A stretch of DNA of 49,472 nucleotides from an uncultured Bacteroidia bacterium. Lineage in GTDB: Bacteria > Bacteroidota > Bacteroidia > Bacteroidales > Prolixibacteraceae. Shown piece by piece: positions 1 through 49,472 of this stretch. The notes below the pieces were generated by a model that was given only the letters and a program-made list of their open reading frames with translations, was not told the origin of the DNA and ran no database searches. The stretch lies in contig CAIVGL010000083.1 of NCBI GenBank assembly GCA_903905505.1, positions 1 through 49,472 of the forward strand, given 5' to 3'. Made by a program: the position numbers and the translations under genes. Each line of letters opens with the position of its first letter. The stretch's first letter is position 1.

Positions 1-1275
1 ATTCATGAGAAAAGTCTAAGCTATTGGTCTGAGAAGGAGCAAGCATTAGAATGGTTTACTAAAGCTGCAGATCTGGGAGTTCCTGGAGCCATGTTCCGAA
101 TTGGCGTTTACCACGAGAATGGTATTAATATGCCAATTAGTTCCGATGAAGCCTTTAAATGGTATCAGAAAGCAGCAAAAGCTGGTTATCCAAAAGCTGT
201 TTTTAATTTGGGCGTTATGTACGAAGCGGGTAATGGTGTCCGTCAAGATATGAAAAAAGCGTTAAAGCAATATGAATTAGCTGCTAAGCTTGGTGTTTCA
301 GAGGCTATGAATAATCTTGGTAATGCCTATCACCAGGGAAAAGAAGTGGATGCAAATCCAGTAGAAGCCTTAAAGTGGTACAAGATGGCTGATGAAGCTG
401 GATTCTATTTAGGCACGTATAATCTAGGCGTTTTGTATTATTTCGGTGATGGAGTAGAGAAGGATTGGTCAAAGGCCTTTGAATGCTTTAAAAAGGCCTC
501 TGATGCAGGTTATAATCAAGCTCAATATAACTTAGCCGGGATGTATTATTTTGGCGAAGGGACTGAGAAAGATGTTGAAGAGGCTTTTAATACCTACTCT
601 AAAGCTGCAGAGAACGGTTTTGTTGAAGCTTGGAAAAATTTAGGTGATCAGTATCTCCATGGAGAAGGTGTTCAAAAAAATGTTGAGAAGGCTATATTAA
701 GTTTTGAAAAAGCTGCGGATGCTGGTGATGACGAGGCGCGTGTTGAACTTGGAAGAATTTTATATACCACCAAAGGCTTCCAAGATTTCACAAAAGCATA
801 TACTCACTTAAAAACCGCTGCTGATAATAGTTTTGCTCCTGCCTATAATCTTTTAGGCGTATTGTTATTGTCGAAAAAATTTACCTCCCGCAATCCAACT
901 GAAGCGATTGTCTTTCTTGAAAAAGGTTCAGAATCAGGTAGTGCAGCTTCTAGCCTAAATTGCGCCACTTATTATAAAAGAGGGGAAGATGGCAAAGTGG
1001 ATTATCCGAAGGCTTATACGATCTTGAGTGAATTAGTGGAGTCGAATTCTGATCCAATTGCTGCCTATTTATTAGCTCTTTTGATTTTATCTGGAGAGTG
1101 TAAAAATAAAGACCAAGCTATAGCTCAGGCGAATTTGGAACTTTCTGCTAAAAAAGGGTGGGAGCCTGCTGTCAAACTGATCGAAAATGATTCGCTTATT
1201 GCTGGGCCTGCCATTTTAAATTTCTGGGAAGATTATATCGTAGACGAGCTAGAGGAGAAAGAAGCTCAAAGCTAG
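1..1275 (+). CDS. Sel1-repeat (TPR-like) protein, 5' end outside window
   Basis: The reading frame is open from the first base of the window, so the gene is truncated here. The ATG at 91 lies inside a repeat and is not the real start. The visible 424 residues are about ten Sel1 units of 35-37 residues, with the usual pattern of A-x-x-W/Y-x-x-K-A-A, a Gly turn, then N-L-G-x-x-Y and G-x-G-V. Units 8-11 are more degenerate. Sel1 arrays form alpha-solenoids that scaffold protein-protein contacts; they are not enzymes. The repeats contain no membrane segment and the N-terminus is not visible, so location cannot be told. The downstream Dabb gene follows after 34 bases on the same strand. Family assignment is firm; the cellular role is unknown. 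Confidence 0.9.
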   Translation: MHEKSLSYWSEKEQALEWFTKAADLGVPGAMFRIGVYHENGINMPISSDEAFKWYQKAAKAGYPKAVFNLGVMYEAGNGVRQDMKKALKQYELAAKLGVSEAMNNLGNAYHQGKEVDANPVEALKWYKMADEAGFYLGTYNLGVLYYFGDGVEKDWSKAFECFKKASDAGYNQAQYNLAGMYYFGEGTEKDVEEAFNTYSKAAENGFVEAWKNLGDQYLHGEGVQKNVEKAILSFEKAADAGDDEARVELGRILYTTKGFQDFTKAYTHLKTAADNSFAPAYNLLGVLLLSKKFTSRNPTEAIVFLEKGSESGSAASSLNCATYYKRGEDGKVDYPKAYTILSELVESNSDPIAAYLLALLILSGECKNKDQAIAQANLELSAKKGWEPAVKLIENDSLIAGPAILNFWEDYIVDELEEKEAQS

Positions 1276-1309
1276 TCTGAGTTCATTTAAACTTAACAAC
1301 TGTTGTGTC

Positions 1310-1696
1310 ATGAAGATTAAATCATTGTATTTCGGATTTTTATTACTTGCAATCTTTTCTGCGATTACCCCTGTGTCGGCTGCTGAAAAGCCTAAAGTCT
1401 TGCGTCATGTGGTAGAGTTTAAATTTTCGCCTCAGGCAACGGCTGAAAATATACAGCGGATTGAAAAATCGTTTGCTGCTCTTCCTCAGAAAATCAAAGA
1501 GATTAAAAGCTTCGAATGGGGAACAAATGTTAGTCCGGAAGGTTTAAACCAAGGATTAACCCACTGCTTTATTCTAACCTTTACCTCCGATAAAGACCGT
1601 GATGCTTACCTTGTTCATCCTGATCACAAAGCTTTTGGCAAGAGCCTAGGAAAAGATCTAGAGAAGGTTACTGTAATTGATTTCTGGACGAAGTAG
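1310..1696 (+). CDS. Secreted Dabb-domain (stress-responsive A/B barrel) protein
   Basis: The protein has 128 residues. Residues 1-25 form a signal peptide: Lys at 2 and 4, a hydrophobic core, and a likely signal peptidase I site around V-S-A-A. The rest matches a single Dabb domain, a dimeric alpha/beta barrel. It starts with L-R-H-V-V-E-F-K-F, has a central G-x-N-x-S-x-E-G-L segment, and ends with H-x-A-F-G-K and V-x-V-x-D-F. Dabb proteins have no single agreed function, and secreted forms are common in Bacteroidota. It may be co-transcribed with the Sel1 gene 34 bases upstream. Its stop codon lies inside the left arm of a terminator hairpin shared with convergent purL. Confidence 0.85.
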   Translation: MKIKSLYFGFLLLAIFSAITPVSAAEKPKVLRHVVEFKFSPQATAENIQRIEKSFAALPQKIKEIKSFEWGTNVSPEGLNQGLTHCFILTFTSDKDRDAYLVHPDHKAFGKSLGKDLEKVTVIDFWTK

Positions 1697-1720
1697 GAGA
1701 TTCTACTTCGTTTTCGTTTT
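1688..1720 (+). terminator. Rho-independent terminator whose arms contain both convergent stop codons
   Basis: A perfect 9-bp stem pairs 1688-1696 with 1703-1711 around a 6-base loop, followed by TTTCGTTTT. The plus-strand Dabb gene ends with TAG at 1694-1696. The minus-strand purL gene ends with TAG read from 1705-1703. The two stop codons pair with each other at the top of the stem. The U-rich tail favours termination of plus-strand transcription. There is no good U tract in the purL direction. Confidence 0.75.
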
Positions 1721-4700
1721 AATCCATTTTGAGGCGTTTACAAAGGCCTCAATCCAAGGTGTAACTTGATCATTTTTGCGATCTGTTGGATAGTTCGCCC
1801 ATTGCCATGGATAAATTGCTCGCTCAATATGAGGCATCATGGCTAAATGACGACCATCTGCAGAACAAATCGCCGCTGTATTAAAATCTGAACCATTTGG
1901 ATTGCCAGGATAATTGGCATACGAGAATTTTACTGGAATTTGATAGTTATCCTCCTTATAAGGCATTACAAACTTACCTTCTCCGTGTGCTACCCATACG
2001 CCAAGACTTTTGCCGGAGAGCGTATTGAACATAATAGATTGATTATCTTGAACATCCACACTTACAAAGCACGATTCGAACTTGTGTGAATCATTATGCT
2101 CCATCTTGATTCGTTCAGCGTGACCAGGGTTTACAAGGTCTAGTTCAACCATTAGCTGACAACCATTACAAATACCTAGACTTAAGGTGTCAGATCTTTT
2201 ATAGAAATTTTCAAGGGCCGTTTTGGCTTTCTCGTTACATCTAAATGCTCCAGCCCAACCTTTGGCAGATCCAAGCACATCCGAATTAGAGAACCCACCT
2301 ACAAATACGATCAAGTTAATCTCTTCAAGTGTTTCGCGACCGCTAATTAGATCGGTCATATGTACATCTTTCACATCAAAGCCTGCTAAGTACATGGCCC
2401 AAGCCATTTCACGATCACCATTACTACCCTTTTCTCGAATAATAGCCGCTTTAATACCTGTTAATGAACGACGTTTGGGATCAATGCCAAGATCCTTAAA
2501 TTGACCTGTGAATGAGCCCAAATCAAATTTTAATTCATTCTTTTTATAGTTGTTAAAACGTTCTAGAGCTAGTTTTTCGCCACTCTGACGACGATCTAGA
2601 AGATAGGATGGTTTGAACCATTTGTCGCGCAAACTATCAATATCAAAATTGAATTTTTCATCCCCATTTTGAATTGAAATAACTCGATCTTTCGTTGGTG
2701 TACCAATTTTAATATATGAAACACCATTTTTCGTTAACGCCAGTTCAAACTCTTCTCCATTGTTAGGCTGGACAACAATTCCTGGATTTTCACTATACAA
2801 TAATTTAATGCTGTCCGATTCGCCTAACGCAGTAAGATTTATGTCTAATCCTCCTGAATTTTGAGAAAAACAAAGTTCCAAAAGGGTGGTTAGAATTCCT
2901 CCGGAAGAGATATCGTGTCCAGATATAATTTTTTGATCTTCAATGAGTTGTTGAATAGTATTGAAAGCTTTAATGAAATAGGCTGGATCGGAAACCGTAG
3001 GGGTATTGTCTCCTAACTGATTAAGGATTTGGGCAAATGAACTTCCCCCTAACGATTTTGGTGCCTTAGAGAAATCAAGGTAATAGATCGCTTTTGAGGA
3101 GTCAGAAACAAGCACTGGCTCAACAACCTTACGGATATCAGAGACCTCACCAGATGCTGAAATAATGACCGTTCCAGGAGCATAAACGACATCGTTTTTA
3201 TATTTCTGCGTCATTGACAGCGAATCCTTTCCCGTTGGAATATTGATTCCTAATGCACAAGCAAAGGTCGATGCTGCCTCTACACCACTGTAAAGTCTGA
3301 AGTTCTCACCTTGATTTTTGGCTGGCCACATCCAGTTGGCGGATAGTGAAATTCCTTTGATCTGGTGGGTGAGAGGTGCCCAAATAATATTGGTTAAGGC
3401 TTCAGCAATAGAAAGAATTGATCCATTACCTGCATCAATTAATCCAGCAATAGGGGCACTACCTAAGGAGGTTGCAATACCCTTAGTGCCTTGATAGTCA
3501 ACGGCTACAACGCCTAAGTTATTTAAAGGAAGTTGTAACGCTCCAGCACATTGTTGTTTCGCGATCTTCCCCGTTACTGAGCGGTCTACCTTATTGGTGA
3601 GCCAATCTTTACAACCTACCGATTCTAATTGCAGAATCTGTTCGATATATTGATGAACTTTTGATTGGTCATAGGTTAACCCTGAATAGGTTGCCACTTG
3701 AGAGGAATCCTCTAAGATGGTCTTCGGTGGTTTCCCAAACATATAGGCAAGCTCCCAATTAATTGGTTTTTCGCCTGTTTTGCGGTTTAAGAAAGTAAAC
3801 TTATGGTTTCCGGTTGTCTCTCCAATAACATAGATCGGGGAGCGTTCACGTTCAGCAATTTTTGTTATTAACTCAATATTTTCACTGCTAGTAACAAATC
3901 CCATCCGTTCTTGTGACTCATTGCCGACAATTTCTTTAGCCGATAGGGTAGGATCGCCAACAGGCAGTTGATCGATGTAGATTTCACCACCAGTCTCTTC
4001 GACTAACTCAGATAGACAGTTTAGATGGCCTCCAGCGCCATGGTCGTGTATCGAAATGATCGGATTATTACCCGTTTCAGCTAGGGCGCGAATGGTATTG
4101 TACGCTCTTTTCTGCATCTCTGGATTCGCCCGTTGCACCGCATTTAATTCGATATGGCTTTCGAATTCTCCAGTGTCTACTGAAGAAACAGCACCTCCAC
4201 CCATTCCAATTCGATAATTATCGCCACCTAATAATACGACTTTGTCGCCTACGCCGGGAATATTTTTAAGACAATCTTCTTCACGAGCATAACCGATACC
4301 ACCAGCTTGCATGATCACCTTATCGTATCCAAATTTCTTCTGGTTTTCAGTATGCTCAAAAGTTAAGACAGATCCATTAATCAAAGGTTGTCCAAATTTA
4401 TTGCCAAAATCAGAAGCTCCATTTGAGGCTTTGATCAGAATTTCTTCGGGTGTTTGGTAGAGCCATGGACGAGGAGCCATCCCCTTTTCCCAAGATCTTT
4501 CTTGGTCGTCGTTTCTAGAATAAGAAGTCATATATACCGCAGTACCTGCGATTGGAAAGCTTCCCTTTCCCCCTGCCATACGGTCACGTATCTCTCCGCC
4601 AGTCCCTGTGGCTGCTCCATTAAAAGGCTCAACAGTAGTCGGAAAATTGTGCGTTTCTGCTTTTAATGATAGAACAGTCTGAATATCGGTCACCTGGAAA

Positions 4701-5392
4701 AAGTCAGGTTTATCTTGAGTAATTGGTGCAAACTGCTCCGAATCTGGACCTTTGCTGAAGGAGCAATTATCTTTGTAAGCCGAAAGAATAGTATTTGGAT
4801 TGGCTTTCGTGGTTTTCTTGATTAATTGAAAAAGTGTGGATTCTTTTTCAACCCCATCAATAATAAACGTACCATTAAATATTTTATGTCGACAATGTTC
4901 CGAATTAACCTGGGAAAAACCAAACACTTCACTATCAGTTAGTGGCCGGCCTAATTTTGATGATACCTCCGTTAGGTAGGTAATCTCATCGTCACTTAAT
5001 GCTAAACCTTCTTGAGCGCTGTAGGCCCCAATGTCTGATATTGAACGAATTGGTTCAGGTTGATGTTTAATGACAAATAGATCCTGATTTATTGCTGCAG
5101 ATACAACTTGAAGCATTGGATCGAACTTTGGATTCTTAGGATCAGCTTCAAAAAATTCTTCAATTCGAAGGATCCCATGAATACCCATATTTTGGGTTAT
5201 TTCAACAGCATTGGTGCTCCATGGGGTAATCATCTCTTTGCGAGGCCCAACGAAACAGCCCTGTACCGATTCTTGAGCGATGAGTTGTGCTCCATCAAAA
5301 AGCCAAACTAATTTATCTAAGTCATCGGAGGTTAGATTTTCAATTGAATCAACGGCAATAAGGTTCGATTTTCCTTTAAAAAAGAGGATCAT
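1703..5392 (-). CDS. purL: Phosphoribosylformylglycinamidine synthase (large, single-chain type)
   Basis: This enzyme converts FGAR, glutamine and ATP to FGAM in purine synthesis. At 1229 residues it matches the large form, with the synthase and glutaminase fused in one chain. The order is an N-terminal domain, a linker with S-E-H-C-R-H-K (about 165-171), and tandem AIRS-like synthase halves, including the K-A-E-T-H-N-F-P motif and a Gly-rich segment after it. The C-terminal class I glutaminase has nucleophile C1075 in G-I-C-N-G-C-Q, and H1188 and E1190 in P-H-I-E-R. All catalytic residues are present, so the gene looks functional. It stands alone, with no pur neighbours. A -7 element about 45 bases upstream suggests its own promoter. 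Confidence 0.97.
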   Translation of the reverse strand: MILFFKGKSNLIAVDSIENLTSDDLDKLVWLFDGAQLIAQESVQGCFVGPRKEMITPWSTNAVEITQNMGIHGILRIEEFFEADPKNPKFDPMLQVVSAAINQDLFVIKHQPEPIRSISDIGAYSAQEGLALSDDEITYLTEVSSKLGRPLTDSEVFGFSQVNSEHCRHKIFNGTFIIDGVEKESTLFQLIKKTTKANPNTILSAYKDNCSFSKGPDSEQFAPITQDKPDFFQVTDIQTVLSLKAETHNFPTTVEPFNGAATGTGGEIRDRMAGGKGSFPIAGTAVYMTSYSRNDDQERSWEKGMAPRPWLYQTPEEILIKASNGASDFGNKFGQPLINGSVLTFEHTENQKKFGYDKVIMQAGGIGYAREEDCLKNIPGVGDKVVLLGGDNYRIGMGGGAVSSVDTGEFESHIELNAVQRANPEMQKRAYNTIRALAETGNNPIISIHDHGAGGHLNCLSELVEETGGEIYIDQLPVGDPTLSAKEIVGNESQERMGFVTSSENIELITKIAERERSPIYVIGETTGNHKFTFLNRKTGEKPINWELAYMFGKPPKTILEDSSQVATYSGLTYDQSKVHQYIEQILQLESVGCKDWLTNKVDRSVTGKIAKQQCAGALQLPLNNLGVVAVDYQGTKGIATSLGSAPIAGLIDAGNGSILSIAEALTNIIWAPLTHQIKGISLSANWMWPAKNQGENFRLYSGVEAASTFACALGINIPTGKDSLSMTQKYKNDVVYAPGTVIISASGEVSDIRKVVEPVLVSDSSKAIYYLDFSKAPKSLGGSSFAQILNQLGDNTPTVSDPAYFIKAFNTIQQLIEDQKIISGHDISSGGILTTLLELCFSQNSGGLDINLTALGESDSIKLLYSENPGIVVQPNNGEEFELALTKNGVSYIKIGTPTKDRVISIQNGDEKFNFDIDSLRDKWFKPSYLLDRRQSGEKLALERFNNYKKNELKFDLGSFTGQFKDLGIDPKRRSLTGIKAAIIREKGSNGDREMAWAMYLAGFDVKDVHMTDLISGRETLEEINLIVFVGGFSNSDVLGSAKGWAGAFRCNEKAKTALENFYKRSDTLSLGICNGCQLMVELDLVNPGHAERIKMEHNDSHKFESCFVSVDVQDNQSIMFNTLSGKSLGVWVAHGEGKFVMPYKEDNYQIPVKFSYANYPGNPNGSDFNTAAICSADGRHLAMMPHIERAIYPWQWANYPTDRKNDQVTPWIEAFVNASKWIKTKTK

Positions 5393-5436
5393 GAAGGTCT
5401 GTTTTATTTGACTATGTCAATATTTATCACTGTCAG

Positions 5437-5444
5437 CAAAGATA
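5437..5444 (-). promoter_or_regulatory. Putative Bacteroidota -7 element for purL
   Basis: On the minus strand this reads TATCTTTG, a full match to the TAnnTTTG consensus, with C following. It lies 44 bases before the purL start codon. A TTG on the minus strand (5462-5460) sits 15 bases further upstream, a little close for a -33 element. The -7 match is good and the -33 match weak. Confidence 0.5.
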
Positions 5445-5557
5445 GAGAAAAATAAATTTCAAGTTTACACTAGCTTAGCAAACACAAGGCAATGATGTTA
5501 ACAATCGGTTGAAAACATTAGAATCAATAACGATCGTTCAACAAATCAGATCAGAAT

Positions 5558-7036
5558 TTATTCAGGTTTCCACTCTGTGATTTTAATCAAGGATGGAAAC
5601 GCTTTTGGCTTATAGATCGATTGATTGTAGAATATTCGAATACATTCCTGAATTCCTTCAGTTATACTCGGATGAGGATGAATGCTTTGCAATACTTCGT
5701 GAAGTCGAATGTCGGAATTGATTAGGTAGGCTATGGAGACAATAAAAGCCGAAGCTTGCGGTCCAGCCGCTCTCATACCTAAGATTTTCTCCGTTCCATC
5801 GTTACTTACGATAATTTTTACAAATCCTTTGGTACTGCGCATGGCAATAGCCCGATTGACTAATTCATTGGAATAATAAATCGCTTTATAGGGTATTTTC
5901 TGCTCTTTTAAAATTTTCTCATTCGCACCAACAGAGGCTAGCTCAGGCTTGAAAAACATCAGCGTTGGCATATAGGAGTAATCTAGTGGAAAAGAGACTT
6001 GACCATAGATTGCTTCTACAATAAATCGACCTTGTTCTTCTGCCACTCCGTAGAGGGCTTTTTGACCAGTTACATCCCCAGCGGCAAAGATGTTACATTT
6101 TTTAAAGTCACCGATGGCACACTCTTCATTGATATGCAGATAGCCCTTAACATTAGGTTTGATCTGAACATTTTCAAGACCTAAATTCTTGGTATTCGCA
6201 TCACGGCCAATAGCTACTAAGATGATATCTACTTCAACAACTTGACTATGGCCATCTTCATAATCTAACACTACTTCCAGATGGTTTTTTGCTTTCCGCA
6301 CTGTTCGAAGGATAGCGGTATGGTGAATGATAACGCCATTTCGCTCTAAGTTACTAGAGACAAAATCACTTACATCATCGTCTTCAAAAGGGATTACACG
6401 GTGTGATTTATCCAATAAATGAACCTCAGTCTGTTTGAAATTCGAAAAGATAGTCGCGAATTCACAACCAATAATTCCAGATCCAAGAATCATCATCCGT
6501 TCGGGGAACTTATTCAAATTCAGGAGTCCGTCGGAGTCGAATATCTGCTTCTGATCAACAGGAAGTTCTGGAAGTTCACGTGGTTTAGAGCCGGTGGCGA
6601 TGATAATGTAATCGGCTTCAATTATTTCGATTCCATTCTCACCTTCGATTTGCAAGGTGTTCCGATCTAGAAACTTGGCAAATCCTCTTTTAAAGGTTAT
6701 GGTTCCATCGTCGTTATTATTCGCTGAGAAAGATTCAATTTGCGATAACATTTGATATTGCTTTGTTTTAGCTGCCGCAAAAACAGTTTTTTTAACCATT
6801 TTGTAGTCAACTTGCAGTCCAGAAGCACGATATCCTCGATCGATGGCGGCTGCCACAGAATAGTCAACAGATAGCTCCCACATTGTTTTTGAGGTTAATG
6901 GACCATTCATGATTCCAGTTCCTCCAACGTGACCCGCTTCAATAAGACAGACATTTTTTCCAAAGTCAACTGCTCTCATCGTTGCAGCAAAACCACCAGG
7001 ACCACTGCCAATTATTGCAATATCAAATTTCGTCAT
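5558..7036 (-). CDS. Dihydrolipoamide dehydrogenase-like flavoprotein lacking the redox disulfide
   Basis: The 492-residue protein has the pyridine nucleotide-disulfide oxidoreductase fold. There is an FAD-binding G-S-G-P-G-G at 10-15, an A-T-G-S motif, an NAD-binding G-S-G-I-I-G domain followed by a beta-2 Asp that fits NAD(H), a second FAD motif A-A-G-D, and a C-terminal dimerisation domain. That domain keeps the His-Glu dyad (H455, E460) in H-P-H-P-S-I-T-E. In place of the family's G-G-T-C-x4-C segment it has Gly41 and Pro46, so both redox cysteines are gone although Ser49-Lys50 remain. It should bind FAD and NAD(H) but cannot do normal dithiol-disulfide chemistry. It may be an NAD(P)H oxidoreductase or transhydrogenase-like enzyme. 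It is unlikely to be the E3 of SucAB. The fold is firm; the substrate is unknown. Confidence 0.85.
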   Translation of the reverse strand: MTKFDIAIIGSGPGGFAATMRAVDFGKNVCLIEAGHVGGTGIMNGPLTSKTMWELSVDYSVAAAIDRGYRASGLQVDYKMVKKTVFAAAKTKQYQMLSQIESFSANNNDDGTITFKRGFAKFLDRNTLQIEGENGIEIIEADYIIIATGSKPRELPELPVDQKQIFDSDGLLNLNKFPERMMILGSGIIGCEFATIFSNFKQTEVHLLDKSHRVIPFEDDDVSDFVSSNLERNGVIIHHTAILRTVRKAKNHLEVVLDYEDGHSQVVEVDIILVAIGRDANTKNLGLENVQIKPNVKGYLHINEECAIGDFKKCNIFAAGDVTGQKALYGVAEEQGRFIVEAIYGQVSFPLDYSYMPTLMFFKPELASVGANEKILKEQKIPYKAIYYSNELVNRAIAMRSTKGFVKIIVSNDGTEKILGMRAAGPQASAFIVSIAYLINSDIRLHEVLQSIHPHPSITEGIQECIRIFYNQSIYKPKAFPSLIKITEWKPE

Positions 7037-7060
7037 TAGGCGTTATAAATTATTAGTAAG

Positions 7061-7068
7061 CAAACATA
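7061..7068 (-). promoter_or_regulatory. Putative -7 element for the Lpd-like gene
   Basis: The minus strand reads TATGTTTG, a full TAnnTTTG match, followed by C, 24 bases before the start codon at 7036. No convincing TTTG -33 element lies at the right distance. Confidence 0.45.
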
Positions 7069-7288
7069 CAAAACTTTAGGTAGGGTTGAGTTGGGTTGTT
7101 TGTAATTTTTAGGTAATTAATCAACATCTTTTTCAGCGTATCTCGTTTTTATTCACCTCTCTTTTAGGTCTGAACAAAGTGTGTTATTGTCATATTAAAT
7201 TATTTTTTATGTCTGTCTTACTGCTAAGTATTTAGTAATTAAAGCTTAAGATGTTAAAAGATTTTTTTTAGGTCTCTGAATTAATGTT

Positions 7289-7296
7289 GATCTTTG
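7289..7296 (+). promoter_or_regulatory. Possible -7 element for the epimerase gene
   Basis: The sequence is GATCTTTG, seven of eight matches to TAnnTTTG, and lies 29 bases before the ATG at 7326. If it is used, an upstream in-frame ATG at 7284 would lie in or before the promoter, which supports the 7326 start. No clear -33 element is seen. Confidence 0.3.
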
Positions 7297-7325
7297 TAGA
7301 GATCAAAAACATAACTCAATTTCTT

Positions 7326-7730
7326 ATGAATGTATCGCATATAGAACACATTGGCATTGCCGTTGTCAGTTTAGAAACAGCTATTCCGTTTTATGAATCA
7401 CTTCTGGGGACGAAGTGTTATGCTATCGAAGAGGTTGCGGATCAAAAGGTTAAGACCGCTTTTTTCAAGGTGGGTCAGACTAAGATTGAACTTTTAGAGT
7501 CAACTGATCCAGAAGGTCCAATCGGTAAGTTTATCGATAAAAAGGGTCCTGGTGTGCACCACTTGGCTTTTGCTGTAGCAGATGTAGATCTTGCTCTTGA
7601 GCAAGCCAAAACAGCTGGTATTGAGCTTGTCGACCAGGTTTCAAGAGATGGGGCAGAAGGATTAAGGATTGGATTTTTGCATCCAAAATCTACATTGGGT
7701 GTTCTGACTGAATTTTGTGGCGAAAAATAG
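7326..7730 (+). CDS. mce: Methylmalonyl-CoA epimerase
   Basis: This enzyme interconverts (R)- and (S)-methylmalonyl-CoA between propionyl-CoA carboxylation and the B12-dependent mutase. I start it at 7326, giving 134 residues, the usual family length. An in-frame ATG at 7284 would add 14 residues outside the conserved fold. The protein is a single vicinal-oxygen-chelate unit: H-I-E-H-I-G-I-A-V at the start with the first metal His, G-V-H-H-L-A-F-A-V with the second, and a C-terminal L-T-E-F carrying the Glu ligand. No mutase or carboxylase gene adjoins it. The link to the BtuG-like cobalamin locus at the far end of the window is functional inference only. Confidence 0.93.
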   Translation: MNVSHIEHIGIAVVSLETAIPFYESLLGTKCYAIEEVADQKVKTAFFKVGQTKIELLESTDPEGPIGKFIDKKGPGVHHLAFAVADVDLALEQAKTAGIELVDQVSRDGAEGLRIGFLHPKSTLGVLTEFCGEK

Positions 7731-7777
7731 GCTCTTATCTAACCATCCGAAAACGAATACTGTTGAATTTTAATTCT

Positions 7778-8827
7778 TTAATTTTGACTAATTTCAACAA
7801 TATGCTGACCTCTTTTTTTCAGCACTCCAAAAGGTGTTAGATCCAACCCATATTTCGCTATAATCTCTAAAAACTTTTCTTTTCCTTCCGGAAGAACCGC
7901 CACAAGTAGTCCTCCGCTCGTTTGAGGATCGCAGAAAAGATGTTTTTGCTGGTCTGTCATTGGGGAAACTTTATGACCATAGCTGTCAAAATTTCGAAAT
8001 GTCCCACCTGGGAAAGTTTTTTGTTCCAAATAGTAAGGTATGTTTTTAATAAGTGGAACTTTTTCAGGATATAGTTCAGCGCTTAGATTACTTCCTTCGC
8101 ACATCTCAATAAGATGTCCTAGTAAACCAAAACCTGTTACGTCGGTCATGGCCTTAACAGCTTCAATTTTTCCTAGTTCTTTTCCTGCTGAGTTTATGGT
8201 TAACATTAAATCACGTGCTACTAATCGATCCTCCTCTTTGAGTAGACCCTTCTTTTGTGCAGTCGACAGTATTCCGATGCCTAAAGGTTTAGTAAGAAAT
8301 AGTTCACAGCCTTCCGTGGCGGTGCAATTTAACCGAATTTGATCCTTTGAAGCTATCCCTGTCACAGCTAGCCCAAAGATTGGCTCAGGTCCATCGATAC
8401 TATGGCCCCCAGCAATCGCTATTCCAGCTTTAGCGCAAGCTCTTTTGGCACCTTCGATTACCTGACCAGCAAGTTCTGCCGATAATAAGTTTATTGGCCA
8501 GCATAAGATAGCTACTGCCATGATAGGAGTTCCTCCCATAGCAAATATGTCACTAATCGCATTTACCGCAGCAATGCCACCAAAGTCATACGGATCATCT
8601 ACAATGGGCATAAAAAAGTCAGTCGTTGAGATGACGACCTGATTATTTCCGATGTCGTACACCGCAGCATCGTCAAGGGTGCTATTGCCAACCAAAAGAT
8701 TCGCGTCAGGAAATTCTGTTTTGCATTGCTCTAAAATTGTGTTTAGAATTTTAGGCGATATTTTGCATCCACACCCCGCTCCATGGGAATATTGTGTGAG
8801 TTTTATAGGATTGGTGCTATCTGTCAT
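7778..8827 (-). CDS. selD: Selenide, water dikinase (selenophosphate synthetase)
   Basis: The enzyme makes selenophosphate from selenide and ATP. The protein has 349 residues, close to the family norm. The N-terminal motif [10 protein letters not shown] places the catalytic Cys at C19 and the essential Lys at K22. It is an ordinary cysteine form with no in-frame TGA. The AIRS-type ATP-binding domain follows, with D-D-A-A-V near residue 52 and G-G-H-S-I-D-G near 141. A gap of only three bases separates it from mnmH upstream in the same direction, so the two are almost certainly one transcript. This points to selenium being used for tRNA modification. Confidence 0.97.
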
Positions 8828-8830
8828 GAG

Positions 8831-9871
8831 TTAAGAAAATTCTGGTTTTAGAACTTGAAAAGTTGATATTTCTTTGATTAATTGTTTTGCATTAAGTATT
8901 GAATCATTGGATGATAGCGTAATTCCATTGACTTTCTTTTTAAATTTTTCGCGACTATAGAGGTAGGCTTGATCATAATAACTTAAAAGTTTATCGGCTA
9001 CAGCAAAAAGATTTTTATCTCTATAATTTTGTAAGATTTCGTTCATAGCTTGGCTCCCTAATCGCTGTACGATGGTGGCAATAGCGTTTTCCATGTCTTG
9101 GGAAGGTAAGGTGCCATATTCGTCAACTAAGCGTTGGATACGATCCTTACGAGATACTTGTATTTCAATGTTTAAGGCTGAATTCATTGCTTTCCATAGT
9201 GGATCAGGAAGGAAAACACGACCAACTGAAAGGCTTTCTCCTTCAATCCAAACGCGACGGGTGCGATCGAAAGTTAGAATCTCGTTAAAAATTAGGTTTT
9301 GAAATTGTTGAGTGGATGGCTGGGTCTCTTGACCAATACCTCCAAAGGCAGATCCTCTGTGATTCGCGAATCCTTCAAGATCAATGACCTGCTCCCCTAG
9401 ATTCCGTAACTCCTTAAGAATCTCTGTCTTTCCGCTCCCCGTATAACCTTCCATGACAATTAGATTTGGAAGTACGCCAACACTTTCAAGGAGTAAATTT
9501 CTATATGCTTTATAACCACCTACTAATAGATGACATTTTAGTCCAACTCGTTCAAAGAGCCATGCCATACTTTCCGATCGCATACCACCACGCCAGCAAT
9601 GGACTCGTAATTCACCTTTTTGGGCTATTTCTAAAGCCTTCTGAGCAAAATCAGCCATTTTAGGTCCAACGATCTGAAGTCCTTTTTCAACAGCAGGAAT
9701 TCTTCCATTATTTTTGTAGATAGTTCCAACAATAGCCCTTTCCTCATCGGTAAATAGTGGCATATTAAGTGCTCCTGGAATATGTCCTTCTGAAAACTCC
9801 CCTGGTGACCTCACATCGATAATCGGTAAGTCGGAAAGCTTCATGAAATCTAATGAATTAAGGAGAGCCAT
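8831..9871 (-). CDS. mnmH: tRNA 2-selenouridine synthase
   Basis: MnmH (SelU) replaces sulfur of 2-thiouridine at the tRNA wobble position with selenium from selenophosphate, passing through a geranylated intermediate. The 346-residue protein has an N-terminal rhodanese domain with D-V-R-S-P-G-E-F near residue 19 and the active Cys C92 in H-C-W-R-G-G-x-R-S. A P-loop G-Y-T-G-S-G-K-T follows at 142-149, then the helical C-terminal part. Both features together are diagnostic for the family. The gene is first in an operon with selD. No clear -7 element was found upstream. Confidence 0.96.
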   Translation of the reverse strand: MALLNSLDFMKLSDLPIIDVRSPGEFSEGHIPGALNMPLFTDEERAIVGTIYKNNGRIPAVEKGLQIVGPKMADFAQKALEIAQKGELRVHCWRGGMRSESMAWLFERVGLKCHLLVGGYKAYRNLLLESVGVLPNLIVMEGYTGSGKTEILKELRNLGEQVIDLEGFANHRGSAFGGIGQETQPSTQQFQNLIFNEILTFDRTRRVWIEGESLSVGRVFLPDPLWKAMNSALNIEIQVSRKDRIQRLVDEYGTLPSQDMENAIATIVQRLGSQAMNEILQNYRDKNLFAVADKLLSYYDQAYLYSREKFKKKVNGITLSSNDSILNAKQLIKEISTFQVLKPEFS

Positions 9872-10002
9872 TTTAATGTCAATGAGATAAAAGTGTGTAT
9901 TTGTAGAATTAATACTTTATATGAGCCATATAATAAGACAGAAGTTTAATACGATCTGTTTAAACTCCTGCCTTAAAAAAAATGGATTCTTTTTGATCTA
10001 AA

Positions 10003-12819
10003 TTATTTTACTGCCTCCGATTTTTCAGGCATTAAAGCGACACTGGTGAAGTTTTTAAAGTCGAACGTGCGCACAGCGGCACTCTTTAAGGATTGAACAT
10101 TTAGAGCTTGCACGGCACCAGTGAATTCATCAAAGGATTTGAAATCACCATTCATATTTAAATAGTATGATTTCAATGTGGTTGACCAATAGTTGTTCTC
10201 TCTTAAATTTGTTTCACGCTCTCTTTTAATCTTTTCACGTGCTTTATCCACCTCTTCTTGTTTCGGACCGTTCACGACTAAGTCTTTAATAATTGCAAAA
10301 ACAGATGTTTTTAAATCTTTAACTTTCTCAGGAGCAGTGCCATAATAAATGTTCATTTCAAATTCAGGATGAGGAAATTTAACCATTCCAGGTTGAGCTC
10401 CTATATAGTATACACTTGATTTATCTTCTCGAATACTTTCAAGTAAACGGGTTGTTAGAATCTTCCCTAAAGCATCAATTTCCATCAACTCTTTTGAGGC
10501 ATAATTAAGTTTGCCATGAAATTGGATATATTGTATGGATTTAGGCTCTTTCCCTTTGTAGACAATTTTCTCTACTACACCATTGGGTTTATGAACTCCA
10601 AGATCGACCCATTTCTCCGCTTTTTGTCCATTGGTTAAAGAGGCAATGTATTTTTCCACTAACGGCTTAAACTTTACAGGATCTATTTTGCCGACAAAAA
10701 TGAAGGTAAATGCACCTGGATTAGCATAGCGCTCCTTCGCAATTTGAGTGATCCGACTGAATTTCGCCTCATCTAACATATCTTTTGTCAACGGCTTCAT
10801 ACGTGGATGATGGCCTGAAGTTGTCCATTTAAAGGTGTCGGCAAAGGCTCGCTCAGGCGAAACCGTATTATTGTCAAGTTGACTATGCATTTTGGTGATA
10901 TACGAAGAGAATGCCGATTCATCGAAACGGGGCTTGGTGAAATAGAGGTTGATTGCTTGCAGGCAAGTCTCTAAGTCTGAAACATTGGAAGAGCCCTCTA
11001 ATCCTTGAGTAAGCATCTTTAACATGGGTGTTACATTAACCACTTTTCCAGCAAGCATTTTCCTTAGGGTGGTACTGTTATAGTCTGCAAGTCCACTTAG
11101 GTCCATGATGGTGGCTGCAATTGATGCAGACATGTTATCACTCTGGCCATATAGCGACCAGCCGCCTAATGAATAGGCTGTAAATAAGATCTCATCGTCT
11201 TTGAAATCGGTCTTCTTATAAACCACTTTTGCTCCATTCGACAGGGTCCACTCTGTTGCATCCACAGAGGTGATCTTTTTTTCTAGGATTACTTTTCCTG
11301 GAATTGGAATCGCTTTCATTAGCGGTTCAGAAGATGTTACGTCAGCATATTGCTCTATTTTTTGTCCCTCTGCCTCGACTAAAACGGATCTTATTTCAGC
11401 CTCGGTAGGAGCGGGGTTCGCTGCTAGTTCTGGAGCAGTTACCACGACTACCCGATTCTCTGCATTGAGCCATTTCTTGGCTGATGCATTGATCTCTTCC
11501 AAGGTAATGGTTGGCATGAATTGTTTATAGTATTGATATTCAACCTCAATGCCAGGGGTAGGTTCTTGGCGCATTAGGAAATTCCGTGTAAATTCTTGAG
11601 CAAGACTCATTGATTCTCTCTTGTCTTTATTATTAAAAGCTGTTTCCATATATTTCATGGCCGCACTTTTAGTGCGATCAAGCTCACTCTGGTTGAACCC
11701 GAACTTTTTTACTCGTTCATTTTCAAGTAAGACTGCTTTAAGACCGACTTGAATTTTCCCTGGGTGAGTAATGGCAGTGGAATAGTATACATCTGATGGA
11801 CCAATCAGACTTCCATATTCAGCTTGACCCATTACAAAAGGTGGATTTTCTTTTTGAGCTAATTCGGATAATCGCAAGTTGATCATTTGATTATACAGGC
11901 TATTAACCATCGTAGTTCGATACCCTTTGATGGTAAGATCTAGCTCCATTGGTTGCTTAATGTAAACGGTGGCACCCGAATAAGTTGCTTCTTTATCTGT
12001 GACAATTTTTACTAAGGTCTCGGGATACCTAGGAATAGGTGAGATCTCCTTCTTTCTTGGATTTACTGGGACTGGAATAGCTGAAAATTTCTCTTTGATC
12101 AAGTTGATGATTTTTGTTTTGTCAAAATCTCCTACGGCAATAATTGCCTGAAGATCTGGTCGATACCAATCTTTTCTGAATCTCCGTAACACCTCAGGTT
12201 TACAGTTGTCGATAATTTTTGGATCTCCGATCGGAAGCCTTTGGGCATATTTTGAATCTTTTAAAAAGACAGGAAGCCATTGGTTCAGCATTCTCTTTTC
12301 GGCACCTTGTCCACCTCGCCACTCTTCATGCACCACACCTCGTTCTTTCTCGATCTCTTCGTCTGAATCGGTTACTTGTGCAGCCCAGTCATATAAAACT
12401 TGTAGTCCTTTTTGGAGATATTCCTCTTTGTCAAGGGGGATTTTAATCATATAAACTGTTTCATCAAAATTCGTATAGGCGTTAATTTCTGGACCAAACT
12501 CCATTCCAATAGATTCGAAATATTTAATCAAATCATTTTTGGGAAAGTTTTTCGTCCCATTAAAATTCATATGTTCGCAAAAATGGGCTAGTCCTAATTG
12601 ATCAGCATCCTCTAAAACAGATCCAGCTGATACGACAAGCATTAATTCGGCTCTATTTTTAGGGGTCGAATTAGACTTAACATAATAGGTTAATCCATTT
12701 TTCAATACCCCTTTAGTGGTATGAATGTCGAAGGGAATCTTCTCCGATAAGTTGAACGACTGGGCCGAAAGGAGGAGTGTAATTGATAAGAGAAGACCTA
12801 AAAGGGATAATTTTTTCAT
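10003..12819 (-). CDS. Periplasmic M16 (insulinase-family) zinc metallopeptidase
   Basis: The 938-residue protein starts with a signal peptide (K2-K3, a Leu-rich core, cleavage near S-A-Q at 18-20), so it acts in the periplasm or at the envelope. The first M16 unit has the inverted zinc motif H-F-C-E-H at 79-83 and a downstream Glu-rich helix (around E-K-E-R-G-V-V-H-E-E) supplying the third ligand. Further M16 units follow, including an inactive C-terminal half. This is the common two-half pitrilysin layout, active in the N-terminal half only. The likely substrates are peptides. It has no operon partner: the HAD gene lies 81 bases upstream, and mnmH is downstream on the same strand. Confidence 0.93.
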   Translation of the reverse strand: MKKLSLLGLLLSITLLLSAQSFNLSEKIPFDIHTTKGVLKNGLTYYVKSNSTPKNRAELMLVVSAGSVLEDADQLGLAHFCEHMNFNGTKNFPKNDLIKYFESIGMEFGPEINAYTNFDETVYMIKIPLDKEEYLQKGLQVLYDWAAQVTDSDEEIEKERGVVHEEWRGGQGAEKRMLNQWLPVFLKDSKYAQRLPIGDPKIIDNCKPEVLRRFRKDWYRPDLQAIIAVGDFDKTKIINLIKEKFSAIPVPVNPRKKEISPIPRYPETLVKIVTDKEATYSGATVYIKQPMELDLTIKGYRTTMVNSLYNQMINLRLSELAQKENPPFVMGQAEYGSLIGPSDVYYSTAITHPGKIQVGLKAVLLENERVKKFGFNQSELDRTKSAAMKYMETAFNNKDKRESMSLAQEFTRNFLMRQEPTPGIEVEYQYYKQFMPTITLEEINASAKKWLNAENRVVVVTAPELAANPAPTEAEIRSVLVEAEGQKIEQYADVTSSEPLMKAIPIPGKVILEKKITSVDATEWTLSNGAKVVYKKTDFKDDEILFTAYSLGGWSLYGQSDNMSASIAATIMDLSGLADYNSTTLRKMLAGKVVNVTPMLKMLTQGLEGSSNVSDLETCLQAINLYFTKPRFDESAFSSYITKMHSQLDNNTVSPERAFADTFKWTTSGHHPRMKPLTKDMLDEAKFSRITQIAKERYANPGAFTFIFVGKIDPVKFKPLVEKYIASLTNGQKAEKWVDLGVHKPNGVVEKIVYKGKEPKSIQYIQFHGKLNYASKELMEIDALGKILTTRLLESIREDKSSVYYIGAQPGMVKFPHPEFEMNIYYGTAPEKVKDLKTSVFAIIKDLVVNGPKQEEVDKAREKIKRERETNLRENNYWSTTLKSYYLNMNGDFKSFDEFTGAVQALNVQSLKSAAVRTFDFKNFTSVALMPEKSEAVK

Positions 12820-12900
12820 ACTGAAATTTTTAAAATGAGTGAGAATTCGGGTTGGAATTAATAACTATTTTACTTTGCAGATACGTGTTGTTTAGTTCGT

Positions 12901-13737
12901 TTAGGTGTGTGCAACATGTTGATTTACAGCGTGTGTAAATCCATCATCATAATGTGCGAGACTATTCAGATATTTCAATTTCAACTCTTCAGGCGCATTT
13001 TCAACTACATAGGAATGCTGGGTGAATTCTAACATCTCCAGGTCGTTAAAGTCATTTCCTATTCCAAGTGTATTTTCGCGAGCTATGCCGGTGATTCGGC
13101 AAATTTCTTCAATTCCTTGTGCTTTTGAGACTCCATTTGGAAATATTTCCATCCAAATAAATCCTGAGTTCATGGGTGAGGTCGTCTTAATTATGCTTAA
13201 ATCTGGGAACACCTTTTGAAATTCACTTTTAACTTGGTCGAATTTATTCGTCTCTATGGGAAAGAACATTAGAAATTGAGAAGAGACAAATGGTTTTTTA
13301 GGATCAATAATAACCGCATCCCCGAACTGACTATGATGCTCGACATAGCGATCTAATTCAGGGCATTCATAACTTTTCCACCATCCAAAATGATGATTAT
13401 CTGGTAATTCACGGGAGACTTTAAAGTTGTGATTCTTGGCAATTAGGTAATCGATGATTTGACTTGATTTATCGGCCGAGATAGCGGTGGCTCTAATCAG
13501 TTTTTGTGTCTTCCAATCCATGATACCTGCACCAGAGGAGAAAATAACATAATCAAAGGGTGATATCTCCGTCAATGCCATTCTTACTTTAAATAAATTT
13601 CGGCCCGTTGCAGCCACACGGCACACCCCAAGTTCACCTAATCTTTCAAGTGTTTTTTGGTCGGCTGGACTTATTGAATGATCTGACTGTAAGAGGGTTC
13701 CGTCTAGATCGGTTACGACCATTTTGACTTCAGGCAT
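12901..13737 (-). CDS. Cof-type HAD-family sugar phosphatase
   Basis: I place the start at 13737, giving 278 residues, because HAD motif I then lies near the N-terminus as is usual for the subfamily. An in-frame ATG at 13800 would add 21 unconserved residues. Motif I is T-D-L-D-G-T-L with nucleophile D10 and acid D12. A large C2-type cap occupies the middle. The C-terminal motif G-N-D-F-N-D gives the metal-binding Asps. Cof/HAD-IIB enzymes dephosphorylate sugar phosphates and similar small molecules with broad specificity, so the substrate cannot be named. It is transcribed away from hppA and lies upstream of the M16 gene. Confidence 0.88.
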   Translation of the reverse strand: MPEVKMVVTDLDGTLLQSDHSISPADQKTLERLGELGVCRVAATGRNLFKVRMALTEISPFDYVIFSSGAGIMDWKTQKLIRATAISADKSSQIIDYLIAKNHNFKVSRELPDNHHFGWWKSYECPELDRYVEHHSQFGDAVIIDPKKPFVSSQFLMFFPIETNKFDQVKSEFQKVFPDLSIIKTTSPMNSGFIWMEIFPNGVSKAQGIEEICRITGIARENTLGIGNDFNDLEMLEFTQHSYVVENAPEELKLKYLNSLAHYDDGFTHAVNQHVAHT

Positions 13738-14131
13738 AGCAAAGTAGTGTGTGTAATTTAAGTATTTGAATGGTGATATTTTAACGTCACTAAGATACAA
13801 TATTGAATTGAGAGTGAAGCGAGATTGTCCAATAAATATTTCTGTGTAATTCTTGGTTTAGCTCTATTATTTGAAAGCATTACAAATTAAGGGAAACACT
13901 TTGCTAAATGCTTTTGGTATTAAAATAGACCTTAAATTTGTACCATCGTGTACCAACACAAACAGGTCGTTATTTCGTTTGGCCTTGATCGATTAACCTA
14001 GCTCGGTACTCTTTTTTCAGATTTGTTTTTTTTATTATCGTTTTCTAAAGATTGGTTTTTAGTTTGTTGAGATACAAATTTTGATGTATTTCTTTTCAAT
14101 TCATAATTATTCATTTTTTAATTTTAATGGT
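13738..14131. other. Divergent intergenic region between the HAD gene and hppA
   Basis: This is about 390 bases of AT-rich sequence with no coding signal on either strand beyond possible short N-terminal extensions of the two flanking genes. It holds a full TAnnTTTG match (13933-13940, plus strand). Just after it comes a direct repeat of GTACCA at 13941-13958, with four bases between copies, which could be an operator. No tRNA-like or riboswitch-like fold was recognised. Confidence 0.5.
13913..13940 (+). promoter_or_regulatory. Possible distal promoter of hppA
   Basis: TTTG at 13913-13916 and TAAATTTG at 13933-13940 are 16 bases apart, close to the Bacteroidota -33/-7 arrangement. The distance to the hppA start at 14132 implies a leader of about 185 bases, which is long for this window. 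A nearer promoter may exist. Confidence 0.35.
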
Positions 14132-16537
14132 ATGAAACGAATAGTTCCATTTTTAATGTTTTTAATCCTTCCACTCTTAGGATTTAGCAGTGAGGCAGAT
14201 CTGAAGATCCCTGCCCTAGAAGCGAGTCAGTATAATATCCTTCTATTTGGTTTTCTAATTTGCATTCTTGGACTACTTTTTGGGTTTTATCAATTTGTAA
14301 AGGTTAAGAAGCTTGGGGCCCATAAGAGCATGCTCGACGTAGCGCATATAATCTTTGAAACCTGTAAGACTTACCTCATCCAACAGGGTAAATTCCTGAT
14401 GATTCTTTTTGCATTTATTGCTGCCTGTATTGGATTCTATTTTGGTTTTCTTCAGCACATGAGTTTTGGTGGCGTTCTGTTAATCTTAATGTGGTCGGTA
14501 GTGGGCATTTTAGGCTCCTATGGTGTGGCTTGGTTCGGAATTCGGATGAACACCTTAGCGAATAGCCGAATGGCCTTTGCCTCTTTAGAACGTAAACCCC
14601 TGAAGCTTCTAAATATACCCTTGGATGCCGGTATGAGTATTGGCGTGTTATTGGTTAGCGTCGAGCTTATTATGATGCTTGTAATCCTGCTATTTATTCC
14701 ACGAGAATTTGCTGGTGCAAGTTTTATTGGCTTTGCTATTGGTGAATCACTTGGTGCATCAGCATTAAGGATAGCTGGTGGTATCTTTACTAAGATAGCC
14801 GATATTGGTAGTGACTTGATGAAAGTAGTGTTTAAAATTAAAGAAGATGACCCACGAAATCCTGGTGTAATTGCCGATTGTACGGGCGATAATGCTGGAG
14901 ATAGTGTTGGTCCTACTGCCGATGGTTTTGAGACTTATGGCGTAACAGGAGTGGCCTTGATCAGCTTTATTGTGCTTGCGGTGACTAGTATTGCCGACCA
15001 AACTTTGCTTCTTACTTGGATATTTTTAATGCGTATATTGATGGTTGTTACTTCAATAGCAGCATTTTACATCAATAAAGTATATACAAACGCGAAATAC
15101 AAATTAGCTCTAGATCTTGATTTTGAAAAGCCTTTAACGACCTTAGTTTGGATCACCTCGATACTCTCAATTTTGGTGACTTTTGCAGTGAGCTATATCA
15201 TGCTAGGAGCCTTGGCACACAATCTTTGGCTTACTTTATCCATAATTATCAGTTGCGGAACCTTAGGAGCAGCCTTGATCCCCGAGTTTACAAAGCTATT
15301 TACCAGTCCAAAGTCAAGTCATGTTAATGAAATCGTTACGGCCTCAAGAGAAGGTGGAGCCTCATTGAATATCCTCTCTGGTTTAGTTGCCGGTAACTTT
15401 AGTGCATTCTGGCAAGGGATGGTTTTTCTCGTTCTTATGTTTATAGCCTATTTTGCTTCTACACATGGACTTGATTTATTGATGATATACCCTTCAATCT
15501 TTGCTTTTGGTCTTGTGGCATTTGGATTCTTAGGGATGGGGCCGGTAACGATTGCCGTTGATAGCTATGGTCCAGTTACCGATAACGCACAAAGTATTTA
15601 TGAATTATCTTTGATTGAAGAGAACCCTAATGCAGCTTCTGAAATCGAGAAACAATTTGGATTTAAACCTGATTTCGAAAATGCAAAACACTATCTTGAA
15701 GCAAATGATGGCGCAGGAAATACCTTTAAAGCTACTGCTAAACCAGTATTAATTGGAACTGCGGTTGTTGGTGCGACCACGATGATCTTCTCGCTAATCT
15801 TAGTGATTAAACATAAATTTGGTATTGAACCCGAGACAATCTTAAATATTTTGAATCCTTATACCATCCTTGGCTTCCTAGCTGGTGGCTCAGTGATCTA
15901 TTGGTTTACGGGTGCTTCAATACAAGCAGTAACAACTGGTGCTTACCGAGCAGTCGAATACATCAAGAAAAATATTCAGCTAGATGAAGGTGCCGATAGT
16001 AGTGCCTCAATTGAAACCTCAAAAGAGGTTGTGAAAATTTGCACCCAATATGCGCAAACAGGGATGTTGAATATATTTATTGCCATCTTCTCCTTTGCTT
16101 TAGCGTTTGCTTTCTTTGCCGGTTATCGCGATACGGCAGCCACAAATTCAGCAACCATGTATGCAGCCACCTCATTCTTTGTCAGCTACCTGATCTCAAT
16201 CGCTGTTTTTGGCCTCTTTCAGGCCTTATTTATGGCTAATGCTGGTGGTGCATGGGATAATGCGAAAAAGGTGGTAGAAGTTGATCTACGCGAAAAAGGT
16301 ACCGCGTTGCATGAAGCGTCTATTGTTGGAGATACCGTTGGAGATCCATTTAAAGATACCTCCTCTGTGGCACTGAATCCGATCATTAAGTTTACCACAC
16401 TATTTGGATTACTCGCAATGGAAATAGCCATATCCGATAGTTTCTATCAAGTGGCACCATTAGTAGGGGGTATATTCTTCCTGATCGCTTTGTATTTTGT
16501 CTATCGATCATTCTATAAGATGCGAATTATTAAGTAA
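14132..16537 (+). CDS. hppA: Membrane-bound ion-translocating pyrophosphatase
   Basis: The enzyme couples pyrophosphate hydrolysis to H+ and/or Na+ export across the inner membrane. I start it at 14132 (801 residues) because the sequence then begins with a signal-like M-K-R and hydrophobic segment; an ATG at 14081 would add 17 residues. About 16 membrane spans are expected. The catalytic loops are intact: D-D-P-R-N-P-G-V-I-A-D, then G-D-N-A-G-D-S-V-G, and near the C-terminus G-D-T-V-G-D-P-F-K-D-T-S. The cation site is unusual: G-N-T-F-K-A-T-A-K has Lys533, typical of K+-independent enzymes, but Ala536 where those usually have Thr. Several normally fixed residues differ, such as S-V-G-P-T-A-D-G-F in place of the usual A-G-M-A-A-D-L-F. 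Ion specificity cannot be read safely. The gene is monocistronic, with a terminator downstream. Confidence 0.95.
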   Translation: MKRIVPFLMFLILPLLGFSSEADLKIPALEASQYNILLFGFLICILGLLFGFYQFVKVKKLGAHKSMLDVAHIIFETCKTYLIQQGKFLMILFAFIAACIGFYFGFLQHMSFGGVLLILMWSVVGILGSYGVAWFGIRMNTLANSRMAFASLERKPLKLLNIPLDAGMSIGVLLVSVELIMMLVILLFIPREFAGASFIGFAIGESLGASALRIAGGIFTKIADIGSDLMKVVFKIKEDDPRNPGVIADCTGDNAGDSVGPTADGFETYGVTGVALISFIVLAVTSIADQTLLLTWIFLMRILMVVTSIAAFYINKVYTNAKYKLALDLDFEKPLTTLVWITSILSILVTFAVSYIMLGALAHNLWLTLSIIISCGTLGAALIPEFTKLFTSPKSSHVNEIVTASREGGASLNILSGLVAGNFSAFWQGMVFLVLMFIAYFASTHGLDLLMIYPSIFAFGLVAFGFLGMGPVTIAVDSYGPVTDNAQSIYELSLIEENPNAASEIEKQFGFKPDFENAKHYLEANDGAGNTFKATAKPVLIGTAVVGATTMIFSLILVIKHKFGIEPETILNILNPYTILGFLAGGSVIYWFTGASIQAVTTGAYRAVEYIKKNIQLDEGADSSASIETSKEVVKICTQYAQTGMLNIFIAIFSFALAFAFFAGYRDTAATNSATMYAATSFFVSYLISIAVFGLFQALFMANAGGAWDNAKKVVEVDLREKGTALHEASIVGDTVGDPFKDTSSVALNPIIKFTTLFGLLAMEIAISDSFYQVAPLVGGIFFLIALYFVYRSFYKMRIIK

Positions 16538-16663
16538 TTATAGTCTTGAATGTTTTAACAATCTTTATGATCTATTGATACGGTTTAACCAATTGAATGT
16601 GCACTTTTGTAACACTCAATATTCAAATAAAGATTTTTTTTTCATAGATTTTGGTTTAGTTAG

Positions 16664-16700
16664 CTTGGGGTGCTTCGAAAGAGGTGCCCCAAGTTTTTTT
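16664..16700 (+). terminator. Rho-independent terminator of hppA
   Basis: A GC-rich stem pairs 16664-16670 (CTTGGGG) with 16687-16693 (CCCCAAG) and is extended by wobble pairs toward the loop. Seven T residues follow at 16694-16700. It lies about 125 bases after the hppA stop. Confidence 0.8.
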
Positions 16701-16758
16701 ACCTGATTAAGGGGGCTAATTTAGGCCTATCATTTACGGGTAATATAGGTGGAGATAA

Positions 16759-16793
16759 AAAAGGGATTATTGAGTAGCTCAATAATCCCTTTT
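16759..16793. terminator. Perfect 16-bp hairpin between convergent hppA and sucB, likely bidirectional
   Basis: Bases 16759-16774 pair perfectly with 16778-16793 around a 3-base TAG loop. The stem starts with AAAA and ends with TTTT, so both strands carry a stem plus U tract. It sits 27 bases beyond the sucB stop, where it would end sucAB transcription. It also backs up the hppA terminator. Confidence 0.85.
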
Positions 16794-16820
16794 CTTATAT
16801 TTTGGTAGGTATTGGTTCGA

Positions 16821-18065
16821 TTACAACCCTAGCAAAACTTCATCTCCACTTTTACCATTGAATAAAAGCTTAGCTGGGTTTTCAATAAGGTCTTTTATTT
16901 TCACTAAAAATCCAACAGAATCTTTTCCATCAATAATCCGATGGTCATAAGATAATGCCACATACATCATTGGACGAATTTCAACTTTCCCGTTAATCGC
17001 TACTGGACGGTCTTTAATGGTATGCATTCCTAAGATTCCACTCTGGGGAGGATTTAGTATAGGTGTTGACATAAGTGATCCAAATACACCACCATTGGTG
17101 ATGGTAAAGGTTCCACCAGTCATCTCTTGAACAGTTAATCTTTTGTCTCTTGCTTTGTCAGCTAGCTCCTTTATCTCGCGCTCAATCCCTTCAATAGATT
17201 TCGTTTCTGCATTGCGAACAATTGGAACCATTAGTCCTTTCGGTGTTTGAACAGCAATACCAATATCGTGATAGCGAGGGGTAATGATATCCTCATCTTC
17301 AATCAATGAATTTACTGAAGGATGGCTTGCTAAGGCTATACTTACAGCCTTGGTAAAGAACGACATGAACCCTAACTTTAAACCATATTTATCCACGAAG
17401 GCTTGTTGGTGTGTTTTGCGAAGCTCCATCAGCTGACTCATGTCGATCTCATTGAAGGTCGTAAGCATGGCTGTTTCGTTTTTAACCGCAACTAAACGTT
17501 GACTCAGTTTACGACGTAAAGGTGACATCGCATTGCGATCAACTTCTCTTGTTATATCAGTTGAACTCAAGGGTAAGTTTACATTTGAGGCTCCAAGAAC
17601 CGATTCAACATCTTTGCGACTAATTCTGCGCAAACCACTAATTAATTCGTCGATATTTAAATTCGCTTCCTCCATCACAGCTTTGGCTGCAGGTGTAATT
17701 TTTAAATGACTTGTGTCTGCCTTAGTCTCAGAAGCTGCTTGTTCCTTGATGACCGTCGTCTTTAGGGCCACAACAGGTTCCTGTTTAGGAGCCTCTTTAG
17801 CCGCTTTCTTTTCAACTTTCTGAGCATTTTCATCTCCATCGATCTGGCAAACAACTGTTCCTACAGCTGTCCGCTCACCTTCGTGAACCAAAATCTTAAG
17901 TATCCCATTCGCAGACGCATTTAAGGGCAAGGTTGCCTTATCTGACTCTATCTCAGCAATTTCTTGATTCTTTGACACGCTGGCGCCATCTTCAACAAGC
18001 CATTTGCCAATCTCAACTTCGGTGATTGATTCACCAGGTGAAGGTATTTTGATTTCAAAAATCAT
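16821..18065 (-). CDS. sucB: 2-oxoglutarate dehydrogenase E2 (dihydrolipoyl succinyltransferase)
   Basis: This is the E2 core of the TCA-cycle 2-oxoglutarate dehydrogenase complex, which transfers succinyl groups to CoA. The 414-residue protein has one N-terminal lipoyl domain with lipoyl-Lys K43 in E-S-D-K-A, a flexible linker rich in Ala, Lys and Glu, a peripheral subunit-binding domain around 123-158, and the C-terminal catalytic domain. The active site H-R-I-I-D-G near the end carries H375 and D379. It follows sucA after 24 bases on the same strand, which separates it from pyruvate or branched-chain E2s. It needs lipoate, presumably from the LipA encoded at 32.0-32.9 kb. The matching E3 is not obvious in this window. 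Confidence 0.96.
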
Positions 18066-18089
18066 ATCAGAATAATTTAGGATCTAAAG

Positions 18090-20804
18090 TTAATTAAATA
18101 CTGCATTTAGAATTCGCTCAAGACTTCTTTTGTGTTTATCTAACATTCCAGTAGCAGGACTAGCGCTTTCAGGACGACAAATTAATTCAAGTTGAAGTTC
18201 TGGAAACTTACGTGCAATATATGGCCAAGCGCCCATATTGGCTGGTTCATCTTGTACCCACAAGACCCGCTTCGCATTTGGATTCTTGAACTTTAGCTGA
18301 CGCAGTTCTTCTGATGGGAATGGATATAGTTGCTCAACTCGAATAATAGGTTGATTTTTAAGTCCTAATTTCTCACGCCTTTCCAATAATTCGTAATATA
18401 TTTTTCCCGTTGTAAAGATTAAAACTTCAGCTTTACCTGGAGCAACAGTGTCATCAGGAATGATCTCCATAAACTCATGCGAGGATAGATGCTCAATTGG
18501 AGATACCACCATCGGATGTCGCAATAGACTCTTGGGGGTAAATACAACCATTGGAATACGAACATTTCCTAATACCTGTCTGCGTAAAAGATGGAACATA
18601 TTTGCCGGTGTGGTAGGCATCATCACTTGCATATTGTGATTGGTACACAACGACAACATCCGTTCGACACGTCCACTTGAGTGCTCCGATCCCTGCCCTT
18701 CATAACCATGAGGAAGGAATAACACTAACCCATTCATTAATCCCCATTTCTCGCCTGCAGAACTAATATATTGATCAATAACTACTTGAGCTACATTGCT
18801 GAAATCACCAAATTGTGCCTCCCAGATGGTAAGTCCTTTGGGATAGAACATCGAGTATCCATATTCGAATCCCATTACTCCATACTCATTAAGCGGAGAG
18901 TTGTATACACTGAATTTAGCCTGTTTGGTAGCGACGTTTTTTAGCGGGAAGTATTTTTCTGTCCCCTCTTCCATAACAATAGCGGCGTGACGATGCGAAA
19001 AAGTTCCTCGTTCACAATCCTGGCCACTCAAACGGACAGGAATATCCTCTGCAAGCAAGGAGGCAAAAGCTAATTGTTCAGCTAAAGCCCAGTCAACCTT
19101 ATTTTCAGCTAACAACTGACGACGATCAGCTAATATCTTAATGATCTTTCCAAAGAATTTCTTCTCGTTGGGTAAGGTGTTTATTTTTAATCCTAATTCT
19201 TTCAACTTAGCTCCAGATACACCTGTAGGGGTAGAGATGATTTCTGCAGGTTCAGGAAAACGGTATTCTTTATATTCATCAACTAAGAAGCTTTTGATCT
19301 TAACCTTGTCAATACCTTTGCTGACTTCATATTTACTTTCCAAATGTTGATTGAATTCATCAATTTCTGAAAGCACTTCCTCCTGCGTCATTACCCCAGC
19401 TTCGATTAATTTGCTGGCATAGATATCGCGAGGATTTGGATGTTGCGCAATAGCTTTGTATAAGAATGGTTGCGTAAATCGAGGCTCATCACCCTCATTG
19501 TGACCATATTTACGGTACGAAAGGATATCGATAAAAACATCACTATGAAAGTGTTGTCGGAATTCTAACGCTAGCTTAACCGTAAAGATTATTGCTTCTG
19601 CATCATCACCATTTACATGAAAAACAGGAGAGCGTGTAATCTTGGCAACATCGGTGCAATAGGTGCTTGATCGCGCATCTAAATAATCGGTCGTAAATCC
19701 GATTTGATTATTTACCACGATATGGATTGTCCCACCCGTTTTATAACCAGGTAGTTGCGACATTTGTATGACTTCGTAGACAACACCTTGACCTGCAATT
19801 GCAGCGTCACCATGGATAATAATCGGGGCTATTTTATTGAAATCACCTTGATAAGTGTAGTCTATTTTCGCTCTAACCATACCTTCGGCTAGAGGTGCTA
19901 CGGCTTCAAGATGAGAAGGGTTTGGCAATAGGCTTAGTTTAACCTTAGAGCCATTTTTTGTGATTATTTCTTTGTCAAAACCTAAATGATATTTGACATC
20001 ACCAAGTTCAATGCCATCTTCATATTCTGTTGCATAAAACTCTTTGAAGATATTTTCATACGGTTTCTTTAAAATATTAGCTAGAACATTCAAACGACCG
20101 CGATGCGAGATGCCGATTACATACTCTTCAAGTCCAAGATGGACCCCATGTTCTACAATGGCGTTTAGTGCAGGGATTAAACCTTCAGTCCCTTCTAATG
20201 AAAATCGCTTAGCTCCAACAAACTTCGTATGAATGAAATTCTCAAAGCCTGCAGCCTCTTTTAAATAGTTAAAGATCTCTTTTTGATTCTCAACTTGAAG
20301 TTTTTCTGTATTTTGAGTGCTCTCCATTCTCCGTTTTAGCCAATCAATTAGCTCAGGATTACGCATATAGAGGTATTCAACTCCAATCGACTCACAGTAG
20401 GTATGTTCAAGGTGAGCAATAATGGTGCTTAAGGATGAAGCGCCAATGCCAATCTCTTTTCCAGCTTCAAAGACTTGATTTAAATCACTCTCTTGAAGAC
20501 CAAAATTGGTGTAGTCTAAGGTAGGAGTATATTGACGACGACGTCTAACTGGATTGGTGCGTGTGAAAAGATGACCTCTTTGGCGGTAACCATTGATGAG
20601 ATTTAGAATACAGAATTCTTTTTCTAAATGACTTTTATCAACCAAATCTGATGATTTTGAATCGTATGCTTTGCGAGCTAATTCAAATCCTTCGAAAAAA
20701 TTACGCCAACTTTCATCAATATCTTGTGGGTTTTGAAGGTAAAGTTTATACAATTCTTCAATTGCTCCAATTTCTTGATTTCCGACTAAAGAGAACCTAT
20801 CCAT
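18090..20804 (-). CDS. sucA: 2-oxoglutarate dehydrogenase E1
   Basis: The thiamine-diphosphate-dependent decarboxylase of the 2-oxoglutarate dehydrogenase complex has 904 residues here, near the usual 900-930. The N-terminal segment has the E1o signature Y-x-x-Y-L-x-N-P followed by S-W-R-x-F-F. The active-site region includes G-I-S-H-R-G-R-L-N-V-L. The thiamine-binding stretch H-G-D-A-A-I-A-G-Q-G is followed about 30 residues later by N-N-Q-I-G-F-T-T. A C-terminal transketolase-like domain contains G-H-G-Y-E-G-Q-G-S-E-H-S-type sequence. It is the first gene of a sucA-sucB operon with a plausible promoter just upstream. Confidence 0.97.
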   Translation of the reverse strand: MDRFSLVGNQEIGAIEELYKLYLQNPQDIDESWRNFFEGFELARKAYDSKSSDLVDKSHLEKEFCILNLINGYRQRGHLFTRTNPVRRRRQYTPTLDYTNFGLQESDLNQVFEAGKEIGIGASSLSTIIAHLEHTYCESIGVEYLYMRNPELIDWLKRRMESTQNTEKLQVENQKEIFNYLKEAAGFENFIHTKFVGAKRFSLEGTEGLIPALNAIVEHGVHLGLEEYVIGISHRGRLNVLANILKKPYENIFKEFYATEYEDGIELGDVKYHLGFDKEIITKNGSKVKLSLLPNPSHLEAVAPLAEGMVRAKIDYTYQGDFNKIAPIIIHGDAAIAGQGVVYEVIQMSQLPGYKTGGTIHIVVNNQIGFTTDYLDARSSTYCTDVAKITRSPVFHVNGDDAEAIIFTVKLALEFRQHFHSDVFIDILSYRKYGHNEGDEPRFTQPFLYKAIAQHPNPRDIYASKLIEAGVMTQEEVLSEIDEFNQHLESKYEVSKGIDKVKIKSFLVDEYKEYRFPEPAEIISTPTGVSGAKLKELGLKINTLPNEKKFFGKIIKILADRRQLLAENKVDWALAEQLAFASLLAEDIPVRLSGQDCERGTFSHRHAAIVMEEGTEKYFPLKNVATKQAKFSVYNSPLNEYGVMGFEYGYSMFYPKGLTIWEAQFGDFSNVAQVVIDQYISSAGEKWGLMNGLVLFLPHGYEGQGSEHSSGRVERMLSLCTNHNMQVMMPTTPANMFHLLRRQVLGNVRIPMVVFTPKSLLRHPMVVSPIEHLSSHEFMEIIPDDTVAPGKAEVLIFTTGKIYYELLERREKLGLKNQPIIRVEQLYPFPSEELRQLKFKNPNAKRVLWVQDEPANMGAWPYIARKFPELQLELICRPESASPATGMLDKHKRSLERILNAVFN

Positions 20805-20831
20805 TTTGAAAATTTAATACCTTAATAATTA

Positions 20832-20860
20832 CAAATAAAGCACGAATTAGTTCAATCAAA
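20832..20860 (-). promoter_or_regulatory. Putative sucAB promoter
   Basis: On the minus strand a TTTG (20860-20857) is followed after 17 bases by TTTATTTG (20839-20832), seven of eight matches to TAnnTTTG. The expected start of transcription would give a short leader of about 20 bases before the ATG at 20804. Confidence 0.5.
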
Positions 20861-21024
20861 TTGAGCAACTAAAAGAGCTGTATCTGGATATTCAAAAAAA
20901 AGAACCAATTTTAGGTCTTTATTTTTTGATGGTTAAAAATATTTTGCAAATTTCTAAATAATTGGCGAAGTAATCTTACTATTTGGTTATTTTTTTTAGC
21001 AATAAGTAATAATTATATACGTTT

Positions 21025-23901
21025 ATGATCGGATTTTTAAATCAAGTGGGTTCACATTTGTTTAAAATACATGCAGAAAATATCCATAAACTGACACTCG
21101 TATTCCCAAATCGAAGAGGTGGTGCGTTCTTTAGTCATTACTTAAATAGCTTGGTTGTTAAGCCAATCATCTCGCCTGAGATTGTAACAATCGATGAACT
21201 TTTCTCAACTCTTTCTCCGCTACATGTCCCTGATAGACTGAGTCTTGTGTTTCGATTGTATCGTATTTATCAGAAATTAACAAAGACCAAGGAGCGCTTT
21301 GATGACTTTTATTTCTGGGGTGATATGTTGGTAAGTGATTTTGATCAAGTGGATAAATACTTAGTTGATGCACACGAACTATTCACAAATATCACTGAGC
21401 TTAAGGAGATCGAGGATCGTTTTAGTGTATTGCCGGAAGAGGAGAAAGAAAGACTCGAAAATTTTTGGAAAACACTATCAAATAATGAAAAATCGAATAC
21501 TCAACAGGAGTTTCTAAGGCTTTGGAAGGATCTTTTTGGGGTATATACGGAGTTTAAATCTTCCTTGTTCGCCGAAGGACTAGCTTTTGAAGGGATGGTT
21601 TATCGAGAGGTTGTGGAGAATAGCCTGGCTAAGAATAGTTCCTTATTTGAAGGTAAACAATTTATTTTTATCGGTTTTAATGCCTTGAATTCCTGTGAGG
21701 AGATGCTATTTGATTATCTGAAATTAAATAAAAAAGCTCAGTTTTATTGGGATTTCGATCCATACTATTTGGATGATGAGAATCAAGAGGCTGGATATTT
21801 CTTGCGAAAGAACATGATTCGATTTTCACAATCCGAAGATTTAGGTAGATCAGAGTCGTATTTTAAATCGAATAAATCCATAGAGATTGTCAGCATCGCA
21901 TCCCAGTTAGGCCAAGCCCAAGTGGCTGCAAATGTGCTTGTTCAAAATGGTTATCAGGCCATAAATTCTGATGATACAGCTATCGTGCTTTGCGATGAAG
22001 AGTTGTTGCTTCCCATGCTTAGTTCACTCCCAGACTCTCAGAACAAAGTTAATGTAACGATGGGCTATCCCATGAAATCAACCCCGATATATGGCTTAAT
22101 CACCCAGGTGGTTGATCTCCAGAAAAATTGCAGGGTTGAAAATGAAGCCCATTTGTTTTATTATAAGGATGTCAATGCGGTGCTAAATCATCAGCTTATC
22201 TTGGATCTAGATCCATTTGCATGTCGTAACCTGACAGCGCTAATTAAAAAAAGGAATTTGATTTATGTTTCAGAAAGGGACCTTAAAGCGACTCCTTTTT
22301 TCAATCAATTATTTGCTTTTCCAGAGAGGATCTTAGACCTTTCTGATTATTTTCTTCAGCTTATTGAAACTCTATTAGAACATTGGCAAAACAAGAAGGA
22401 GGGGAGCGAAAATACCATGGTTTACTGCGAATACCTTTATCAATCTTTTCTGGCGGTAAACAAGCTAAAAGGGATACTGATAGAGGATGGTGCCAAGGTT
22501 TTTGAAAAGGAGAATTTTATTTCCAAAGATTCCTTTTTCAGATTTCTAGGTCAATACCTCTCTAGTTTATCTATCCCTTTTGAGGGTGAACCTCTTGAGG
22601 GATTGCAGATTATGGGGATATTGGAGACCCGAACCTTAGACTTTAAAAACTTGATTGTGCTATCGATGAACGACAGTATAATGCCGAAGACTTCCTCCGG
22701 TGGTTCATTTATTCCATTTAATCTTCGGCGCGTATTCGGGTTGCCGACAATTGAGGAGCAAAATGCGATGTATGCCTATTATTTCTACCGTCTGATACAG
22801 CGTGCTGAAAAAGTGACATTCGTATATGATTCTGGCGTTAGTGGATTATCCACAGGGGAGAAAAGTCGTTACCTGTATCAGCTAGAACTTGAATCTAAAT
22901 TTCAGATCAAAGAGGTAAATATGGGCTATAATTTAGCCGCAATTGTGAACACCCCAATTGTGGTTCCCAAAGATCAACAGGTTATGAAGCGGCTAGCTAA
23001 ATATCTTGATGGGTCTAAGTCTTTGTCCCCTAGTGCAATAGATAAATACCTAGCTTGTTCGCTGCAATTTTACTTTAGATATGTTGCTGGACTCTATGAT
23101 CCAGAAGAGATGCCAGAGGAGGTTGATTCTAAGACGTTTGGTACACTTTTTCATGATGTGATGGAAAATTTTTATAAACCTTATGTCCAGAAAATTATAG
23201 AGCCAGATCAATTACGCTCACTTATTGCGGATCAAGAGTCTTTAAAGGAACTCGTGAAGAGCTCCTTTTCTAGGGTCTATTTTAAAATGGATACCACAGC
23301 CGATTCGAGCTTGTTTACGGGACAAAATTGGTTGGTATTTGAAGTTGTCATGAAGTATGTGAATCAGATCCTTACTTTTGATTTAAAGCGAGCTCCATTT
23401 ATGGTTCTAGGTGTTGAAGAAGAGGTTTATACCACTGTCGAGATCAATGAGGGCGAACAGAAGGTAAAGATCGGAGGACTAATCGATCGGATGGATCAAA
23501 TTGGTTCTGAGGTGCAGATTTTTGATTATAAAACGGGAAGCGATACCCTTAGTTTTTCAATGCTAAAGGATCTGTTTGATCCTAACGGGCTTTCTAGGAA
23601 TAAGGCAGCTTTTCAGATCCTTCTCTATGCTTATGTTGTTCATCGAAATCATCCTGAAATGGCAAAGATCTCACCTAATATTTATCTTATCCGTGAGCTT
23701 TTTCAACGCGAATTCAACTCCTCGCTTAAATCTAAAGAGAATGGGAATTTGCCGATCGATTTTGTGCCAATAGCCACCTCTTTTGAGACTCATTTAGTAG
23801 AACTACTTGAGGAGATATTTAATTCAAATATCTCATTTCAACAGACTACAGTTGCTGCTCATTGCAAGTATTGCTCTTATAAAACGATTTGTAGACGCTA
23901 A
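21025..23901 (+). CDS. AddB/RexB-like PD-(D/E)XK nuclease
   Basis: The 958-residue protein resembles the AddB subunit of AddAB-type recombination nucleases. It has a long, degenerate helicase-like N-terminal part with no Walker A motif, then a C-terminal nuclease domain. That domain has a first Cys in Y-L-A-C-S-L-Q-F, an F-H-D-V-M-E-N-F segment, the catalytic D-R-M-D-Q and D-Y-K-T-G strand pair, and a terminal C-K-Y-C-S-Y-K-T-I-C. The spaced cysteines are the AddB-type iron-sulfur staple. Such proteins resect double-strand breaks with a UvrD-like partner, AddA. No such helicase adjoins it: sucA is upstream on the other strand and trmD is convergent. Family is well supported, complex membership inferred. 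Confidence 0.88.
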   Translation: MIGFLNQVGSHLFKIHAENIHKLTLVFPNRRGGAFFSHYLNSLVVKPIISPEIVTIDELFSTLSPLHVPDRLSLVFRLYRIYQKLTKTKERFDDFYFWGDMLVSDFDQVDKYLVDAHELFTNITELKEIEDRFSVLPEEEKERLENFWKTLSNNEKSNTQQEFLRLWKDLFGVYTEFKSSLFAEGLAFEGMVYREVVENSLAKNSSLFEGKQFIFIGFNALNSCEEMLFDYLKLNKKAQFYWDFDPYYLDDENQEAGYFLRKNMIRFSQSEDLGRSESYFKSNKSIEIVSIASQLGQAQVAANVLVQNGYQAINSDDTAIVLCDEELLLPMLSSLPDSQNKVNVTMGYPMKSTPIYGLITQVVDLQKNCRVENEAHLFYYKDVNAVLNHQLILDLDPFACRNLTALIKKRNLIYVSERDLKATPFFNQLFAFPERILDLSDYFLQLIETLLEHWQNKKEGSENTMVYCEYLYQSFLAVNKLKGILIEDGAKVFEKENFISKDSFFRFLGQYLSSLSIPFEGEPLEGLQIMGILETRTLDFKNLIVLSMNDSIMPKTSSGGSFIPFNLRRVFGLPTIEEQNAMYAYYFYRLIQRAEKVTFVYDSGVSGLSTGEKSRYLYQLELESKFQIKEVNMGYNLAAIVNTPIVVPKDQQVMKRLAKYLDGSKSLSPSAIDKYLACSLQFYFRYVAGLYDPEEMPEEVDSKTFGTLFHDVMENFYKPYVQKIIEPDQLRSLIADQESLKELVKSSFSRVYFKMDTTADSSLFTGQNWLVFEVVMKYVNQILTFDLKRAPFMVLGVEEEVYTTVEINEGEQKVKIGGLIDRMDQIGSEVQIFDYKTGSDTLSFSMLKDLFDPNGLSRNKAAFQILLYAYVVHRNHPEMAKISPNIYLIRELFQREFNSSLKSKENGNLPIDFVPIATSFETHLVELLEEIFNSNISFQQTTVAAHCKYCSYKTICRR

Positions 23902-23981
23902 TCAAGGAGTGAATTTTGGATTTCCGATCACCTAGTTACGTAGCTAATCTACTATTTTCTAATTTTCGAATTTATATAAAG

Positions 23982-24030
23982 AATAATATTTTGTATAAGT
24001 CTGATTAATAGACTAATACGAAATATTATT
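23982..24030. terminator. Long AT-rich hairpin between convergent AddB-like gene and trmD
   Basis: Bases 23982-24002 pair with 24010-24030 over 21 positions, with one G-U pair and one A-A mismatch, around a 7-base loop. It lies 8 bases beyond the trmD stop and 80 beyond the AddB-like stop. The low GC content makes it weaker than the other terminators in this window. Confidence 0.5.
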
Positions 24031-24038
24031 TAAAGCAA

Positions 24039-24716
24039 TTATTTATCTAATAAATCAGGTCTGATAGCCTTAGTTCGTTGATAGGCTTGTTCTTGTTTCC
24101 AGTCATCAACTAATTTATCGTTACCTGAAAGGAGGACCTCTGGAACTTTCCATCCGTTGTAATCAGCAGGTCTGGTATACACCGGAGGTGTGAGTAGTCC
24201 ATCTTGAAACGAATCGGTTAGGGCAGAGGTTTCATCGGATAATACACCTGGGATCAATCGAACGATGGCATCGGTAACAATAGCCGCTGCGAGTTCTCCT
24301 CCAGTTAATACGTAGTCGCCAATGGAGATTTCCAATGTCACCAAATGATCCCTAACTCGCTGATCTATTCCTTTGTAGTGACCACATAGCATAATTAAAT
24401 TCTGCTTAAGAGAAAGTTGATTGGCGTCTCGCTGAACAAATTGTCGAGCGTCAGGTGTAAGAAAAATGACCTCATCATATGCTCGTTGACTTTTAAGTTC
24501 AGTGATGGCTTTATCTATTGGAGCAATAGACATAACCATTCCTGCACCTTTGCTAAATGCATAGTCATCAACACGTTTGTGCTTATCTTCCGACCAATCG
24601 CGAATGTTGTGAACATGAATTTCTACCAACCCTTTGTCTTTAGCCCGTTGAAGAATAGAGTGGTTCAATGGACTTTCCAATAATTCGGGCACGACAGTCA
24701 GAATATCGATACGCAT
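24039..24716 (-). CDS. trmD: tRNA (guanine-37-N1)-methyltransferase
   Basis: TrmD methylates G37 next to the anticodon using S-adenosylmethionine and prevents frameshifting. I start it at 24716 (225 residues), where the sequence begins [11 protein letters not shown], the family's first beta strand. An in-frame ATG at 24758 falls inside the -33 element of the promoter, so it cannot be used from that promoter. The SPOUT trefoil knot is visible in [12 protein letters not shown], with the general base Asp soon after, in the I-V-T-D-A segment. G-A-G-M-V-M also matches. It stands alone here, without rpsP, rimM or rplS. Confidence 0.96.
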
Positions 24717-24729
24717 AGTTCTTTTTTTA

Positions 24730-24759
24730 CAAAAGTAGTAAACCCGATGGTTCTTCAAA
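24730..24759 (-). promoter_or_regulatory. Bacteroidota-type promoter of trmD
   Basis: The minus strand carries TTTG (24759-24756), an 18-base spacer, then TACTTTTG (24737-24730), a full match to TAnnTTTG. Transcription would start only a few bases before the ATG at 24716, giving an almost leaderless message. This is the clearest promoter in the window and it fixes the trmD start. Confidence 0.65.
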
Positions 24760-25174
24760 AAGGATCAAGTTTATTTCACTTGAAGGGGTTAGGGATAAAT
24801 CTAGAAACTTTGAAATTAAGGGAGTCGACAATCGGGTGTGGAAATCTCTAAAACGGGATAATTAGCGGCTGTTTTAGTTGAGTATGGATCACTTGTATAG
24901 CTGTTAATATTGATCTTTTCTCCCCATATTTTAGATTTTACTTCGTTTTGCAACTATTCTATTCACATCTAAATCAGTTGAAATTTAGCCTCTTTAGTCT
25001 ATTTAGTATTTTGAAAAACAGACAGATAGATTAATCGGTTAAATTTGGAATGAGGCAATCGTTATTTGGAACAAAAATATGTTAGCGAATAAGTTGAGTA
25101 TTAGCTTGTAAATATCTATTTTCGTAAAATAATATTGTAATCATCCTGGCTTAATCGCCCTAACTATTTTTCTG
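24760..25174. other. Intergenic region between trmD and the DUF349 gene
   Basis: About 415 bases with no credible gene on either strand. It contains a full TAnnTTTG match at 25040-25047 (plus strand), preceded by a TTTG at 25010-25013, but the 26-base spacing is too long for a confident promoter. Several homopolymer A and T runs are present. No tRNA, riboswitch or strong hairpin was recognised. A long leader or a small RNA cannot be excluded. Confidence 0.45.
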
Positions 25175-27397
25175 ATGGAATCTAACGAATTGAAAAAAAA
25201 GGCAGCAGCCCCAAAAGCTGCATCGTCTAAAAAAGCAGAAGTAAAACCTAAAGCCACCAAAACAAAAGTCGTTGCAGAAGCTGCGAAAAAAGAGAAGCCA
25301 GTAAAGGTTTCTGAAAAAAAGGAGGTTAAATCAAAAAAGGTTACTTCTTCATCTGAAGATAAAGTTAAAGCTTCAAAGCCAATTGCCAAAGAAAAAGCGG
25401 CAGCAGTTGCGAAAACTACCAACGTAAAATCAGCTCCTGCTAAAGAGGCAAAACCTAAAGTGGCTAAAACGGTTGCCAAGACTGAAGTTGTCACTGAGGT
25501 AAAAGAAAAATCGACGAAAGCGAAAAACATTCCAACTCCAGTAGATGGAATTGCCAGTGCCAATGAGAATGTTTTAATCGATCAGATTGTGCAGGCATCT
25601 GCGCATGGGGAAGAGGAGGATGATCTTTTTTCTGATCACGAATTAGATATCCATGCTTTACCTATCCATGATTATTCTTCCTATAGTAAAAATCAACTGG
25701 TTAGTACGCTAAGAAGAATATTGGCTGAAGGCACTGCGGATGAGATTAGACCTCATGCGGAAGCTATAAAGGGTTGTTTTTATAAGATAAGAAATAGTGA
25801 AATACAAGAGCAGAAAGCAGCATTCTTGGCCGAAGGTCATGAAGAGGTTTTGTTTGAAGCTTCAGACGATCTATTTGAGGTTGAATTAAAAGATCTATTA
25901 CGTGAATATAAAAATCTTCGGGCTGAATTAAATAGGAAGCAAGAAGCCATAAAAGACGATAATTACGCGAAGAAACTTGCTATTATTGAAGAGATTAAAG
26001 CTTTAATAAATAGTGAAGAGTCTATCAATATGACGTTCCAGGAGTTTAATAACTTACAGGACAAATGGAAAAATATTGGTCAGGTACCGCAAACAAAGGT
26101 TAAAGATTTATGGGAAAATTATCATTATAACGTTGAGTTATTCTACGATTTTGTCAAGATAAACCGTGAATTGCGTGACTTAGATTTACGTCGCAACCAG
26201 GATGAAAAATCTAAGTTGTGTTCTAAAGCTGAAGAGCTAGCGAATGCATCTGAAAAAGAGGCTTTGGCTACGTTCAGGGAACTTCAGAAATTGCATGAGT
26301 CGTGGCGTGAAATAGGTCCCGTTCCTCGGGAGAACAAACAGGAGCTTTGGGAGCGTTTTAAATTAGCCACAACGGTGATTAACAAGCGTTATCAGCAGTT
26401 TTTTGAACACGAGCGTTCTTCACAAAAAGAACAACTGCAAAAAAAGGTTGAACTTTGCGAGCAGGCAGAGCAACATTGTACCTTTACCTCAGATAATCCA
26501 CGCGAATGGAACGATGTAACGGATAAGGTAATTGCGTTACAAGAAGCTTGGAAAAACTCCGGTTTCGGTCCTCGGAAAGAGAATGCAAAAGTTTGGGAGC
26601 GCTTTAGAGCTGCCAATGATGCCTTTTTTCAAAACAAACGTGATTTCTGGAACAAGAGTAAAGATCAACTGAGTAAAAATCTAGCGTTGAAAGTTGAGAT
26701 CTGTGATCAGGCAGAGAAGCTAAAGGAATCAGACGACTGGAAGGCTTCAACAGACAAGCTTATTGCTTTACAGAAAAAATGGAAAGACGTTGGTCCTGTC
26801 CCCCGCAAACAATCAGAGCTGGTTTGGAAAAGATTTAGAAGCGCGTGTGATGAGTTTTTTAATCGTAAAACGACTCATTTCTCTAGCGTTACTGGTGACC
26901 AGGATGAGAATTATAAAGCTAAGATCGCTTTGATCGCTGAGATTGAAAAGTTTAAAGTCTCAGGCAATGCAAAAGAGGATATTGAGGTCTTGAAGAAATT
27001 TCAAGAGAAATGGGCATCTATTGGTTTTGTCCCATTCCGCAAGAAAGAGGAGCTTCAGGCTCGTTATCACTCTTTAGTGGATAATTATTTTGATCAACTT
27101 AAATTAGATGATCAAGATATGGGAATGTATAAATTCAAGAGTAAGATCGAACATCTGGCTTCTCAGCAACGTGGATGGGCTAAGATCAATATGGAGCGCG
27201 ATAAAACAGCGCAGCATCTTAAACAATTAGAGAGTGAAATCAATACTCTTTCTAATAATGTTGGGTTCTTTGGTTCAAGTAAAGGTGCTCAGTCGCTTAT
27301 TCAAGGTGTAAATGACCAGATGGATAAGATTAAGGTTCAGATCGATTATTTAAAACAAAAACTTAAGGTTATCGATTCAACAGAAGAGATTAACTAA
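25175..27397 (+). CDS. DUF349 repeat protein with Lys/Ala-rich N-terminal tail
   Basis: The 740-residue protein has two parts. Residues 1 to about 125 are low complexity, almost all Lys, Ala, Val, Glu, Ser and Thr, strongly basic and probably disordered, resembling a histone H1 tail. From about residue 160 onward there are five DUF349 units of 70-75 residues, each with a W-K/R-x-I/V-G-x-V-P motif followed by W-x-R-F/Y-x-x-A and an F-F aromatic pair. The units are helical and coiled-coil-like. The last stretch is a further predicted coiled coil. DUF349 proteins are widespread in Bacteroidota and their role is not established. The basic tail suggests nucleic acid or ribosome contact, but that is inference. 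It ends at a terminator, so it is probably a single-gene unit. Confidence 0.88.
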   Translation: MESNELKKKAAAPKAASSKKAEVKPKATKTKVVAEAAKKEKPVKVSEKKEVKSKKVTSSSEDKVKASKPIAKEKAAAVAKTTNVKSAPAKEAKPKVAKTVAKTEVVTEVKEKSTKAKNIPTPVDGIASANENVLIDQIVQASAHGEEEDDLFSDHELDIHALPIHDYSSYSKNQLVSTLRRILAEGTADEIRPHAEAIKGCFYKIRNSEIQEQKAAFLAEGHEEVLFEASDDLFEVELKDLLREYKNLRAELNRKQEAIKDDNYAKKLAIIEEIKALINSEESINMTFQEFNNLQDKWKNIGQVPQTKVKDLWENYHYNVELFYDFVKINRELRDLDLRRNQDEKSKLCSKAEELANASEKEALATFRELQKLHESWREIGPVPRENKQELWERFKLATTVINKRYQQFFEHERSSQKEQLQKKVELCEQAEQHCTFTSDNPREWNDVTDKVIALQEAWKNSGFGPRKENAKVWERFRAANDAFFQNKRDFWNKSKDQLSKNLALKVEICDQAEKLKESDDWKASTDKLIALQKKWKDVGPVPRKQSELVWKRFRSACDEFFNRKTTHFSSVTGDQDENYKAKIALIAEIEKFKVSGNAKEDIEVLKKFQEKWASIGFVPFRKKEELQARYHSLVDNYFDQLKLDDQDMGMYKFKSKIEHLASQQRGWAKINMERDKTAQHLKQLESEINTLSNNVGFFGSSKGAQSLIQGVNDQMDKIKVQIDYLKQKLKVIDSTEEIN

Positions 27398-27416
27398 GGT
27401 TTTTTATGCACAATAT

Positions 27417-27448
27417 AATCCCGTTCCACTCAAATGGAGCGGGATTTT
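27417..27448 (+). terminator. Rho-independent terminator after the DUF349 gene
   Basis: Bases 27417-27427 pair with 27436-27446 in an 11-bp stem with one G-U pair, an 8-base loop, and a short TTTT-containing tail. It separates the DUF349 gene from pyrG. Confidence 0.75.
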
Positions 27449-27476
27449 CATTTGACTGAAGGTAACCTATTTTTAA

Positions 27477-29156
<1,680 letters not shown>

Positions 29157-29176
29157 TCCCAATTCGAACTCTTTTT

Positions 29177-31111
29177 ATGGACAAAAATACAATTACAGGT
29201 CTGATCTTGATATTTACTATCCTGATAACATTTAGTTATCTCAATAGTCCTTCGGAAAGTCAGCAGCAGGCCGCTAAGCTTCAACAAGATTCTATTGCTC
29301 AAGTTGCGACTGCCAATGCTCAGCAAGCAGAGCTTAAGGCAAAACAAATAGCTGTAGCACCTCAAGCCACACTTTTAAGTCCTACTGATACTGTAAAGAA
29401 CGTAGCTGGAAATGAACTTAAAAGTTTATACGGCGTATTCTCTGAAGCAGTAAAAGGGACAGAGCATTTCATCACCTTGGAGAATAACTTAATGAAAATT
29501 AAAGTTTCGAATAAGGGTGGAAAAATTTATTCTGTTGAGTTAAAGGGGTACAAAAGATTCAACGGTGAACCATTAGTGCTTTTTGAAGGTGAGAAAAATA
29601 GATTTGGGTTGAACTTCTTTTCGCAAAATAAAAGTATTCAAACAGATCAATTCTTTTTTATTCCTTCGGTAAAGGATTCACTCTTATCGATTACAGGAGC
29701 TCCAGTTTCTAAGGGTAAAGAGGGTCGCGAAGAGCACAATGCAAAAGGGAACGACTCTTCTAAGTCACTGAGTATGCTTCTTGATGCAGGCAATGGCGTG
29801 AAGGTAGAATACGTCTACACCATCAAACATAACTCCTTTATGGTTGGTTTTGATGTGCGTACCTCGGGACTTAAAAAGGTTATGGGTGCTAACTCAAACT
29901 ACATCAATCTAAACTGGACCATGGAGATGCCTCGACAAGAGATGGTCTCTAAATTTGGTGAAGATAACTACGCAACGGCTTATTATAAATATTTCAAAGA
30001 TGAGGTGGGCGAGATACCTCCTGCTAATTCAGAGACTAAAGCATTAACGACCAAAGTTGAATGGATCAGCTTTAAAACACTGTTCTTTTCGTCTGCTTTG
30101 ATTGCTGATAAAACTTTCTTAAACGGTCAAGTAACAACCAAGAAAAGAGAAAAAGACGTAGATTTTGTCTCAGATATGAGTGCAGATTTAACCCTTCCTT
30201 TAGATAATTCGGGTAGTGAAACATTTCCGGCTCGCTTTTATTTTGGACCAAACCATTACAATACTCTTAAGCAATATGATGTAAAATTAGAAGAAGAGCT
30301 TTCTTTGGGTTGGACAGTAATTGGTTGGACCAATAAATATATCATTATTCCAGCGTTTGATTTCCTTCGTAGGTATATTAGCAACTTTGGTTTGATTATC
30401 CTTTTGCTTACGATCTATGTGAAACTTATCATTGCACCATTTACCTATAAATCATATATCTCACAGGCTAAAATGAGGCTTTTAAAGCCTGAGGTCGAAG
30501 AGATCCAAAAGAAGTTTGGCGAAGATAAAAAGCTAGAGTCACAACAAGCTGTGATGGGGCTGTATAAAAAAGCTGGTGTTAATCCAATGGGAGGGTGTTT
30601 GCCAATTTTGTTCCAGATGCCTATCCTGGTTGCGATGTTCTACTTCTTCCCAATATCAATCGAATTAAGACAGCAGAGTTTCTTATGGGCACATGACCTT
30701 TCGGCCTTCGATTCAATCGCAACCTTGCCATTTGAAATTCCTTGGTATGGCCATCATGTGAGCTTGTTCTGTTTGTTGATGACCGTTACCAATATCTTGT
30801 ATGTTAAGTATAACAATGAGATGAGCGCTACCGGATCACAACAAATGCCAGGTATGAAAACGATGATGTACCTTATGCCAGTGATGTTCTTGTTTATCTT
30901 TAATAGCTACGCATCAGGCCTAAGTTTATATTACTTCTTATCTCTTGTATTTACCTTCGTACAGATGTATATCTTCAAAAAGTTAGTTAATGAAGATGAG
31001 ATTCATGCACAGCTTAAGGCAAAACAAAAGATGCCAGTGGTAAAATCAAAGTTCCAAGCTCGATTAGAAGAGATGGCTAAACAGCGTAACGTGCCACAAA
31101 AGAAAAAATAA
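29177..31111 (+). CDS. yidC: Membrane protein insertase
   Basis: YidC inserts and folds inner-membrane proteins, alone or with SecYEG. The 644-residue protein has an N-terminal membrane anchor (about 6-23), a Gln/Ala-rich linker, a large periplasmic beta domain to about residue 370, then the conserved insertase core of five membrane segments. The first core segment starts near F-G-L-I-I-L-L-L-T-I. A cytoplasmic coiled hairpin follows (K-P-E-V-E-E-I-Q-K-K-F), then N-P-M-G-G-C-L-P-I-L-F-Q-M-P, a family hallmark. The basic C-terminal tail could contact the ribosome. It is the second gene of pyrG-yidC and ends at a strong hairpin. Confidence 0.97.
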   Translation: MDKNTITGLILIFTILITFSYLNSPSESQQQAAKLQQDSIAQVATANAQQAELKAKQIAVAPQATLLSPTDTVKNVAGNELKSLYGVFSEAVKGTEHFITLENNLMKIKVSNKGGKIYSVELKGYKRFNGEPLVLFEGEKNRFGLNFFSQNKSIQTDQFFFIPSVKDSLLSITGAPVSKGKEGREEHNAKGNDSSKSLSMLLDAGNGVKVEYVYTIKHNSFMVGFDVRTSGLKKVMGANSNYINLNWTMEMPRQEMVSKFGEDNYATAYYKYFKDEVGEIPPANSETKALTTKVEWISFKTLFFSSALIADKTFLNGQVTTKKREKDVDFVSDMSADLTLPLDNSGSETFPARFYFGPNHYNTLKQYDVKLEEELSLGWTVIGWTNKYIIIPAFDFLRRYISNFGLIILLLTIYVKLIIAPFTYKSYISQAKMRLLKPEVEEIQKKFGEDKKLESQQAVMGLYKKAGVNPMGGCLPILFQMPILVAMFYFFPISIELRQQSFLWAHDLSAFDSIATLPFEIPWYGHHVSLFCLLMTVTNILYVKYNNEMSATGSQQMPGMKTMMYLMPVMFLFIFNSYASGLSLYYFLSLVFTFVQMYIFKKLVNEDEIHAQLKAKQKMPVVKSKFQARLEEMAKQRNVPQKKK

Positions 31112-31130
31112 GTGAAGAATTAACTCTTTA

Positions 31131-31172
31131 CAATAAAAAAGCTGCTCTAATTCTAGAGCAGCTTTTTTATTG
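31131..31172. terminator. Strong bidirectional terminator between yidC and the minus-strand array
   Basis: Bases 31131-31149 pair perfectly with 31154-31172, a 19-bp stem with a 4-base loop. The GC-rich top (GCTGCTCTA) is flanked by A6 on one side and T6 on the other, so it provides a stem plus U tract on both strands. It ends yidC transcription and also the twelve-gene minus-strand array, whose last stop is at 31186. Confidence 0.9.
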
Positions 31173-31185
31173 TAATTGAATCAGA

Positions 31186-31374
31186 TTATTTGGCTATTTC
31201 CTGTTGAAGTTCTTCAAGACACCCTGGACAGACACAGGAATCAAAATGAGAAGCGATATACTCTAACACTTCTTCAGCTACGGGTAGATCAAAGCATGGA
31301 CATTGCGCTGTCCCAGTACAAAGATGCATTTTGCTGCAACGACTGCAGGATGATTTATCGTACTTTGAATTCAT
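31186..31374 (-). CDS. Cysteine-rich CWC-family small protein
   Basis: The 62-residue protein has eight cysteines. C-x-x-C near the N-terminus, then L-C, a C-P-C in place of the family's usual C-W-C, and C-V-C-P-G-C near the end fit the CWC family, thought to bind metal, probably zinc. No catalytic function is known. It starts only six bases after the flavin reductase stop and is the last gene of the minus-strand array. The tight coupling to the reductase and lipA could mean a link to redox or metal handling, but this is speculative. Short length, Cys spacing and the terminator just downstream support it as a true gene. Confidence 0.8.
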   Translation of the reverse strand: MNSKYDKSSCSRCSKMHLCTGTAQCPCFDLPVAEEVLEYIASHFDSCVCPGCLEELQQEIAK

Positions 31375-31380
31375 AATCCT

Positions 31381-32043
31381 TTAGAAGAATATTTCTGTTC
31401 GTATATTGCCTGGCATGATACCTTGATGTTCAAGGATCATCGTGACTTCATTAACCATATCTGAATTTCCACACAGGTAATAAATAGAATTTTTATCAAC
31501 CTCATGAGCTAGTATATAGTCTGTAACACGACCACTGAAATTGCCCATCTCGGCTTTTGACGTGCAGTTGATATACCGATCAGCCGAATAATCAGCTGCA
31601 TCATAAGCCTCTAGTTCATTTCGAGTCCCATGTATAAGCGTATAATTCAGCTGCGAATGGGTGAGGATCATACTATGAAAGGGCGATATGCCAGTGCCGG
31701 TAGCTACAAATGTAAAATGCTTTCCTGCTGCTAGCTCAGAATCACGAAGCACAAAGAAACCATAAGGCCCAGCTAGCTCCACTTCAGTCCCTAGCTCAAT
31801 ATTTTTTATCTCTTTAGATACTTCGCCTGGATCAACCTCCTTGATTAGTAGGTCGATGTAATCCGTATCGATAGAATTGTAAATCGAATATTCACGTGCT
31901 TTCTGTTTACCAGGGATTGTTAACACCAAATATTGACCAGCTTTAAACTGGAATCCATTCTTTTCAAGCCTTACAACATACGCTGTAGGAGTCAAATGTT
32001 TAATGGCTAATACTTTACTCTTAGTGGTCTTGATTAGTGCCAT
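31381..32043 (-). CDS. Ferredoxin/flavodoxin-NAD(P)+ reductase-like flavoprotein
   Basis: I start it at 32043 (220 residues), four bases after the lipA stop. An ATG at 32106 would overlap lipA by 59 bases and add an unconserved segment. The N-terminal FAD domain has F-K-A-G-Q-Y and the FAD motif R-E-Y-S-I-Y-N. The C-terminal NAD(P) domain has A-T-G-T-G-I-S-P-F, L-I-H-G-T-R and Y-L-C-G-N. The protein lacks an iron-sulfur domain, so it is a simple FNR-type reductase passing electrons between NAD(P)H and a ferredoxin or flavodoxin. LipA needs such electrons, so the adjacent lipA is a natural client. That pairing is inferred from position only. Confidence 0.88.
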   Translation of the reverse strand: MALIKTTKSKVLAIKHLTPTAYVVRLEKNGFQFKAGQYLVLTIPGKQKAREYSIYNSIDTDYIDLLIKEVDPGEVSKEIKNIELGTEVELAGPYGFFVLRDSELAAGKHFTFVATGTGISPFHSMILTHSQLNYTLIHGTRNELEAYDAADYSADRYINCTSKAEMGNFSGRVTDYILAHEVDKNSIYYLCGNSDMVNEVTMILEHQGIMPGNIRTEIFF

Positions 32044-32047
32044 ACGA

Positions 32048-32902
32048 TTATGCGTGAATATGACGTTCGGCGCGATACGAGGAGCGAACAAGAGGACTAC
32101 TTTCAACCATCTTGAACCCTTTTTCCAGCGCCGCTTCCCGATATTTTATGAATACTTCAGGTGTAATAAACACTTCAATCTTTAGATGGTGAGCTGTTGG
32201 CTGAAGATACTGACCAATTGTAAGCACTTTACAGCCCGATTTAAGCAAATCATCCATTGTTTCAAGCACTTCATCTTCGGTTTCACCTAAGCCCACCATA
32301 ATGCCCGATTTAGGCACTAAACCGGATGCTGCAATAAGTTCAATAACTTTTAAACTTCTATCATACCTTGCAACGTCCCGAACGCGGGGTGTTAGCCTGC
32401 GAACAGTCTCCATGTTATGAGAGATAACCTCTGGCTTAGCATCAATAACTTTTTGAATATGGGTGCTGTTGGCATAGAAGTCAGGGATCAAGGTCTCCAT
32501 CGTAATTCCAGGATTGATCTCTTTGATGGTTGTGATTGTCTTAGCCCAAAATGCGGCACCTCCATCTTCCAGATCATCGCGTGTTACTGATGTAATCACA
32601 CAGTGTTTAATCTTTAACGCTTTGATTGTTTCTGCTAATCGAAGTGGCTCATTCCAGTCCACAGCATCTGGAATCATGTTTTTCACGTCACAAAAACGAC
32701 AATTACGCGTACATTTCTCCCCTAGAATCATAAAACTAGCCGTAGATGCTCCCCAACACTCTGCCTTATTCGGACAGTTGCCACTCACACAAATTGTATT
32801 TAGTTGCTGTGCTGCAGCTAAATTTTTTAACTCCACATATTCCTTTCCAGATGGGAGCGGTGTTTTCATCCAATTGGGAAGTCTTCGAGTTGCTGTACTC
32901 AT
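32048..32902 (-). CDS. lipA: Lipoyl synthase
   Basis: LipA is a radical SAM enzyme that inserts two sulfurs into octanoyl groups on lipoyl domains. The 284-residue protein has both cluster motifs. The auxiliary cluster ligands are C38, C43 and C49. The SAM cluster ligands are C64, C68 and C71 in C-T-R-N-C-R-F-C. The C-terminal R-S-S-Y-R-A motif, needed for auxiliary-cluster turnover, is also present. It follows mevalonate kinase after 46 bases in the same direction. The lipoate it makes would be used by SucB at 16.8 kb and by the E2 partner of the branched-chain dehydrogenase at the head of this array. Confidence 0.97.
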   Translation of the reverse strand: MSTATRRLPNWMKTPLPSGKEYVELKNLAAAQQLNTICVSGNCPNKAECWGASTASFMILGEKCTRNCRFCDVKNMIPDAVDWNEPLRLAETIKALKIKHCVITSVTRDDLEDGGAAFWAKTITTIKEINPGITMETLIPDFYANSTHIQKVIDAKPEVISHNMETVRRLTPRVRDVARYDRSLKVIELIAASGLVPKSGIMVGLGETEDEVLETMDDLLKSGCKVLTIGQYLQPTAHHLKIEVFITPEVFIKYREAALEKGFKMVESSPLVRSSYRAERHIHA

Positions 32903-32948
32903 ATGGTGTAAAATGTTATTCGAGTTTTCGAGTAATTCAAAATGTCAA

Positions 32949-33860
32949 TTAATTAACAACGGTGTAATCAAGATGGTTCAACTTAAAATAAATTTCAGCC
33001 TTATTTCGATCCTTTGCAAGGGCTAATAGGTGTCCACCACCTCCTGATCCACAAATTTTTAGCTGAAAATCACCAGTTGAAATGCCATATTCAAAATGTT
33101 CTAAATACTGTTCTGTAATTAGCCAATCCAAATGTGAACGTTGAAACGATGAATACTCCGTTAATGAAGCCTCAAAAGTACTGAAATCATTTGCTAAAAG
33201 CGATTCAATGGTCTGATTAATTATCGGAATATAGGTGTTTTCTATGTTTTCTCTAAAGTTTGGATGACTCAATTTGTCCATGAAATTAGCCACTAGCATC
33301 CCCGTTTCACCCGATTTATTTGAATTAATCAGAAATAGGGTATAGGTTTTAAAGAAGGATGATAAGTCAATTTCGCGAATACGATTATTCGGCGAATCAA
33401 TTAATATTGGCTTATTAATCCAAGATATTAATGGGTCAATACCAGAACTAACCTGATGAAAACATGATTCGATAGCAGCTAAACGGTGCTTGATCAACAT
33501 TAGATCTGTTGTTTCGGAGCCAGGAAGCAGATACCTGTCGTAAATCGCAGCTGAGACAGCCCCTGAGCTTCCCAAGCCAGATCCAGTAGGTATGGTTGAT
33601 TGGAAGAATAATCCCTGTTTTAACTCAAGCTCAAATAATTCAATGTTCAAATAGTTGAAAGTTGAAATGTTTGCTTGGAAATATTGACCTAACTTAATTA
33701 AACTAGCATGCGAAGATTCAGATAATTCAAGGCTATGCTCATTTGGTACAGTATTTAAAGAGATCTGCCCACTATAGCTTGAATAGGGCATAGCTAATGC
33801 GTTTGCGCCCAGTAGAACTCCATATTCCCCAAATAAAATAATCTTGGCAGGATATTTCAT
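32949..33860 (-). CDS. Mevalonate kinase (GHMP family)
   Basis: This GHMP-family kinase of 303 residues fits the first phosphorylation of mevalonate. The N-terminal strand K-I-I-L-F-G-E-Y-G-V-L-L-G is typical of mevalonate kinases, and the nucleotide loop G-S-G-L-G-S-S-G lies at 93-100. A later G-I-D-P-L-I-S segment supplies the catalytic Asp region, and the C-terminal I-C-G-S-G-G-G-G-H is the third GHMP motif. Its start codon overlaps the stop of mvaD by four bases (ATGA), so the two are translationally coupled. Whether this protein or the GYDIA kinase uses mevalonate or phosphomevalonate is not certain from sequence. Confidence 0.85.
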   Translation of the reverse strand: MKYPAKIILFGEYGVLLGANALAMPYSSYSGQISLNTVPNEHSLELSESSHASLIKLGQYFQANISTFNYLNIELFELELKQGLFFQSTIPTGSGLGSSGAVSAAIYDRYLLPGSETTDLMLIKHRLAAIESCFHQVSSGIDPLISWINKPILIDSPNNRIREIDLSSFFKTYTLFLINSNKSGETGMLVANFMDKLSHPNFRENIENTYIPIINQTIESLLANDFSTFEASLTEYSSFQRSHLDWLITEQYLEHFEYGISTGDFQLKICGSGGGGHLLALAKDRNKAEIYFKLNHLDYTVVN

Positions 33861-34930
33861 TCTAAATCAAGATTTTGAGGTGTAAGGCAAACTGGACCTT
33901 CGCCGATTTTGTCATCGATCCATTTCCCATCTTCACAATAGATACTAAGTGTACGTTCAACAAAGGATAACACTTGTTCGCGCTGATCTTCGTAATAAAT
34001 AAGATGAACATTGGGACCAGCATCAATGGTGAAGAAGAGATCTAGCTGATGCTCATTTCTAAATCGTTTAATCTCGTCAATGATCTGAAGCGTATTCGGT
34101 TTTAACAAAAAACCATCAGCTCCAGAGGTCATTAGCAACGCATGGAGCGATAAAGCTTCAATTTCGGCGATTTTAGCAATATTGGCGTAATCACTGGTGC
34201 GCACGCTACTTAACAACTCTGAAATATTAGCATTCGCTTGATTTATTCGACCATTTCGGTAAGGGTGTTGCTCCATTTGAGAATGTCCGATGCTGCTTGA
34301 CATGGACTTCTCTTGTGAACTTACAATAAGGATAATATCTCGAACAGAATTAAGTCTACTTGTTTCATCAAGATTAAATGGAGATGCAAAAAGGTCAGAA
34401 GTGCCTACCTCTCCATTTACCGCTCCCCAAGTAACTAATCCACCATAGATCGATCGCGAAGCACTGCCAGATCCTAGACGAGCTATATATGATGCGCGTT
34501 GAAAAAATGTTTCTTTAGTTTGATGTGTTTGTTTAATTAATATTTCCATATGAACTAAACATAAGGCTAATGCAGCCATTGAAGATGCTGAAGAGGCTAT
34601 CCCGGTGGAGTGTGGAAAATTATTCTCACTATGAAAAACTAATTCGTAATCCACCAAAAATGGCATCTCTGGAATCAATCGATTAAGAAGGGCAGCTATT
34701 TTATTTTCAAACTTTTCTTCTCTGACTTGATGAAAAAAATAGGTCAAACTAATCCTATTGTCTTTCACTTTTTTCACCTTAAACGATAGAAATGTTGAGG
34801 TGGTTGCGTAGTCAAGAGTGATGCTTAGCGATGCATTCGCTGGGATCTGATTCTCCTTTTTACCCCAATATTTGACAAGTGCAATATTCGAAGGGGCCTT
34901 CCATCCTAATTTTATAAAGTCTTCGCTCAT
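33857..34930 (-). CDS. mvaD: Diphosphomevalonate decarboxylase
   Basis: The enzyme makes isopentenyl diphosphate from diphosphomevalonate with ATP. The 357-residue protein has the diagnostic N-I-A-L-V-K-Y-W-G-K-K near residue 16 and a phosphate loop in S-T-G-I-A-S-S-A-S-S. It also has G-S-G-S-A-S-R-S-I-Y-G-G, and the catalytic Asp in T-I-D-A-G-P-N-V-H. These separate it from kinases of the same GHMP superfamily. It lies 72 bases after the GYDIA kinase and overlaps the mevalonate kinase start, in the centre of the mevalonate block. Confidence 0.94.
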   Translation of the reverse strand: MSEDFIKLGWKAPSNIALVKYWGKKENQIPANASLSITLDYATTSTFLSFKVKKVKDNRISLTYFFHQVREEKFENKIAALLNRLIPEMPFLVDYELVFHSENNFPHSTGIASSASSMAALALCLVHMEILIKQTHQTKETFFQRASYIARLGSGSASRSIYGGLVTWGAVNGEVGTSDLFASPFNLDETSRLNSVRDIILIVSSQEKSMSSSIGHSQMEQHPYRNGRINQANANISELLSSVRTSDYANIAKIAEIEALSLHALLMTSGADGFLLKPNTLQIIDEIKRFRNEHQLDLFFTIDAGPNVHLIYYEDQREQVLSFVERTLSIYCEDGKWIDDKIGEGPVCLTPQNLDLE

Positions 34931-35002
34931 TTAAGTCTCTTTGATCTTGAATAATTGATTGAAATGCTACTCTTGGCTATTTTCATTTTCTCACATGAAA
35001 TC

Positions 35003-35947
35003 TTATACTGGAGAATTTTTCTTGAGATTATCCTTGGGCAATACGAGCTCTGCAAATCTAAAAAATGTATTAAAACCCTTTTTCTCAAAGTACTCTTTTA
35101 TTTCTGATTCAGGTTTTGAAGAGGCAACCAATATGAAATCACCTCCCCAGGCTCCAAGTGATTTAATTGATCCATGAAAATCCTTGAAGTACAAATCTTT
35201 GACTTTCTTTACTTGAAGTGTTTCTGAAATTATATTCTCGTGTTCTTCGAGTAGATCTTGAAAGGTTTGTAGGCTATCTGCTAACTCCATTGCGTTTGAA
35301 ATGGCCGTAATACGTTCAATCGTGGATGTTGTCACGCTTGAAAGATCACTCTTCTGGATGCTATCTTTGGAACTCTGTTTCCGGTTCAGATAGATGAAGT
35401 ATAAGTTCGTATGAAATTTAGGATAAAATTGTGCTTCACGATAGGTTGGTACCGAATTATCCAGGTGATACATAATCGGTGTAGAGGCTCTGGCGCAGGC
35501 AATATCATAACCTGAGCCTCCGAAGACTAACTTATTTAGCAAAAATGGATCGCATTCGGCCCATAAAGCTAGATTAGAAACCAGTGAACTGCTTGAGCCG
35601 ATTCCCCAATCGGGTTTGAAGTCCATCACGGAGGTGACCATATAATTGAGCTGATCTTCCAGAAATTTAGGATTTAATTGCTCTGCCGTCTTCAATAAAC
35701 GAACTAAAGTTTGAGCCATTTTGGAATCAGTTGTGGTTAAGATTTCAAAATTTGGCAATGACACGTTGAGTTCAAACCATAAATCGTTATTTATGAATGA
35801 TTTCCATTCGATAGATGGATCACCTGGTTGTTCTAAAACCGATAGTTCCTGTGTGTGTTTTAAAGGAAGGGCTAAGGACGATGCTCCTTGAAGAACAAGA
35901 TATTCGCCAGAAATCATCAATTTTGTATTCGACACAAAGGATTTCAT
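35003..35947 (-). CDS. GYDIA-family GHMP kinase, candidate phosphomevalonate kinase
   Basis: I start it at 35947 (314 residues), seven bases after the HMG-CoA reductase stop. The ATG at 35995 would overlap that gene by 41 bases. Visible motifs are G-E-Y-L-V-L-Q-G-A near the N-terminus, W-G-I-G-S-S-S-S-L as the nucleotide loop, and G-G-S-G-Y-D-I-A-C-A, the signature that names the GYDIA family in Bacteroidota. The analogous G-S-G-(Y/F)-D segment in eukaryotic-type phosphomevalonate kinases and the operon position make phosphomevalonate kinase the best guess, as the other pathway steps here have their own genes. The biochemical role of this family is not settled as far as I know. Confidence 0.82.
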   Translation of the reverse strand: MKSFVSNTKLMISGEYLVLQGASSLALPLKHTQELSVLEQPGDPSIEWKSFINNDLWFELNVSLPNFEILTTTDSKMAQTLVRLLKTAEQLNPKFLEDQLNYMVTSVMDFKPDWGIGSSSSLVSNLALWAECDPFLLNKLVFGGSGYDIACARASTPIMYHLDNSVPTYREAQFYPKFHTNLYFIYLNRKQSSKDSIQKSDLSSVTTSTIERITAISNAMELADSLQTFQDLLEEHENIISETLQVKKVKDLYFKDFHGSIKSLGAWGGDFILVASSKPESEIKEYFEKKGFNTFFRFAELVLPKDNLKKNSPV

Positions 35948-35954
35948 GGTCTTA

Positions 35955-37265
35955 CTACGATTTTGATTTTCTAATAAGCTGAATATACTCTTCAACAGCA
36001 GCGGAACTTATTGCATTATTGGTAAAATGAGTTATAATCTGATTTCTTTCAGCTTCGGTAACCTTAAATCCATGAAGCATATTTGTAAGGTGCATTTTCA
36101 TATGCCCTTTCTGGATCCCAGTTGTAATCAATGAGGCAATAGCAGCAAAGTTGTTTGCCAGCCCTGCAGTCGTAGCTATGGACATAAGTCCAGGTGCATC
36201 TGGGTTATTCAAAACCGACATGACTGTTTTGACAACTGGATGTATTTGTGTTATGCCACCTACTGTTCCCACTGCGATGGGGAGTTCTAATTGGTATTTA
36301 AATAGGCCGTCGGCCAATGAAATAGTCGTAAGACCTCTATACTGGCCACTCCGACTAGCGAAGGCATGTCCAGATGCTGCTGTGGCCCTAGTGTCGTTTC
36401 CTGTAGCCATTAACACAGCGTCTATGCCATTAAAGATCCCTTTATTATGGGTGACTGCTCTGGATATATCAAGGTTTGCAATATCGACTGCTTGTTTGAA
36501 TTTCAGTGCAAATTCATCAGCCGTTAATTCATTATTCCAACCTTGAAGTTTTTCAATTGGACATTCAACCCAACAGATAACTTTACAGTCTGGGGTGTAG
36601 TTTGAGAGTATCGACATGATAATCTCAACTTGGTATTTTTCGTTATTTAGCTCTTTGTCAGCCAATAGCACCTCTGCCATTTTTTCAAGGCAGCTATTGA
36701 TGAAATTAGCTCCCATCGCATTCGCTGTCTCAAAGCTAATATCCAATTGATAGTAGTTTGGTAACTCGTTGGTCTTGTCAAGCAGTTCAATCTCTTTAAT
36801 CCCACCACCACGTTGTTCCATCTTGCTGGTTAGATCGCAGGTAGCCGCATTGATTTTAAATTTCAACTCCCCAAAATAGGTGCTGATCAAGCTAGTATTG
36901 CCATTCCAAGTGAAATGAACCTGCCCTTTCTTGGTAAGCCCTTCTATTTTAGTTTTAAATCCACCTCGCTCGGCCCAATATTTACAAGCTTTAGAGGCAG
37001 CAGCAACCACAGAGCTCTCTTCGGTAACAAATGGGACACTGAACGATTGGTCATTGATTAGCATATGGCTTACGACTCCCATAGGAAATGGAAAATTCCC
37101 TATGTAGTTTTCAATCATCTCACTAATTATATGTTGTTGGTCATCGTTCGGAGCATTGAAGTTGTTAAGGCCAAGAGCGTCTGATTCACTCAGCTCAGAG
37201 TGATTTACTAGGTATTCAATACGTTGTTTGCGATTGAATTTAGAAAATCCGGATTTAACACTCAT
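35955..37265 (-). CDS. Hydroxymethylglutaryl-CoA reductase, class II-like
   Basis: The enzyme reduces HMG-CoA to mevalonate. The 436-residue soluble protein resembles class II bacterial reductases, which annotation often calls degradative. Catalytic residues are the Glu in V-T-E-E-S-S-V-V-A-A-A-S, the Lys in H-N-K-G-I-F-N-G-I-D, the Asp in A-T-G-N-D-T-R-A, and a C-terminal His in K-M-H-L-T-N-M. There are no membrane spans. Because the genes for converting mevalonate to IPP follow directly in the same array and no HMG-CoA lyase is nearby, the biosynthetic direction is favoured over mevalonate breakdown. Cofactor preference (NADH or NADPH) cannot be read. Confidence 0.94.
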   Translation of the reverse strand: MSVKSGFSKFNRKQRIEYLVNHSELSESDALGLNNFNAPNDDQQHIISEMIENYIGNFPFPMGVVSHMLINDQSFSVPFVTEESSVVAAASKACKYWAERGGFKTKIEGLTKKGQVHFTWNGNTSLISTYFGELKFKINAATCDLTSKMEQRGGGIKEIELLDKTNELPNYYQLDISFETANAMGANFINSCLEKMAEVLLADKELNNEKYQVEIIMSILSNYTPDCKVICWVECPIEKLQGWNNELTADEFALKFKQAVDIANLDISRAVTHNKGIFNGIDAVLMATGNDTRATAASGHAFASRSGQYRGLTTISLADGLFKYQLELPIAVGTVGGITQIHPVVKTVMSVLNNPDAPGLMSIATTAGLANNFAAIASLITTGIQKGHMKMHLTNMLHGFKVTEAERNQIITHFTNNAISSAAVEEYIQLIRKSKS

Positions 37266-37353
37266 TTAAATGGCTATTTAATTGATTAACAGTTAGTCTT
37301 TCGGTTATTGCAGGATGCTATTTTGAATTGCGAAGGAATCACTTGGCAATTCT

Positions 37354-38373
37354 CTACTTGCTCTTCGGATCTTTAAGCGTTAAATAATTGGTTGCCATTC
37401 GATATCCTTCTATCTGGGCAGAAACAAACTGTTGTAATTCGGCATAGTCGCCTTGACTGTAGCGCAAGAAAGAGGAAGCTTGTGCATATATGGCAGGAAG
37501 GATAGATTTCTGCGTCAAATAATAGCCGTCAAGATAATTATGAATGCCACCTGAGATGATCAATTGATTACACTTAAATTTCTCACCCTTCATAATCATG
37601 CCATTGATGAGATCAACCATCTCTTCTGCAGTAGAACCTACATGAACAAAAGGCTGGAATAACTCTTTATCCTTTATAGAGCTTCTGTGAAGTTCAACTT
37701 TAGAAAAATTTGTTCCGCCAAAAGCGCCAAATTCAACTGCGGCAAGTGGTAGCTGCAATAAGCGACGTATGCTTTGCGGTCCGAATCCTTGACCAACCTC
37801 TTTCAGAATTAATTGAAAGTCAATTTTTTCTAAAAGTCTCTCGATGGTTTCGATGGGAGGGTGCTGTATGATATCGCCTTCAGGCTGCACCCATTCTTGC
37901 AGTGGATTGATATGAATGATAAGTCCATCAGCTTGTAATCGGTCTATTAGGCGCCTTAAATCATCTGTTTTCTTGCTTTCCAGCATCTTTTCAATCTGTG
38001 CAATTCCCAGATTGGCAAATAGAGGATTCTCATCTCCAATTAGCGAACGAACATTGAAATCATTAAAATAGGTGTCGTCGCTAAGGAGCATCCGGCAGGA
38101 TCCTAGACCCATTCCCAAACCAAACTCGTTGCATGCTCTGGCCAGATTGCGATTAATTGCTCCGGATTTAAGATGACCACCAGTCATGCTTGACACCCAG
38201 ATCGGAACTTTAAGTGATTTGCCTGCAAACGCCGTTTCCTGTAGCGGTTTATTTGGGAATCCAGCAAGCATTGGCTCGTAATAAAAGCGGGAGTCTACCT
38301 CGTTGACTAAGGTCTGAGATTCAAGAGCCAATCTAATATGATCTATTTTTCGTTGTGAATCGTCAGAAGCCAT
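37354..38373 (-). CDS. fni: Type 2 isopentenyl-diphosphate isomerase
   Basis: This FMN enzyme interconverts IPP and DMAPP. The 339-residue protein has the type 2 pattern: R-K-I-D-H-I near the N-terminus, W-V-S-S-M-T-G-G, then G-L-G-S-C-R in the FMN site, and H-I-N-P-L-Q-E-W, where the Gln is the catalytic residue region. A C-terminal I-I-S-G-G-I-H phosphate-binding motif is also present. It precedes HMG-CoA reductase by 88 bases and follows the acyl-CoA dehydrogenase by 40 bases, so it is the joint between the catabolic block and the mevalonate block. It needs reduced FMN, for which the reductase at the end of the array is one possible donor. Confidence 0.95.
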   Translation of the reverse strand: MASDDSQRKIDHIRLALESQTLVNEVDSRFYYEPMLAGFPNKPLQETAFAGKSLKVPIWVSSMTGGHLKSGAINRNLARACNEFGLGMGLGSCRMLLSDDTYFNDFNVRSLIGDENPLFANLGIAQIEKMLESKKTDDLRRLIDRLQADGLIIHINPLQEWVQPEGDIIQHPPIETIERLLEKIDFQLILKEVGQGFGPQSIRRLLQLPLAAVEFGAFGGTNFSKVELHRSSIKDKELFQPFVHVGSTAEEMVDLINGMIMKGEKFKCNQLIISGGIHNYLDGYYLTQKSILPAIYAQASSFLRYSQGDYAELQQFVSAQIEGYRMATNYLTLKDPKSK

Positions 38374-38413
38374 TATTTTGAAAGTTTAGGTAGGCATTGA
38401 AACCTGGATAAGA

Positions 38414-39556
38414 CTATAAAACATGTCTTGAAATGACCATTTTTAGAATCTCAGAGGTACCTTCACCAATGGAGAGTAGACGCTGATCTCTAAAGAATCG
38501 TTCTATGTGGTTTTCTTTCAGGAATCCGAAGGCACCATGAATCTGTAATGAGTCGTCTGCCACTTCACGAGCGATATCAGAACAATAGAGTTTCGACATC
38601 GCAGCTTGTTTTGCAAACGGAAGTCCTGCTTCTTTAAGTCTACAGGTATGGTATAAGGTATTCCGAGCCATTTCAATTTTAGTTGCCATTTCGGCTAGCT
38701 TAAAGGAGATGGCTTGAAATTCAGATAATGATTTGCCAAATTGTTTTCTTTTAGAGGCGTAATCGGCAGCCATTTCAAAAGCACCCTGTGCTAGGCCAAG
38801 ACCTATTGCAGCTATTGATAGTCTTCCGCCATCTAGTGTTGAAAGCATGATTTTCATCCCTTCTCCGCGCTTGCCAAGTAGGTTTGACTCTGGGACCTTG
38901 CAGTTTTCGAAATTTATCTTTCCGTTATCTACAGCACGCCACATTAATTTCCCTTTGATCGGTGAAGTGGTATAACCTTCTGTTGAACGAGGAAGTAGAA
39001 TAGCAGAAAGTTCCTTCTTGCCATCTTTTTCACCTGTAATAGCCTGAGCAGTAATTCCCTTGGCGATTTCAGAACAGCTGTTGGTGATAAACATTTTACC
39101 TCCATTGATTGTCCACATTCCATTTTCAAGTGACGCGATCGTTTCTACTCCTTTTGCATCAGAGCCAGCATTGGTCTCAGTTAAACCAAAAGCCCATAAT
39201 TTTTCACCAGAACAAAGCTCAGGCAGATAAGCAGTCCGCTGTTCCTCCGTGCCAAAAACATAAATAGGACTAATGCCTAGTGAATTATGCGCTGCGATGG
39301 TAGCTGCCGGTGAGCTGTCGACACGCGCTAGCTCTTCTACGGCAATGATATAGGAGAGGTAATCAAGTCCTTGTCCGCCGTATTGTTTAGGTATTGTTAT
39401 GCCGAATAACCCAGCCTGACCCATTTTGAGGGCCAATTCGACAGGAAATTCTTCTATCTCATCTTGGTGTACAGCAATTGGTTTCACTTCAGCCTCGGCA
39501 AACTCTCTTACCTTGGCTCTATAATCAATGTACTGTTGTGGTAATAACTCATTCAT
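38414..39556 (-). CDS. Acyl-CoA dehydrogenase, short/branched-chain type
   Basis: This 380-residue flavoprotein has the standard three-domain acyl-CoA dehydrogenase fold. The FAD-binding stretch is A-F-G-L-T-E-T-N-A-G-S-D, and the C-terminal I-G-E-G-T-S-E-I carries the catalytic base E365. Context suggests isovaleryl-CoA as substrate, the step between the branched-chain dehydrogenase and methylcrotonyl-CoA carboxylase. However, classical isovaleryl-CoA dehydrogenases place the catalytic Glu in an internal helix (L-D-x-E-R) and have G-A-G-T at the C-terminal site. Here the internal site reads L-D-G-G-R and the C-terminal Glu is present, the layout of short-chain and 2-methyl-branched enzymes. 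The start overlaps the upstream biotin subunit stop by one base (TAATG). Family is certain, substrate open. Confidence 0.93.
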   Translation of the reverse strand: MNELLPQQYIDYRAKVREFAEAEVKPIAVHQDEIEEFPVELALKMGQAGLFGITIPKQYGGQGLDYLSYIIAVEELARVDSSPAATIAAHNSLGISPIYVFGTEEQRTAYLPELCSGEKLWAFGLTETNAGSDAKGVETIASLENGMWTINGGKMFITNSCSEIAKGITAQAITGEKDGKKELSAILLPRSTEGYTTSPIKGKLMWRAVDNGKINFENCKVPESNLLGKRGEGMKIMLSTLDGGRLSIAAIGLGLAQGAFEMAADYASKRKQFGKSLSEFQAISFKLAEMATKIEMARNTLYHTCRLKEAGLPFAKQAAMSKLYCSDIAREVADDSLQIHGAFGFLKENHIERFFRDQRLLSIGEGTSEILKMVISRHVL

Positions 39557-41556
39557 TAAAAATCCTCCAGAAATACTAAGGGCATTCGGTCAGTGACTTG
39601 CGCCCCTACATTGACAGCTATTTTTCTTACTCGACCATCTTTAGGTGATAAAATACGATTTTCAGATTTCATCGCTTCAATCACCATGATAAGATCGCCT
39701 TTTTTTATGAGTTGATTCTCCGAAATGTTAATCTCTAAAACCCTACCGTGAAGTGGTGAATTAATCTCGCCACTCTCATTTAAAAGCTCATTTTCAGTGT
39801 TGTAATTACTTTCAGGAAAGCTATTTAGTGATCCTGGGAAAGAACATTGATACTGAATATGCTGATAACAAATCTGAAGATCATTCTCAAGAACAAAAAT
39901 AGCAGAAATTCTGCTATTCTGATTAGCAAAAATTAAGTTAATGTTATTTTCCGAATTTTCACTGAATTTAAACGTATGTTTAATGTCATTGATTGTAATT
40001 GATGGGTTTAACTTCTCTTTTAGATGTAGGATAAGGCAGTGTTTTTCTCCATTAACAACTAGTTGAATTGAAGAATCGGTCAAACGCCAAGAATTAAGCT
40101 GATTCCAGGGGTTCTGACTATTCACTCGATTGTTTTTAAGGTATTTAAAATAGACTGCTCCAGCAAGAACAGGCAAAAGCTCCGATACTGCCTTCGAAGG
40201 GCTATAGTCAGCGATTAAGGTCGAATGTTCGATTTTGCAAAAATCAATTGAAATTTTGTTTTGTTGGTAGGCTGGATGATTCAATATTTTATCAAGGTAA
40301 CTAGCATTTGTCGTGGGGCCAATAATGCTCAGATCTTTAAGCTGTAGTTGAAGCAGTTTAATGGCTGCTGTTCTATCCTTTGCGGTTGAAATAAGCTTAA
40401 TTAGCAAAGGGTCAAACTGAATCCCATTTGAATTTGAGATGTTTAGATCTGATTCTATCCTTATATCTTTGTGATTTGGTATCGTAGCCGACAGCACCGG
40501 AAATGTGGATGGCGTGAAATTTGTAGATGGATTTTCTGCGTATACTCGAACCTCAATCGCGTGACCATTAGCCTTGATCTCCTTTTGAGACACCGATAAA
40601 GGTAATCCTGAGACTATACGCAACTGTTCGTGAACGATGTCTAACCCCGTAATCTGCTCAGATATAGCATGTTCCACCTGAATCCGGGGATTCATCTCCA
40701 TAAAGAAAAAGTTGCCTGAATCATCTACCAAAAATTCGACCGTGCCAGCACCTGTGTATTTTAGAGCTTTGCCAATTGTTAGTGCAGCAGTTAGTATTTT
40801 AGACCTTAAACCTTCGGAAAGGAAGAGGGCAGGAGCCTCCTCTACGATCTTTTGATGATTGCGTTGAATAGAACATTCGCGTTCGTATAAGTGTATGATA
40901 TTATTGTGATTATCTCCAATTATTTGAACTTCTACATGACGTGCATTCTGAATGTATTGCTCGGCAAATATGGTTCCATTACCAAAATAACTTAAGGCCA
41001 CACGAGATGATTTTTCCATCTTCTGGTGAAGATCATCTAATGAATAGACCAATTCCATACCCTTTCCACCACCACCGAAAGCCGCTTTGATGAGAATTGG
41101 AAAATCGAGTTGGGTCTCTTTGGTTGGAGGATTTGCTAAATTCAATGCATAAGACTTAGCCATCGGGATTCCAAGAGTTGAGACAAATTTCTTGGCCTCT
41201 GGCTTGCTGCTCATCAGGTTTAAAACTTCCGAAGATGGACCAATAAATAATATTCCATTCTCTTCGCAGGCTTTTGCGAAAGCAGGATCCTCCGATAAAA
41301 AGCCATATCCAGGGTGAATAGCTTGAACGCCAGTGGACTTAGCGATATCAATGATCTTTTCTATATTCAGGAAGGTGGTGGTCAGTGATCCTTTACCTAA
41401 GCTAACCTGTTGATCGGCTAAAGTGACATAGGATGAATGACTTTCGCTTTCGACATAAATAGCCACAGTCTTAATCCCCAATTTATTGGCCGAACGAATA
41501 ATTCGCAACGCGATTTCTCCTCTATTCGCAATTAAAATTTTGGATATTAAGCTCAT
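39556..41556 (-). CDS. Methylcrotonyl-CoA carboxylase biotin-carrying alpha subunit
   Basis: The 666-residue chain joins biotin carboxylase and biotin carrier domains. The N-terminal half (to about 450) starts K-I-L-I-A-N-R-G-E-I-A and contains the ATP-grasp loop G-G-G-G-K-G-M-E and E-M-N-P-R-I-Q-V-E-H. A middle domain bridges to the C-terminal biotinyl domain, with biotin-Lys K630 in E-A-M-K-S-E. This layout is shared by methylcrotonyl-, propionyl- and geranyl-CoA carboxylase alpha subunits. The array's methylcrotonyl-type beta subunit decides the call. It follows the hydratase gene by 48 bases and overlaps the acyl-CoA dehydrogenase by one base. Confidence 0.92.
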   Translation of the reverse strand: MSLISKILIANRGEIALRIIRSANKLGIKTVAIYVESESHSSYVTLADQQVSLGKGSLTTTFLNIEKIIDIAKSTGVQAIHPGYGFLSEDPAFAKACEENGILFIGPSSEVLNLMSSKPEAKKFVSTLGIPMAKSYALNLANPPTKETQLDFPILIKAAFGGGGKGMELVYSLDDLHQKMEKSSRVALSYFGNGTIFAEQYIQNARHVEVQIIGDNHNNIIHLYERECSIQRNHQKIVEEAPALFLSEGLRSKILTAALTIGKALKYTGAGTVEFLVDDSGNFFFMEMNPRIQVEHAISEQITGLDIVHEQLRIVSGLPLSVSQKEIKANGHAIEVRVYAENPSTNFTPSTFPVLSATIPNHKDIRIESDLNISNSNGIQFDPLLIKLISTAKDRTAAIKLLQLQLKDLSIIGPTTNASYLDKILNHPAYQQNKISIDFCKIEHSTLIADYSPSKAVSELLPVLAGAVYFKYLKNNRVNSQNPWNQLNSWRLTDSSIQLVVNGEKHCLILHLKEKLNPSITINDIKHTFKFSENSENNINLIFANQNSRISAIFVLENDLQICYQHIQYQCSFPGSLNSFPESNYNTENELLNESGEINSPLHGRVLEINISENQLIKKGDLIMVIEAMKSENRILSPKDGRVRKIAVNVGAQVTDRMPLVFLEDF

Positions 41557-41604
41557 TTATATCGTAAATGCTAAAGTCTTTTGATACATTAACAAGTCAT
41601 CAAC

Positions 41605-42393
41605 TTATTTGTTCCAATTCGGCTTTCTTTTCTCTAGAAAAGCCGAAAATCCTTCCCTAGCTTCCAGAGATACTCTTGTTCGGGCCAATAATTGAGGAAG
41701 AGAATCCTTGAACGGAGAAATATTATTCATGACAAGCTTATTTAATACCTTTTTTGATTCGATTATGGCTTGCGTTCCATTTTGCAAAATCTGAGTGGTG
41801 ATTTTTCCCAATTCTAAATCTAGTTTATCTGCTGAATCGAATGATTTATTGACTAAATTCAAATTCATTGCATCTGATCCATTAAAGAGATTTGCTGTAA
41901 ATATTAGCTCTTTGAGCTGCGAATGGTTTATCTTTAGTAATAAATATGGGGTAATCGTAGCTGCAACCACGCCTAATTTTGCTTCACTTAAAACAAATCT
42001 AGAATCGCTAACACAGTATGCAAGATCACAAGTTGCGATGATTCCTATGGCTCCACCGTATGCATTTCCATGAATGGCGGCAATCACAACTTTACTACTT
42101 GAATAAATGGTACTGAAAAGTTGTGCTAATGTTTCACACTCTTTTAGGTTCTCCTCTGGTGTTAGTGCAAATGATTTTTCCATCCAGGACAAATCAGCTC
42201 CTGAGCAGAATGATTTTCCTTCACCACGTAAAATAACAATCCGTATTGTAGCGTTAGTCTCTATTTCATTAAAAATTGAGATAAGCTCTTCTATCATAAT
42301 GTTGTTTAAGGCATTATGAACTTCTGGTCTTGCGAAATAGATCGTTGCAATCTGATCTTTTTCGACGTATTTTAGGGTGGTATATTTTGACAT
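41605..42393 (-). CDS. Methylglutaconyl-CoA hydratase-like crotonase
   Basis: The 262-residue enoyl-CoA hydratase/isomerase has F-C-S-G-A-D-L-S-W-M, the CoA-binding oxyanion segment typical of LiuC-type methylglutaconyl-CoA hydratases. It also has G-N-A-Y-G-G-A-I-G and S-E-A-K-L-G-V-V-A-A-T-I-T-P-Y; the last is close to the family's L-G-(L/V)-x-x-A-T-I-x-P-Y. The first catalytic Glu of standard crotonases is absent, while the second (in S-E) is kept, a pattern that also occurs in bacterial methylglutaconyl-CoA hydratases. The reaction would hydrate 3-methylglutaconyl-CoA to HMG-CoA. It lies between the two carboxylase subunit genes, 109 bases after the beta subunit. Substrate assignment leans on the neighbours. 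Confidence 0.85.
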   Translation of the reverse strand: MSKYTTLKYVEKDQIATIYFARPEVHNALNNIMIEELISIFNEIETNATIRIVILRGEGKSFCSGADLSWMEKSFALTPEENLKECETLAQLFSTIYSSSKVVIAAIHGNAYGGAIGIIATCDLAYCVSDSRFVLSEAKLGVVAATITPYLLLKINHSQLKELIFTANLFNGSDAMNLNLVNKSFDSADKLDLELGKITTQILQNGTQAIIESKKVLNKLVMNNISPFKDSLPQLLARTRVSLEAREGFSAFLEKRKPNWNK

Positions 42394-42502
42394 TGATATA
42401 TTCTAGTTTTAGGGTTATTCTCTGAATACTAGGTTAGGTTTGAGCGACAATTTAAACCATTGAGTGTTTAAATTACTGAGTTATTGGAAGCCAATTACCT
42501 TA

Positions 42503-44068
42503 TTACATTCTATAGATTCCATTTTTTGGTGAAGGGGTCTTTTTATTCGAGGCTATCGCAATTGCAAGTCCGACCACAGATCTGGTGTCCATTGGATCAA
42601 TTATTCCGTCATCCCAAAGTCTTGATGTACTGTAATATGCAGAGCTTTCCTGCTCAAATTGAGTGACTAGATCGTTATTTTGATCATTTCCTTTCCCTTT
42701 GATCGAATTTAAAACATCTTGTGCTTGCTGGCCACCCATGACCCCAATCTTGGCGTTTGGCCACATGAATAGGAAATTAGGGTTGTAAGCTCTTCCAGCC
42801 ATCGCATAGTTTCCAGCACCAAATGAGCCGCCAATTACGACGGTTATTTTTGGAACTACCGATGTGGCTACTGCGTGTATCAGCTTAGCTCCATTGCGGG
42901 CTATACCTTCGTGTTCGTACTTTTTACCTACGATAAAACCGGATATATTCTGTAAAAAGAGAAGTGGGATCTTTCTGAAATTACAGATCTCAATAAAATG
43001 AGCCCCTTTAAGTGATGCTTCAGAGGTTAAAAACCCATTGTTTGCAATTATTCCAACTGGAAAACCCATAATTCTGGCATAACCGGTGATCAACGTTGTG
43101 CCATAATCCTTTTTGAAATGTTCGAATTGACTTCCATCGGTAATTCGAGCGATAATCTCCAGAATATCGATCGGTTTCTTTAGGTCGATAGGTGCAAATC
43201 CATATAATTCACTGGCCTTATAGAGCGGTTCTTCTAACGGAAATGGGTCAAAAGACTGAGAATCGCTTTGTGGTATTGATTCAAAGATATTTCGACAAAT
43301 ACGAATTGCATCTATTTCATTTTCAGCCATATGATCTGCAACACCTGATATTGCTGTGTGTACGAATGCTCCGCCTAGCTCTTCCGCTGTCACCTCTTCG
43401 CCTGTTGCGGCCTTCACAAGAGGTGGTCCTCCAATAAATATGGTCCCTTGGTTTTTAACGATGATTGTCTCATCGCTCATGGCTGGAACATATGCTCCAC
43501 CAGCGGTGCAGGAGCCCATCACAATCGATATCTGAGGGATACCCAATGCCGACATTTGTGATTGGTTGTAAAATATTCTTCCAAATCCATCTTGATCAGG
43601 AAAGATCCGTGCTTGTTCAGGCAAGAATATACCACCTGAATCGACTAAATAAACACATGGAAGGTGATTTTGCAAGGCGATCTCCTGAGCACGTAAATGT
43701 TTCTTGACCGTTTCGTGAATATAAGTACCCCCTTTGACGGTTGCATCATTGGCAATAATTAAGCATATTTTACCCTGTATTTTCCCTATTCCAGTAATGA
43801 TTCCAGCAGAAGGGAATTGGTTCTCATATTGACCGTATGCGGCTAATGTGGAGAGTTCTAAGAAAGGGGTCTGCTCATCGATCAACAAATCGATTCGTGT
43901 TCGTGCAGTCAATTTACCTCTTGAGAGATGTTTCTGGACAGCTGAATCTTCATCCCGATGAATAGTTTTATTCATTCTAGAATTAAAAATGTCCATTAGG
44001 GCTTGATAGGACTCAACTCTTGCTTGAAATTGATCCTCTGGTTGTATGTGAGATTGAATCTTCTTCAA
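42503..44068 (-). CDS. Methylcrotonyl-CoA carboxylase carboxyltransferase beta subunit
   Basis: The enzyme transfers CO2 from biotin to 3-methylcrotonyl-CoA, giving 3-methylglutaconyl-CoA. The 521-residue sequence has segments particular to methylcrotonyl enzymes rather than propionyl ones. These are F-P-D-Q-D-G-F-G-R-I-F-Y-N-Q, G-S-C-T-A-G-G-A-Y-V-P-A-M-S-D, G-P-P-L-V-K-A-A-T-G-E-E-V, and G-N-Y-A-M-A-G-R-A-Y-N-P with M-G-G-Q-Q-A. It follows the branched-chain dehydrogenase E1 by 14 bases. This is the strongest single marker that the array handles leucine. Confidence 0.95.
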   Translation of the reverse strand: MKKIQSHIQPEDQFQARVESYQALMDIFNSRMNKTIHRDEDSAVQKHLSRGKLTARTRIDLLIDEQTPFLELSTLAAYGQYENQFPSAGIITGIGKIQGKICLIIANDATVKGGTYIHETVKKHLRAQEIALQNHLPCVYLVDSGGIFLPEQARIFPDQDGFGRIFYNQSQMSALGIPQISIVMGSCTAGGAYVPAMSDETIIVKNQGTIFIGGPPLVKAATGEEVTAEELGGAFVHTAISGVADHMAENEIDAIRICRNIFESIPQSDSQSFDPFPLEEPLYKASELYGFAPIDLKKPIDILEIIARITDGSQFEHFKKDYGTTLITGYARIMGFPVGIIANNGFLTSEASLKGAHFIEICNFRKIPLLFLQNISGFIVGKKYEHEGIARNGAKLIHAVATSVVPKITVVIGGSFGAGNYAMAGRAYNPNFLFMWPNAKIGVMGGQQAQDVLNSIKGKGNDQNNDLVTQFEQESSAYYSTSRLWDDGIIDPMDTRSVVGLAIAIASNKKTPSPKNGIYRM

Positions 44069-44082
44069 TTTACTTGTTTTTA

Positions 44083-46509
44083 TCAGTCGTAAAGGCCTGG
44101 AAACTTATCCGGATTTACTTCGTGCATGATCTGATACACAGCCTCTATAACCGTTTCTGTGTTAGGTTTTGAGAAATATTCTCCGTCTGTGCCATAAGCT
44201 CCTCTATGCACTTTTGCGGTGTGTGTGCGAGGTGGGCACTCAAGGTATTTAAATGCTTTTTGCTCTTCGATCACTTTTTGCATCATAAAGGCAGTAGCTC
44301 CTCCAGGAACATCCTCATCAACAAAGAGTATCTTTTTTGTCTTTTGAACGGAGCGGCTAATAATATGTTGCGTATCGAATGGTATTAAGGTCTGAACATC
44401 AATTAATTCGACATCTATTCCTAAGGTTTTCAGACGATTAACAGCGCTGTGAGCTACAGTGACATTCCAGCCGTAAGTGACTAGTGTTAGGTCTGTTCCT
44501 GCTTCAATAATCTCTGGTACTCCTAATGGAACTGTAAATTCGCCTAGGTTTTGAGGAAGATTTTCTCGTATATAATATCCCTTTAATGGTTCAATCACTA
44601 AAGCTGGATTATGAATCTTAAGAAGCATATTGTAGAAACCGGCTGCTTGAGTCATATTTCTAGGAACACATATATTGACACCTGTCAGTGAACCTAGCAG
44701 CATGCTCATTGGAGACCCAGAATGCCACATTCCTTGCAATTGATGACCTCTGGTACGAATAATCAATGGAGCTATCTGCTGACCAGCTGAACGATAATAT
44801 AATGTCGACAAGTCATCGGAAATAGTTGGTAAGGCATACAATAGGTAGTCGAGGTATTGGATTTCTGCAATAGGCCTAAATCCTCTAAGCGCTAGTCCTA
44901 TACCTTGTCCGATAATAGTTGCCTCTCGAATACCGGTGTCTCCAACGCGATGTGCCCCATATTTGGCTTGCATCCCTTTTAAACCCTGGTTAACATCGCC
45001 TAATTTTCCGGTGTCTTCACCAAAGGTTATTAATAACGGATATTTGGCAAATAACACATCGAAATTATGATTTAGAACTTCATGAGCTGGCACAGATTCT
45101 GGTTCTTCACCATAGCTAGCCTTGATCTCATTTGTTGCGTTGAAGTGATCTAAGTCATTAAATACATGAGTGTTATACTTCTCTTTTCCTTTAAGTTCAA
45201 TTTTTGATATCCAATTGGAGAGATTCTGTTTGTTCTTTTGAACCGAAAGGTCACCATGCATGGAACGCAATTGTGTTTTTGCTAGGGCCAGTAATTTTTT
45301 TCTGGTCGGGAAGGCAGCAGCAAGCACTTGTTCGAGTTCGTTCTCTATTTTCGATTGAATATCGCTATGTTCTATGCCAATGGAATCAATTAAATCTTGC
45401 AATTCCGCTTTTTCTTCTTCGAACTCTTGAATAAACGATTGCCATGCTAGATCTTTCGCCATTCGTGCACGTTCGGTAGCTTTTTTCTCTAAGCTTTCAA
45501 TGGTATCAAGGTCTGCGAAATCTTGTGAGATGATCCACTCTCTAAATATCAAAATTGGATCGTGGGCTTTCTCCCATGCGATACGTTTATCACTCTTATA
45601 ACGTTCATGGGATCCAGATGTTGAATGCCCTAGAGGTTGTGTCAGTTGAGTAATATGAAATACCACTGGGGTATGTTGTTCGCGACAAATTCGAATTCCC
45701 TTTTCAAAGGTTTCAATTAACGCAACGTAATCATATCCAGGGCAGACAAGGATTTTACAGCCTAAGTCATTCTCGTCGGTTTCAAACCCTTTTAAAGCCT
45801 TTGAGATACTTGCTTTAGCGGTTTGTAATTCAACAGGTACGCTAATGCCAAAGCCATCATCATAAACGGCTATAGCCAATGGTACTTGAAGTACACAGGC
45901 GGCATTGATGGTTTCGAAAAACATCCCTTCAGAAGTACTCGATTCTCCAATGGTGCCAAATGCAACTTCGTTTCCAGTAACTTTATCAGTTAGGTATTGT
46001 CCTAATTCGGGATGCTCTCTGACAACCTTTGAAGCTTGCGCTAGTCCAAGAAGACGAGGCATCTGTCCACCTGTAGAGGAGACATCGGCCGAAGAGTTTT
46101 TTTGATTTAGTAGATTGTCAATTCCAACACCTGCAGTAAATGTTTTTGTCGAGTGATGGTTATTAAAATTACGACCTCCAGTAGCCGGATTATTGGCTAG
46201 GTCAGTATCTCCATAGATCTGAGCGAAGAACTCTTCAGGAGCCAATAAGTCAGCAGCCATCATAAAGGTTTGATCTCTATAATACCCTGATCTCCAGTCC
46301 CCTTTTTGAAAAAACTTAGCGTAAGCCACCTGGGCTAACTCTTTTCCGTCCCCGAAAATACCAAAATGGGCACGACCAGCATGCACCTCTCTACGACCTA
46401 AAATACTTAGCTGACGACTAAGGTAGGCGGTATAGTAATCGTTAATAACGACCTCTTTGGTAATAATCGCGGATATTTTTTGTTTCTCTTCTTTCAGATG
46501 CATATTCAA
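44083..46509 (-). CDS. Fused branched-chain 2-oxoacid dehydrogenase E1 (alpha-beta)
   Basis: The 808-residue protein joins the alpha and beta E1 subunits in one chain, a form common in Bacteroidota. The alpha half (to about 440) contains the thiamine-binding region between G-E-S-S-T-S-E-G and D-D-G-F-G, and an active-site loop with H-S-T-S-G-S-H. The beta half has F-G-E-D-T-G, G-V-N-type and G-G-A-T-A-F-M-M-Q segments of the transketolase C-terminal domain. E1 decarboxylates 2-oxo acids from leucine, isoleucine and valine and acylates lipoyl-E2. No E2 or E3 gene lies next to it. The start could be residue 3, a small difference. It heads the array, which implies that branched-chain substrates feed the route. 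Confidence 0.9.
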   Translation of the reverse strand: MNMHLKEEKQKISAIITKEVVINDYYTAYLSRQLSILGRREVHAGRAHFGIFGDGKELAQVAYAKFFQKGDWRSGYYRDQTFMMAADLLAPEEFFAQIYGDTDLANNPATGGRNFNNHHSTKTFTAGVGIDNLLNQKNSSADVSSTGGQMPRLLGLAQASKVVREHPELGQYLTDKVTGNEVAFGTIGESSTSEGMFFETINAACVLQVPLAIAVYDDGFGISVPVELQTAKASISKALKGFETDENDLGCKILVCPGYDYVALIETFEKGIRICREQHTPVVFHITQLTQPLGHSTSGSHERYKSDKRIAWEKAHDPILIFREWIISQDFADLDTIESLEKKATERARMAKDLAWQSFIQEFEEEKAELQDLIDSIGIEHSDIQSKIENELEQVLAAAFPTRKKLLALAKTQLRSMHGDLSVQKNKQNLSNWISKIELKGKEKYNTHVFNDLDHFNATNEIKASYGEEPESVPAHEVLNHNFDVLFAKYPLLITFGEDTGKLGDVNQGLKGMQAKYGAHRVGDTGIREATIIGQGIGLALRGFRPIAEIQYLDYLLYALPTISDDLSTLYYRSAGQQIAPLIIRTRGHQLQGMWHSGSPMSMLLGSLTGVNICVPRNMTQAAGFYNMLLKIHNPALVIEPLKGYYIRENLPQNLGEFTVPLGVPEIIEAGTDLTLVTYGWNVTVAHSAVNRLKTLGIDVELIDVQTLIPFDTQHIISRSVQKTKKILFVDEDVPGGATAFMMQKVIEEQKAFKYLECPPRTHTAKVHRGAYGTDGEYFSKPNTETVIEAVYQIMHEVNPDKFPGLYD

Positions 46510-46596
46510 TTTTAAAATTTAAATATCAATCATCTATGCCTTGCTATAATTAACCACTAGCTGCACTTAAAGTTAAAATTTATTCAAGATATTTTC

Positions 46597-47100
46597 TTAG
46601 TCTGCTAAGGATTCATTTTCAAATCCTTGCTGCAAGGCTACCATCTTAAGTGCGGTAACGGCAGCTTCATCACCTTTGTTTCCTAATTTACCACCCGCTC
46701 TGTCGAGTGCTTGTTGCTGATTCTCGGTTGTTAAAACACCAAAAATGATAGGAAGGTTATATTTTATGTTTAGATCAGTGGCACCTTGAGCCACACCCTG
46801 ACAGATAAAATCAAAATGACGTGTTTCACCTTGGATCACACATCCCAATAAAATTACAGCGTCTACATCTGTATACTCAGCAAAAAACTGTCCACCTAAG
46901 GTTAATTCAAAACTTCCAGGAACATGTTTGATGTGAATATTTTCTTGCTTAACACCATGATTCAGAAGTGTTTTAGATGCTCCATCCGCCAATGCGCCAG
47001 TGATCTCATAATTCCATTCAGAAACTACAATGCCAAATTTCATCTCATTGCCAAGAGGAACAGAATTAAGATCGTACGCAGAAAGATTTATTGTCGCCAT
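46597..47100 (-). CDS. ribH: 6,7-dimethyl-8-ribityllumazine synthase
   Basis: RibH makes lumazine from the ribityl pyrimidine and dihydroxybutanone phosphate in riboflavin synthesis. The 167-residue protein has the substrate-contact segment V-S-E-W-N near 27, G-S-F-E-L near 62, and [12 protein letters not shown] with the catalytic His near 94. F-G-V-L-T-T is also typical. The family forms a pentamer or icosahedral shell. It precedes the twelve-gene array by 87 bases; the same strand could allow read-through, but it has its own -7 element. No other rib gene adjoins it. The flavin enzymes of the array (acyl-CoA dehydrogenase, IPP isomerase, reductase) would be consumers of its product. Confidence 0.96.
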
Positions 47101-47119
47101 TCTCTATTTTATTTTTTTA

Positions 47120-47127
47120 CAAAATTA
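47120..47127 (-). promoter_or_regulatory. Putative -7 element for ribH
   Basis: The minus strand reads TAATTTTG, a full TAnnTTTG match, 19 bases before the ribH start. The nearest TTTG upstream is 24 bases away, which is too far, so the -33 element is unclear. Confidence 0.4.
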
Positions 47128-47226
47128 GCAAGAAATATGTCACTAATCGTCCAAAAGCTTGCTTTAGACATTAACTTATTGTCAATCTTACCCAATCTAA
47201 TTCTTTTAAGGTCTTACGAAAGTTTA

Positions 47227-47430
47227 TTATTTATTCTCAGACTTAATTTCCTTCACTCGACCAATCGCACCATTTGTCAATCTAACTTTTATGCCATGAG
47301 GATGATGCGAACTGCTAGTCAGGATGTTCTGAACAATGCCAGTCGTCAACGTGCCTGAACGCTGGTGCTCTTTTAGCACGATGCTCACAACTTCTCCAAG
47401 CTTAATGTTGATTCTATCTCTTCCATCCAT
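47227..47430 (-). CDS. YwbE-family small protein
   Basis: The 67-residue protein matches the YwbE/DUF2196 family. It has R-x-x-I-N-I-K-L-G near the N-terminus, V-L-K-E-H-Q-R-S-G-T-L-T-x-G-I-V, H-P-H-G-I-K-V-R-L and G-R-V-K-E-I at the end. The family is widespread in Firmicutes and Bacteroidota and has no established function. The fold is likely a small beta barrel. It lies 126 bases upstream of ribH on the same strand and may or may not share its transcript. Confidence 0.88.
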   Translation of the reverse strand: MDGRDRINIKLGEVVSIVLKEHQRSGTLTTGIVQNILTSSSHHPHGIKVRLTNGAIGRVKEIKSENK

Positions 47431-47679
47431 AACTTAGCTAAAACTAATAATTATATCTCTTTTGGACAAGCGAATTTACAGAATTGAGCAAAATAAATAG
47501 TTTAATTGACTCTATACTTTAAAATCAATGAGCTAGATAAGGCCGATCATTTTAATATTTACTTTATGATTATCGTTCTAGAATACTGCAAGTTGACCTA
47601 GTCGTACAGAACTTAATTACGAGTAATCCACTTAAGCATTTCTAATGCTGTTGGGCCCATTTTTTAGTCCGTTATCGAC
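47431..47679. other. Intergenic region between the BtuG-like gene and the YwbE-family gene
   Basis: About 250 AT-rich bases with no gene recognised. It holds a small AGCATT/AATGCT hairpin at 47635-47649 just beyond the lipoprotein stop, without a U tract on the relevant strand. No promoter with both elements was found for the YwbE gene. Confidence 0.4.
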
Positions 47680-48738
47680 TTATTTAAAGCAAAATGAACC
47701 AGGAATGATGCCTGTTTTAAAACTGTCTAATTTAGCTCCGTAGTTTGAATACCGGTAAATAACTCCTTGTTGCTGATAATCAATGGCATCACCAATATAA
47801 AGATCTGAATTCTGTGGGTCTACGCCTAGAGAATAAAAAAGATGATTTTCTGGATTTATAAATGGCCTATTGCTGAGAGACTCTTGCAGAATGGGTTGCT
47901 TCCAAACCCCACTATTCAGATATACTAGGGTATCTTTAGTTCCATTAATGGCTAAACGTGAGGGAGTGGCATCCGAAGCTAATGAAAAACTTTTTTCAAT
48001 GGTTCTACTTGAGGTATTAATACGCTGAAGTACAGGCGTTCTTTTTGCAGTGCCAGTTTTTGACCAGCCACCATCGCTTAATACCCAAAGCTTATTTAAT
48101 TTATCTAATACTAGCCCTGCAGGCTGAATTCCAACTTTAATGGAGTCAACTACTTGATTTAATTTAGTGTCAATAACCAGAACTGTATTGTCAAACGACC
48201 AGCAGCTCACATAAAGCCGATCATTAATCTCGACCATTTGCTCTGTAGAAGGGTGGCCAGGTGTCCTAATTGAACCTGTGATTTGATAATTCTGAGGATT
48301 AATAATCGATATTTTTCCGGCATAAAGATCTGTGATATAGCCATTCCCATTGTTTGAAAAGAAGATATTCCTAGGTGATACTAGTCCAGTTATTTTTTGC
48401 ACATATTTCCCAGTACGACTGTCAATCACATATATTTTTCCTGAATTATTAATTGAAATAAAGCCCAAATTTTTATAGATCGTCATAGATTGCGCGACAT
48501 CTCCAAGTGGCAGACCATTGATTTTATAAAACAGATCCGACTGCACTTGTTTGACGGCTGGATCATAGTAGGATAGGGAGGAGTTACCATACATGAAATT
48601 GCCCTCGTTGACGATAAATAAGCCTTTGTTAGCTAAGACAATAGGCTGACTGCCAGTCCATGAGTCGTCCTTCATGCAACTAACAAGCGTAAACTGCATA
48701 GCAATAATTAGACTTAGTATAGATTGGTAATACTTCAT
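47680..48738 (-). CDS. btuG: BtuG-like surface lipoprotein (YncE-like beta propeller)
   Basis: The 352-residue protein has a lipoprotein signal peptide ending in L-V-S-C, with Cys21 as the lipid anchor. The mature part is a string of about seven YncE-like propeller blades, with repeats of the type V-I-D-x-x-T-x-K-V-V-D-S-I and P-x-G/N-I-x-F. The opening G-L-F-I-V-N-E-G-N-F and P-L-G-D-V-A-Q-S-M-T resemble BtuG, the Bacteroidota cell-surface cobalamin-binding lipoprotein that sits on the BtuB receptor. One base separates it from the receptor gene, supporting this. The propeller and lipoprotein calls are firm. The cobalamin call is based on recalled motifs and context, so the symbol is provisional. 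Confidence 0.75.
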   Translation of the reverse strand: MKYYQSILSLIIAMQFTLVSCMKDDSWTGSQPIVLANKGLFIVNEGNFMYGNSSLSYYDPAVKQVQSDLFYKINGLPLGDVAQSMTIYKNLGFISINNSGKIYVIDSRTGKYVQKITGLVSPRNIFFSNNGNGYITDLYAGKISIINPQNYQITGSIRTPGHPSTEQMVEINDRLYVSCWSFDNTVLVIDTKLNQVVDSIKVGIQPAGLVLDKLNKLWVLSDGGWSKTGTAKRTPVLQRINTSSRTIEKSFSLASDATPSRLAINGTKDTLVYLNSGVWKQPILQESLSNRPFINPENHLFYSLGVDPQNSDLYIGDAIDYQQQGVIYRYSNYGAKLDSFKTGIIPGSFCFK

Positions 48739-48739
48739 A

Positions 48740-49472
48740 CTAAAAGTCGTAACGTATTAAAAACGAATAATTTATTCCAGGCATCGGATTTTGAAGTATA
48801 GTTCTGAAAGACTCATTAAATAGGTTGAGAATTTTTAGTTCTAAGTCTAATTTCGAGCGTTTGAAATTTATTCCTCTCCCAACGTAAATGTTATTCATCA
48901 AATAGGGATGCAAGATGTCAAATGGTGATGTCTTTGTGTTGCTTGTTGAAGTAAATCTCGAGCTATAGTAGTTCCATACCCAGGTAAAATGGTACTGTTC
49001 ACGAGATAGGTCTAGCAAGATATTGGCTGAGTTTCTGGGGATATACGGAAGCTGTTTTCCGATAGATTCATCAGCCCAGGTTTTTGGATCATCTCGATTA
49101 ATAGATCTGGTATACGCATAGTTGCCATTTATTCGGTATTGAAGTGAGTTTAGTTTACCACTTACACTTGAATTAAATTCGATGCCACTCGTATTAACCC
49201 TTTTTATATTCGATGGTTCCCAGTACCCCTTTGGTGTTGGAAGCCAAATAATCCAATTGTTAATTCCTGATGCGTAGGCTGTAATGTTCGCTTTAAAATG
49301 AGTTTGGTTCAAATTACCTGAGAAGCCACTGCCTAGATCGATCATTGTTCCCTCTTCGGCCTTTAAAAGTGGGTTTCCTCCAGGAACGAAATATAAGTCA
49401 TTTAAGCTGGGTAGATGGTAGTTTTTGGCTAAATTTCCATTTAGAAAGAAGCTTTTATTGGCCAACGGATGA
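48740..49472 (-). CDS. TonB-dependent receptor, C-terminal part (BtuB-like)
   Basis: The minus-strand frame is open to the last base of the window, so only the C-terminal 244 residues are seen. The sequence is an alternating-hydrophobic beta-barrel pattern. It has the TonB-receptor motif L-P-S-L-N-D-L-Y-F-V-P-G-G-N-P-L-L-K-A-E-E, which many small-substrate receptors share near the barrel strands that precede the C-terminus. It ends in I-R-Y-D-F, the terminal Phe recognised by the BAM complex. The BtuG-like lipoprotein starts one base after its stop. The pair probably imports a corrinoid. A cobalamin riboswitch, if present, would lie outside the window. Confidence 0.85.
   Translation of the reverse strand, partial: HPLANKSFFLNGNLAKNYHLPSLNDLYFVPGGNPLLKAEEGTMIDLGSGFSGNLNQTHFKANITAYASGINNWIIWLPTPKGYWEPSNIKRVNTSGIEFNSSVSGKLNSLQYRINGNYAYTRSINRDDPKTWADESIGKQLPYIPRNSANILLDLSREQYHFTWVWNYYSSRFTSTSNTKTSPFDILHPYLMNNIYVGRGINFKRSKLDLELKILNLFNESFRTILQNPMPGINYSFLIRYDF

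Follow-up and report, generated by a model that had tools for sequence, protein, structure and literature searches.

A ten-gene array joining leucine-breakdown and mevalonate-pathway genes in Bacteroidota

A run of co-oriented genes in the DNA that we analysed (the window, 49,472 nucleotides) places enzyme families of leucine breakdown directly upstream of those of the mevalonate pathway. This arrangement raises the question of whether the two halves form one route, in which the carbon of leucine is passed through HMG-CoA to isoprenoids. The array covers positions 32949-46509 of the minus strand and is composed of ten genes in one tight run. In the direction of transcription these encode ketoacid-dehydrogenase E1, the beta subunit of methylcrotonyl-CoA carboxylase (MCC), a LiuC-like hydratase, MCC alpha, an acyl-CoA dehydrogenase (ACAD), IDI2, HMGR, a GYDIA kinase, MVD and MVK (Table 1). 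Order, strand and coordinates were all confirmed as given in the initial annotation. The gaps between coding stretches, measured without stop codons, are 17, 112, 51, 2, 43, 91, -38, 75 and -1 bases in transcription order. The co-oriented run is as first described but longer, since RibH lies upstream of the ten genes, and downstream of them follow LipA and a gene of the ferredoxin reductase-like kind. Promoter and terminator scans of the array gave signal at shuffle level.

Table 1. Genes of the array and their co-oriented neighbours, in transcription order
Product	Position	Strand	Basis
Lumazine synthase RibH, 5' neighbour	46597..47100	-	TIGR00114, 152 bits
Fused 2-oxoacid dehydrogenase E1 alpha/beta, 808 aa, presumed branched-chain	44083..46509	-	Pfam PF00676, PF02779, PF02780
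MCC beta (carboxyltransferase)	42503..44068	-	PDB-chain matches
LiuC-like 3-methylglutaconyl-CoA hydratase (crotonase family)	41605..42393	-	PF00378; PRK07468, PRK05674
MCC alpha (biotin carboxylase and biotin carrier)	39556..41556	-	Best PDB match MCC alpha
ACAD, short-chain-like, presumed isovaleryl-CoA dehydrogenase	38414..39556	-	PDB-chain matches
Type 2 isopentenyl-diphosphate isomerase (IDI2)	37354..38373	-	TIGR02151, E 2.5e-54, under cut-off
Class II-type HMG-CoA reductase (HMGR)	35955..37265	-	PF00368, 273.6 bits
GYDIA-family GHMP kinase, presumed phosphomevalonate kinase	35003..35995	-	NF040656, 351.7 bits (cut-off 225)
Diphosphomevalonate decarboxylase (MVD)	33857..34930	-	TIGR01240, E 4.1e-49; PF22700, PF18376; TIDAGPN motif
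Mevalonate kinase (MVK)	32949..33860	-	TIGR00549, E 3.9e-24; GLGSS and SSGID motifs
Lipoyl synthase LipA, 3' neighbour	32048..32902	-	TIGR00510, 336 bits, above cut-off
Ferredoxin/flavin reductase-like (putative), end of run	31381..32106	-	PF00970, PF00175

Enzyme families of the two halves

The gene identities first proposed are borne out at the family level by NCBIfam, Pfam and PDB-chain matches. The sequence of E1 does not discriminate between the branched-chain and pyruvate substrate classes. MCC beta scores 567-617 bits against MCC-named PDB chains, 644 against AccD1 and 633 against one propionyl-CoA carboxylase (PCC) beta chain, while the remaining PCC chains reach at most 272. Judged by these scores, it falls in the methylcrotonyl-CoA carboxylase group, in which one chain was deposited as a propionyl-CoA carboxylase, and it is not of the geranyl-CoA carboxylase type (432 bits). 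MCC alpha, with conserved ATP-grasp and biotinyl-Lys motifs, matches MCC alpha best (442 bits) and PCC alpha at 399, so that MCC and PCC are hardly separated. The best NCBIfam matches of the hydratase, PRK07468 and PRK05674, are both under cut-off. It also matches a gamma-carboxygeranoyl-CoA hydratase model, and a putative isohexenylglutaconyl-CoA hydratase stands at rank 7 of 8 in its PDB list.

The ACAD is closest to unnamed acyl-CoA dehydrogenases (361 bits), followed by named short-chain or butyryl enzymes (269-292 bits) and isovaleryl-CoA dehydrogenases (IVD, 209-229 bits), and its best NCBIfam match is a reductase, acryloyl-CoA reductase. Its GEGTSE motif is kept in 23/23 sequences. The IVD-type catalytic Glu is absent from the stretch that we take to be its site, in six variants covering 19 of the 23 rows. 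By its sequence, this ACAD is not of the IVD type. Homologues 59-60% identical to it lie beside MCC beta and hydratase genes in two other genomes, G212 and G181. At the family level, and with the PCC-named exception, the whole liu-type set of MCC alpha, MCC beta, methylglutaconyl-CoA hydratase and ACAD is present in the array, and no AibAB-type 3-methylglutaconyl-CoA decarboxylase was found among its ten genes with Pfam.

The classical mevalonate enzymes HMGR, MVK, MVD and IDI are likewise present at the family level with their catalytic motifs. Their NCBIfam E-values range from 1e-24 to 1e-75, yet their scores lie under the curated equivalog cut-offs: 184.5 bits against 281 for IDI2, 255 against 260 for HMGR, 85.6 against 163 for MVK and, just under, 167.3 against 171.4 for MVD. 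The only enzyme of this half listed above its cut-off is the GYDIA kinase, which is also the only candidate for phosphomevalonate kinase in the array, an activity that we assume. Neither GYDIA nor IDI2 matches a Pfam family at E <= 1e-5. The best NCBIfam match of HMGR is a degradative model, and the Glu, Lys, Asp and His of its four motifs, which we take to be catalytic, are present in 23/23 sequences. Taken together, the families needed from isovaleryl-CoA through HMG-CoA to IPP and DMAPP form a complete set in the array, where GYDIA would act as the phosphomevalonate kinase and the ACAD would accept isovaleryl-CoA. The non-IVD-like ACAD, the several mevalonate enzymes below curated cut-offs, the PCC-named chain scoring like MCC and the poor separation of MCC from PCC by the alpha subunit all speak against a leucine shunt.

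Conservation of the array and its surroundings

The initial annotation had called for a survey of the gene order in related Bacteroidota, and the array turned out to be a conserved unit. In 25 distinct loci, among them that of the cultured Tangfeifania diversioriginum, HMGR has MCC genes next to it, with the nine-gene core order complete or partial across these loci. Protein distances of the leucine and mevalonate halves correlate with r of 0.91-0.97 (20 loci, 190 pairs; without a housekeeping-gene control). Since the loci are this numerous and the two halves diverge in step, the linkage is far beyond chance. The dN/dS of the array genes is 0.03-0.22 against one or two close species and the catalytic motifs of their products are conserved, which indicates purifying selection. 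E1, described as a member of the array, is one in the window; it adjoins MCC beta in 11 loci, all from the window's genus, and not in the wider set.

The surroundings are partly conserved as well. In the genus, 11 loci have RibH next to E1, LipA is found in 13 of 14 (the remaining locus is cut) and also in L048 (genome G024), L216 and L227, and eight relatives of the genus carry the array beside YidC, as in the window. In five array loci, the gene that follows encodes a MenA-like prenyltransferase. In Tangfeifania, a leuB-like gene and a citramalate/isopropylmalate synthase-like gene lie just upstream of the array, and the window's own genome encodes LeuA; these genes and the adjoining LipA are in favour of a leucine shunt.

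The linkage has limits. HMGR is missing from 4/18 genomes of the genus, two of which are 64% and 78% complete, and four Marinifilaceae loci have kept the mevalonate genes while the MCC genes are gone from the locus. Both observations count against such a shunt. Class-wide, Bacteroidia share the downstream half IDI2-HMGR-GYDIA-MVD-MVK at 26-55% identity but differ from the array in that MCC adjoins HMGR in 0/40 loci (one of them without any match). The attempt to link the HMGR of other Bacteroidia to leucine through its neighbourhood thus failed. Five of the 40 loci have a weak ACAD match (33-43%) within 20 kb. MCC beta itself does not discriminate, because 227/247 class genomes match it at E <= 1e-100; MCC alpha gave no match in 8/10 of the MCC beta loci examined.

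Liu-type clusters for leucine and isovalerate utilisation end in HMG-CoA lyase. Such clusters, and the leucine cluster L279 of G212 (family f80), resemble the array in holding MCC beta, hydratase and ACAD close together; the L279 proteins are 62%, 41% and 59% identical to those of the array, respectively. L279 carries two HMG-CoA lyase-like genes and CoA-transferase genes and looks like an ordinary leucine catabolic cluster. In their place, the array has IDI2-HMGR-GYDIA-MVD-MVK.

HMG-CoA synthase, HMG-CoA lyase and MEP genes

The initial annotation had reported HMG-CoA synthase and lyase as absent from the window, and at the sensitivity used this absence extends to the whole genome. With PF08540, no synthase was found in the window's own genome or in the 17 other array genomes of the relatives sample (0/41); completeness is 90% or more in 15 of these 18. 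PF08540 gives low scores to the HMG-CoA synthases of Bacteroidota (42-102 bits in 11 genomes), and for this reason we did not accept it alone as proof of absence. We relied instead on a Bacteroidota profile (A1), built from the synthases of those 11 genomes, and on BLAST. The profile gave no match below E 0.6 in any array genome, and BLAST found none in 14 array genomes while recovering 5/5 known positives; the synthase searches recovered known positives. No HMG-CoA lyase was found in the own genome within the scope of PF00682, as both matches are pieces of LeuA. Relatives have HMGL-like proteins of some 320 aa, which were rejected as lyases: the one from G019, on which the model scan was run, matches 4-hydroxy-2-oxovalerate aldolase models, and those of G020, G026 and G028 start alike (G021 and G022 were left out). 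We also sampled 40 Bacteroidia genomes, that of the window excluded, which have HMGR but not DXR; in 29 of them no HMG-CoA synthase is recognisable. These 29 include two single-contig genomes, and one of them is congeneric with three synthase-bearing genomes.

The array is not the sole source of isoprenoids. Of the two MEP genes tested, DXR and IspG, every one of the 18 array genomes in the relatives sample carries at least one. The path from leucine that bypasses the condensation of acetyl-CoA, as first proposed, is supported in so far as synthase and lyase were not found and the gene order is conserved, but it is not the only isoprenoid path. The array is best read as a second, accessory source of IPP that links leucine to prenyl products, and because MEP genes coexist with it, its essentiality cannot be inferred.

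A proposed route from leucine to isoprenoids and its rivals

We consider that the array probably encodes a dedicated shunt from leucine, by way of 2-ketoisocaproate, to isoprenoids. E1 and a lipoylated E2, which LipA would serve, would yield isovaleryl-CoA; the ACAD would convert it to 3-methylcrotonyl-CoA, the ATP- and biotin-dependent MCC would carboxylate this to 3-methylglutaconyl-CoA, and the hydratase would produce HMG-CoA. HMGR, MVK, GYDIA as phosphomevalonate kinase, MVD and IDI2 would then lead to IPP and DMAPP. The carboxyl added by MCC is the free carboxylate of mevalonate that MVD later removes, so that CO2 would be an activating group carried only for a time, and the isovaleryl skeleton of five carbons would enter the isoprene unit unbroken. 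Such a route would have no need of HMG-CoA synthase, and HMG-CoA would not be drained by a lyase, none having been found in the own genome. The carboxylating direction is favoured by the MCC-type carboxyltransferase and the ATP-dependent alpha subunit. Substrate specificities, direction, co-transcription and physiological role are what we infer from the genes, and with them the flux from leucine to isoprenoids.

The same genes could also be two independent modules, neighbouring or co-regulated, with an unrecognised lyase degrading leucine to acetyl-CoA and an unrecognised synthase feeding the mevalonate genes. The absence of both enzymes rests on known families, with CitE-type lyases outside the search, and the array enzymes are divergent. 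However, three synthase searches were negative while known positives were recovered, the PF00682 matches in the own genome are all pieces of LeuA, recognisable lyase-like genes do occur in the related leucine cluster of G212, and the array order is kept over deep divergence. We regard this separation as unlikely.

It is very improbable that the acyl half handles another acid, such as external isovalerate, acyclic terpenes (through a carboxylase of the geranyl-CoA type) or another short acyl-CoA. The gamma-carboxygeranoyl-CoA hydratase match, the PCC-named chain that scores like MCC and the lack of linked E1 outside the window's genus would fit such a substrate, but geranyl-CoA carboxylase gives MCC beta a lower score (432 bits) than the MCC-named chains do (567-617), E1 and LipA are linked to the array in the genus, and a leuB-like gene lies upstream in Tangfeifania. 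The flux could finally run in reverse, from HMG-CoA or scavenged mevalonate to isovaleryl-CoA for iso-branched fatty acids, as in the alternative pathway of myxobacteria. That pathway requires HMG-CoA synthase, and none was found in the array genomes to start it. The degradative HMGR model and the acryloyl-CoA reductase match of the ACAD agree with this direction, yet an MCC whose alpha subunit depends on ATP works poorly that way round, MVK, GYDIA, MVD and IDI2 make sense only towards IPP, and the E1 and LipA adjoining the array in the genus would already supply isovaleryl-CoA. Reversal seems to us highly unlikely.

The chemistry proposed for the shunt has precedents. Halobacterium salinarum and Leishmania mexicana are described, from labelling, as converting leucine to HMG-CoA in five steps and then to mevalonate (PMC8791446, section 3.1.2). 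The same chemistry is here read from genes alone; that section describes no gene cluster, whereas we find one Bacteroidota array, in genomes that carry MEP genes and no recognisable HMG-CoA synthase. In myxobacteria, according to the available text of PMC7321100, labelled dimethylacrylate enters a sesquiterpene and acetate causes no significant shift; these bacteria share the conversion of 3-methylcrotonyl-CoA through HMG-CoA to isoprenoids. M. xanthus does have the synthase MvaS, as titles cited in PMC9636800 indicate, and the available text mentions no fused leucine-mevalonate cluster; in the array genomes, the synthase was not found. Since leucine-derived isoprenoids have already been reported in myxobacteria (PMC7321100) and Halobacterium (PMC8791446), as far as the text available from these sources goes, the novelty is limited to the form of the gene cluster. 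What is new is a cluster without the synthase, the lineage that carries it and the presence of MEP genes in the same genomes. Among the matches listed in the open-licence literature searched, no bacterial cluster for leucine breakdown and isoprenoid synthesis without HMG-CoA synthase was found.

If the shunt is real, the array would be a bacterial gene cluster in which leucine breakdown leads into isoprenoid synthesis and HMG-CoA synthase is not required, and the cultured strain Tangfeifania diversioriginum DSM 27063 would hold an acetyl-CoA-independent IPP module. It would also run against the statement, in the available text of PMC9636800, that the mevalonate pathway is independent of branched-chain amino acid degradation. 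The finding bears on the isoprenoid supply of those Bacteroidota that have HMGR but no recognisable synthase. More tentatively, much of Bacteroidota might in general draw its HMG-CoA from leucine or ketoisocaproate and not from the condensation of acetyl-CoA, a possibility that we regard as doubtful. The array would then be the hard-wired form of this supply, and HMG-CoA synthase would be dispensable, as the 29/40 genomes with no recognisable synthase would suggest.

Organization and conservation of the array

The window corresponds to the complete contig C83 of a 2.9-Mb genome (129 contigs, 97.3% complete). A single minus-strand run encodes RibH, the dehydrogenase E1 (808 aa), the methylcrotonyl-CoA carboxylase (MCC) beta subunit, a hydratase, the MCC alpha subunit, an acyl-CoA dehydrogenase (ACAD), IDI2, HMG-CoA reductase (HMGR), the GYDIA kinase, diphosphomevalonate decarboxylase (MVD), mevalonate kinase (MVK), LipA and a ferredoxin reductase-like gene. 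This confirmed the order and coordinates of the array given in the initial annotation.

HMGR was detected in 22 of 41 related genomes and adjoins MCC genes in 18, namely 14 of the 18 genomes of the window's genus, three more in the family and one in another family of the order. In another genome (G037) the contig starts at HMGR, so MCC adjacency was not scorable. Among named genomes, we considered the best 80 of 582 loci, a similarity-ranked set that gives no prevalence estimate, and found the array in 11, four of which lie on contigs already counted. The seven new loci belong to Tangfeifania diversioriginum DSM 27063, Sunxiuqinia sp., three Prolixibacteraceae MAGs and two MAGs labelled Bacteroidales. 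Overall, related Bacteroidota share the gene order in 25 distinct loci, window included, with array proteins around 31-67% identical to those of the window in the most distant loci. Some loci are cut at contig ends or have no match for one gene; IDI2 has no match in L211, L216 and L227, nor has the hydratase in L036 and L227. Without MCC, the block from ACAD through IDI2, HMGR, GYDIA and MVD to MVK, or IDI2 onward only, is kept at four Marinifilaceae loci. In a class sample of 247 Bacteroidia, MCC genes adjoin HMGR in none of the 40 loci fetched (67 HMGR-positive genomes; one locus without any match).

In a FastTree phylogeny of 135 HMGRs, a weakly supported branch (60%) separates 28 array- or ACAD-linked sequences and two others from 105 non-array sequences, and FastTree flags long branches there. 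Array HMGRs may have a single origin. Protein distances of the leucine and mevalonate halves correlate with r of 0.91-0.97 (190 pairs from 20 loci, without a housekeeping-gene control). The dN/dS of array-region genes is 0.03-0.22 (13 genes against G004, with 498 codons for E1 and 165 for FNR, and nine genes against G007). The E1 gene of G004 matched as two pieces around 44 bases apart, and may be interrupted or misassembled.

Coordinates of the array and of related features
Feature	Locus	Coordinates	Remark
Leucine-mevalonate array	window	32949-46509	minus strand
MCC alpha	window	39556-41556
E1 gene of G004	L045	3501-5968
MenA-like UbiA prenyltransferase	L048	15555-16490
MenA-like UbiA prenyltransferase	L049	9752-10687
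MenA-like UbiA prenyltransferase	L033, L036, L042
Leucine-type cluster, family f80	L279	8733-19000	MCC beta paired with 718-720-aa protein
Leucine-type cluster, family f80	L280	99-7950	MCC beta paired with 718-720-aa protein
Hydratase, 735-aa protein and archaeal-type HMG-CoA synthase of G036	L282	65-4480	adjacent

Identity of the encoded enzymes

Bit scores against PDB chains place MCC beta in the MCC sequence group, with one exception by name. It scores 567-617 bits against chains named methylcrotonyl-CoA carboxylase, 644 against AccD1, 661 against a chain that carries just the name carboxyl transferase domain protein and 432 against geranyl-CoA carboxylase; the exception is 9tps, named propionyl-CoA carboxylase (PCC) beta (633 bits), the remaining PCC-named chains reaching at most 272. 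The top PDB match of the alpha subunit is an MCC alpha at 442 bits, with a PCC alpha at 399, and therefore discriminates little between the two. The hydratase matches LiuC-like models with scores under their cut-offs, and sequence does not separate E1 from pyruvate E1. ACAD is closest to unnamed acyl-CoA dehydrogenases (361 bits, PDB), followed by named short-chain or butyryl enzymes (269-292), and is distant from isovaleryl-CoA dehydrogenases (209-229). Its assignment to isovaleryl-CoA comes from gene context, as G212 and G181, two genomes of family f80, encode homologues 59-60% identical near genes for MCC beta and a hydratase. Several mevalonate enzymes are divergent and fall under the NCBI equivalog cut-offs, with GYDIA above; Pfam returned no match at E <= 1e-5 for GYDIA or IDI2. 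A second HMGR of a different type occurs in G015 and G002 (L010, L011; around 390 bits to PF00368).

Motifs whose catalytic roles we take as given are conserved across the compared array sequences (n = 23, except for MCC beta and IDI2 with 20 each, the hydratase with 18 and E1 with 10; some counts for the biotin site and for ACAD, hydratase, GYDIA and MVK come from the six commonest variants). The Glu, Lys, Asp and His of HMGR and the GEGTSE of ACAD are kept in 23/23, and three MCC beta motifs in 20/20, where no more than one substitution occurs, in first position. The usual biotinylation motif is AMKM; the alpha subunit has (A/S)MK(S/T) in at least 19/23.

HMG-CoA synthase and HMG-CoA lyase

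The initial annotation had found both enzymes missing from the window, and the absence extends to the window's own genome in searches with PF08540 and a Bacteroidota synthase profile (A1) for the synthase and PF00682 for the lyase. PF08540 matched none of the 41 relatives and 4 of 14 control genomes. Among the 247 Bacteroidia it detected weakly scored synthases in 11 genomes; the three that we scanned reach 254-276 bits with TIGR01835 (cut-off 360), yet this is the best of all models. A1 was built from these 11 synthases and hence recovers them, at 597 bits or more, with everything else at 28.5 or less; at E <= 0.001 it matches 22 of 247 genomes, and in the 11 additional ones the frames measure 332-388 aa, a KASIII-like size. 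Its sole synthase among the relatives is an archaeal-type one in G036 (E 1e-19), absent from the profile, in a genome with no HMGR match. In G036, the 735-aa protein beside this synthase begins like its counterpart in f80. The remaining five A1 matches at E <= 10 have E-values of 0.015 or worse, the sole array genome being G012 (0.65). BLAST with a Flavobacteriaceae synthase on 49 genomes, including 14 array genomes with Tangfeifania among them, recovered five of five known positives (285-831 bits) and elsewhere at most 24 bits. Completeness reaches 90% or more in 15 of the 18 array genomes from the sample of relatives.

For the lyase, both PF00682 matches of the own genome are LeuA pieces at contig ends. 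One match each of G019 and G015 was scanned and is aldolase-like, and the remaining matches in array genomes are by frame length mostly LeuA-sized or around 600 aa. The leucine-type cluster of G212 (L279) carries two genes resembling HMG-CoA lyase, scoring 185 and 171 bits against a cut-off of 246, with CoA-transferase genes (ScoAB); the G181 contig stops short of the matching region. In L279 the protein paired with MCC beta, 718-720 aa long in the f80 clusters, is OadA/PycB-like with a biotin domain, at the place expected for biotin carboxylase, and suggests a putative ATP-free transcarboxylase for 3-methylcrotonyl-CoA.

Synthase-less genomes with HMGR are not confined to the array. Within the class sample, 41 of the 67 HMGR-positive genomes have no DXR, the gene by which alone MEP status was judged there; 11 of the 41 have a synthase and 30 do not, the window's genome among them. 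BLAST confirms no recognisable synthase in the other 29 (for example G234, locus L123, and G174, locus L124). Three of the 29 (G214, G263, G268) are less than 90% complete, and two are single-contig. Masked or missing sequence may account for these absences. An MCC beta-like match at E <= 1e-100 occurs in 28 of the 29, as in most genomes, and MCC alpha has no match in 8 of 10 fetched MCC beta loci. According to PMC4026382, E. anophelis and F. branchiophilum have every mevalonate enzyme except phosphomevalonate kinase, a pattern called general in Flavobacteriaceae; set against this, the 29 genomes suggest patchy synthase loss within genera.

A proposed leucine-to-isoprenoid path beside MEP genes

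Established chemistry leads from isovaleryl-CoA through 3-methylcrotonyl-CoA, 3-methylglutaconyl-CoA and HMG-CoA to mevalonate and IPP. In the proposed path, the carboxyl added by MCC would become the free carboxylate of mevalonate and be lost at MVD, so that the C5 skeleton would pass intact, and ATP-dependent MCC and the kinases would set the direction towards IPP. The neighbouring LipA would fit lipoylation of an E2, and leuB-like and citramalate/isopropylmalate synthase-like genes upstream of the Tangfeifania array would fit a leucine link. A further neighbour in keeping with the path is a MenA-like UbiA prenyltransferase directly after MVK in five array loci (two scanned, three by similarity), though not in the window.

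As the isoprenoid route, and as a path without bacterial precedent, the initial proposal had to be corrected; its genomic support stands. DXR is present in 37 of 41 relatives; among their array genomes 15 of 18 have it, all but G000, G002 and G005. IspG is present in 26 of 27 genomes searched, including 21 of 22 array genomes, with the window's own and Tangfeifania. The array genome without IspG, G009, has DXR, and each of the 18 carries one or both genes. The DXR missing from the own genome may be an assembly gap, since IspG is present there. As for precedent, PMC7321100 describes a myxobacterial sesquiterpene that incorporated labelled dimethylacrylate, with no significant shift from acetate, and PMC8791446 refers to a shunt from leucine into terpenoids for Halobacterium and Leishmania. 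The mevalonate pathway is stated not to depend on branched-chain amino acid degradation in PMC9636800. Among the matches listed from the open-licence literature, we found no paper on a fused leucine-mevalonate cluster. Support for the proposed leucine-to-isoprenoid path is good and purely genomic, and the array, because HMGR is missing in 4 of the 18 genomes of the window's genus, is accessory.
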